This document shows, in pieces, positions 1 through 38,865 of a stretch of 38,865 bases of DNA. Below the pieces are notes generated by a model that was given only the letters and a program-made list of their open reading frames with translations, was not told the origin of the DNA and searched no databases. Position numbers and translations under genes: made by a program. Position 1 is the stretch's first letter; each line of letters opens with the position of its first letter. The DNA is from Flavobacteriales bacterium (GTDB lineage Bacteria > Bacteroidota > Bacteroidia > Flavobacteriales_D > Crocinitomicaceae): positions 1-38,865 of the forward strand of contig JADFAL010000065.1 in the NCBI GenBank assembly GCA_015665275.1, in the 5' to 3' direction.

Positions 1-143
1 CGAAAAATGACAAAAAACAGAACTTTAAAAGCAAGAAAAAAGCAGTATCAGAATTTTAACCTAAATTAGACAGAACTCTATCTTATTTTTTAAGCCAAAA
101 AGTTCAAATATCGCTGAAGACCTACATAATTACTATTCAAAGC

Positions 144-177
144 AAAAAACGGCACTCTGATTTCTCAAAGTACCGTT
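144..177 (-). terminator. rho-independent terminator of recA
   Basis: On the minus strand a 9-bp stem (148-156 with 169-177, one G-U pair) with a 12-nt loop is followed by a run of Ts (forward A-run 144-149). A second hairpin lies between it and the recA stop, at 193-201 with 206-214: a 9-bp stem with one G-U pair and a TTTG loop, without its own T-run. The two hairpins end the recA transcript. Bases 1-143 hold nothing I can identify. Confidence 0.8.
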
Positions 178-227
178 CTTTACGATATGCTGGCGCCTGA
201 GCAAACTCAGACGCTATGCAGTTAGCC

Positions 228-1283
228 TTACTCCGCCAGTTCAACCTCACCTGACGGCGCAAGAGCATCTTTAATTCGTGCTTCCAGCTCTTCCATCAAC
301 TCTGGGTTGTCTTTGATGATTGCTTTAACTGCGTCGCGGCCCTGTCCCAAACGGGTTTCTCCATAAGAGAACCAAGAGCCACTTTTATTGATAATACTCA
401 TCTCTACTCCCAAATCTAGAATCTCTCCTACTTTGGAAATTCCTCGTCCGTACATGATGTCGAACTCAGCACGTCTGAATGGTGGTGCCACCTTGTTTTT
501 CACAACCTTCACACGTGTACGGTTACCAATCACTTCTTCTCCATCTTTAATTTGATTCGCACGACGAATGTCAATACGTACCGAAGAGTAAAATTTCAAG
601 GCGTTACCTCCTGTTGTTGTTTCCGGGTTTCCGAACATCACACCAATTTTCTCACGCAACTGGTTAATGAAGATGCAACAACAGTTGGCCTTATTGATGG
701 ATCCCGTCAGTTTTCGCAATGCTTTCGACATCAATCGTGCCTGCAATCCCATTTGGGAATCTCCCATTTCTCCTTCAATCTCTGCTTTTGGAGTCAAGGC
801 TGCTACGGAATCCACTACCAATAGATCGACTGCTCCCGAACGAATCAGGTTGTCTGCAATCTCTAGTGCTTGTTCTCCATTGTCTGGCTGTGAAATCAAA
901 AGGTTTTCGATATCCACTCCTAATTTCTCTGCGTAGAACTGATCAAATGCATGCTCTGCATCGACGATCGCCGCGATTCCTCCTTGCTTTTGAACTTCTG
1001 CAATGGCGTGAATGGCCAAAGTTGTTTTACCTGAAGATTCCGGTCCGTAGATTTCTACAATACGTCCTTTCGGCAATCCGCCTACACCCAATGCAAGGTC
1101 CAATGTCAAAGATCCTGTCGATATTACCTCCACTGGAACCACTGCTTCGTCTCCCAGTTTCATTACTGTTCCCTTTCCATACGTTTTGTCCAACTTGTCC
1201 ATTGTTAACTTCAACGCTTTCAATTTGTCCGGGTTAATTTCTTTTCCTGCCATATCGTAATTAATTTTTATTTGCGCTGACAT
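228..1283 (-). CDS. recA: RecA recombinase
   Basis: RecA forms ATP-dependent filaments on single-stranded DNA, drives strand exchange in homologous recombination and stimulates LexA-type self-cleavage. The 351 residues are the usual bacterial length. The Walker A motif GPESSGKTT and the very conserved stretches around [33 protein letters not shown] and [12 protein letters not shown] are all intact, and no intein interrupts them. Start: ATG at 1283. An in-frame ATG at 1253 (MAGKEINPD) also fits, because RecA N-termini vary before the KLKAL segment. The gene appears to be a single transcription unit, ended by two hairpins at 144-214. The identification is certain; only the start is open. Confidence 0.98.
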
Positions 1284-1397
1284 CGATACTTATCTAAGAG
1301 GTTGTGGCATTATCGCCGTTGATATCTAAGCCTGCGCTTTCGTTATTGTATGATACAAAGTTGCAACCGTAGATCGTAATCTATTTACGTTCTACTT

Positions 1398-1862
1398 TTA
1401 ACCGTTGTATATTTCCAGAATCTCACGTGTGTGATCCTTTGTTTTTGGTTTTTCGATTATTCCCACAATCGTGTGCGATTCATCCATTAGGAAAGTAGTT
1501 CGGTGAATCCCATCGTATACCTTACCCATGAATTTTTTCTCACCCCATACACCGTATAGTTCAATCAGCTCCTTTTCTGTATCCGCTAATAAAGGGAAGG
1601 GCAAATCAAATTTTTCGATGAAGTTTTGGTGCTTTTTCTCCGTATCCATACTTACACCCAAAATTGCAATTCCGGCGTCTTGAATGGCACTGTAGTTATC
1701 GCGAATATTACACGCTTGGTTGGTACATCCAGGTGTATTGTCCTTTGGATAAAAATAGATCACTACGCGTTTTCCTTTGTAATCTTCCAACTTCACTTCT
1801 GCACCGTTTTGATCTACCGAAGTAAATGCAGGTGCCTTGTCTCCTACTTTAAGATGTTTCAT
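1398..1862 (-). CDS. bcp: thioredoxin-dependent peroxiredoxin, BCP/PrxQ type
   Basis: This cytoplasmic thiol peroxidase reduces hydrogen peroxide and organic hydroperoxides, using thioredoxin as donor. The 154 residues match the family length. The active site DNTPGCTNQAC has the peroxidatic Cys46 and the resolving Cys51 four residues apart, the atypical two-cysteine arrangement of BCP/PrxQ. FYPKDNTPGC and the FLMDESHTIVGI segment near the C-terminus are typical. It starts at ATG 1862, downstream of a good Bacteroidota-type promoter (see 1901-1930). It lies 114 bp upstream of recA on the same strand, and I see no sign that the two form one operon. Confidence 0.96.
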   Translation of the reverse strand: MKHLKVGDKAPAFTSVDQNGAEVKLEDYKGKRVVIYFYPKDNTPGCTNQACNIRDNYSAIQDAGIAILGVSMDTEKKHQNFIEKFDLPFPLLADTEKELIELYGVWGEKKFMGKVYDGIHRTTFLMDESHTIVGIIEKPKTKDHTREILEIYNG

Positions 1863-1900
1863 TGATCATTTTTTAATCATGTTAATGACGAATTATTAAT

Positions 1901-1930
1901 CAAATATAGTGGCTATTTCTAAAATGGCAA
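1901..1930 (-). promoter_or_regulatory. Bacteroidota sigma-A promoter of bcp
   Basis: Read on the minus strand: TTG (1930-1928), 19-nt spacer, TATATTTG (1908-1901). This matches the TTG / TAnnTTTG pattern known for Flavobacterium and Bacteroides housekeeping promoters, with an optimal spacer. Transcription would start near 1894, giving a leader of about 30 nt before the bcp ATG. Confidence 0.7.
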
Positions 1931-2337
1931 GTAAAAATGATTAGAATTTAGACAGAAGACGGTTAGACCCGCTCGTAAACTCGCTATTAAAGCTAGATCC
2001 TGGAAATTTGAAGTACGCTGAGCATGTCGAAGTGCACTTCCATTCAAGCCTCTCGGCCTCTTGACAGGATCGAAGACCTTCGATTCCCGATTTATAAATG
2101 ATCATCCGTCGAGAAGTCTAAAAACGAAGCAGTCTCGCGTCTAACATCTTACCCCTGTTTTTTCATTTTGAAAATGGACATCGTGCCAAAAGGTCCAATT
2201 TTAGACTACAAATTACCAACAGCATTTCGAGCGCACTCGTGGATAAAAACCCTTGCGAACTGTCTGATTTCAGTGGGCTTATTGCATATCTTTATAAAGC
2301 TGAAACCAATTAAACTCACTTAAAAAGAATCCTTATT
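1931..2337. other. 407-bp intergenic region between bcp and the BNR protein gene, with small palindromes
   Basis: The genes on either side diverge, so the upstream regions of both lie here. No coding sequence is convincing. It contains one copy (2016-2035) of a REP-like motif also found at 6028-6047, 9355-9374 and 6301-6317, and a perfect hairpin ATCGAAG-AC-CTTCGAT at 2069-2084. I found no promoter with both boxes for the rightward gene; TATCTTTA shortly before that gene is only a partial -7 match. Confidence 0.55.
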
Positions 2338-5300
2338 ATGAAGTCTTTGAAGAGCATATTATGCGCATCTCTTTGCTTCTGGGCACTCTCCACATCGGCT
2401 CAAGATTGGCGCGAAATGATTCACGACGAACATCCGAACTTTACGGCCATTCAAGCCAGTTTCTATGCGGAATTCGGTGACAGTATTGGTCCGAAAGGAT
2501 CGGGTTGGAAACAATTCAAACGCTGGGAATACTACTGGGAAAGCCGTTTGGATGAAAACGGAAACATTCCAGACCCTTCGGAACGTTACGAAATCTTCCA
2601 AGCCTACAAAACCATGCAAAATGCGCAGGGAAAATATGCCACGGGAACCGGAAACTGGTCGGAATTAGGGCCTGTATCATTACCCAACAATGGAACGGGG
2701 CAACCAAACGGCATGGGACGTGTTAACTGCATTGCCTTTCACCCAACAGATGCCAGTACCATATATACGGGAGCTGCTTCTGGAGGTTTTTGGATCTCTA
2801 CCGACAACGGAGCTACATGGTCCAAGTCGATTTCAGGATTAACACGACTCGGAGTTTCGAGCATTGTCGTTCACCCAACATCACCAAATATTATTTATAT
2901 CGGAACGGGAGATCGTGACGGCGGTGACGCTCCAGGCTATGGCGTTTGGAGAAGTACGGACGGTGGCGCCACATGGGCAGCGTACAACTCAGGCATGGGC
3001 AATAGAACCGTGTATGAAATCCTGATGGACCCAACCAATTCTAATCGCTTGATTGCCTCAACCAATGGAAGTCGAATTTACCGATCCTTGGACGGTGGAG
3101 CTACATGGACCTACTCTGGTGGGCTGACCAATGCTAAGGATATTGCTTTCAAACCGGGCGACCCGAATACGATTTATGCGGCAGGAACACAATTTTCCTA
3201 TTCGACCGATGGAGGCATATCATTTACACTGAATGCCGGAATTCCGAGTGAATCTCGTTATGCAATTGGAGTCACCGCCGCAAATGCCAACTACGTATAC
3301 CTGATCGGAGGTGACGGAGGCGGATTAACAGGAATCCATCGCTCAACCAATAGTGGGGTTGCATTCACCATTCGAGCAACAACACCCAATCTCTTGGGGT
3401 ACGGAACAACAGGAGGAACGGGAAGCCAAGCCTGGTACGATTTGGTTATGGTAGCCGATCCTAGTGATGCCAATACGATATTCATTGGTGGGGTCAACCT
3501 TTGGAAATCTATCGATGGTGGGGTCAATTGGACACTTTCCGGGCATTGGACAGGATCAGGCGGCGCAGACGATGTTCATGCCGATCAACACGTTCTGGAA
3601 TATTCTCCTTTGAATGGCAACTTGTATAATGGTAATGACGGCGGTGTTTACATCACTTCCGATGGTGGTACTGTTTGGAACGATGTCTCTAGCGGATTGG
3701 CTATTGCTCAGGTCTATAAAATTGGGGTTGCGCAATCAGCAGAAGGAACTGTAATCAATGGATATCAAGACAATGGAACGGCCATTTATTACGATGGAAC
3801 CTGGTCCACAGAAATTGGAGGGGATGGAATGGAATGTATTATCGATCCAACGGATGCAAATTACATGTACGGAGCACTTTACTATGGGGACATTCGAAGA
3901 TCAACAAACAACGGAACGAGTTTCTCTCAGATAACAGGTCCTGTCACAGAAAGTGGTGCATGGGTAACACCTTACATCTTAGATCCGAATAACGCCAATA
4001 ATATGTATGCCGGATATAGAAATGTTTGGCGATCTACAGATGTAAAGGCAGGAACTCCAACCTGGAGCCAAATATCTACATTCACCGGAACCAGCACTAT
4101 CCGAACGCTTGGAATGGCGCCGTCCAATAGCGATGTATTGTATGTAGGACGCAGTAATTCGTCGGAGCGCTTCTTGAAGACGACGAACGCATCAGCTGGA
4201 ACACCAACTTGGACCAACTTAACGGCCAACCTTCCCACAAATAACAATCTCACATCTATCGCCATTGATTATACGGATGAAGATCACCTATTCATTGCCA
4301 TCAATAATGATATCTATGAAAGTACCGATGGAGGATTGAACTGGACGAATTATTCAGGATCACTTCCCAACATTTCATTGAATACGATTGTAATCGATCA
4401 GAACAGTAGCATTGATGCGATGTATGTAGGTCAAGACGTTGGTGTTTACTATCGTGATAACACACTCGCAGATTGGCAATTATACGCTACCGGAATGCCG
4501 AATGTAGAAATCACCGAATTGGAAATCTACCAGAACCCAACGGAATGCAAGAGCAAGTTGTATGCTTCTTCCTATGGACAAGGATTGTGGGTAAGCGATT
4601 TGAAAGACCCGGGAAATACGGCTCCCACTGCGTGCTTTGAGGCATCCTCAGAAAATATTTGTGGCGCAACTCCAGTGACATTCACCGATTTATCTGACTT
4701 TTCACCCACGGGTTGGACGTGGAGCATCTCCCCCGGAACTTACAGCTATACAGGAGGAACGAATGCCAATTCACAAAATCCGCAGGTGATTTTCTCTGCA
4801 AGTGGAACTTACACCATTCAGTTGACGGCAACCAATGCACATGGCTCAGACGTCGAATCTAAGGCAGGATTTATTACAGTGACTACTTCCAACGCTGCAA
4901 CCGCAATGAACGATGATTTTGAAGCGTATACGCTTTGCGGAACATCAACCAACTGCGGAACGGAAGTTTGTACTCTCACTGGTGCACTTTGGACGAACTT
5001 AACCAATGGCACCGATGATCAAATTGATTGGCGACTGGATGAAGGTGGAACACCATCCTCTAACACAGGGCCAAGTGTAGACTATGATCCTGGAACGGCT
5101 ACCGGAAATTACGCGTATTTAGAAGCGTCTAGTTGTTCTGGAAACACTGCTATTCTGGAAAGCGAATGTATTTTCTTGGATGTTGATTACTCCTTCGATC
5201 TTGGATATCATCTATACGGAAGTAATATGGGTACGCTATACATCGATCTTTTCGATACGCAATGGAACAACGGAATTGCCTCTGTTACTAGTGACCAAGG

Positions 5301-5982
5301 AAATGCTTGGCAAGTATTAAACGTGGATCTCTCGGCTTATACAGGGCAAAACGTTCGCATGCGTATTCGCGGAGTCACAGGTAATGGTTTTGCGTCTGAC
5401 ATGGCCATCGATGACATTGAATTCAATGTAATTTCAGGGCTTCCGGTAGAATTGGCTGCGTTTAATGCAACGAATATCGAAGATCGTCAGGTTGACTTGG
5501 ACTGGAAATCAATTACGGAGCAAAACGCCGATCACTACGTGGTTCAACGGGCACAACAACTAAACGCGTGGGAAGATATCGCCGAAGTAGATGCTGTTGG
5601 AAACACCACCGAAACAACGGAGTACGAAGCATTCGATTCAAATCCTTACTCAGGGCTATCGTACTATCGATTGAAGGCCGTAGATCTAGACGGATCTTTT
5701 GAATACTCAACGGTACGCTCCATAACGATTGGAACTGCTGCAGTCGCGAAAGTATTCCCGAATCCGGTATCGGACGGTACATTAATCGTATCGATGGAAG
5801 ACATAGAAAATGCAAAAATCCACATTTTGAGTGCTGTTGGACAACGACTCATCGTCAACTCAAATACATTAAGTTCGAATGAAGAAGCCTTTGAGGTAGG
5901 CCATTTTGGAAGTGGGGTTTACTTCGTGGAAATCGAGCAGAACGGAAAGGATACACAACGCATTCGATTCGTAGTTCAATAG
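2338..5982 (+). CDS. secreted BNR/sortilin-like beta-propeller protein with PKD, MAM-like and T9SS C-terminal domains
   Basis: Large cell-surface or secreted protein of 1214 residues. Residues 1-21 are a signal peptide. From about residue 110 to 760 there are repeated BNR/Asp-box motifs (forms of STDGGATW, SIDGGVNW, STDNGATW), as in VPS10/sortilin-like propellers. A PKD domain follows (about 765-855, ending SASGTYTIQLTATNAHG), then a cysteine-containing MAM-like jelly roll (about 865-1040, ending MAIDDIEFNV). The last 80 residues, from VFPNPVSDG, form a type A T9SS sorting domain, so export runs Sec then T9SS. The ligand or substrate is unknown; the propeller resembles glycosidases and sortilin, but no sialidase catalytic set is evident. 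Start is ATG 2338, followed by a proper signal sequence. It appears monocistronic, with a strong terminator after it. Confidence 0.9.
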   Translation: MKSLKSILCASLCFWALSTSAQDWREMIHDEHPNFTAIQASFYAEFGDSIGPKGSGWKQFKRWEYYWESRLDENGNIPDPSERYEIFQAYKTMQNAQGKYATGTGNWSELGPVSLPNNGTGQPNGMGRVNCIAFHPTDASTIYTGAASGGFWISTDNGATWSKSISGLTRLGVSSIVVHPTSPNIIYIGTGDRDGGDAPGYGVWRSTDGGATWAAYNSGMGNRTVYEILMDPTNSNRLIASTNGSRIYRSLDGGATWTYSGGLTNAKDIAFKPGDPNTIYAAGTQFSYSTDGGISFTLNAGIPSESRYAIGVTAANANYVYLIGGDGGGLTGIHRSTNSGVAFTIRATTPNLLGYGTTGGTGSQAWYDLVMVADPSDANTIFIGGVNLWKSIDGGVNWTLSGHWTGSGGADDVHADQHVLEYSPLNGNLYNGNDGGVYITSDGGTVWNDVSSGLAIAQVYKIGVAQSAEGTVINGYQDNGTAIYYDGTWSTEIGGDGMECIIDPTDANYMYGALYYGDIRRSTNNGTSFSQITGPVTESGAWVTPYILDPNNANNMYAGYRNVWRSTDVKAGTPTWSQISTFTGTSTIRTLGMAPSNSDVLYVGRSNSSERFLKTTNASAGTPTWTNLTANLPTNNNLTSIAIDYTDEDHLFIAINNDIYESTDGGLNWTNYSGSLPNISLNTIVIDQNSSIDAMYVGQDVGVYYRDNTLADWQLYATGMPNVEITELEIYQNPTECKSKLYASSYGQGLWVSDLKDPGNTAPTACFEASSENICGATPVTFTDLSDFSPTGWTWSISPGTYSYTGGTNANSQNPQVIFSASGTYTIQLTATNAHGSDVESKAGFITVTTSNAATAMNDDFEAYTLCGTSTNCGTEVCTLTGALWTNLTNGTDDQIDWRLDEGGTPSSNTGPSVDYDPGTATGNYAYLEASSCSGNTAILESECIFLDVDYSFDLGYHLYGSNMGTLYIDLFDTQWNNGIASVTSDQGNAWQVLNVDLSAYTGQNVRMRIRGVTGNGFASDMAIDDIEFNVISGLPVELAAFNATNIEDRQVDLDWKSITEQNADHYVVQRAQQLNAWEDIAEVDAVGNTTETTEYEAFDSNPYSGLSYYRLKAVDLDGSFEYSTVRSITIGTAAVAKVFPNPVSDGTLIVSMEDIENAKIHILSAVGQRLIVNSNTLSSNEEAFEVGHFGSGVYFVEIEQNGKDTQRIRFVVQ

Positions 5983-6013
5983 CTACCTACTCTAAAGATT
6001 TGATTTAAGTTAT

Positions 6014-6064
6014 GCCGGCCATCCGAACACTGAGGCTCTCGAAGTGCGGATGGCCGGCTTTTTT
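6014..6064 (+). terminator. strong terminator carrying a REP-like inner palindrome
   Basis: A perfect 12-bp stem GCCGGCCATCCG (6014-6025) pairs with 6047-6058 and is followed by six Ts (6059-6064). The loop itself holds the CACT...AGTG palindrome at 6028-6046, nearly identical to the inner part of the terminator at 9335-9389. It ends the BNR gene transcript. Confidence 0.85.
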
Positions 6065-6444
6065 GTGCTCAACTCACGGAAAAACCCGACTTACAATCGA
6101 ATTGAATTGATCTTTTTTAGAATGGGCTTGTTTGTATGGAGAATTGCGGGGGAGGCTATATAAAATAAACATTGATACAATAAAATCCTAGTAAAAACCA
6201 TATTCCTATATAACCATTTAGTTATATGGCCAAGAACCTGTTCAAGTCATAAATGCAACTGTCGAATTGAAATTTAATCCGACTTAAAAAATAGTCTCAA
6301 CTACTTCGACGGGCTCATTAAAGCCTCGGATCGATGCACCCATCTTAAAATCGAATTGAACCGATCTTTTTATCGGGATACCATCCATACGTTTTACCCC
6401 CTTGGATTCCAATAAATTCTTACATTTAAGTAAAACACCATTTT
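6065..6444. repeat. intergenic region with a 25-bp imperfect direct repeat
   Basis: No gene is visible here. A direct repeat beginning AATCGAATTGAA and continuing into GATCTTTTT occurs at about 6095-6119 and 6349-6373, with a further partial copy (TCGAATTGAA) at about 6262-6271. The second copy contains a small hairpin, CCGAT-CTTTTT-ATCGG (6361-6376). A degenerate inverted copy of the REP-like motif lies at 6301-6317. For the next gene, TTG at 6402-6404 and TACATTTA at 6421-6428 (16-nt spacer) resemble a promoter but sit very close to the start codon. Confidence 0.5.
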
Positions 6445-7377
6445 ATGAATCCAAAAGAATTAATTCCCGTTGGTATAGGAGCATTCGTTTTACTGGTCCT
6501 CCTCTACAAAGCCGTGGTAATTACAAAACAGAAAGAGGCCTTTCTTGTTGAGCGTTTGGGGAAATTTAATTCCATTCGAAGAGCAGGATTTTCCCTCATT
6601 ATTCCATTTATTGACAGGATTGCCTACAAACAAGACCTTCGTATCAACGAGCTTACCGTAGACATCGAAACGATTACCAAGGATAAGGTATCCGTGCACA
6701 TTTCCGTTGCCGTCCAGTATTACATTAAAGATTCGCCGGAAAGCATTAAGAACTCGGCGTATGAGCTGTCCAATTTCCGTCAGCAAATTCGTTCCTACGT
6801 CTTTGATGAAATTCGTGCCGAAGTTCCGAAAAAAGAGCTCGATCAGGTTTTTGAAAACAAAGAAGATATTGAAAAGGCTGTTAAAACAGGACTTTCAGAT
6901 GCGATTGAGCAATATGGCTTTATCATTCAGAATGCATTGGTTGTAGACATCGATCCTGATCCGAGTGTAAAGGATGCCATGAACCGAATCAACGCTGCTA
7001 CACGAGATAAAATTGCGGCGGAGGAAGAAGGAGAGGCTGCTAAAATTCGCAAGATCAAAGCGGCGGAAGCTGAGGCAGAATCCAAGCGCCTGCAAGGACA
7101 AGGTATTGCTGATCAGCGTAACGCGATTATTATGGGATTTGAAGAATCTATCAGCGCCTTTGGAAAGAATACAGACATCGATCAAAAGGAGATTATGAAC
7201 TTCGTAATCTTAACGCAGTATTATGATACATTGCGTGAGATGTCAAGAGACAATCCGAATGTGATTTTCATGCCGCACTCTCCGGAGGGGAATAAATTCA
7301 CCACCGAAATGATGGCTGCTGAATTGGCTGCCGAGCAATTGAAGAAATCGAATGAAACTGCGCGAGGAGAAGAATAA
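6445..7377 (+). CDS. SPFH/stomatin-family membrane-anchored protein
   Basis: A 310-residue protein of the SPFH (band 7) superfamily, which assembles into membrane-associated oligomers linked to membrane microdomains and membrane protease control. One N-terminal membrane segment (about 8-27) is followed by the SPFH domain (about 30-190: KQKEAFLVERLGKF, then DVETITKDKV-like and AVQYYIKD segments). An Ala/Glu/Lys-rich coiled coil follows (about 190-235: AAEEEGEAAKIRKIKAAEAEAESK), then a C-terminal region resembling plant HIR and bacterial stomatin-like proteins. No NfeD partner is adjacent, unlike many prokaryotic stomatin operons. Start ATG 6445. It looks monocistronic, with a terminator 23 bp after the stop. 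Confidence 0.9.
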   Translation: MNPKELIPVGIGAFVLLVLLYKAVVITKQKEAFLVERLGKFNSIRRAGFSLIIPFIDRIAYKQDLRINELTVDIETITKDKVSVHISVAVQYYIKDSPESIKNSAYELSNFRQQIRSYVFDEIRAEVPKKELDQVFENKEDIEKAVKTGLSDAIEQYGFIIQNALVVDIDPDPSVKDAMNRINAATRDKIAAEEEGEAAKIRKIKAAEAEAESKRLQGQGIADQRNAIIMGFEESISAFGKNTDIDQKEIMNFVILTQYYDTLREMSRDNPNVIFMPHSPEGNKFTTEMMAAELAAEQLKKSNETARGEE

Positions 7378-7400
7378 TTCCTCTTTGTTTCACTTATTGA

Positions 7401-7440
7401 AAGTGGGCTCCTGAAGAATTTCAGAGTCCACTTTTTTTTG
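7401..7440 (+). terminator. terminator of the SPFH gene
   Basis: The stem AAGTGGGCTC (7401-7410) pairs with GAGTCCACTT (7424-7433, one G-U), and CTGA/TCAG can add further pairs inside. A run of eight Ts follows. It lies between convergent genes and ends the plus-strand transcript. Confidence 0.8.
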
Positions 7441-7456
7441 TTTGGAGTTAACGAAT

Positions 7457-8071
7457 CTATTTTTTAAATCTCCATCCTAAGGACAATCCCATCCTAGTAG
7501 ACAAACCAAAAAAACCATTACTCCACTCACTATTCAGCAACGGCTCGTCGGAGATGCGCGCTCCATCGGTTTCCTGATAATATCCACCAAAACTTACATC
7601 CGTGGTCAAGTAAAATTGACTCAAAAACCTATATTCAATACCATAACCAATTTGAATGGCGGCAATTTGCGTCGTCCACGTTCGTGTTACCTGATGCACT
7701 TCATTCGGAATAGAATTGTAATCGGTATAATACACGGTGCCTTTCTCATAATATAGTTCCGAATTTAAGAGTAGAAAAGAGGAAAATGGTGTGACTTTCG
7801 TGTTTGGATAATACTTGTAATTGACTTCAAAACCAAAGCGCACTCCTTCTGGATTCCATGCGCCAGTATAAAACTTCGGACCAAATTCAAATTGGTGTTT
7901 GTCGTTTGATTGTGTTACTATGGGATTTATCAATGGCTGCCCTATTAAGGTATTGAATGATCCTCCAAACTGCAGTCCATACCTATATTTCTTATCCCTA
8001 GCGATTGAATCAGTTTGAGAGAACAGGCAACTGACAACTAACATCGAGCAAATAATAAGACAGGTTTTCAT
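7457..8071 (-). CDS. small outer-membrane beta-barrel protein, function unknown
   Basis: A 204-residue protein with an N-terminal signal peptide (MKTCLIICSMLVVSCLFSQ). The rest alternates aromatic and polar residues in barrel-like strands (YGLQFGGSF, FEFGPKFYTG, VRFGFEVNYKYY, FYLTTDVSFGGYY) and ends LSLGWRFKK, a typical last strand with a near-terminal aromatic residue. A periplasmic cysteine in the lipobox position is not convincing. This resembles the many porin-like or 'outer membrane beta-barrel' proteins of Bacteroidota, and no specific function can be assigned. Start ATG 8071. It lies 73 bp downstream of the DUF1295 gene on the same strand and could be co-transcribed with it. Confidence 0.75.
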   Translation of the reverse strand: MKTCLIICSMLVVSCLFSQTDSIARDKKYRYGLQFGGSFNTLIGQPLINPIVTQSNDKHQFEFGPKFYTGAWNPEGVRFGFEVNYKYYPNTKVTPFSSFLLLNSELYYEKGTVYYTDYNSIPNEVHQVTRTWTTQIAAIQIGYGIEYRFLSQFYLTTDVSFGGYYQETDGARISDEPLLNSEWSNGFFGLSTRMGLSLGWRFKK

Positions 8072-8144
8072 TTTCTTGATTTATAAAAAGAAACAAATCC
8101 CATACAGTTAATGTTACAGCAAAAAATTGTGCTCAAGAAATTGG

Positions 8145-9071
8145 CTACTTCTTAAATTTCGTCCATGGAACAAATCTGGGAACGGTGCGCTGATATTCTT
8201 TATACTCAGAGTACTTTCCGGCCGTAATGTCCTCTGAGAAATCGGAACTGGATTTGAAGAGGATAAAGAGCAAGAGCACTCCCGTAATCGACCAGTGCAG
8301 CCATTGCCCCGTTGTTTGAATCGTGAAGAGATAAAACGCAACCCAAACCAATTGCTCCATGGCATAATTAGGATGACGCATGATTCCCCATAAGCCTGTT
8401 CGAACGAAACCATGGCTGTATTCTCCCAAATCTTCTCCTGCATTGATCCGTCTGTATTTCTCTGTTTGAAAGTCGTATTGTTGCTGATCGGCGATATACT
8501 CTAATACCACCGCTCCGAACATTAGAATGGCCAAGCCCCAATCAATCAGAGTGATTTCATTTGCCGAGCTCGCACCCGCAATCGCAATGATGGGCACCGT
8601 GAATAAGAAGATCAACACGTGCTGATATCCGGAGATAAAAAACAGATTGAAAAGTGCCCAAACGAACCGATTATTAAAACCTGGTTTTTGACGCAAAACG
8701 TCCCAGCGGTAATCCTCTTCGCCATCCCAAAATTTCCAGGAATAGCCACCGCGCCGACCAAAGTTATAGGTCAATCTTATTCCCCAAATGGTTACGAGAA
8801 CAGACATGAGTATCATTTTATCTGGCATTCCAGCCAACCACGTTGCGTACCAAACATATCCGATGGGTACAATGCTCCAAAGCTTGTCTGTTTGAGACGT
8901 GTTTCCGGAAATCTCACCAACTACGAAACAATAGGCAATGACACCACCTACAATGTAAATCATGTCGTGCATGATCAACTCTTGTGTAGTGCTGAGTGGT
9001 TCGCCGTAAAAGAAACTAACCAATGGCACCACTACCACGGTCATAATAAGAAGAATTACAGTTCCAAGCAT
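8145..9071 (-). CDS. DUF1295 / steroid 5-alpha-reductase-like integral membrane protein
   Basis: A 308-residue polytopic membrane protein with about seven hydrophobic segments. The C-terminal half has the hallmark of the isoprenylcysteine methyltransferase / steroid 5-alpha-reductase fold: GFVRTGLWGIMRHPNYAMEQ, then a short helix and the terminal YKEYQRTVPRFVPW. The WGIRLTYNFGRRGGYSW stretch is typical of DUF1295 (PF06966). The family is thought to bind NADPH or SAM and act on lipid-like substrates; the actual substrate is unknown. Start ATG 9071. No neighbour reveals the pathway. Confidence 0.88.
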   Translation of the reverse strand: MLGTVILLIMTVVVVPLVSFFYGEPLSTTQELIMHDMIYIVGGVIAYCFVVGEISGNTSQTDKLWSIVPIGYVWYATWLAGMPDKMILMSVLVTIWGIRLTYNFGRRGGYSWKFWDGEEDYRWDVLRQKPGFNNRFVWALFNLFFISGYQHVLIFLFTVPIIAIAGASSANEITLIDWGLAILMFGAVVLEYIADQQQYDFQTEKYRRINAGEDLGEYSHGFVRTGLWGIMRHPNYAMEQLVWVAFYLFTIQTTGQWLHWSITGVLLLFILFKSSSDFSEDITAGKYSEYKEYQRTVPRFVPWTKFKK

Positions 9072-9176
9072 GCCTTAAAAATACGGATGGGATGGGTGGA
9101 ATGCAATATTAATTGGGGATAACTATGGGTGGCTGAAGGGAACTGGTTTATGATCAGATTATTACAACTGAGTTAT

Positions 9177-9327
9177 TCCTCCCCCCGTCGTCCCTCTCCA
9201 AAGGGGGAATGGGTCTGTCCACCTTTCAAAAAGTAGCTTTAAGGAAGGTAACATTTCAACTCTCTAGAATTAATCGAGTTTGATTTGTCTGAACTACTCC
9301 CACTGTAGAGAGGGACTAAGGGGAGGA
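9177..9327. repeat. MITE-like element of about 151 bp with imperfect terminal inverted repeats
   Basis: The left end (9177-9200) reads TCCTCCCC then GTCCCTCTC, and the right end (9306-9327) is its inverted complement apart from a few central bases. The interior has no coding sequence. No transposase is nearby. Similar G-run/C-run palindromes occur at 24763-24796 and 33291-33439. Confidence 0.5.
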
Positions 9328-9334
9328 TGTTGCA

Positions 9335-9389
9335 TAAAAAAGCCGGTCACTTTTGCACTTCGAGAACCTCAGTGCGCAATTAACCGGCT
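9335..9389 (-). terminator. terminator of the M1 peptidase gene with REP-like inner palindrome
   Basis: On the minus strand AGCCGGT (9389-9383) pairs with ACCGGCT (9347-9341), followed by a T-run (forward A-run 9335-9341). The loop contains the GCACT...AGTGC palindrome at 9355-9375, matching 18-19 of 20 bases with the loop of the terminator at 6014-6064. Confidence 0.75.
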
Positions 9390-9409
9390 AAATTGAATCT
9401 ATACTTGTA

Positions 9410-12034
9410 TTAATTCGATAGTGCTTGATATTTCTTCTGAACTGATTCGAAAGCAGCAATTTTCTTGCGCGTTTGATCAGCATAAACGGCATCGTCATTT
9501 TCTTCGTAGGCCGCCAACTCCTCATTCAACTCTACGATTGTTTTGGTAAAGTACTCGTTCAAGTAGTTTACGTTTTGAGGAATAAACATCTGCATATAAT
9601 ATCCTCCGCTTTCCAACGACTCCGCGTAAATTGGTAATGCTTTTTCTGCAACCGACGCATCATGATTAGCGATGTATAAGGTTGTCGCGTTGATAGCACC
9701 CAATCGGTCCCACCCTTGTAGCGTTGTTCCTGAAAGCGCATCTACGAAGAAATCCACTTTTTCCGAACCTCCATGCACAGCATACAATTGCAAAATTCCA
9801 AACAACATTTTCGAAGATTTCTCTCCTTCCAACTTCTGTGCTTCTGCCATTGCCAAATCCGGATCGATAGACGCCAAACCAGCCAACGCCTCTGTAACAA
9901 CACTGTACGAGCGATCGTTCATTACTGCATTTGCATAAATTTCCTTTCGTGCATCTTCGTCTTCCATCATCGTCTCCAACACCGTGATAGCACGAGCGCG
10001 AACGCTTGACTTCGGATCCATTTCCACCATACTCTTCACGATTTTAAGCGCCGCATCGGCGTTTTCACCCGTCAAAGAATTCACCTTGTCCAGCGCCAAT
10101 TCTCTGATATTCCAGAACTTGTCTTTCAACGCGTCCAAGACCATTTGTTCTGCTTCCGGAGTACTATCAAATCCAAGTTTCAATCCTGCTTTACGTGCAT
10201 GATATCGCTCTCCGTTGTAATACTGGAATCGGTACATTTCTGAAGGCTTGTCCACTACTTTCGTGTCGCCTAACATCATCTGCTGATTGTCGATGATATA
10301 TCCCTTCAAGGTTCCTTTGAATGGAATTCTGAACTCATTCTCCAAGGCATCCATCTCCACTTTATGAAGGTGTTTTCCTGAGTCATCGAATACCGCAATT
10401 TCCATTGGCAATCTGTAGATTGGACACAATTCTAAATCTTGCTTTTGATACGCCTGAATTACCAATTCTTGATTCTCACCGTCCGCAAATGGAATGAACA
10501 TCAAGTTTGGATGTCCTGACCCTAAGAACCATTGATCAAAGAACCAGTTTAAATCCTGACCGCTAATTTCTTCAAAGGACTGACGCAAGTGGTGAAACTC
10601 GGCCGCCTGAAATTTACGAGACTCCAAGTAATGATTCAATCCTGCGAAGAAAGCATCGTCACCTAGGTAATTGCGAAGCATGTGTAAGATTCGTCCTCCT
10701 TTATTATACGAGTGACCGTCAAACATCTGCTCTTTGTCTTCATAATCGAACCAAATTAGGTCGTGGTATCCTTGAATTCCAGCAGATTGATAGTATCCAT
10801 TTGCTTCTTGCTCTGCGTAGTAATCCGCTTCATCCAGTCCGTAACGGTGCTCATCCCACAAATACTGCGAGTAGTTCGCGAACGATTCGTTCAATGGAAG
10901 ATTGGACCACGACTCACAAGTCACCAAATCACCAAACCAGTGGTGGAACAATTCGTGTGCAATCGTTGATTGATCGTTTCCATCCAAAAGCTCGCGATCG
11001 TTACGGTACACGAAATCTCCGAAGATTACCGCGCCGGTATTCTCCATTGCTCCTGAAACGTAATCACGTGTTACAATTTGGTGGTATTTATCCCAAGGGT
11101 ATTCAACGCCTAACAACTCTGAGAAAAAACGAATCATTTCTGGAGTTTCTCCGAAGATGTCCTTGGCATACGGCGCCCACTCAGGCTCTACGTAGTAGTT
11201 TACTGCCATTTTCGATCCGTCCTGACGTGTATAGCTGTCTTCAATGATCTTAAATTCTCCAACGCCCATCATAAACAAATAGGGAGCATGCGCCAATTCT
11301 TGTTTCCAATGATCAACACGCATTCCGTTTGCAACTTTCTTGCTAGAAATCAATTTTCCGTTGGAAAGTGTTGTGTATTTGTCATCTACTTTGATGAAAA
11401 TTTCTTGTGTTGTTTTCGCGTTCGGTTGATCCACTGTTGGGAACCAAACAGAACTTGCTTCCGTTTCACCTTGGGTCCAAATTTGAGGCATTTTATTTGG
11501 CTCTTCTCCTGTTGGGTTGATGAAATACAATCCTTTATCAGAAGTAATGGCTGCGCTTCCCCCCTCTTCTCGTTCTTCAGGTTTCGCCAAGTAATCGATA
11601 ACGACTGTATACTTGTCATCTCGTGTATATGTCTTATCCAATGTGATGTTTAGAACATCTTCAGCGTATGAAAACTTTAATTCCTTTCCATTCAACTTCA
11701 CACTGTTAATGTCCATTCCTTTGGCATCAAGAATCAATGTGGAAGAAGGATAGAAGTGTGGTTTTGCCGTAATGGTAGCGACCCCATTCATTTGTGATTT
11801 CTCCCAAACAAAATCCACTTCCAGTTTGGTGTGAACTAAATCTGTAAGTAATGTTTCCGAAGCACGGTATATCGGACGTTGTGGATCAACCCAGTTGTCG
11901 TCAATTATTTCAACAGGTGGTTCCGGAGTAGAAGGAGCTACTACAACTTCTGCTTGTTCAGGTTGGTCTGTATCCTTTGGAGCTTTACATGCAAACAACA
12001 AGGAAACAATAAATAACCACAGTAATTTCTTCAT
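9410..12034 (-). CDS. M1-family zinc aminopeptidase lipoprotein
   Basis: An exported aminopeptidase that removes N-terminal residues from peptides. I take ATG 12034 as the start because it gives a clean lipoprotein signal (MKKLLWLFIVSLLFAC); an upstream in-frame ATG at 12058 adds eight charged residues before it. With this start the exopeptidase motif GAMEN is at 328-332, the zinc site HELFH at 360-364, and the third ligand Glu is 18 residues later (LPLNESFANY, E383). The C-terminal half (about 600-874) is alpha-helical and HEAT-like, as in other long M1 enzymes. At 874 residues it is full length. It is single, divergent from the biotin carrier gene, and ends in a clear terminator. Confidence 0.95.
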   Translation of the reverse strand: MKKLLWLFIVSLLFACKAPKDTDQPEQAEVVVAPSTPEPPVEIIDDNWVDPQRPIYRASETLLTDLVHTKLEVDFVWEKSQMNGVATITAKPHFYPSSTLILDAKGMDINSVKLNGKELKFSYAEDVLNITLDKTYTRDDKYTVVIDYLAKPEEREEGGSAAITSDKGLYFINPTGEEPNKMPQIWTQGETEASSVWFPTVDQPNAKTTQEIFIKVDDKYTTLSNGKLISSKKVANGMRVDHWKQELAHAPYLFMMGVGEFKIIEDSYTRQDGSKMAVNYYVEPEWAPYAKDIFGETPEMIRFFSELLGVEYPWDKYHQIVTRDYVSGAMENTGAVIFGDFVYRNDRELLDGNDQSTIAHELFHHWFGDLVTCESWSNLPLNESFANYSQYLWDEHRYGLDEADYYAEQEANGYYQSAGIQGYHDLIWFDYEDKEQMFDGHSYNKGGRILHMLRNYLGDDAFFAGLNHYLESRKFQAAEFHHLRQSFEEISGQDLNWFFDQWFLGSGHPNLMFIPFADGENQELVIQAYQKQDLELCPIYRLPMEIAVFDDSGKHLHKVEMDALENEFRIPFKGTLKGYIIDNQQMMLGDTKVVDKPSEMYRFQYYNGERYHARKAGLKLGFDSTPEAEQMVLDALKDKFWNIRELALDKVNSLTGENADAALKIVKSMVEMDPKSSVRARAITVLETMMEDEDARKEIYANAVMNDRSYSVVTEALAGLASIDPDLAMAEAQKLEGEKSSKMLFGILQLYAVHGGSEKVDFFVDALSGTTLQGWDRLGAINATTLYIANHDASVAEKALPIYAESLESGGYYMQMFIPQNVNYLNEYFTKTIVELNEELAAYEENDDAVYADQTRKKIAAFESVQKKYQALSN

Positions 12035-12142
12035 CTTTTCGAATTTGTATTCGCACAAATCTCAGTAATTAAATCCGATTCCAGTTCAATTTCTACAGCA
12101 TCGGAAGTGTATTCTATTATTTTTGTACGAAATACCGGATAA

Positions 12143-12610
12143 ATGGCAAACCGCACGTGGACGATTGATAATAAGGAAGTAGGCTTTTCTGAAGGCGCTG
12201 TAGTTCGTTGGGATACTAAGAAATACTTTTCACTGGAGTACAACGGCAAAACGTTCTTTGGCGAGGTTATGGAAGAAGCAACGGAAAGCAATCGCTTAAA
12301 GTTGAAAATAAATCACCGTGTATTTGAAGTTCAGAAAAAAGGGTCTCTAGACGACTTGATCAAAGCTATGGGACTTGATACCCCAAAAATCAAAAAGCTG
12401 AAAGAGCTTCAGGCCCCAATGCCGGGTCGAATTGTTAACGTTGCCGTTGCCATCGGGGATGAACTCAATGTTGGGGACGAAATCCTATCGCTCGAGGCTA
12501 TGAAAATGGAAAATGTTCTCAAGGCCGAGGGAATTGGTGTAGTAAAATCAATCAATATTGGAACTGACGATGTGGTTGATAAAGGCACTGTTCTTATCGA
12601 GTTTGAATAA
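12143..12610 (+). CDS. biotin/lipoyl-attachment carrier protein of an acyl-CoA carboxylase
   Basis: A 155-residue biotin carboxyl carrier protein. Residues about 85-155 form a biotinyl domain: APMPGRIV, then the site SLEAMKMENVLKAE with biotin expected on Lys121, then the terminal VVDKGTVLIEFE. It would carry carboxybiotin between the carboxylase and carboxyltransferase subunits of an acetyl-, propionyl- or methylcrotonyl-CoA carboxylase. The N-terminal 80 residues resemble the linker region of freestanding carriers in Bacteroidota. No other carboxylase subunit is adjacent, so the partner is encoded elsewhere. A TATTTTTG -7 element lies at 12118-12125, without a clear -33 box. Start ATG 12143. 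Confidence 0.9.
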   Translation: MANRTWTIDNKEVGFSEGAVVRWDTKKYFSLEYNGKTFFGEVMEEATESNRLKLKINHRVFEVQKKGSLDDLIKAMGLDTPKIKKLKELQAPMPGRIVNVAVAIGDELNVGDEILSLEAMKMENVLKAEGIGVVKSINIGTDDVVDKGTVLIEFE

Positions 12611-12656
12611 GCTCAGAATTTAACATCTCTACATTTTTGCGTAACTTCGGTTTCGC

Positions 12657-13613
12657 GTGAAACAAACCCTAGAAAGCACTCAATTTACAACCCTTAAAAC
12701 TGGAATATTAAAGCACTTGCTGTATTCCGAGGTTTTTGCTCACCCCTTAAATCAGGACGAATTGATTCGGTTTTCCAGTTCGGAAGCTGACATTTCTTAT
12801 CAAGAGCTTCATGAAGTTTTGAATGATTTAAAATCAGACGGATTGATATTGCTTCAAGACAATCATGCCTGCCTCTTTGAGTTGGAAGACAAAATAGAAC
12901 GACGTGCTGCTGCGGCAAAACGTGCGGACAATTTGTTTGATCGGGCCATTCGTGTCTCAAGGTTCATTCAAAAATTTCCATTTATTCAGGGCGTGGGAAT
13001 CTCTGGTTCACTATCGAAGGGTATTCTCCACGATGACGGCGATTTTGATTTTTTCATCATTGTAAAACCGAATCGTGTTTGGGTGGCAAGAACGCTGTTG
13101 ATACTTTACAAAAAGATCTTCCTCCTCAATTCTAGAAAATACTTCTGTGTCAATTATTTCATTGATAGCGATCATTTGGAAATTGAAGAAAAAAATCGTT
13201 TTACTGCTGTGGAAGTAGCTACACTGATACCAACTTGCGGCGCTATTTTTGACAATTTCTATCTGGCCAACACCTGGGTCAACGATTTCTTTCCGGGCCA
13301 AGCGAGAACAGAATTTGAAACTGTCATCTGTAAAAAACCACTTTGGAGTAAAATTCTTCAAGGTATATTCTCCGGGCGCTTTGGCAATTGGGCCGACAAT
13401 CGCACGATGAAAATCACGCTAAATCGTTGGAAGGAGAAATTCAGGGATTTTGATGAGGCGAAGTTTGAACTAACCATGAAGTCGCGGAGATATGTGTCCA
13501 AGCATCACCCCAATGACTTTCAAAACAAGGTTCTCAGCAGATACGAGGAGCTAAGAAATATATTTATTGAACAGCACTCTGAAGGATTGCAAAAACAAGG
13601 AATTGAACTGTGA
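12657..13613 (+). CDS. winged-helix plus minimal nucleotidyltransferase protein
   Basis: A 318-residue protein. Residues about 15-75 look like a winged helix (ILKHLLYSEVFAHPLNQDELI, then YQELHEVLNDLKSDGLILL). Residues 113-135 hold the polymerase-beta-type nucleotidyltransferase signature: GSLSKG at 117-122 followed by GDFDFF with Asp129 and Asp131, the usual metal-binding pair. The protein would transfer a nucleoside monophosphate to an unknown acceptor. Start GTG 12657; the 46-bp gap from the biotin carrier leaves room for little else. Its stop overlaps the GTG of the next radical SAM gene by 4 bp (GTGA), so the two are translationally coupled and probably act in one pathway. No HEPN partner is present, so I do not call it a toxin-antitoxin gene. 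Confidence 0.78.
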   Translation: MKQTLESTQFTTLKTGILKHLLYSEVFAHPLNQDELIRFSSSEADISYQELHEVLNDLKSDGLILLQDNHACLFELEDKIERRAAAAKRADNLFDRAIRVSRFIQKFPFIQGVGISGSLSKGILHDDGDFDFFIIVKPNRVWVARTLLILYKKIFLLNSRKYFCVNYFIDSDHLEIEEKNRFTAVEVATLIPTCGAIFDNFYLANTWVNDFFPGQARTEFETVICKKPLWSKILQGIFSGRFGNWADNRTMKITLNRWKEKFRDFDEAKFELTMKSRRYVSKHHPNDFQNKVLSRYEELRNIFIEQHSEGLQKQGIEL

Positions 13614-15031
13614 ATATTTTTGTCACGCATAGCTATTTCTATCAGTTGGATTCAAAACAATGGATCAACAAAACACCGTATCCTCCTTTGGCTACCATTA
13701 CAGCTTTGGCACATTTAGAAGCCAACGGTTTTCCAGCAGATTTCTACGATGTAGCATTGGATTCTTCTCCTAAATTATGTGAGGAAAAAATAGCCAAAAT
13801 GTCTCCTGACGTGGTTGTTATTTATGAGGATGGATTTAACTACCTCACCAAGATGTGCTTGACCAACATGCGCCATGCTTGCTTTGATATCATCGCTTCT
13901 GCAAAATCCAAAGGTGCTACCGTTATTGTATCCAGCTCGGATTCCACTGATCATTGGGAATTGTATCATGAGAAGGGTGCTGACATCATTATTCATGGCG
14001 AGGGTGAACACTCTCTTTTGGAAGTTATTCAAAAACTGAAATCAAAAGAGAGCGTTTCTGTCGTAAATGGTATCAGTTCGATTACGAATGATAAACCAAT
14101 TAAACATGCTCCGCGAACCAACGAAAGGGATTTGGATGTGTTTGCGCAAGCTAAATGGGAGGTAATTGATTTGGAAGCTTATCGATCCATTTGGAATCAG
14201 GGAAAGTTTCCATTTACGCTAAACATTAGTACGACCAGAGGTTGTCCGTTCAAATGCAATTGGTGTGCAAAACCAATTTACGGCAATCGATACAATTCGC
14301 GATCTCCAGAACGCGTAGTTCAGGAAATGAAAGTGCTTCAAGAAAAATGTGGTGTCAAGCATTTCTGGATCACAGATGACATCTTCGGATTAAAGCCGGG
14401 TTGGGTGACGAAATTCAATGAACACGTTCAGGAAACTGGATTGAAAATGCACTACAAAATTCAAAGCCGTGCCGATTTGTTGCTGCAGGATAAAACGATT
14501 GACGAATTGGCGGCATCGGGCTTAGAAGAAGTTTGGATTGGTGCTGAAAGCGGATCTCAGAAAATCCTCGATGCTATGGATAAGGGAATTACGTTGGATC
14601 AAATCCGAAAAAGCACGAACTTGCTTCAGGAAAAGGGTGTTCGTGTTGCGTATTTCTTGCAGTTTGGATACCTCGATGAAACGAAAGAAGATGTTCAATT
14701 GACCTTGAATATGGTTCGTGAAAACTCTCCTGATGATATTGGTATCTCGGTTTCGTATCCACTCCCAGGAACGAAATTTTACGATATGGTAAAATCCCAA
14801 ATGGGAGATAAATCGAACTGGGAAGATTCCGACGATTTGGACCTTATGTTTGAAGGAACTTTTTCTCCGGACTACTACCGAGCTTTACAGCGTTTTGTGC
14901 ATCACCGTTTCCGAATGAAACAAGGATTGCACAAGCTGTTTGGAGGACGCTCATATGTCTCTTGGCGCTATGTAATGCTCATTCCGTATAATTGGTTCAA
15001 AGCAACATCACTCAAAAGAAAGTTAGGATAA
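13610..15031 (+). CDS. B12-binding-domain radical SAM protein 1
   Basis: A 473-residue protein with a Rossmann-like cobalamin-binding-type domain (about 25-160, including the family's HGEGE at 129-133) and a radical SAM domain (about 203-400). The [4Fe-4S] cysteines are C212, C216 and C219 (GCPFKCNWC). WIGAESGSQKILDAMDKG is a further hallmark of this class. I see no DxHxxG motif, so cobalamin, if bound, would be base-off without a His ligand, as is common here. Members methylate or rearrange unactivated carbon in lipids, sugars and antibiotics; the substrate is unknown. Start GTG 13610 overlaps the previous stop, and its TAA overlaps the next ATG (TAATG), so three genes are tightly coupled. 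Confidence 0.9.
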   Translation: MNIFVTHSYFYQLDSKQWINKTPYPPLATITALAHLEANGFPADFYDVALDSSPKLCEEKIAKMSPDVVVIYEDGFNYLTKMCLTNMRHACFDIIASAKSKGATVIVSSSDSTDHWELYHEKGADIIIHGEGEHSLLEVIQKLKSKESVSVVNGISSITNDKPIKHAPRTNERDLDVFAQAKWEVIDLEAYRSIWNQGKFPFTLNISTTRGCPFKCNWCAKPIYGNRYNSRSPERVVQEMKVLQEKCGVKHFWITDDIFGLKPGWVTKFNEHVQETGLKMHYKIQSRADLLLQDKTIDELAASGLEEVWIGAESGSQKILDAMDKGITLDQIRKSTNLLQEKGVRVAYFLQFGYLDETKEDVQLTLNMVRENSPDDIGISVSYPLPGTKFYDMVKSQMGDKSNWEDSDDLDLMFEGTFSPDYYRALQRFVHHRFRMKQGLHKLFGGRSYVSWRYVMLIPYNWFKATSLKRKLG

Positions 15032-15795
15032 TGGAAGAGTTTGATCACGTAGCGAGCACCTATGATGAGACCTTTACAAATAGTTGTGTTGGTGAGGCGC
15101 AGCGCGAACAAGTTTGGAAATACATTGATAAACACATCAATAAATTTCAAAATGTACTTGAAGTAAACTGCGGTACGGGAGAAGATGCTCATCGTTGGGA
15201 TTTTCGTAAGAAGGGCGTCGTTGCAACTGATATTTCCCCAGAGATGATTCAAATCGCAGAATCGAAATATCCTGAACTTCATTTTCGTGTTCTTGACGTC
15301 AACCAACTTTGCAGCTACGATAACACCTTCGATACCTTGTTTTCTAACTTTGGTGGACTCAACTGCCTTTCCCCGATGGAATTGCAAAGATTCTTCGCGA
15401 ACGCCTACGATGAATTAGATAAAAAGGGACATTTGGTTATTGTTCTGATGGGTAAGAAATGCGTTTGGGAACGGTTTTATTTTGGTTTCCGGGCGAAATT
15501 CAAAAAGGCCGGAAGACGAAACACCAAGGAATGTGTGAATGTTCATGTTGAAGGGGAAACGGTAAAGACGTGGTATTACGATCCAAATGAAATTAAACAA
15601 ATGTCGAACGAACACTTTGAATTGGTTAAGCAAAAGCCGATTGGATTGTTCATTCCACCGTCATATCTGGCTCCAAAATTCGAGAGGCGCAAGCGCATGT
15701 TTGCCTTTTTGAAGTGGTTAGATGGTATTTTTTCGCATTCAGGGTTGAGTAATAATGCAGACCATTTTTTGATGATACTGAAGAAGCGGGCTTAG
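15031..15795 (+). CDS. class I SAM-dependent methyltransferase 1
   Basis: A 254-residue methyltransferase of the UbiE/Methyltransf_11-25 type. SAM-binding motif I is VLEVNCGTG (about 42-50); an acidic Asp (VATDISPEMI) follows at the end of the next strand, then FDTLFSNFGGLNCL for motif IV. The N-terminus EEFDHVASTYDETF is typical of small-molecule methyltransferases in natural-product and glycan clusters. I chose ATG 15031, which overlaps the stop of the radical SAM gene by one base, over an in-frame ATG at 14992 that lies deep inside that gene. The acceptor is unknown. Pairing with a radical SAM gene recurs twice more in this locus. Confidence 0.88.
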   Translation: MEEFDHVASTYDETFTNSCVGEAQREQVWKYIDKHINKFQNVLEVNCGTGEDAHRWDFRKKGVVATDISPEMIQIAESKYPELHFRVLDVNQLCSYDNTFDTLFSNFGGLNCLSPMELQRFFANAYDELDKKGHLVIVLMGKKCVWERFYFGFRAKFKKAGRRNTKECVNVHVEGETVKTWYYDPNEIKQMSNEHFELVKQKPIGLFIPPSYLAPKFERRKRMFAFLKWLDGIFSHSGLSNNADHFLMILKKRA

Positions 15796-15881
15796 AGGAT
15801 TGAGAGGTAATTAGCGATTGAGTCTTTGGTGAGGACTGTAATTTTTCGGTACGGAATTAAACAGTGTAACCATTATGCTAT

Positions 15882-15897
15882 TTAGCCATTTGGCTAA
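15882..15897. promoter_or_regulatory. palindrome upstream of the ArsR-type regulator, possible operator
   Basis: Perfect inverted repeat TTAGCCA-TT-TGGCTAA, 77 bp before the regulator start codon in a 178-bp gap. ArsR/SmtB dimers bind such short AT-rich inverted repeats near their own promoters. A partial -7 element (TAACTTTT, 15927-15934) lies just downstream. The palindrome could equally be part of a weak terminator for the preceding gene, but no T-run follows directly. Confidence 0.4.
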
Positions 15898-15973
15898 TTA
15901 ACACATCACTTTTTTATTGTAATTGCTAACTTTTTTGTCTATTTTATTTAAAATAACCTAACACTAAATCATT

Positions 15974-16345
15974 ATGGCATCAATCCAAAGAATCGGATTT
16001 ACTCGATACCAAAACGACGTATCCAAAATTTTCAAAGCGCTCGGACATCCGGCAAGAATAGCGATCATTGATAAACTAATCGCTCATGAAAGAATTATGT
16101 GTAAAGAGTTGGCAATTGACTTGCAACTAACCTTACCTACCATTAGCAGACATCTTCAAGTACTTGCTGCGTCTGGACTTATTGGCTACGAGAAAATTTC
16201 AAATGTTTCGTATTACGTAGTCAATCCCGAATTGGTAAAAAAAGCAAAAGAAGCCCTAGAATCTTTTCATTCAGAAGCAGAAAATCACCCAGTCAATTAT
16301 CGCAATGTCATCTTTAGTGAACAGCCTTTTCAGGATAGTTTTTAG
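15974..16345 (+). CDS. ArsR/SmtB-type winged-helix transcriptional regulator
   Basis: A 123-residue DNA-binding protein. Residues about 15-95 form the ArsR fold: VSKIFKALGHPARIAIIDKL, then the recognition region CKELAIDLQLTLPTISRHLQVLAASGLI and the wing IGYEKISNVSYYVVNP. It lacks the ELCVCDL-type metal site of classical ArsR; a single Cys in the IMCKEL segment is the only hint of one. The last 25 residues are unlike the family. It lies between two radical SAM/methyltransferase pairs in the same direction, so a role in controlling this locus is likely but unproven. Start ATG 15974. A palindrome at 15882-15897 may be its operator. Confidence 0.88.
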   Translation: MASIQRIGFTRYQNDVSKIFKALGHPARIAIIDKLIAHERIMCKELAIDLQLTLPTISRHLQVLAASGLIGYEKISNVSYYVVNPELVKKAKEALESFHSEAENHPVNYRNVIFSEQPFQDSF

Positions 16346-16359
16346 CATTTGTGTACCTT

Positions 16360-16367
16360 TAATTTTG
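16360..16367 (+). promoter_or_regulatory. probable -7 element of radical SAM gene 2
   Basis: TAATTTTG matches the Bacteroidota -7 consensus TAnnTTTG exactly, 22 bp before the ATG at 16390. No TTG stands at the proper distance upstream, so the -33 box is weak or absent. It would let this gene be transcribed apart from the regulator. Confidence 0.4.
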
Positions 16368-16389
16368 TGCAAAAAAGCAGAATGCTCCT

Positions 16390-17739
16390 ATGAAAATTGT
16401 CTTAACCCACGCATACTTTATCCAAAAGGATGTCAAGGAGCAAAAAATTATGCGGCCTTATCCAACTCTGGGGTTGCTGTATATCAGTGCGTTTCTAAAA
16501 GAACAGCAAAAGAATGTGACGCTAGTTGATAGTACCTTTTCAACGATTTCAGATTGGCGAAAACAAGTTCTTACTGAACAACCCGGCATTGTGGCATTTT
16601 ACACGAACCTCATGACTAAAGTTGAGGTATTACGACAGCTACAATTTTTAAAGAGCGTACTGCCTCACACGACTTTCATTGTAGGAGGGCCAGATGTCAC
16701 CTATAACAAAGAGAATTATCTCGACGCCGGATTCGATTTTGTAGTATTTGGAGAGGGAGAACAAACCATGTTAGAATTGGTAGAAACTCTCGAATCAAAA
16801 GGAAATTTATCTGACGTGCCGGGTATTTCATTCATGAAAGACGGGAAACTTCAAGAGAACGAGGCACGAGTTAAAATCAAGGAATTGCCATCGCTACCCT
16901 TTCCTGATAGAGGCGCAATTCCCTTCGAAAAGTACCTAGACGTTTGGCAAGAATACCATGGAAAGCGAACGGCCAACATTAGCACACAACGTGGCTGTCC
17001 GTACACATGTAAATGGTGTAGTACCGCCGTTTATGGGCAGAGTTACAGAAGGAACGACCCGGCCAGAGTGGTAGCCGAAATTCTGCATTTGAAAGAAGAT
17101 TTCGGAGTAGAGGCGCTTTGGTTTGTAGACGATGTTTTTACCGTAAGTCATAAGTGGTTGGCAAACTTACACGCGGAATTCAAAAAGCATGATCTAACAA
17201 TTGCATTTGAAATTATAACTCGCGCGGAAAGACTGAACGAAGCCGTTCTTCAACAACTGAAAGAAATGGGATGTTTCCGAATTTGGATCGGCGCCGAAAG
17301 CGGATCGCAACGAATAATTGATAAAATGGATCGCCGAGTGAAATTAGAAACTGTTCAGGAAATGATGCAGTTGACCCAAAAAATGGGCATGGAGGCCGGA
17401 ACATTTATTATGGTTGGATATCCGGGTGAAACCCACGATGACATCAAAGCTACGATGGATCACATTGAAGGCTGTAATCCAGATTTACTGACCATCACGC
17501 GTGCTTATCCAATTAAAGGAACAGCGTTATACACGGAAATTGAAAACGAAATTACCGTGAAACCCGATTGGAATTCCAGCACGGATCGCGATATTCGATT
17601 CAAACTACCGTATTCGGATGCTTACTACGAAAATGCAATCCGATATCTAGTGAACGGATGGCAAGCGCACAAGAACAAATCACTGAAAAACAAAGTGAAG
17701 AGCAAAGTGGCGTATCAGATGATGCGCGTTGGGAGATAA
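16390..17739 (+). CDS. B12-binding-domain radical SAM protein 2
   Basis: A 449-residue protein with the same layout as the gene at 13610. The cobalamin-binding-type domain is at about 5-140 (FIVGGPDVTYNKENYLD, then VVFGEGEQTMLEL), the radical SAM domain at about 195-390 with C203, C207 and C210 (RGCPYTCKWC). Shared blocks such as FRIWIGAESGSQRIIDKMDR show that the two are paralogues, well diverged. No DxHxxG is visible. The PYPTLGLLYISAFLKEQ start resembles enzymes acting on lipid- or sugar-linked substrates. Its exact reaction cannot be told from sequence. The methyltransferase at 17774 follows after 34 bp. Confidence 0.9.
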   Translation: MKIVLTHAYFIQKDVKEQKIMRPYPTLGLLYISAFLKEQQKNVTLVDSTFSTISDWRKQVLTEQPGIVAFYTNLMTKVEVLRQLQFLKSVLPHTTFIVGGPDVTYNKENYLDAGFDFVVFGEGEQTMLELVETLESKGNLSDVPGISFMKDGKLQENEARVKIKELPSLPFPDRGAIPFEKYLDVWQEYHGKRTANISTQRGCPYTCKWCSTAVYGQSYRRNDPARVVAEILHLKEDFGVEALWFVDDVFTVSHKWLANLHAEFKKHDLTIAFEIITRAERLNEAVLQQLKEMGCFRIWIGAESGSQRIIDKMDRRVKLETVQEMMQLTQKMGMEAGTFIMVGYPGETHDDIKATMDHIEGCNPDLLTITRAYPIKGTALYTEIENEITVKPDWNSSTDRDIRFKLPYSDAYYENAIRYLVNGWQAHKNKSLKNKVKSKVAYQMMRVGR

Positions 17740-17773
17740 TCTTCAAATTGGACGGATTTCGTAACTTCCCGCC

Positions 17774-18493
17774 ATGTCACAAGCATTCAATCAGGTAACT
17801 TACCTAACTGCGCCAGATAACGCTTTCGAAACTCAGTACAAGTCAGTGCGAGATAAGGAAGGACGTTGGTTGTCGGATGAAGCAGTAAAGCAACTTCCTC
17901 AAGTGAACCGCAACGATCAAAAATCGGAAGAATGGAAGAAACGCGCCTGGATGCTCAACAAATTTGAGACCTACGTAAGTCTTGCTTCCACCAATAATGT
18001 CCTGGATATTGGATGCGGCAACGGATGGATGACCAATCACATTTCCAATCATAGCGAAACAATCACTGGCGTGGATGTTGGCACTGAAGAATTGGAACAA
18101 GCAGCACGTTGTTTTGGAAATGAAAACGTTCGATTTGCCTGCACAACAGACTGGTCTTTACTGCCGAAGGCGTCTTATAATTTGATCTACTTCGCTGGTA
18201 GCTTTCATTATTTTGATCCCGACGAAAGCTTTTGGGAATTGTTGTTCTCTATGCTAGCACCGGAAGGAGAGATTCACATTTTGGAAACGCAGTTTTACGA
18301 GAAGTCTGAGGTGGATGCCGCCAAACAACGCTCGAAGGAATATTTCAAGAAAATGGGTGAATCCATCGAATACTACAAGCACCTTGCGTGGGACGTACTT
18401 CCTGAAAAGTATGAAGTTTTGTATCGCCCGGATTTCAAGAACAAGATTTTCAAGAGCCGGTCGCCTTTCCCCTGGATACGGATTCGTAAATAG
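17774..18493 (+). CDS. class I SAM-dependent methyltransferase 2
   Basis: A 239-residue methyltransferase with motif I VLDIGCGNG at 76-84, an acidic residue in TGVDVGTEELEQA, and YNLIYFAGSFHYFDPDE for the catalytic region. It is Methyltransf_11-like; the N-terminal 70 residues (TAPDNAFETQYKSVRDKEGRWLSDE) often occur in methyltransferases of surface-polysaccharide loci. The acceptor is unknown. Start ATG 17774. Its 3' end overlaps the convergent glycosyltransferase gene by 44 bp, so transcription from both sides meets here without a terminator. Confidence 0.88.
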   Translation: MSQAFNQVTYLTAPDNAFETQYKSVRDKEGRWLSDEAVKQLPQVNRNDQKSEEWKKRAWMLNKFETYVSLASTNNVLDIGCGNGWMTNHISNHSETITGVDVGTEELEQAARCFGNENVRFACTTDWSLLPKASYNLIYFAGSFHYFDPDESFWELLFSMLAPEGEIHILETQFYEKSEVDAAKQRSKEYFKKMGESIEYYKHLAWDVLPEKYEVLYRPDFKNKIFKSRSPFPWIRIRK

Positions 18494-19529
18494 TCTGATA
18501 CGCATCAACGGTTTCTGAAATTTGAAATATTCGACTTTCCGGTCGGTCTGCTTTCAATAACAACTGAACCATGGCTCCGTCCAATTCTAAATCTCCAATT
18601 AGATGCGGAATTTCCAGACTTTTTGCAATTCCCACAGGCGTTGCCAAAACATGCGTTTCATTCGCCATGGCTTCGATAATCGTCATGCCAAACCCTTCAA
18701 AATTGGATGCATGAACAAGGACTTTCGATCGCGCTATCCATTTCTGAGTTTCCTCATAAGACAGCGATCCAACAAGCTGAACATTGGCACTCAAATCATT
18801 CGATTGAATACTATTTTGTAATTCCACTTTCTCAGGACCGTCACCAATGATAGCAGCCTTAAAGTCTGTGTTTTGGGATTTAAGTTGAGCACAGAGTTCT
18901 AAAAAATAGGAGACGTTTTTCAATGGAATTAAAGAACCGACGCAAATCAAATCCACGTCCTTTTCCGCAGCTATGGCGTTTTCAATTCCCCATGGAATAA
19001 TCGAAGTTGGAATTACACCTTCTCGCTTCAGGGCATCAGATTGAAATTCCGAAATGGATACAATCGGAAAACTGACATCCTTCCATCGCTCAAATCGTCT
19101 GTTTGGATTTCGCATCTCCTGCCCCATCGCCGTAGCCAACATTGGTACGCCTAGTGATTGCGCAACTTTTCCTGCAATATCTGTAGCCCTATGCAACCAA
19201 AACGAATGCACCACATCTATGGATTTCTCCTTATGAATTTTTGACGCGTATTCAACCGCCTTTCGCATTAGAAATAACTGCTTTACCTTTTTGTTGGCAC
19301 CATTTAAAGGGTACACCGAAATCCCGTTCCATTGGTAATTTTCGTTCACAAAAGGATACTGCAATGTGATAATGGACACGTTTGTTCCACTTTCCGCTAA
19401 TGCCTTTGCATAGATCCAGAGTGCAGGAATGCATTGACTGTCTTGCTCGCTCTCAGGAAATCCCGGGGTAATAAATAATATGTGCTTATTGGATGCGATA
19501 GATGTTCCAGTTTTCGGGAAGTTCGTCAA
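18450..19529 (-). CDS. glycosyltransferase family 4
   Basis: A 359-residue GT-B fold enzyme. The N-terminal domain begins HILFITPGFPESEQDSQCIPALWIYAKALAE. The C-terminal domain carries LICVGSLIPLKNVSYFLELC, then the donor-binding E-x7-E motif in FEGFGMTIIEAMANE. It would move a sugar from a nucleotide donor to a glycan or lipid on the cytoplasmic side. The only reasonable start is TTG 19529, inside the end of the upstream gene (44-bp overlap), which suggests translational coupling; there is no ATG before the first beta-strand. Sugar specificity is unknown. Confidence 0.88.
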   Translation of the reverse strand: MTNFPKTGTSIASNKHILFITPGFPESEQDSQCIPALWIYAKALAESGTNVSIITLQYPFVNENYQWNGISVYPLNGANKKVKQLFLMRKAVEYASKIHKEKSIDVVHSFWLHRATDIAGKVAQSLGVPMLATAMGQEMRNPNRRFERWKDVSFPIVSISEFQSDALKREGVIPTSIIPWGIENAIAAEKDVDLICVGSLIPLKNVSYFLELCAQLKSQNTDFKAAIIGDGPEKVELQNSIQSNDLSANVQLVGSLSYEETQKWIARSKVLVHASNFEGFGMTIIEAMANETHVLATPVGIAKSLEIPHLIGDLELDGAMVQLLLKADRPESRIFQISETVDAYQTIYESVSRGKATGS

Positions 19530-20844
19530 TTATTTCCAATTCAAAATCGCGATTCACCGCTTCCCAATTTTTCATGACACGATTGTTGTCCGCAAATTGT
19601 TTCGGATTGAAGATTACGTATCCACCTTTCTCAAACTCAATCTCCTTTTCCCATAGATCAATTCGCTCATTGGGAACATCATAAGACCCGAGAGAAGCTG
19701 TCACGTAAAAAGCATAAATTGGTTGGTCATCTTCCAATTGCAGCGCCCTTTCGGCAACATTTTTTTCGAAGCGATGCATGGCAAACATCTTTGAGAAAGA
19801 ATAATAGAAAAAGGCTGCGTTCAACACTAATGCTCCCGCAACAAAAACCCAATGCAACCTCTGCTGTTTTAACCAGCTCATTAACGCCGGAAAAGCCGGA
19901 AAAATAAGGATCAACACCATCAAATGAGAAATCACCATGAATCGTTGGTTCTGGAACCCAATACCTCCCAGAAAGACCAGGTAAACCAGCAATCCCATCC
20001 ACAAAAAGAACAGCTTAAAATTCCAGCGACGACACCAGAGAAGCAAGAAAACACCGCAACTTAAATATCCAACATGCGCAAAATTGCTCCAGATGTAAAC
20101 ACCGTTTGGAACCCAATACGATTCCTTATGCGACTGAAAAATGAATTCTCTGTTGAACAAGTGCTGCCAATTCCATTCCTCCGCAATGGATGTAGTCAAT
20201 CCAATGGCTTTATTGTTCCAGAAAAGGATCAAACATCCCACACCAATCACAGCCAATCCAGAGGCTATTCGAAGGGCGACATTCCATTTTTGAGTAACCA
20301 TCCAGGCTGCGTGAATCAAAGGGATTGCTATTAACGGAACAACAGCATAGCGCGTATAAGCACCGGCAGTGGCAAAAAGAACAATCCAAATGAAGTACTT
20401 GAAATCCGATTTCCGACGTAAACGCAAGTAATTGTAGACGAAGCCCATCACAAAAAAGGCTGCCAATGCATCGGACATAACCAACAGCCCTGATCGAACA
20501 AAATATACTTGAGTTGCAGCGGCAAGCAACAAGTACCAACCTCCTGAAGTTTTATAAAGCAATAAAAGACAACGTTGTGCAAAGTAGATCGCTCCCAGCA
20601 TGGAAAATAGGGAGATCAATTGGAGAACAAATCCAATGGGAATTCCTGTAAATCCAATCACGGTCCCCAACATCGGAAACAACTTAGGCCAGAAGAAATT
20701 ACCCGGATCAGTACCCGTTTCCATGAATTCTTTCAGGGCTTTCGAATATCGTAAATACTCGTGTGCGTCCTGACCGTACAAACCATTAAAATCAAAGCCC
20801 AACCACATGACAAGGAACAACAACGTAACTGTCGCATATGGCAT
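19486..20844 (-). CDS. polytopic GT-C (ArnT/PMT-like) glycosyltransferase
   Basis: A protein of about 452 residues with roughly ten membrane segments and a soluble C-terminal tail. The first periplasmic loop contains YGQDAHEYLRYSKAL, with the acidic residue near the first helix expected of GT-C enzymes that take sugars from polyprenyl-phosphate donors. A protein or lipid acceptor in the periplasm is likely; no closer assignment is possible. I use ATG 20844 (MPYATVTLL); a TTG at 20868 would add eight residues. It lies upstream of, and overlaps, the GT4 gene, and diverges from the arylsulfotransferase gene. Confidence 0.8.
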   Translation of the reverse strand: MPYATVTLLFLVMWLGFDFNGLYGQDAHEYLRYSKALKEFMETGTDPGNFFWPKLFPMLGTVIGFTGIPIGFVLQLISLFSMLGAIYFAQRCLLLLYKTSGGWYLLLAAATQVYFVRSGLLVMSDALAAFFVMGFVYNYLRLRRKSDFKYFIWIVLFATAGAYTRYAVVPLIAIPLIHAAWMVTQKWNVALRIASGLAVIGVGCLILFWNNKAIGLTTSIAEEWNWQHLFNREFIFQSHKESYWVPNGVYIWSNFAHVGYLSCGVFLLLWCRRWNFKLFFLWMGLLVYLVFLGGIGFQNQRFMVISHLMVLILIFPAFPALMSWLKQQRLHWVFVAGALVLNAAFFYYSFSKMFAMHRFEKNVAERALQLEDDQPIYAFYVTASLGSYDVPNERIDLWEKEIEFEKGGYVIFNPKQFADNNRVMKNWEAVNRDFELEIIDELPENWNIYRIQ

Positions 20845-20942
20845 CCATATCAATCTTGGGTTGTTCAAATCAAAGGAGTTTGTTCCGAAGCGAATGTACA
20901 GAATTCTCCGCCATCCCAGACTTTCGTATATTTGATTCCGTT

Positions 20943-22448
20943 ATGAAACGTAGCTTAATTCTTCTACTTCTTACCTCTTGCACCTTTGCTTTTGGTCAGA
21001 ATTACAATCGACCTATTCCAGCGGAAACTTTTCCGTACGAATTTCAAACTGCAGGAAACTCAGCTCCAGGGTATTTCATTACCACGCAATTCAAAGTCAA
21101 CCTACTACCCTCGGATCCTAACTACTTCCCACCATACCCTGTAATTTATGACGAGAATGGTTACATCGCCTGGTATTCAAAGCCTGATGTTCGAAACGCA
21201 ACAGATTTCAAGTATTTTACTGAAGTTGACATGTTTTCATATTCAACGGTTGAACAAGGGTTAATTAAAAAGTTCGTAATCCTTGATGGAAACCTAAATC
21301 GCATAGACACACTGAACGTATTCAATCACACGGAAGACATTCACGATTTTCAAAGAGCTGCAAACGGAAATTGGTTGCTTAGCACTCGCTTTGCAGACAC
21401 AATGGACCTTTCAGCTTACACGTTTGATGGAACGCAAGGAAGTACTCAAACCATCGTTCGCGGGTACGGAGTTCAGGAAATCGATCCTAATGGAAACCTG
21501 GTATTTGAATGGAATAGCAGCGACCACATGCACCCTACGGAAACCTATGATTTTTATGGGTACAATGTAAATGATTTCGACTATTGCCACGGCAATGCCA
21601 TTGAGGAGGACGACGATGGACATTTGCTTTTCTCCATGCGACACACTAATAGCATCATTAAAGTTCATAGGACCACTGGTGATATAATTTGGCGACTTGG
21701 AGGTCAACTATCTGATTTTAGTTTCATCAACAATGAGACTTTTAGTGGTCAACATGACATCCGCAGATTGCCAAATGGCCGGTATAGCTTATTTAACAAT
21801 GACAATATGGGTGTGGCTCCATTACATTCCAAAGGCGAAGAATACATCCTTGATACTGTGAACTGGACTGCCGAAAAAGTTTATGAATTCCATACCATGG
21901 ATAATCATTATCACGGATCAAGAGGTAGCTACCGACATTTATCAAACGATTACAAAATGTTAGGCTGGGGGAAATCAAACCGACCAGCCCCAACGGCGAC
22001 CCTGGTTGATGCACAGGATAATATCTTATCTGAATTTTATTTCGAAGATTCTGTAATGGTTTATAGAATGCTATTCGATTTAGACCTTGCACTTCCCCGC
22101 CCTGAAATTACCTGCGTGAATACTGGCAACGGCTACGAATTAACGGTGAACTCAGCAACATCATATCAATGGTCGACAGGAGAAACTACGCAGTCAATTC
22201 CCGTGACAACAGCAGGAACATATCAGGTGTGGGTTCCCTACGGAGAAGGATTCATTGGTTCTCTGCCATTTACGGTTGTTGATCCCAACATGCCATGTAC
22301 CGCAAGCATTTCTGAGCTTCAATTGGACAGCGAAAAGTTCCGTTTGTTCAATTTAATTGGGCAGGAGGTTGAACATCTTGAAAATGGTCATTTGTATTTA
22401 AAAATCTACGATTCCGGCACAATCGAAAAAGTAATCTTTCAGGAGTAA
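20943..22448 (+). CDS. arylsulfotransferase (ASST) family protein with partial T9SS tail
   Basis: A 501-residue exported protein. The start is ATG 20943, which gives a signal peptide ending TFAFGQ; an upstream ATG at 20838 would put 35 residues before it. The middle is a beta-propeller with ASST signatures: IHDFQRAANGNWLLSTR, GNAIEEDDDGHLLFSMRHTNSIIKVHRTTG (shown in parts: HGNAIEEDDDG and SMRHTNSI), IIWRLGG and GQHDIRRLPNG. Bacterial ASSTs transfer sulfate between phenolic compounds through a sulfo-histidine intermediate, independent of PAPS. The C-terminus (RLFNLIGQEV...GTIEKVIF) matches the second half of a T9SS type A domain, but the usual YPNP box is missing. It is followed after 1 bp by radical SAM gene 3. 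Confidence 0.85.
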   Translation: MKRSLILLLLTSCTFAFGQNYNRPIPAETFPYEFQTAGNSAPGYFITTQFKVNLLPSDPNYFPPYPVIYDENGYIAWYSKPDVRNATDFKYFTEVDMFSYSTVEQGLIKKFVILDGNLNRIDTLNVFNHTEDIHDFQRAANGNWLLSTRFADTMDLSAYTFDGTQGSTQTIVRGYGVQEIDPNGNLVFEWNSSDHMHPTETYDFYGYNVNDFDYCHGNAIEEDDDGHLLFSMRHTNSIIKVHRTTGDIIWRLGGQLSDFSFINNETFSGQHDIRRLPNGRYSLFNNDNMGVAPLHSKGEEYILDTVNWTAEKVYEFHTMDNHYHGSRGSYRHLSNDYKMLGWGKSNRPAPTATLVDAQDNILSEFYFEDSVMVYRMLFDLDLALPRPEITCVNTGNGYELTVNSATSYQWSTGETTQSIPVTTAGTYQVWVPYGEGFIGSLPFTVVDPNMPCTASISELQLDSEKFRLFNLIGQEVEHLENGHLYLKIYDSGTIEKVIFQE

Positions 22449-22449
22449 T

Positions 22450-23970
22450 ATGGCGAAACACGTTATCCTATTCAATCCGAGAAGCGCGGACGCCAAACAC
22501 CGAATTCCGAATTCAATTCTGCAAGTTGGTTCATCCATCGATGGCAAATTCCCCTACCATTTTGTAGATGGAAATCTGGAATCTGATCCCCTTCAAAAAA
22601 TGCTGGATCTAATTGAATCCAATGACGTAGGCTACGTTGGAATGACAGTAATGCCGGGACCTCAGCTCTCGCAGGCAATTCCATTTACGAGGGAGATTCA
22701 TCAAAAGTATCCCGAAATCAAGATTATATGGGGAGGCTATTTCGCTGCAAATCAACATAAGGTGGTTTTGGAATCAGGCTGGGTGGATTATGTCATCAAC
22801 GGACCGGGAGATTCTGCTTTTCCTTCGCTTCTTGACGCATTGGAATCAGGAAATAAAGACGCCATTCCTAACATCTGCAATTTGATTTTTAAAGGTGAAA
22901 ACGGAAAGATCGTTTCTACAAAAAAAGAACCGCTTCCCGACATGGACAAATTGCCCGAGTTCGCCTATGGAAAACTGAATGAGACCTATCGTTTGGAGAA
23001 TTATCTGGCAAAGACTTTTATGGGGCAGAAAACGCTCTCGTACCATTCCAGTTTTGGTTGTCCATTTACCTGTTCATTCTGCGCTGTTGTTCCAATTTAC
23101 AATGCCCGCTGGAAAGGACTAGGTGCCGAACGCATGGCAAGTGATGTACTGGGATTTAAGTCCAAATACGGGATCGATGCGGTAGAATTTCACGACAACA
23201 ACTTCTTTACTTCGCGCAAACGCGTGGTTGAATTTGCCGAGAAAATAAAGGATGAAAAGATTTCCTGGTGGGGTGAAGGAAGAATTGATACCATCAACAA
23301 ATACTCGGATGAAGACCTTCAATTGATGCAAGAAGCAGGATTGAAAATGATTTTTCTTGGAGCCGAAACCGGAAACGATGAAGTCCTCAAGCAAATGGAT
23401 AAGGGTGGAACCCAAACTGGTGCTCAGATCAAAGAATTTGCAGGACGATTGAAGAAGTTTGGGATTGTTCCGGAGTACAGTTTTGTCCTTGGAATGCCGG
23501 GAGATAGTTCCGAAAAAGTAATGCGACAGATCAACGAGGATATCAGATTTATCCAGGAAATCAAACGCATCAACCCAAATACGGAAATCATCATTTACGT
23601 GTACTCACCTGTTCCTACGGAAGGCAGCGAATTGTACGAAATGATTCAGAAGCAAGGGTTCTCATTTCCACAAACCTTAGAAGATTGGCTTTCGCCTGAT
23701 TGGGAACGATTTGATTTGCGTAAAAATCCATTGACTCCCTGGTTGAATGCAAAGCACATCAAACGCATTAAAAACTTTGAGACGGTTCTCAATGGCATGT
23801 ATCCAACAAGCAGTGATTTCCGAATTACCAAAGGGAAGCGAAGATTGCTTCGATTGGTTTCCTCATGGCGCTACAAAACGGGGTTTTTCGCCTATCCTTA
23901 TGAGATCAAACTGCTCTTTAAAATTTGGAAATACCGTCAACCCGAAGAACAAGGATTCTATAGCGAATGA
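22450..23970 (+). CDS. B12-binding-domain radical SAM protein 3
   Basis: A 506-residue member of the cobalamin-binding-type radical SAM class, the longest and most divergent of the three here. The Rossmann domain spans about 5-145 (KIIWGGYFAANQHKVVL, then YVINGPGDSAF). Radical SAM cysteines are C204, C208 and C211 (FGCPFTCSFC), followed by VEFHDNNFFTSRKRVVEF and FLGAETGNDEVLKQMDKGG. No DxHxxG His ligand is seen. ATG 22450 is preceded by AGGAG (22441-22445), an unusually good Shine-Dalgarno for this genome, inside the end of the sulfotransferase gene. The stop overlaps the next ATG by 4 bp. Substrate unknown. Confidence 0.9.
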   Translation: MAKHVILFNPRSADAKHRIPNSILQVGSSIDGKFPYHFVDGNLESDPLQKMLDLIESNDVGYVGMTVMPGPQLSQAIPFTREIHQKYPEIKIIWGGYFAANQHKVVLESGWVDYVINGPGDSAFPSLLDALESGNKDAIPNICNLIFKGENGKIVSTKKEPLPDMDKLPEFAYGKLNETYRLENYLAKTFMGQKTLSYHSSFGCPFTCSFCAVVPIYNARWKGLGAERMASDVLGFKSKYGIDAVEFHDNNFFTSRKRVVEFAEKIKDEKISWWGEGRIDTINKYSDEDLQLMQEAGLKMIFLGAETGNDEVLKQMDKGGTQTGAQIKEFAGRLKKFGIVPEYSFVLGMPGDSSEKVMRQINEDIRFIQEIKRINPNTEIIIYVYSPVPTEGSELYEMIQKQGFSFPQTLEDWLSPDWERFDLRKNPLTPWLNAKHIKRIKNFETVLNGMYPTSSDFRITKGKRRLLRLVSSWRYKTGFFAYPYEIKLLFKIWKYRQPEEQGFYSE

Positions 23971-24632
23971 TTCGTAAAAAGCTCAAAAATATTTGGTTCC
24001 GTTTGTTCTCGAACCGCATCGTTCGCAAAATGGAAAGCGATCGTTCGTACAGCTATAAGAATCTTCAAATCGAAATGGAACCTGGCGTGTTTCATCCGAG
24101 ATATTTCGACAGCAGCAAAATGTTACTGGACTGGATTGAGACCCATGATCTTGCAGGAAAAACCATCATTGAAGTAGGTTGCGGAAGTGGAATTGCATCG
24201 CTTAGAGCCGCTCAGAAAGGCGCCAATGTTTGGGCGATCGACATCAATCCAAAGGCAATTGAATTGCTGAAAAAAAATGCTGAATCTAATGGAGTCCAAT
24301 TGAAGGCTTTGGAATCAGATTTGTTTGCCCAAGTAGACGACACAACTTTCGATTTCGTTTTGATCAATCCTCCATTTTATCCGAAAAACCCAACAACAGA
24401 TGCCGAAAAAGCGTGGTTTTGCGGAGCCGGATTCGAGTACTTCCATGCGCTATTTGATCAACTAAAAAAACGGAATATTTCATCTGGAATTTTCATGACC
24501 CTTTCCGACGATTGCGATTTGGAACGCATTCGATCCATCGCCAAAGAGCAGGGCTACGAATTCAAATTAATTAAGACTAAGAAGAGTTTCTTTGAGAAGA
24601 ATTTTCTATTTGAAATCAGTGAAAAGTTGTAG
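23967..24632 (+). CDS. HemK/PrmA-like class I methyltransferase 3
   Basis: A 221-residue methyltransferase. Motif I is IIEVGCGSG (67-75), motif II WAIDINPKAIELLKKNA, and motif IV is FVLINPPFYP with NPPF at 134-137. NPPF/NPPY is the signature of enzymes that methylate planar nitrogen (HemK/PrmC, RlmG types), but it also appears in small-molecule enzymes. Location directly behind radical SAM gene 3 (ATGA overlap) argues for a pathway role rather than release-factor methylation. It differs in type from the two other methyltransferases of the locus. Confidence 0.85.
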   Translation: MIRKKLKNIWFRLFSNRIVRKMESDRSYSYKNLQIEMEPGVFHPRYFDSSKMLLDWIETHDLAGKTIIEVGCGSGIASLRAAQKGANVWAIDINPKAIELLKKNAESNGVQLKALESDLFAQVDDTTFDFVLINPPFYPKNPTTDAEKAWFCGAGFEYFHALFDQLKKRNISSGIFMTLSDDCDLERIRSIAKEQGYEFKLIKTKKSFFEKNFLFEISEKL

Positions 24633-24762
24633 ACTAAAAGTTGTAAGGCTCTTTCTGCTTTCTACTTAACACTCTCCCCCATTAGAGAGATATAGAGGGT
24701 TGACACTACCACGCTACCACATATACATCAACAAAATTTCTTTAGAAAAGTGGTGAGTTCAT

Positions 24763-24796
24763 CACCCTCCCGAGACCTCCCTCAAGGGAGGAGGGG
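24763..24796. repeat. REP-like G/C-run palindrome in a 200-bp intergenic gap
   Basis: The core CCTCCCT-CA-AGGGAGG is perfectly palindromic, flanked by CACCCTCCC and AGGGG. The same core occurs at 33416-33433. The gap 24633-24832 lies between convergent genes and has no coding sequence; the palindrome may also help end transcription from both sides. Confidence 0.5.
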
Positions 24797-24832
24797 AATG
24801 AGAAGCTCGCGATAAACATTTCTACCTTCCTC

Positions 24833-24988
24833 CTAAAAAGGATACACCAACGGTGCCAAAACAGAAGACTCTCCAAGGATGATCAAAATGGCCAAAATCA
24901 GAAACGCGAGCAACAGTGGAAACAGCCAAAACTTACGCTTCTTCCAAAAGAATTTCCCTAAAGACCGTGCTACTTCCCAACGACTCAT
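24833..24988 (-). CDS. DUF5989-type small membrane protein (SxtK-like)
   Basis: A 51-residue peptide: MSRWEVARSLGKFFWKKRK, a single hydrophobic helix rich in Leu/Ile (about 20-39), then GESSVLAPLVYPF. The basic segment before the helix suggests the N-terminus stays in the cytoplasm. The sequence pattern fits DUF5989, a family of tiny membrane proteins found next to carbamoyltransferase and SxtJ-type genes; the position matches sxtK of saxitoxin clusters. Start ATG 24988 comes directly after the TAA of the SxtJ gene (TAAATG), so translation is coupled. The function is unknown; a membrane scaffold or subunit for the carbamoyltransferase is a guess. Confidence 0.8.
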   Translation of the reverse strand: MSRWEVARSLGKFFWKKRKFWLFPLLLAFLILAILIILGESSVLAPLVYPF

Positions 24989-25369
24989 TTAACCCATATT
25001 TTCGTACTCTTTCGCATTCGATTTCTCCTTCCAACCCGGACTGAAATCTACTTTTACGAAGAGTTTTCCGGCCCAAATAAACAGAAAATAGAGGACGGAA
25101 AGCAAAATTGAACTCACTATTTCGCCGATAAATTTTCCAATGAAGAACCAGATGAATAATACCGGATACAATAACTGCGGTAACAAGAGCCATCCAACGG
25201 CCATCACGGACAATGGAATAATCCGGCTGAAAAATGGCGTTGTGAAACCATACCAACGATAAAAGAAGATCGATACGAGTATAAACACCAAACCGACAAA
25301 CTGCAATTGCTTGTTCCGCTTCGAGGCCAATGCCACACTCTCTTGATATATGCTGCTAATCCAACTCAA
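24989..25369 (-). CDS. SxtJ-type membrane protein
   Basis: A 126-residue protein with three to four hydrophobic stretches (QLQFVGLVFILVSIFFYRWYG, IIPLSVMAVGWLLLPQLLYPVLFIWFFIG, IVSSILLSVLYFLFIWAG) and a soluble C-terminal tail DFSPGWKEKSNAKEYE. This matches the SxtJ membrane family, always found beside NodU/CmcH-type carbamoyltransferases. The start is TTG 25369, 14 bp inside the carbamoyltransferase gene; no ATG fits. It probably holds the carbamoyltransferase at the membrane, but this is inference, as no biochemical role is known. Confidence 0.85.
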   Translation of the reverse strand: MSWISSIYQESVALASKRNKQLQFVGLVFILVSIFFYRWYGFTTPFFSRIIPLSVMAVGWLLLPQLLYPVLFIWFFIGKFIGEIVSSILLSVLYFLFIWAGKLFVKVDFSPGWKEKSNAKEYENMG

Positions 25370-27095
25370 GGCGTACGTCTTTGATTTTTACGTTCTCATT
25401 TTCTTCTTTGTGTACCACAAAGTTACCCATCACTAAAACATCCAATCCGCTTCCGAAGAAAGTTCGCAGGGCATCCTCGGGACTATGCACCATTGGTTCT
25501 CCTCGTCGATTGAAACTGGTATTGATCAACACCGGAACACCCGATTTCTCATGAAATTTTGAAATCAAATCGCGCAGTCGTTTGTTTTGATCGGCATTCA
25601 CCGTTTGAACTCGAGCGCTCCCATCTTTGTGAACGCACGCTTCAATTCCTTCCGGTTTTGTCGCTGTGAAGGTGAACAACATCTCGTTCGCGTTCCGTAC
25701 ATTTTCGAAATAAGTGCTTGCATGCTCTTCTAGCACAACAGGTGCGAACGGACGAAACTGCTCCCGAAACTTGATCATCTCATTGATTCGATCACGCATT
25801 TCAGCGTCACTCGGATTCGCCAGAATACTTCGATTTCCTAAAGCCCTCGGTCCCATTTCATCGCGTCCCTGAAACCAGGAAACCACTTTCCCGGATTGCA
25901 ATAATGCTGCTGTCTCATTCAACAATGTAGCATCGTCCAGCTCGGTGAAAACAACTTTATGAACCTCCAGAGATTGTTGAATTTCGGTAGCATCAAATGT
26001 CTTTCCCAAGTACGACGGAACGGGTTGAACCGTCCGTTCAGAATCTTGATTTGCGCAAAGCAACGCCGTTCCCACTGCTCCACCGGCATCTCCACTGGCG
26101 CTATAGATGAATATGTCTTCGAAAATGCCGCTTTCAATCAACCGCTGATTTGCTTTGCAATTCAAGGCAACTCCTCCTCCGTAGCACAAGTACTTCTTAC
26201 CTGTTTGCTTTTGGACATGCTCCGCCGATTTCAGGACAATTTCCTCCAAAACCACTTGAATGGATGCCGCTACATCTTTGTAGAAGGTACTGATATGTTT
26301 TTCCGGCTTGAGTGCCGGTTTCCCCATCACCGATTCGAACTTCGAATTGATCATACGCATTCCGCGATGGAACTTGAAATATTTTAAATTCAACTCAATG
26401 GAGCCGTCGTCGCTAATCTTTACGAAATTGTCTTTGATCAAATCAACGAATTGCGGTGTACCGTAAGGTGCCAATCCCATCAATTTGTACTCTCCGCTGT
26501 TCACGCGAAAACCACAATATTGGGTAAAAGCGGAATACAACATTCCTACCGAATGTGGATAATTCTGTTGCGCCAATTGATGAATCTCATTGTTCTCAAA
26601 TGTTCCCATCGAAGCACAAGCCCACTCACCCACTCCGTCCAAAGTCAGGTAAGCGGCATCTTCGAAGGGCGACGCATAACATGCTGCCGCTGCGTGCGAT
26701 TCATGATGCTCTGCGTAGAAGAATTCTCCCTTGAAACCCAGTTCTTTTCGAATGTTGTGAGGTACCCATAATTTTTCTCGAAGCCATGATTTCACGGTCT
26801 TTCTAAACGGAAAAAAGGTCTGAGGATACTGAGCAATTTGAGTCTCCAGTAATCGCTCAAATTTCTGGAATGGCTTTTCGTAATAGGCAATCTTAGTTAC
26901 ATCACTAATGGTAATTCCGGCTTGATCCAGACAGAATTTTGCGGCTTTTACCGGCAATCCGCTGTCCTGTTTTTTACGCGACAACCGTTCTTCCTGAATA
27001 GCAACGATTACCTCACCGTCCTTTATGAGTGCCGCAGCAGAATCGTGAAAATATGCCGAAATTCCGAGAATGTATGTCGGTGCGTCTACTGCCAT
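25356..27095 (-). CDS. O-carbamoyltransferase, NodU/CmcH/SxtI type
   Basis: A 579-residue enzyme that moves a carbamoyl group from carbamoyl phosphate to a hydroxyl through a carbamoyl-adenylate. The N-terminal Kae1-like domain opens ILGISAYFHDSAAALIKDGE and has the metal site EHHESHAAAACYAS (about 128-141). The C-terminal YrdC-like half contains QGRDEMGPRALGNRSILA and VLINTSFNRRGEPMV, both strongly conserved. Full length, no broken motif. Start ATG 27095. It lies between an SGNH hydrolase (10-bp overlap) and SxtJ (14-bp overlap), the same set of functions as sxtI-J-K-L. The acceptor here is presumably a surface sugar or lipid, not saxitoxin. Confidence 0.95.
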   Translation of the reverse strand: MAVDAPTYILGISAYFHDSAAALIKDGEVIVAIQEERLSRKKQDSGLPVKAAKFCLDQAGITISDVTKIAYYEKPFQKFERLLETQIAQYPQTFFPFRKTVKSWLREKLWVPHNIRKELGFKGEFFYAEHHESHAAAACYASPFEDAAYLTLDGVGEWACASMGTFENNEIHQLAQQNYPHSVGMLYSAFTQYCGFRVNSGEYKLMGLAPYGTPQFVDLIKDNFVKISDDGSIELNLKYFKFHRGMRMINSKFESVMGKPALKPEKHISTFYKDVAASIQVVLEEIVLKSAEHVQKQTGKKYLCYGGGVALNCKANQRLIESGIFEDIFIYSASGDAGGAVGTALLCANQDSERTVQPVPSYLGKTFDATEIQQSLEVHKVVFTELDDATLLNETAALLQSGKVVSWFQGRDEMGPRALGNRSILANPSDAEMRDRINEMIKFREQFRPFAPVVLEEHASTYFENVRNANEMLFTFTATKPEGIEACVHKDGSARVQTVNADQNKRLRDLISKFHEKSGVPVLINTSFNRRGEPMVHSPEDALRTFFGSGLDVLVMGNFVVHKEENENVKIKDVRLELD

Positions 27096-28066
27096 AGTTC
27101 TTTCGTATGCTCGTTCAAAAAGTCGAACAATGCCTTTTGCCCTGTTTCATTCAGATGCGGATCGTTGCTATAATACAATTGCTCCCCATCCGATTCCATT
27201 TCACGAAAATACCTCATTGGATTCAAAACCTCGACACCTTTTACTTTGGATATTTCGCGAATGAATCGATAATTCGTTTTCAAGGAAGATTTATGACCGG
27301 ATAATTTTATGTAATTCGATTGGTAGGACTTGGTCACCTGACTGAAATGCGGGATCACCACAATGTAAATTGGTACTTTTTTCGGAACCAACTCACGGAG
27401 GTATGCGATGGACTCTTTGGCGTCTTCCATGGCATCTTTCATGTCGCCCTTCAACTTGATGGAATGGTTGATATAATTCGACTCTGCCCGAATCATCATT
27501 TTCGTTCTGGGAGAGTACAATCCTGGAGAAAAGTCAGCCTGATCTTGCTTCAATTTCTTCTGATCAAAATCGGACTGCAAACCACTCATGCGTCTGGAAA
27601 ACAATCCGAAAATCTCGAGATAGGGTTTCACCGACCAATAGCAATTTCTGGAGAATGAAAGCTCTCCCCAATTCACCGGTGGATCTATATCTGTAAGGTC
27701 ATTTCCAACATACATCTGGTAGATGATTCCTTTGGGTGGGTAATCCGAAATTCGTCGCGAAGCCATCAATTCCATTTCGTATGGACCGCTCCCTGGCATG
27801 GAACAATTGATCACATTTATATCGGGGTGTGCCTTTCGGAAATGAGCAACATAACCATTCGGATAAGCTGTGAATGAATCTCCGAAAACCAAAACATTCG
27901 GCTGGTTCGACTTGATATTTTTATTGAGTGCTTTGAATTCTGTTTTGAAGAAATCGATCCATTGGTAACGATACGCCACCTCCAAAACAAGCAGCGTGCA
28001 AAGCAGAACAATGAGAACCTGCAGCACTCGTTTAGCTATTTTTTTTCCATTGAACCTGCTTCTCAA
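27086..28066 (-). CDS. membrane-anchored SGNH/GDSL hydrolase-like protein 1
   Basis: A 326-residue protein with one N-terminal membrane helix (about 12-29) and an extracytoplasmic SGNH domain: VLVFGDSFTAY (block I, catalytic Ser), MPGSGPYEME for block II Gly, YVGNDLTD for block III Asn, and SNDPHLNETGQ with the Asp-His pair of block V. All four blocks are present, so an active esterase or acyltransferase is expected. Its partner in sxt clusters (SxtL) is a GDSL protein. Start TTG 28066; no ATG is available in frame before the helix. First gene of the four-gene minus-strand operon down to 24833. Confidence 0.85.
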   Translation of the reverse strand: MRSRFNGKKIAKRVLQVLIVLLCTLLVLEVAYRYQWIDFFKTEFKALNKNIKSNQPNVLVFGDSFTAYPNGYVAHFRKAHPDINVINCSMPGSGPYEMELMASRRISDYPPKGIIYQMYVGNDLTDIDPPVNWGELSFSRNCYWSVKPYLEIFGLFSRRMSGLQSDFDQKKLKQDQADFSPGLYSPRTKMMIRAESNYINHSIKLKGDMKDAMEDAKESIAYLRELVPKKVPIYIVVIPHFSQVTKSYQSNYIKLSGHKSSLKTNYRFIREISKVKGVEVLNPMRYFREMESDGEQLYYSNDPHLNETGQKALFDFLNEHTKELWQ

Positions 28067-28124
28067 AATCTTAGATCAATCTTGTTAGTTTTGTAATTCC
28101 CCAAACCAAAGGTATCAATTGTTT

Positions 28125-29123
28125 ATGATGAATAATCAGAAGCGTCTTCTTAGCCGAAAAACAGGTTTGAAGTTGATGAACATATTCATCATTCTCATCG
28201 TTACCATGTTCATTCTTGAAGGCTTTGCGCGTCTTTACCTTTTTGGTTGGAACGGTTTTAGTCCATCTGCGGTTAATTCATACAAAAACATATTTGATGC
28301 AGACATTATGGACCCAACGGATGATCGCAGAGAATTTAAATTGAAAAAAAACCTTCGTACAGAATACAAAATGCGAGACTTTCGAACCAATAAATTTGGT
28401 ATGCGGGACAAGTCCTACGGGCTTTCTAAACCGAAGGATTTTTTTAGAATTGCAGTAATTGGAGATTCTTACTCCATGGCAGCTGGAGTTAAAGAAGAAG
28501 AATCGTTTCATTCCCTCGCAGAAAAGAAATTCAATAAGCACGGAAAGAAAGTTGAAATACTGAATTTTGGTGTAAGTGGCTATGGGATGGATCAATACAT
28601 AACTGTCTTAAAAGATCACTTGTGGAAATTCGAACCAGATGCTGTCATTATTGGATTCTGCTCCTACAATGACCATTATCAGGAAGGAATACATACGAAA
28701 CGAGTTAAATTTCAGAAACCAAGGGACGTCAACCTTTTCTGGAAGTCATATCTCTACAATTGGATTGGGACCCTGGACTATGAAGATGGACTTACACGCA
28801 ATCAATACAAAAAGTCTGACATTCAATTTCTCCGAAAGAAGTTGAACGAAATTCAACGCATTTGTGTTGAGAAGAACGTTTCTTTGGGACTGATCAACCT
28901 CGGAATAACGCATAATTCCTACAACACGAATAAATTACGCGAAATCTGTGCTGATTGTGGGATTCACTTCATCGATGCTACGAAACAATTCAGTTCGAAG
29001 AAAACCCGTGATTATATTCTAATGCCTCTTGACACACATCCAAATGAAGCGGGCCACCTCTTGTTGTCATATCCTTTTTCAAATTTGGTGAAAACGCTAC
29101 GAAACGAGTACCTGTCAGACTAA
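28125..29123 (+). CDS. membrane-anchored SGNH/GDSL hydrolase-like protein 2
   Basis: About 332 residues: an N-terminal membrane helix (about 17-37), the NKFGMRDKSYGLSKPKDFFRI lead common to SGNH proteins of glycan loci (given here as NKFGMRD), then AVIGDSYSMAAGV (block I), FGVSGYGMDQ (block II) and DTHPNEAGH (block V). For block III, SYNDHYQEG is a candidate Asn. It diverges from SGNH protein 1 and is not its close copy. Start: ATG 28125 (a second ATG follows directly; a TTG at 28119 is less likely). A TAGTTTTG -7 element at 28086-28093 fits its promoter. Its last 4 bases overlap the convergent GNAT gene. It may add or remove acyl groups on the same product. Confidence 0.82.
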   Translation: MMNNQKRLLSRKTGLKLMNIFIILIVTMFILEGFARLYLFGWNGFSPSAVNSYKNIFDADIMDPTDDRREFKLKKNLRTEYKMRDFRTNKFGMRDKSYGLSKPKDFFRIAVIGDSYSMAAGVKEEESFHSLAEKKFNKHGKKVEILNFGVSGYGMDQYITVLKDHLWKFEPDAVIIGFCSYNDHYQEGIHTKRVKFQKPRDVNLFWKSYLYNWIGTLDYEDGLTRNQYKKSDIQFLRKKLNEIQRICVEKNVSLGLINLGITHNSYNTNKLREICADCGIHFIDATKQFSSKKTRDYILMPLDTHPNEAGHLLLSYPFSNLVKTLRNEYLSD

Positions 29124-30040
29124 AACATATCGCCTTGAATGAAGTGCGTTGTGAACCTGTCAAAATTGGGCAAATCCTCCTTCAAGGGAAGGTAACTGGC
29201 AGAATACCCTTCAAACGTAATCCCATGTATTTTGATTTGTTCTAGAAAAGGATCATCAGGTCGCAAATGCATTACTATTTGATGCACTCTGCTCCTCAAG
29301 GCTATGCTTTTTAGCGAATTCAACATCTCAAATAAATCCCCCTCGTCAGTCACATGAATGAAACCAATAGTTAGACGGTAATCATATTTCAGCCAAACGA
29401 AACAGCCGTGAATTTTCACAAAAAAATGATCTATGAACTTCTTTTTCTCCAAAAAGTTATCATCGTAACGTATTGAGGTTTCGGGCAATTGGTCCAGAGT
29501 CAAATCAACTTCATACTGCGCCAGGAGCTTTTCTAATCGTTTTTTACTCCATTTGGCTCCGAAGGTTCTTTCGAGGATGGATTTTGCCGTATGAGAAAAC
29601 GTTTTCCATTCCATTCCGAGGAAAGAAGGGATACGAATCCAACCCATTTTGCGCCCAAACTTATGCGTCTGAGCGCTATCAAACGTGTAGAAATAATCGT
29701 AATTCTGTTGAATGGCTTGCTCCTTCACGAACCCATAAATCCGATCAAAAACACCTTTGCCTCGATACGTTTCTTCCAGAAAATAATCGCACGTAAAAAG
29801 CATAGAGTATGATTGATCCTCAAGAAGGAATTCTTGCGGTATGGCTCCGAAAAAACCAATCACTCGTCCATCATTAATTCCAACAACAGACATTTGTTTC
29901 TGATCCGGAAGATGCAATCCGTACTTTATCTCGAAGTACGAATTCTCTACCTTTTTATTGAAAATGGATTGATACAAAACCACCAACTCCGGAAGGTGTT
30001 TGCGCTGCAAAAACTCGAATGAAATCTTAATGTCTTCCAT
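29120..30040 (-). CDS. GNAT-family N-acyltransferase
   Basis: A 306-residue protein. The N-terminal half is a GNAT domain with the acetyl-CoA loop EETYRGKGVFDRIYGFV (about 90-106) after ILTCDYFLE-like strands; GKMGWI-type segments follow (KFGRKMGWIRI). The C-terminal half is unassigned. It is the last gene of the operon with the deacetylase, O-antigen ligase and Wzz-like genes, overlapping the deacetylase by 14 bp. Proteins of this size next to NodB deacetylases often acylate amino sugars freed by deacetylation, but here that is inference. Start ATG 30040. Confidence 0.8.
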   Translation of the reverse strand: MEDIKISFEFLQRKHLPELVVLYQSIFNKKVENSYFEIKYGLHLPDQKQMSVVGINDGRVIGFFGAIPQEFLLEDQSYSMLFTCDYFLEETYRGKGVFDRIYGFVKEQAIQQNYDYFYTFDSAQTHKFGRKMGWIRIPSFLGMEWKTFSHTAKSILERTFGAKWSKKRLEKLLAQYEVDLTLDQLPETSIRYDDNFLEKKKFIDHFFVKIHGCFVWLKYDYRLTIGFIHVTDEGDLFEMLNSLKSIALRSRVHQIVMHLRPDDPFLEQIKIHGITFEGYSASYLPLKEDLPNFDRFTTHFIQGDMF

Positions 30041-30851
30041 TACGCAAACTAATGATTTGATTGTACGTGGAAATATGCGGATTGATCACCAATCGATCAT
30101 GAAAACGCGCATCGTATTCCGGATTTCCTTCAATGACAAATTGCTCGGAATATCCTTCGTTTTTTAGCACGTTAAATAGCTCGGAAGAATGATGTCCGTA
30201 AGGATACGCTACAACGTTCGAGAAAGGCGAACCAATACGATTCAATCGCTCCTCGCAGGATTTAAGATCCTCGATGACTTCTTCCGGTGCATGCTCAACG
30301 AAACTGATGTGTTTCGCCCCGTGATTCGCCAGATCAATCAAAGCATGCTCATTCAATTCCGTTAATTCTTCATCGGTCAATAACCCGTAGAAATTCTCAT
30401 AGCCCCCGTGTTCCATATCCAATGTATCTAGTGACTGACTCGTATCCTTGGCAATGTCTTTCAAGTCATCCTGATGCACCTCTTGGGTCGTACAAAATAT
30501 GGTAGCGGGAACTTGATATTTCTCAAGAATAGGAAGCGCCAAAGTTCGATTGTTTTTATATCCGTCATCAAAAGTGACAAGCACATTCAAACGATTCGGA
30601 TCGACTTTCTTATCCAGATATTCCTGAAGCGAAAGAAAGTGAACCTGACCTTGCATTCCGTTAAGCAGATTTTCCAACTGGGATTCATGCAAAAACCGAC
30701 TGTTTATGAATTTCTGATCGTTACGACAGACTCCGTGCAAACAAAGTACCCGGACCGTTCCTTCGTAACCTTTGAATGAAACTTTTCTTCCCAAAGCGTG
30801 AAATACATCTCGAGACATCCAACGAAGTTGTAAGAGAGTCTTATGCAGCAT
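30027..30851 (-). CDS. polysaccharide deacetylase, NodB-type
   Basis: About 274 residues from the chosen ATG 30851, which overlaps the end of the O-antigen ligase gene by 11 bp; an upstream ATG at 30959 would run far into that gene. Carbohydrate esterase 4 motifs: VLVTFDDGYKNN (catalytic base and metal Asp), NHGAKHIS (His pair of the metal triad) and VVAYPYGHHS (later conserved block). It removes N-acetyl groups from amino sugars of a polymer. No signal peptide is obvious, as in other Bacteroidota members working on lipid-linked intermediates. It is co-transcribed with the GNAT gene that follows. Confidence 0.9.
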   Translation of the reverse strand: MLHKTLLQLRWMSRDVFHALGRKVSFKGYEGTVRVLCLHGVCRNDQKFINSRFLHESQLENLLNGMQGQVHFLSLQEYLDKKVDPNRLNVLVTFDDGYKNNRTLALPILEKYQVPATIFCTTQEVHQDDLKDIAKDTSQSLDTLDMEHGGYENFYGLLTDEELTELNEHALIDLANHGAKHISFVEHAPEEVIEDLKSCEERLNRIGSPFSNVVAYPYGHHSSELFNVLKNEGYSEQFVIEGNPEYDARFHDRLVINPHISTYNQIISLRNGRH

Positions 30852-32295
30852 TTTTGCTTGAATTACGTGCAATTTGAGACAACCAAACAAGGGTGCCAAG
30901 TCCCGTAAAATACAAAAACGCCATTTTACTCTGATCCATGAAAGAATTGAAAATACCATGGAAAAAGTAGGTGATCAGTCCTAGTAAAACTCCAAGATTG
31001 AGCAGTCTCAACAATGGATCTTTCAACAATTCATGGTTTTTCATTCCGAAATAGATAGCTCCGAAAACAATTAATAAAAAGATGATTCCGCCAAGCAATC
31101 CTTTCTCACTGAGGTAGGTCAAATACTCTGAATGGGCATTTCCTTTTTCACCTTTATTAGAGGAAATGTGTGTTTTGAATTCTGTGGTTTGAAACTTGTT
31201 GTATTCGAACTGATACGTTCCCGGTCCATAACCTAAAATGGGGCGATCTTCAAACATTCTCACCGCACATACCCATCGATTTACCCGTTCTAGGTTGGAA
31301 GCATCCGTTTGAATATTCGTCACTGATGTTAAGTGATTGGACACTTTACCATCGTTACTCACAGCATCTGTTTCTTCAAAGTACTCATAGATTTGACCTT
31401 GCACGGCAAACACCAAAATTCCAATTCCGACAAGTCCCAATAGTAAGGTCTTGAAACGCATTTTCCAATGAAGGAACAAACCAAAAACCAACGCTATAGC
31501 CAAACTTAAAATAGCTGCTCTTGACAAAGCAATGAATTCAGATCCGATAGCAACAAGCGAAACTACAAACAAGCCGACCAATTGCCAACTTTTCCAATTC
31601 AATTTGCGCCAGTGCATACAACAGAGAATCAATAAGGGGATAATGAAGGCAAGACACGCTCCGTACACTGTATGGTCGGGAAAGAATGGTTTGGAAATAG
31701 AAAAAACCGTTCTGGGATTGAACTCCTGAATTCTGAAATTATCAAAGGTAATCAGCATTACAGGAACTAGTCCCACTACATATGCCATCCAAACTTTCAA
31801 TAAACGTTTCGGGTCTTTAAGAATGGTTATCGTCGTAAAAAAACCAACAATGAATATCGTATGTATAACCCATCGTTTGAAGGAAATATCCATATGAGAA
31901 CTGGTAAGCGTTACGATAAGTTGCCAAAATATGTCCATCGCCAGAAGAATGGAAATGGGGTGGGTAATCGTTTGCTTCAGTGTTTTGCCATAATCTCTAT
32001 GAAACAACATTAAAACTGCCAACAATGGCAATATCATGACTTCTGATGGGCTATTAACCTGTGCTTCGCCTACAATTCCAATATCCACGGATAAAGGAAT
32101 GAGGCACACCAAAAGCAGGTAAAACAAATAGGTTTTTTCTAAAACGAAATAGAATGACAAAACGATTCCAGCTAGGATGGTAGCCCCTATTGCAGTGGCG
32201 TTCACGCTCCCAAAATATTTGTACAATCCCAAGAGGACTATGAGCGCGATCAATAACGCAAAGAGTTCGTTCTTTCCTATACCGAGAATTCGCAT
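30841..32295 (-). CDS. O-antigen ligase / polymerase (Wzy_C family)
   Basis: A 484-residue polytopic protein with about eleven membrane segments. A large periplasmic loop carries the family signature: RPILGYGPGTYQFEYN, then GNAHSEYLTYLSEKGLLG with the conserved His. Enzymes of this fold either polymerise repeat units (Wzy) or ligate glycan to lipid A or protein (WaaL/PglL); sequence alone does not decide, though adjacency to a Wzz-like protein favours polymerase. Start ATG 32295, sharing one base with the previous stop. Confidence 0.88.
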   Translation of the reverse strand: MRILGIGKNELFALLIALIVLLGLYKYFGSVNATAIGATILAGIVLSFYFVLEKTYLFYLLLVCLIPLSVDIGIVGEAQVNSPSEVMILPLLAVLMLFHRDYGKTLKQTITHPISILLAMDIFWQLIVTLTSSHMDISFKRWVIHTIFIVGFFTTITILKDPKRLLKVWMAYVVGLVPVMLITFDNFRIQEFNPRTVFSISKPFFPDHTVYGACLAFIIPLLILCCMHWRKLNWKSWQLVGLFVVSLVAIGSEFIALSRAAILSLAIALVFGLFLHWKMRFKTLLLGLVGIGILVFAVQGQIYEYFEETDAVSNDGKVSNHLTSVTNIQTDASNLERVNRWVCAVRMFEDRPILGYGPGTYQFEYNKFQTTEFKTHISSNKGEKGNAHSEYLTYLSEKGLLGGIIFLLIVFGAIYFGMKNHELLKDPLLRLLNLGVLLGLITYFFHGIFNSFMDQSKMAFLYFTGLGTLVWLSQIARNSSKNAA

Positions 32296-33215
32296 TACAC
32301 CGAAGCTTCTTGCTTAAGTATTTGCCACTTCTCGATCGAATATCGAACAACGAATACCAGCGCGAAAAAAGCCAAAGCTCCTAAGACTGTGTTGATAGGA
32401 TACGAAGGAGATACTGCCTTGTAGCTAGGTTGGGCTCTATCAACTTTATAAACGGAAGGAATAGGTTCTTCCATCGCTTGCCGCTTCTCATCGTAATCGT
32501 TGCGAGCCGATATGAATTGATCATAATTAAATCGATAGTCAACAATTAGGGTTTCCAGTTCTGGAGAATCAACAAATACTGCCGGATCATAGTCTTCGTT
32601 GTTGAGGTTCTCTAGGAAGTTGAACAACAAATCGTCTGTTCCACCTTTCAATGCATAAATAGAATCGGCTAACCCTTTTAGCTCTTCTCCCAACGTTGTC
32701 ATTTTCTCCTTGGATTTTTCTAAATCGGCCCTTCGATTCTCCTCGAAGATGGAGGTGCGGAAATTATCTACTTCGTCAATTTGGAAGTTTGCAATATCAG
32801 CGGCTAGTTTGGAATCTTTCATCGTTACATTTATTACAACTGAAAGATATTTGGAACGCATGATACTTACGTCCTTAACATAACGTTCTGTCAATTCCGA
32901 ATTCCAAGAATTGTCGTTCGTATCAATTCCATAGTAATCGTACAACTTGAATTTCTCAATCGTTCGGTCCCGCATGGATTGCGAATTAAGCAATTGCATC
33001 AATTGTTCTGATTCAAATTCAAATCCAAACTGAGGATTGCTGACCAAATCTTCACGCGTTTGTGAATTGTAGGGATAGACGATGGCTGTTGATATATACT
33101 TGGGGGCAATAAAAAAGGTGATTCCGCCACCCATTAAAGCTCCCAGAACTATTGACAAAAGCCACAATTTTCTGTATCTGAATAGGAAATGAATTCCCCT
33201 CTTATTATCGTTCAT
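32295..33215 (-). CDS. Wzz-type polysaccharide chain-length determinant
   Basis: About 306 residues from ATG 33215. Two membrane helices flank a periplasmic coiled domain: LWLLSIVLGALMGGGITFFIA (about 16-36), and NTVLGALAFFALVFVVRYS close to the end, preceded by the proline-rich AVSPSYPI that marks PCP-1/Wzz proteins. No kinase domain, so it is not the PCP-2a type. An upstream ATG at 33287 would add 24 residues, but a textbook -7 element (33234-33241) lies between the two, favouring 33215. First gene of the operon that runs to 29120. Confidence 0.88.
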   Translation of the reverse strand: MNDNKRGIHFLFRYRKLWLLSIVLGALMGGGITFFIAPKYISTAIVYPYNSQTREDLVSNPQFGFEFESEQLMQLLNSQSMRDRTIEKFKLYDYYGIDTNDNSWNSELTERYVKDVSIMRSKYLSVVINVTMKDSKLAADIANFQIDEVDNFRTSIFEENRRADLEKSKEKMTTLGEELKGLADSIYALKGGTDDLLFNFLENLNNEDYDPAVFVDSPELETLIVDYRFNYDQFISARNDYDEKRQAMEEPIPSVYKVDRAQPSYKAVSPSYPINTVLGALAFFALVFVVRYSIEKWQILKQEASV

Positions 33216-33233
33216 AGCGTATTTGTTGCGCAG

Positions 33234-33241
33234 CAAAGATA
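33234..33241 (-). promoter_or_regulatory. -7 element of the Wzz-ligase-deacetylase-GNAT operon
   Basis: Minus-strand TATCTTTG matches TAnnTTTG exactly. No TTG stands at 17-23 nt upstream, so the -33 box is degenerate. The leader would be only about 12 nt, which is plausible for this phylum. Confidence 0.45.
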
Positions 33242-33290
33242 AAAGAATGAGAGAAGGAATTAAGTTGAATGGTTCTTGCGCTTTCATAAA

Positions 33291-33439
33291 ACCTCTCCTA
33301 CCTTGGCGAAGGTGCTGAAGGCAGAGGGTTAAGTAAGAGGATATTCAAAGATTGATATTTAAACTGAAACGGGATTCGAGAATTGCAGTGGCAATTTGTC
33401 ACTCTCCGCCTGCGGCACCCTCCCTCAAGGGAGGAGGGT
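33291..33439. repeat. inverted pair of REP-like elements
   Basis: Copy A (33291-33330) contains the hairpin ACCTT-GGCG-AAGGT framed by CCTCT/AGAGG. Copy B (33400-33439) is homologous to the reverse complement of A, sharing GCACC, AAGG and AGGAG blocks in order, and carries the core CCTCCCT-CA-AGGGAGG also found at 24763-24796. Between them lies a hairpin AATTGC-AGTG-GCAATT (33381-33396). No coding content is visible in the interval. Confidence 0.55.
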
Positions 33440-33453
33440 AACCTAATAAATCG

Positions 33454-33482
33454 AAAAAGTCGCCCTTTCGAGGCGACTTTCA
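33454..33482 (-). terminator. terminator of the 65-residue protein gene
   Basis: An 8-bp stem (33457-33464 with 33472-33479, containing GTCGCC/GGCGAC) with a 7-nt loop; on the minus strand it is followed by a T-run. It starts directly after the stop codon of the small gene. Confidence 0.85.
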
Positions 33483-33483
33483 T

Positions 33484-33681
33484 TTAGTTTGTTGTTGATT
33501 GGGCAAAGGCCCGTTTAATAATCTTGGGATACGTTGTTCCGAATTCGGTGATGCACCATTCTTGGAAACGCTGTACCTCCTCAGCATCTGTAATCCACTT
33601 TAAAGCTTTGTGGAGCTCTTTTTGAAATAATAAGGCGTCGAAACTTACGTTGCGCAGAATTTTCTTTGTGAGTTCAAGCAT
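33484..33681 (-). CDS. conserved-looking small protein of unknown function, 65 residues
   Basis: Sequence begins MLELTKKILRNVSFDALLF and continues with KELHKALKWI and QEWCITEFGTTYPKI. I recall similar short proteins (LTKKIL..VSF, then K.LKW and a WC..TFG-like motif) across Flavobacteriia, but know no function for them. It is soluble, probably helical, with one Cys in the WC motif. It is a single gene: its own terminator follows at once, and an 11-bp inverted repeat and two DnaA boxes lie upstream. Start ATG 33681. Confidence 0.75.
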   Translation of the reverse strand: MLELTKKILRNVSFDALLFQKELHKALKWITDAEEVQRFQEWCITEFGTTYPKIIKRAFAQSTTN

Positions 33682-33873
33682 AACTTGTGGTTTTTAGAAT
33701 GGACTTTAATATAACAATAAATACGGGGTTTTATTATCTCAAATTCTGTTAAAAACCACAAACGGTTGTGAAATCCTACAAATGGCAAGCCCTGCAGGAT
33801 TTATCCACAGGGCCTGAGTATTTTATTCACAACACGCTGATATAGTGAATGATACAAGAAGTTGTTTTGGATT
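33682..33873. other. AT-rich intergenic region with two perfect DnaA boxes and inverted repeats
   Basis: The DnaA boxes TTATCCACA (33801-33809) and TTATTCACA (33823-33831) have the same orientation, with starts 22 bp apart, about two helical turns. Upstream of them are an 11-bp perfect inverted repeat (TGTGGTTTTTA 33686-33696 with its complement 33750-33760), an AT-rich stretch between its arms, and a 7-bp inverted repeat AAATCCT/AGGATTT (about 33771-33802). It could be a DnaA-regulated promoter, a DnaA-titration site or part of an origin. Confidence 0.55.
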
Positions 33874-34806
33874 CTATAATTCGTGTTTGATTACCTGATA
33901 CACCTCTTCTGTAACTGCATCACGAACGAAGATTACTACGTGAGAACTTGTATTGTCATACGCTTCGGGTACCTCATAAATGTAATTGAAGTAGTATTTT
34001 CCATTGTCCAGGTGTTCAGCGTCTAATTCTTGACCCCATACGGACCCGTCTATTGACTCTCGGAGGATGTCTTTATGAGAATAATTGAAAAGAGTGTCTG
34101 TTGGGGTCAATTGCGGTGAAATCGATTCATCCTCCACCAAGTAAGAAACAATGCGCAATTCATTAGTGAGCGCTGGGTCAACAACTTCTACTTCTGTATG
34201 AAGGAACAAACCGTTTGTGCTTGGATAGTAATTCGAGGCTGCTTGTAAGCGCACTTTGTTGTCATTAGTCTGCAAAATACTATTCGTAGAATTTGCCCAA
34301 TTTGGTGGGCCTTCCATTGGGGTTCCACTACCATTATCACGTCGACTAACTGCACCATATGGATTGCCAATGAAGTTACTTCCTGGCCATTGTACACCAA
34401 AATACTGACCTAAGGTTTCAGAAAGAGCATTGTAATAAATACCGTTAAAGATGTTATTCTCTAATTGAAAGGTCTCAGTTCCGTTAGGTCCGGCGTGAAT
34501 TCCCATAACCACAACGCGCCCGGGATTTGACGCCCTAATCGCGTACGCAGTGTCAGCAGCAATAGGGCAAAACTGGCATTTGTGCCCAGTATAATCCTCT
34601 ATCAAGACATTTCTCTCGTTGCTAGTATTAGCTGAGAATACTGGCCATGCATTTTGCGCATAATGAGCCGAATCACCGTTGGGGTAAAGTACATCATATG
34701 GATCTGTTCCCCCGAAAGGATCTGAAGAACCCGAAGGAGTTTCAACTTTCTCACAAGATGTACATAGAAGAGCCCCTAGCGCTCCAAATAATAATAGCTT
34801 TTTCAT
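33874..34806 (-). CDS. Omp28-family lipoprotein, paralogue 2
   Basis: A 310-residue lipoprotein: signal MKKLLLFGALGALLCTSC with the acylated Cys at 18. An Omp28-like domain follows, with RNVLIEDYTGHKCQFCP holding a CxxC in a thioredoxin-like position, then IHAGPNGTE and NPYGAVSRRDNG. The C-terminal half is beta-rich (HTEVEVVDP, YYFNYIYEVPEAYDN). The family is named after Omp28 of Porphyromonas; the CxxC suggests redox activity or metal binding, unproven. It is a tandem duplicate of the gene at 34904, separated from it by a terminator, so it is expressed from its own promoter. Start ATG 34806. Confidence 0.88.
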   Translation of the reverse strand: MKKLLLFGALGALLCTSCEKVETPSGSSDPFGGTDPYDVLYPNGDSAHYAQNAWPVFSANTSNERNVLIEDYTGHKCQFCPIAADTAYAIRASNPGRVVVMGIHAGPNGTETFQLENNIFNGIYYNALSETLGQYFGVQWPGSNFIGNPYGAVSRRDNGSGTPMEGPPNWANSTNSILQTNDNKVRLQAASNYYPSTNGLFLHTEVEVVDPALTNELRIVSYLVEDESISPQLTPTDTLFNYSHKDILRESIDGSVWGQELDAEHLDNGKYYFNYIYEVPEAYDNTSSHVVIFVRDAVTEEVYQVIKHEL

Positions 34807-34837
34807 AGTTCATGTAAATTAAGCAGGCCTCTTGACA

Positions 34838-34869
34838 TAAAAAAAGCCCCAAAGGCAATTCTTTGGAGC
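34838..34869 (-). terminator. terminator between the two Omp28-family genes
   Basis: On the minus strand GCTCCAAAG pairs with CTTTGGGGC (one G-U), loop of 6 nt, followed by seven Ts (forward A-run 34839-34845). Confidence 0.8.
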
Positions 34870-34903
34870 TTCTTGTAATCTTATAATTTCAGATAATGCC
34901 TTC

Positions 34904-35827
34904 TTAGAAATCGTGCTTAATTACCTGATATACTTCTTCTGTAACATCGTCTCGTACGAAAATCACCAAATGAGAGTTCGTATCGTCATAAGCATCCGGT
35001 ACTTCATAAATGTAGTTGAAGTAGTATTTTCCATTGTCTAGGTGTTCAGCATCCAATTCCTGTCCCCAAACAGATCCATCTAAAGATTCTCTTAGAATAT
35101 CATGGTGTACATAATCGTAAACTGTCGTGCTCCCGTCAAGTTGTGGCGCAACATGAGAATCTTCAACTAGGTAAGCGACAATATTCAATGGGTTCGTCAA
35201 TGATTGATCTACTACCTCAATTTCTGTGTGTAGAAACAAGCCTTTCGTAGTTGTGTAATAATTTGACATTGCCTGTAATCGAACCTTGTTGTCGTTCGTT
35301 GTGATGATATCAGCTACAGAATTCGCCCATGTTTGAGGTCCTTCCATAGGCGTTCCATTTCCATTATCTTTACGACTTATCGCCCCATAAGGGTTTCCCG
35401 CAAAATTACTTCCCGGCCAATTTACACCAAAATGCTGCCCTAAAGCTTCTGAGATGTAATTGTAAAATACACCGAAATATGTTGCATCTTCCATTTGCAA
35501 GTTCTCCGTTCCGTTAGGTCCAGCGTGAATTCCCATTACTATTACACGACCAGAGTTTGCAGCCTTAATGTTCTCCGCTTCCGCAGCTGCGGCTGGGCAG
35601 AATGTACATTTATGACCCGTATAATCTTCTAATAGTACGTTTCTATCATCGCTTGTGTTCGCTGGGAACGTTGGCCACGCATTCTGAGCGTAATGCGCAG
35701 AATCTCCATCCGGGTATAATTCGTAACTTCCTTGAGGAACACTTGGTCCATACGGCTGTTCCACTTTATCACAAGAAGCCAATAGAAATGCTCCAACCGC
35801 CAATACTAATAATACCTTCTTCATCAT
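34904..35827 (-). CDS. Omp28-family lipoprotein, paralogue 1
   Basis: A 307-residue lipoprotein with signal MMKKVLLVLAVGAFLLASC (ATG 35827, or the next ATG 35824). It shares most motifs with its neighbour at 33874: NVLLEDYTGHKCTFCP with CxxC, GIHAGPNGTE, NPYGAISRKDNG, GSVWGQELDAEHLDNG, and an almost identical C-terminus ending EEVYQVIKHDF. The two differ mainly in the linker after the lipid-bearing Cys. It starts 9 bp after the DUF6029 stop and ends at a terminator, so TlpA, DUF6029 and this gene form one unit. Confidence 0.9.
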   Translation of the reverse strand: MMKKVLLVLAVGAFLLASCDKVEQPYGPSVPQGSYELYPDGDSAHYAQNAWPTFPANTSDDRNVLLEDYTGHKCTFCPAAAAEAENIKAANSGRVIVMGIHAGPNGTENLQMEDATYFGVFYNYISEALGQHFGVNWPGSNFAGNPYGAISRKDNGNGTPMEGPQTWANSVADIITTNDNKVRLQAMSNYYTTTKGLFLHTEIEVVDQSLTNPLNIVAYLVEDSHVAPQLDGSTTVYDYVHHDILRESLDGSVWGQELDAEHLDNGKYYFNYIYEVPDAYDDTNSHLVIFVRDDVTEEVYQVIKHDF

Positions 35828-35836
35828 AATTCTATT

Positions 35837-37513
35837 TTAAAAACTGTGCGTTATTGATAATGTCAATCCGTTCGATGCAGGAACAAAGCGACATACTCCT
35901 CCAACGCAAAATAATCCAGCACGTTGGCGACCATAGCCCGCTGTTATTCGTGTAGCACCATAAATATACCCTGCAGATGCGTATATATAGTGGACTTGAC
36001 GCGATTCAACTGGGTTTCCATAATTGTACTGATCCATCACACTGAAGAACCAGTTTGGAGATACATTGTACTCAAGTACAGCCGTTACCCAATTCCCTTG
36101 ATCGTTGATTTCACCATCCTTGTTGTCCGCTATAAATAAGGCTTGCAATTCTGCACGAAGTGAATGTTTTCTATTGATCTTATATCCTGCCTCAATTACT
36201 CCAATGTTGGTACTTAATACCCCTTTTGCGTTTTCAGCAACCTTAGCCACGTCATTATTCAACATGATATTGAAATAGCTAAATTTCATCTTTAGCTTCT
36301 TGTTGAACTTACGGGAAATTTGAACATTGATGTCTTGCCAATAAAGGCTGTCATCCATATCAAACAAGCCTGTTTCGTAGAAAACACGATTGGAATCGAT
36401 CATATCTTGTGTAACGGCATTTCTATTCGGACCGTACGCAGTGGAGTAATTCAAGTTTACAGTAGTTCCGTACTTACCACCAAGTTTTGATCCTCTTGGA
36501 ATTGTGTACAAAATCTCCCCTTGAAAGGCCATTTCCCCAACAGGCTGTGTTGCGTAAGGATAAAGTGAAGCAACCAAGTTGTAGGTGTGAATTTTGTTCA
36601 TTGGCGGCAAGAAATTAATCAATGCATCTTGCAGCTGTGCATTTCGATCAGAACGATAACTCATATTATCTACTGACTTAGCAGAAACGGAAATTCCCAA
36701 TCCTTTTCGTGTATAACCCGCGTTGAACAATGCGGCATGACCGTAGTTGTAATTGAATTCATTATCTACAGACGGGTCCTGTTCTTTGATTGCGTATTCT
36801 CCATCAAGGGTGAATCCCTTATATCTGAACTTCGCGCGACCAGAATAAGATCCAACGTTTTCCGGAAGAACTAAGTCTTCTCTATCGTCTTCTTGAAACT
36901 TACTTACAAAGGATCCGCCAAGCGTTACTTTCAGTTTTTTGTCTTTTAACGCTGGAATTGCACGATTCAAATTGACTTCCCCATCGAAACCACGAACAAT
37001 TGCCGGAGCATGTACAATTTGACCGTCTTGAAATGAGAAACGCATCAGGCCATAAACTCCCTTAATTTTTACACCATCACGCGGACGGAGAATCACACGT
37101 GCGCCGTCAAGAAATGTATCATACCCAAGGTTTCTATCCTCAAATGCACGAAAAATCAAACCGGACCCGAACTGCTCGTAAAAAGATCCTATGGTAACAT
37201 CAATGAAATCATTCTCATACCCCACGTACCGCATTCCTAGACCTGTTCCTGAAAAACGGTTTGGATATCCTTGAATTCTTGGTAGATACGATTCCATTCG
37301 AATTCCGGCTTTGAACTTACCATTCGTGTAGAAAACGTTTATGTAAGAATTCAACAACCCTTTCTCAGGAGGCTGATTTGCGTTAATCACAGAATCCTCG
37401 TTCAGGTATTGGAAAATACTTTCCATGTTACCCGTGATGGTTCCGTTGTTGCCTTGAGACATTGCACCCGTAGATAGCAGAGCGAAAAGTCCGACAATCG
37501 TCAGTTTTTTCAT
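35837..37513 (-). CDS. DUF6029-type outer-membrane barrel protein
   Basis: A 558-residue exported protein with signal peptide MKKLTIVGLFALLSTGAMSQ (ATG 37513; a TTG directly before it is not needed). The body has many amphipathic beta-strands (INVFYTNGKFKAGIRMESYLP, SFYEQFGSGLIFRAFEDRNLG, in parts), and ends GLTLSITHSF with the terminal Phe typical of outer-membrane barrels. A C-x4-C pair near the end (CVGGVC) may form a disulfide. It matches the DUF6029 family, regularly found beside Omp28-like and TlpA-like genes in Flavobacteriia, as here. The function is unknown. Confidence 0.85.
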   Translation of the reverse strand: MKKLTIVGLFALLSTGAMSQGNNGTITGNMESIFQYLNEDSVINANQPPEKGLLNSYINVFYTNGKFKAGIRMESYLPRIQGYPNRFSGTGLGMRYVGYENDFIDVTIGSFYEQFGSGLIFRAFEDRNLGYDTFLDGARVILRPRDGVKIKGVYGLMRFSFQDGQIVHAPAIVRGFDGEVNLNRAIPALKDKKLKVTLGGSFVSKFQEDDREDLVLPENVGSYSGRAKFRYKGFTLDGEYAIKEQDPSVDNEFNYNYGHAALFNAGYTRKGLGISVSAKSVDNMSYRSDRNAQLQDALINFLPPMNKIHTYNLVASLYPYATQPVGEMAFQGEILYTIPRGSKLGGKYGTTVNLNYSTAYGPNRNAVTQDMIDSNRVFYETGLFDMDDSLYWQDINVQISRKFNKKLKMKFSYFNIMLNNDVAKVAENAKGVLSTNIGVIEAGYKINRKHSLRAELQALFIADNKDGEINDQGNWVTAVLEYNVSPNWFFSVMDQYNYGNPVESRQVHYIYASAGYIYGATRITAGYGRQRAGLFCVGGVCRFVPASNGLTLSITHSF

Positions 37514-37581
37514 CAATTTAAGCAGTTTTATAAGTTTCGCAGTAGTTATAGGTAAGTTGAACGTGTGTTCAATTCTTTGGT

Positions 37582-38103
37582 TTATTCCTTTTCGCCCTCA
37601 GTAAGTTCCAACAAGTGCTCGTATAGCTCTTCTTCATCACCAGAGGCATAGTTGTTATGCGAATACACTACGTTTCCGTTCTTGTCTAGCAAGAATGTAT
37701 GTGGAACATTATTCACTCCCATAGCACGTTTGAAGTCTCCGTTTGGATCCATCAATACTAAGTAATCCCAGCCAACACCATTCACATAAACCGGAACACG
37801 TCCTCTTGTTTGCTCATTATCTACAGATACAGCAACAAGGTTAACTCCTGTTTCTTCTTGCCAATCAATATATTCTTCGTGAATTGTATTCAATTCTCTT
37901 TTACAAGGTGAGCACCATGTGGCCCAGAAGCTAATAATTACGGGGCCTTCGAAACCAAGATCAGCCGTATTCACTACGTTTCCTTCCATGTCTTCCAATT
38001 GTAGAGAAGCAACTTTCTTTCCGTCGTCTGGGTTCCCTTCTTCTTGAGCTACTGCAGCAAGTGTAAATGTAAATCCAATAAGAAGTAATGCTAGTTTTTT
38101 CAT
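37582..38103 (-). CDS. TlpA-family periplasmic thioredoxin-like protein
   Basis: A 173-residue protein with signal peptide (MKKLALLLIGFTFTLAAVAQ) and one thioredoxin domain: SFWATWCSPCKREL with the redox CxxC, later VNNVPHTFLLDKNG containing the cis-proline. It would act outside the inner membrane as a thiol-disulfide reductase. First gene of the unit with DUF6029 and the CxxC-bearing Omp28-like protein, which suggests it reduces the cysteines of one of these partners; that is inference. Start ATG 38103. Confidence 0.93.
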   Translation of the reverse strand: MKKLALLLIGFTFTLAAVAQEEGNPDDGKKVASLQLEDMEGNVVNTADLGFEGPVIISFWATWCSPCKRELNTIHEEYIDWQEETGVNLVAVSVDNEQTRGRVPVYVNGVGWDYLVLMDPNGDFKRAMGVNNVPHTFLLDKNGNVVYSHNNYASGDEEELYEHLLELTEGEKE

Positions 38104-38157
38104 GTTACGTTTATTTATGTATTTGCTGCACGGAATTCAAATACCCTGCCGCAAATT

Positions 38158-38185
38158 CAAAAATAGCGCTTTTTTCCCCGTTCAA
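38158..38185 (-). promoter_or_regulatory. promoter of the TlpA-DUF6029-Omp28 unit
   Basis: Minus strand: TTG (38185-38183), 17-nt spacer, TATTTTTG (38165-38158). This fits the Bacteroidota housekeeping pattern and would give a leader of about 50 nt. Confidence 0.6.
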
Positions 38186-38239
38186 CGCCCAGAACTTCGT
38201 GAAAACTCTTGGAATCCTATAATGTTTTACTCTAGTCGA

Positions 38240-38272
38240 TTGGTATAGATATAGCGATTCTTACTATTTTTA
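38240..38272 (+). promoter_or_regulatory. possible promoter of the photolyase gene
   Basis: TTG (38240-38242), 22-nt spacer, TATTTTTA (38265-38272), one mismatch to TAnnTTTG at the last base. Transcription would begin about 20 nt before the ATG at 38298; a purine-rich stretch GAGAGAG lies just before the start. Confidence 0.4.
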
Positions 38273-38297
38273 TCTTGCAATTTAAAGAGAGAGTGAA

Positions 38298-38865
38298 ATG
38301 AAGGGAAAGCGAATTGCATTGCTATTAGGGAACTGTCTGTTTCCAGATCATCAATTGCTAGAACCAGATGAACAAACAGTTTTCGTGATGATCGAAGACT
38401 ATGGTCTTTGCACACACTATAACTACCACAAGCACAAACTGATTTTGTTTCTATCAGCAATGCGGTCTCATGCGGATCATATCCGAGAACACCATACTTT
38501 AGAATATATTCGATTGGATGACTTTCAACGTGACTTCTCCTATGAAGATCGTTTGCATTCCATTCTTACAAAGTATCCAGAGGTTGAAGAGATCGTCACG
38601 TATGACATAGAAGATCATTTCTTCGAAGCGCGCTTGAGTCATTTTTGCAATACAGAATCCATTGCTCTGCATCAAATCGATTCGCCCGGATTCTTGACTA
38701 CTAAAAGCCAATTTTCACAGTATTTCGAGGGAACCAAACGGCCGTTTATGCATACATTCTATCAACAGCAGCGAAAACGGTTGAAGATTCTTGTCGATTC
38801 GAAGGGAGCACCATTCCACGGGCAGTGGTCATTTGATGCAGATAACAGAAAAAAGTTACCCAAGG
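38298..38865 (+). CDS. PhrB-type (FeS-BCP) cryptochrome/photolyase, 3' end cut by window
   Basis: The frame from ATG 38298 stays open for 189 codons to the window end. It opens with MKGKRIALLLGNCLFPDHQ and continues with TVFVMIEDYGLCTHYNYHKHK, RLDDFQRDF, YDIEDHFFEARL and GQWSFDADNRKKLPK. These match the N-terminal half of the 'deoxyribodipyrimidine photolyase-related' proteins, the iron-sulfur bacterial cryptochromes/photolyases such as PhrB, which repair (6-4) photoproducts with light; full members are about 500 residues. The flavin-binding half and the cluster cysteines lie beyond this window. It diverges from the TlpA gene. Confidence 0.88.
   Translation, partial: MKGKRIALLLGNCLFPDHQLLEPDEQTVFVMIEDYGLCTHYNYHKHKLILFLSAMRSHADHIREHHTLEYIRLDDFQRDFSYEDRLHSILTKYPEVEEIVTYDIEDHFFEARLSHFCNTESIALHQIDSPGFLTTKSQFSQYFEGTKRPFMHTFYQQQRKRLKILVDSKGAPFHGQWSFDADNRKKLPK

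What the first reader, a model, noticed from the sequence alone, without database searches (positions are those of the whole stretch)
24833..28066. sxtI-J-K-L-like module in a Bacteroidota glycan locus
One minus-strand operon encodes an SGNH/GDSL protein, an O-carbamoyltransferase, an SxtJ-type membrane protein and a 51-residue DUF5989-type peptide, all overlapping or touching (10 bp, 14 bp, 0 bp). Saxitoxin clusters carry the same four functions next to each other (SxtI, SxtJ, SxtK, SxtL), where SxtJ and SxtK have no known role. Finding the set beside glycosyltransferases and a Wzz/O-antigen ligase operon suggests a general membrane-bound carbamoylation machine for surface sugars or lipids that toxin clusters borrowed. 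This would give the two unknown small proteins a job.
Basis: partly seen in the sequence, partly recalled or inferred. Interest (0 to 1): 0.8.

Follow-up and report, generated by a model that had tools for sequence, protein, structure and literature searches.

The report
Conserved membrane carbamoylation gene set
Beside sugar-coat genes of a Fluviicola-like bacterium lies a four-gene set, also known from a shellfish-toxin pathway, that recurs in distant bacteria as one unit built round an enzyme that adds carbamoyl groups and predicted to sit at the cell membrane, and natural gene fusions show that its parts belong together.

Summary
The four minus-strand genes are real, with the stated coordinates and overlaps. 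They belong to a conserved module. DUF5989, an SxtJ-family membrane protein and one clade of O-carbamoyltransferases (CT) go together: of 247 genomes of the class, 61 of 62 with a high-scoring CT have DUF5989; of 149 Planctomycetota, 62 of 62. Module CTs share one branch of a CT tree (SH-aLRT 99). Gene order differs between loci (C-D-J 53, C-J-D 6, J-D-C 2) while linkage stays. The window's SxtJ-like protein hits no Pfam model; an iterative profile places it in the family.

New here: six diverged Planctomycetota proteins (30-46% identical) fuse an SGNH domain to DUF5989 beside CT and SxtJ, and one Bacteroidia protein fuses SGNH to CT. So SGNH is a real, optional partner, directly adjacent in 23 of 75 loci.

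Best reading: a cytosolic CT docked at the inner membrane by SxtJ and DUF5989 and tied to an SGNH enzyme, probably outside. The acceptor is unknown; in samples, glycan genes were no commoner beside the module than beside other CTs. That SxtI, SxtJ and SxtK act together is already proposed in print; borrowing by toxin clusters was not tested.

The parts
27086..28066 (-). SGNH/GDSL protein, 326 aa, one N-terminal membrane helix (residues 14-32), SGNH domain predicted outside; Ser64 and His304 invariant in the 23 aligned sequences
   Evidence: TTG start, true start uncertain
25356..27095 (-). O-carbamoyltransferase of the module-type clade, 579 aa, no membrane segment by hydropathy
   Evidence: (PDB relatives: decarbamoylnovobiocin carbamoyltransferase 9s2t, GdmN, TobZ)
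24989..25369 (-). SxtJ-family small membrane protein, 126 aa, TTG start
   Evidence: no direct Pfam hit
24833..24988 (-). DUF5989 peptide, 51 aa, one membrane helix (20-38), basic N-terminus, conserved AP..Y.F end
28119..29123 (+). context: second, divergent SGNH/GDSL protein with an N-terminal membrane helix
29120..33287 (-). context: GNAT, polysaccharide deacetylase, O-antigen ligase (Wzy_C) and Wzz genes

Best explanation
The set is a membrane-anchored O-carbamoylation module. The CT sits in the cytosol and makes the carbamoyl transfer from carbamoyl phosphate and ATP (inferred from its family). SxtJ (about three helices) and DUF5989 (one membrane helix, basic end inside, conserved AP-x-x-Y end outside) are its dedicated membrane subunits: they dock this one CT clade at the inner membrane, where it meets a membrane-bound or lipid-linked acceptor. 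The SGNH enzyme is an optional partner, probably held on the outer side through DUF5989, acting on the carbamoylated product (transfer or trimming). Shown: co-occurrence, shared CT clade, reshuffled but kept linkage, SGNH-DUF5989 and SGNH-CT fusions, silent-change bias of the small genes. Inferred: docking, sidedness, acceptor, SGNH role.
For: Co-occurrence: 61 of 62 genomes with a CT of 260 bits or more have DUF5989, and 64 of 65 DUF5989 genomes have a CT, of 247; 62 of 62 and 68 of 68, of 149 Planctomycetota. 44 of 49 Pfam-SxtJ places over the cut-off have DUF5989 within 3 kb on the same strand. CT tree: all 80 module CTs plus 7 high-scoring CTs with no DUF5989 on the stretch held lie on one side of a branch, SH-aLRT 99, one change of label. 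Order reshuffled, linkage kept. Six SGNH-DUF5989 fusions in loci with CT and an SxtJ match and one SGNH-CT fusion. SGNH directly adjacent in 23 of 75 loci, in several positions. 23 columns are at 90% or more in module CTs and at 25% or less in other CTs, ten of them in residues 72-108, a candidate docking patch. H130, H134 and D336 are at 95% or more in both groups (their catalytic role is recalled). Topology from hydropathy and charge; SxtJ model all helical.
Against: No complex was modelled or measured. SxtJ model confidence is only moderate (pLDDT 75, pTM 0.44). No SGNH hit in 40 of 75 loci; most stretches were short, but with 6 kb or more on both sides it is still missing in 15 of 35, so it is not essential. 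An SGNH gene also overlaps a CT outside the module clade in 1 of 40 control loci (L187). The SGNH-CT fusion has no predicted membrane helix, which puts that SGNH inside the cell. In the fusions the hydropathy cut-off finds three membrane segments between SGNH and DUF5989 in 2 of 6 and only two in 4 of 6; with two, DUF5989 would point the other way, so sidedness there is not settled. The SGNH of relative L055 falls below the cut-off. DUF5989-SGNH pairs occur with no CT on the stretch held (L120, L122), so DUF5989 may serve SGNH rather than CT. Other CTs of the family (TobZ, GdmN) are studied as soluble enzymes without such partners (recalled).
Confidence: 0.5

Rival explanations
1. Trans-envelope relay: CT loads a carbamoyl group inside, SxtJ/DUF5989 pass it through the membrane, and the SGNH enzyme attaches it outside, as MBOAT plus SGNH pairs do for acetyl groups (recalled).
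Against: No known carrier for a carbamoyl group; SGNH missing in 15 of 35 loci with 6 kb or more on both sides; the CT family transfers straight to its acceptor (recalled); the SGNH-CT fusion lacks a membrane helix and the sidedness of the SGNH-DUF5989 fusions is not settled.
Confidence: 0.13
2. SGNH is a carbamoyl or acetyl esterase that trims the CT product, as proposed for SxtL, and SxtJ/DUF5989 are only CT anchors.
For: Decarbamoylation proposed for SxtL (passages); best structural matches are esterases; catalytic-type Ser and His invariant in 23.
Against: A stable DUF5989-SGNH fusion suggests a joint role rather than a later trimming step; trimming the product of one's own operon would be wasteful (inference).
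Confidence: 0.2
3. DUF5989 is first of all the membrane anchor of SGNH enzymes that modify envelope or natural-product molecules, and CT with SxtJ is one frequent customer.
For: Fusions are SGNH-DUF5989, not CT-DUF5989; DUF5989-SGNH pairs in L120 and L122 without CT on the stretch held.
Against: 64 of 65 and 68 of 68 DUF5989 genomes have a CT; no SGNH beside DUF5989 in 15 of 35 loci with 6 kb or more on both sides.
Confidence: 0.12
4. The set is just a neutral gene cluster inherited together.
For: Related genomes share it, so genome counts are not independent.
Against: Order reshuffled with linkage kept, two groups of bacteria, patchy presence (DUF5989 in 42 of 136 genera), fusions, SxtJ in 0 of 40 loci of other CTs.
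Confidence: 0.03

Closest known systems
sxtI-sxtJ-sxtK-sxtL of the saxitoxin clusters
   Same: Same four functions listed in a row: carbamoyltransferase, sxtJ (405 bp), sxtK (165 bp), GDSL protein; SxtJ and SxtK already proposed to act with SxtI (passages).
   Different: Here in Bacteroidota and Planctomycetota; in the window SGNH lies before CT, not last; that SxtK is DUF5989 was not tested on its sequence.
sxtJ,K,L-like genes of the suomilide cluster
   Same: The three genes cluster in a non-saxitoxin pathway (passages), so the set is not tied to saxitoxin.
   Different: Natural-product cluster in Nostoc; its carbamoyltransferase, if any, was not looked up.
NodU/TobZ/GdmN-type O-carbamoyltransferases
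   Same: Homology along nearly the whole length of CT.
   Different: The module clade carries its own near-fixed residues and predicted membrane partners.
WapO carbamoyltransferase of the Pseudomonas LPS core
   Same: Precedent for carbamoyl on a surface sugar; WapO itself is a putative transferase (passages).
   Different: Whether WapO has SxtJ/DUF5989 partners was not tested.
MBOAT + SGNH O-acetylation pairs (AlgI with AlgJ/AlgX, PatA/PatB; pairing recalled)
   Same: Membrane protein plus extracytoplasmic SGNH enzyme; fold and profile similarity of the SGNH part.
   Different: The group-transfer enzyme here is a CT without membrane segment; no MBOAT among 29 window proteins scanned.
CgnD and CgnI of crocagin biosynthesis
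   Different: CgnD was shown to release the core from its leader peptide (passages).

Membership tests
O-carbamoyltransferase (NodU/CmcH family) | Carbam_trans_N and Carbam_trans_C domains with conserved metal and active-site residues | tested here: met
   278.5 and 225.7 bits; PDB relatives; H130, H134, D336 conserved; their role is recalled
DUF5989 (PF19451) | Score over the Pfam cut-off of 27 bits | tested here: met
   47.5 bits
SxtJ (PF19588) | Score over the Pfam cut-off of 24.4 bits | tested here: not met
   No hit at E <= 1; 0 in the own genome at E <= 0.1
SxtJ-like family, wider than PF19588 | Linked to PF19588-positive proteins by an iterative profile, and same place in the module | tested here: met
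   69 members, gap from E 6e-7 to 0.32; 49 of 49 Pfam-positive places among them; adjacency
Saxitoxin-type sxtIJKL set | SxtK is DUF5989 and SxtL is of this SGNH kind | not tested
   No sxt sequence was used; lengths and order only from a paper (passages)
SGNH/GDSL superfamily | Catalytic Ser in the GDS block and His in the last block, SGNH fold | tested here: met
AlgX/AlgJ/PatB-type O-acetyltransferase | Transferase activity with an MBOAT partner | tested here: inconclusive

The most novel reading that the evidence does not exclude
A previously undescribed trans-envelope carbamoylation machine: a cytosolic carbamoyltransferase, two small membrane subunits (SxtJ, DUF5989) and an extracytoplasmic SGNH transferase that together decorate envelope molecules outside the inner membrane, of which the saxitoxin genes are one specialised offshoot.
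Probability: 0.17. Interest if true: 0.85.

Novelty: new variant of a known kind. Interest (0 to 1): 0.62.

Why it matters
SxtJ and SxtK are listed as unknown in the papers on the saxitoxin cluster (passages), with no role of their own. The link of SxtJ and DUF5989 to a widespread module, and above all the DUF5989-SGNH fusions, turn small unknown proteins into testable membrane subunits and give a harmless bacterial setting in which to study them. It also predicts carbamoylated molecules, perhaps of the envelope, in Bacteroidota and Planctomycetota, which could be looked for directly. No paper of the held library contains the word DUF5989.

Tried and rejected
Rejected: chance neighbourhood (order shuffled, linkage kept). 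Rejected: the long DUF5989 frames in L128 and L129 as fusions; I read the extra residues as start extensions in another frame of high-GC DNA. L130 (456-aa frame) was left unresolved. Rejected: strong glycan specificity. In 89 of 492 module neighbours Pfam gives 6 Glycos_transf_1, 4 Epimerase and 3 Lipase_GDSL_2; in 89 of 354 neighbours of other CTs 8 Glycos_transf_2 and 6 Glycos_transf_1 (only the 25 commonest families are shown; one over-long protein was dropped from each draw of 90). An amphipathic docking helix at CT 72-108 was not borne out: none of the eight highest hydrophobic moments lies there.

Choices that touch the counts. The 260-bit line was drawn after seeing a gap in the scores (247.6 to 267.8). 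Three DUF5989 rows under the cut-off were left out. A first labelling of the CT tree gave 10 changes; three second CTs within 3.5 kb of module genes had been labelled as module CTs. After relabelling them and leaving 7 rows uncounted, one change remained. In one search, 59 of 87 SxtJ rows were entered: all 49 over the cut-off and ten weaker ones picked by eye, so only the 44 of 49 is a clean count. Five of 69 low-scoring CT places do have DUF5989 within 6 kb: two are pieces of one CT split over two frames beside DUF5989 (L127), two are second CTs beside a full module (L038, L087), one lies on a short contig that holds DUF5989 and SxtJ and no other CT (L075). None of these five was among the 40 control loci, so 0 of 40 for DUF5989 is by selection, while 0 of 40 for SxtJ is not. 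The SGNH profile was trained on proteins near the module, and module and control stretches differ, so 35 of 75 against 2 of 40 overstates the contrast; only 1 of the 75 loci holds 9 kb on both sides.

The 2008 cluster paper is not held. Paper searches. All papers cited were seen as passages only.
Full report
Observation. Pfam confirms the CT and DUF5989 and gives ALGX for the SGNH protein; the 126-residue protein has no Pfam hit. Two relatives keep the whole unit in the same order: L055 (Fluviicola sp. XM-24bin1) and L056. CT is 85 and 84% identical, SxtJ-like 91 and 92%, DUF5989 100 and 98%; the small genes show mostly silent changes. The host of the window is therefore probably Fluviicola-like (inferred from the synteny).

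Family of the small proteins. A profile grown from the window's SxtJ-like protein alone gathered 69 proteins out of 8,761 ORFs of 93 loci plus the window, with a clear gap (E 6e-7 to 0.32). All 49 places that pass the Pfam SxtJ cut-off are among them. The loci had been chosen for DUF5989, CT or SxtJ, so the E-values hold for that set only; the short loci L001-L034 were left out. A profile from the window's DUF5989 gathered 76, 74 of them in the first round. In 20 DUF5989 sequences K19, W21, L22, P24, A45, P46, Y49 and F51 (window numbering) never vary.

Co-occurrence. In 247 genomes drawn from the class, DUF5989 passes its cut-off in 65, Carbam_trans_N matches in 101, and SxtJ passes in 48. 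CT scores fall into two groups: 64 of 133 places at 260 bits or more, in 62 genomes. Of these 62 genomes 61 have DUF5989; 57 of 69 DUF5989 places lie within 5 kb of a CT on the same strand; 55 of 64 high-scoring CTs, but 5 of 69 others, have DUF5989 within 6 kb on the same strand. Of the nine exceptions among high-scoring CTs, eight lie in genomes that hold DUF5989 on another contig; the ninth is in G096, which has none. In 149 Planctomycetota, 68 of 68 DUF5989 genomes have a CT and 62 of 62 high-scoring-CT genomes have DUF5989; the six DUF5989 genomes outside that group have lower-scoring CTs, three of them at 252-254 bits. Genomes are related, so the Fisher values printed are not to be taken at face value; the reshuffled order is better evidence. 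Of 93 loci and the window, 61 hold one each of module CT, DUF5989 and SxtJ on one strand: C-D-J in 53, C-J-D in 6 (window, L055, L056, L043, L054 and the Planctomycetia locus L058) and J-D-C in 2 (L042 and the Pelagibacteraceae locus L065). In L043 another gene stands between.

One clade of CT. On a quick LG+G4 tree of 137 CTs the 80 module CTs and 7 high-scoring CTs with no DUF5989 on the stretch held stand on one side of a branch with SH-aLRT 99, and 50 other CTs on the other. Support elsewhere is often weak. Twenty-three columns are at 90% or more in the module group and at 25% or less elsewhere, ten of them within residues 72-108. This could be a docking surface or a substrate pocket; the data do not say which.

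SGNH as a real partner. A profile of SGNH proteins near the module hits 42 proteins in 35 of 75 DUF5989-bearing loci, the window included; of 35 loci with 6 kb or more held on both sides, 20 have a hit. In 23 of 75 an SGNH gene touches or nearly touches a module gene on the same strand: before CT, between CT and DUF5989, after SxtJ, or beside DUF5989 alone. In the control set one CT of the other groups also has an overlapping SGNH gene (L187). Natural fusions weigh most. In 20 Planctomycetota loci, picked for long DUF5989 frames or high scores, six hold one protein made of an N-terminal membrane helix, an SGNH domain, two or three further membrane segments and DUF5989 at the end, next to a CT and a protein with an SxtJ match of E 1e-5 to 2e-9 (L131, L132, L133, L134, L135, L137; Pfam on L131 and L134). 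They are 30-46% identical to each other, so the fusion is old and not an assembly slip. In Bacteroidia, L104 holds SGNH fused to CT, a single case for which a sequencing slip is not excluded. L120 and L122 have DUF5989 beside SGNH with no CT on the stretch held, with radical SAM genes in both and an asparagine synthase and a sulfotransferase in L122. The genome of L120 has a high-scoring CT on another contig, that of L122 only a low-scoring one. DUF5989 may thus be above all the SGNH partner.

Mechanism. The CT chemistry follows from its family (and recalled work on TobZ). Because soluble CTs of that family need no partner (recalled), the two membrane proteins most likely give place and acceptor rather than chemistry: they hold CT at the membrane and near SGNH. 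The acceptor is not known. Glycan genes lie near the module in the window and turn up among sampled neighbours, but no more than beside other CTs.

Known and new. Papers say or propose that SxtI works with SxtJ and SxtK (passages of PMC2679770, PMC7073992, PMC12300590), and that sxtJ, K and L cluster in the suomilide pathway (passages of PMC10157211). No held paper contains DUF5989. What this study adds: the extent of the module in the window's class and in Planctomycetota, the single CT clade with its near-fixed residues, and the SGNH-DUF5989 fusions. That these are absent from print is claimed only for the searches.

Noticed in passing
window 28119-30959: A second SGNH/GDSL gene with a membrane helix starts 52 bp from the module, divergently. 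This gene, the GNAT and the deacetylase are not found at this place in L055; in L056 the GNAT and deacetylase have 44% relatives and four other genes stand before the module.
   Followed up: partly
window 20838-24632 (+): An arylsulfotransferase-like gene is followed by a B12-binding radical SAM gene and a methyltransferase; all three are kept in L055 and L056.
   Followed up: no
L057 (also L060, L067), about 4763-10036: Bacteroidales operon SGNH - MBOAT - CT - DUF5989 - short SxtJ, joining an O-acyltransferase to the module; the MBOAT was scanned in L057 only.
   Followed up: partly
L120 and L122: DUF5989-SGNH pairs with no CT on the stretch held, beside radical SAM genes.
   Followed up: partly
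L131-L135, L137: Two or three extra membrane segments lie between the SGNH domain and DUF5989 in the fusion proteins; their nature is unknown.
   Followed up: no
L127 (8068-9881): A CT split over two frames beside DUF5989; described only.
   Followed up: no
window 33874-37516 (-): Two neighbouring Omp28-family genes beside a DUF6029 gene.
   Followed up: no
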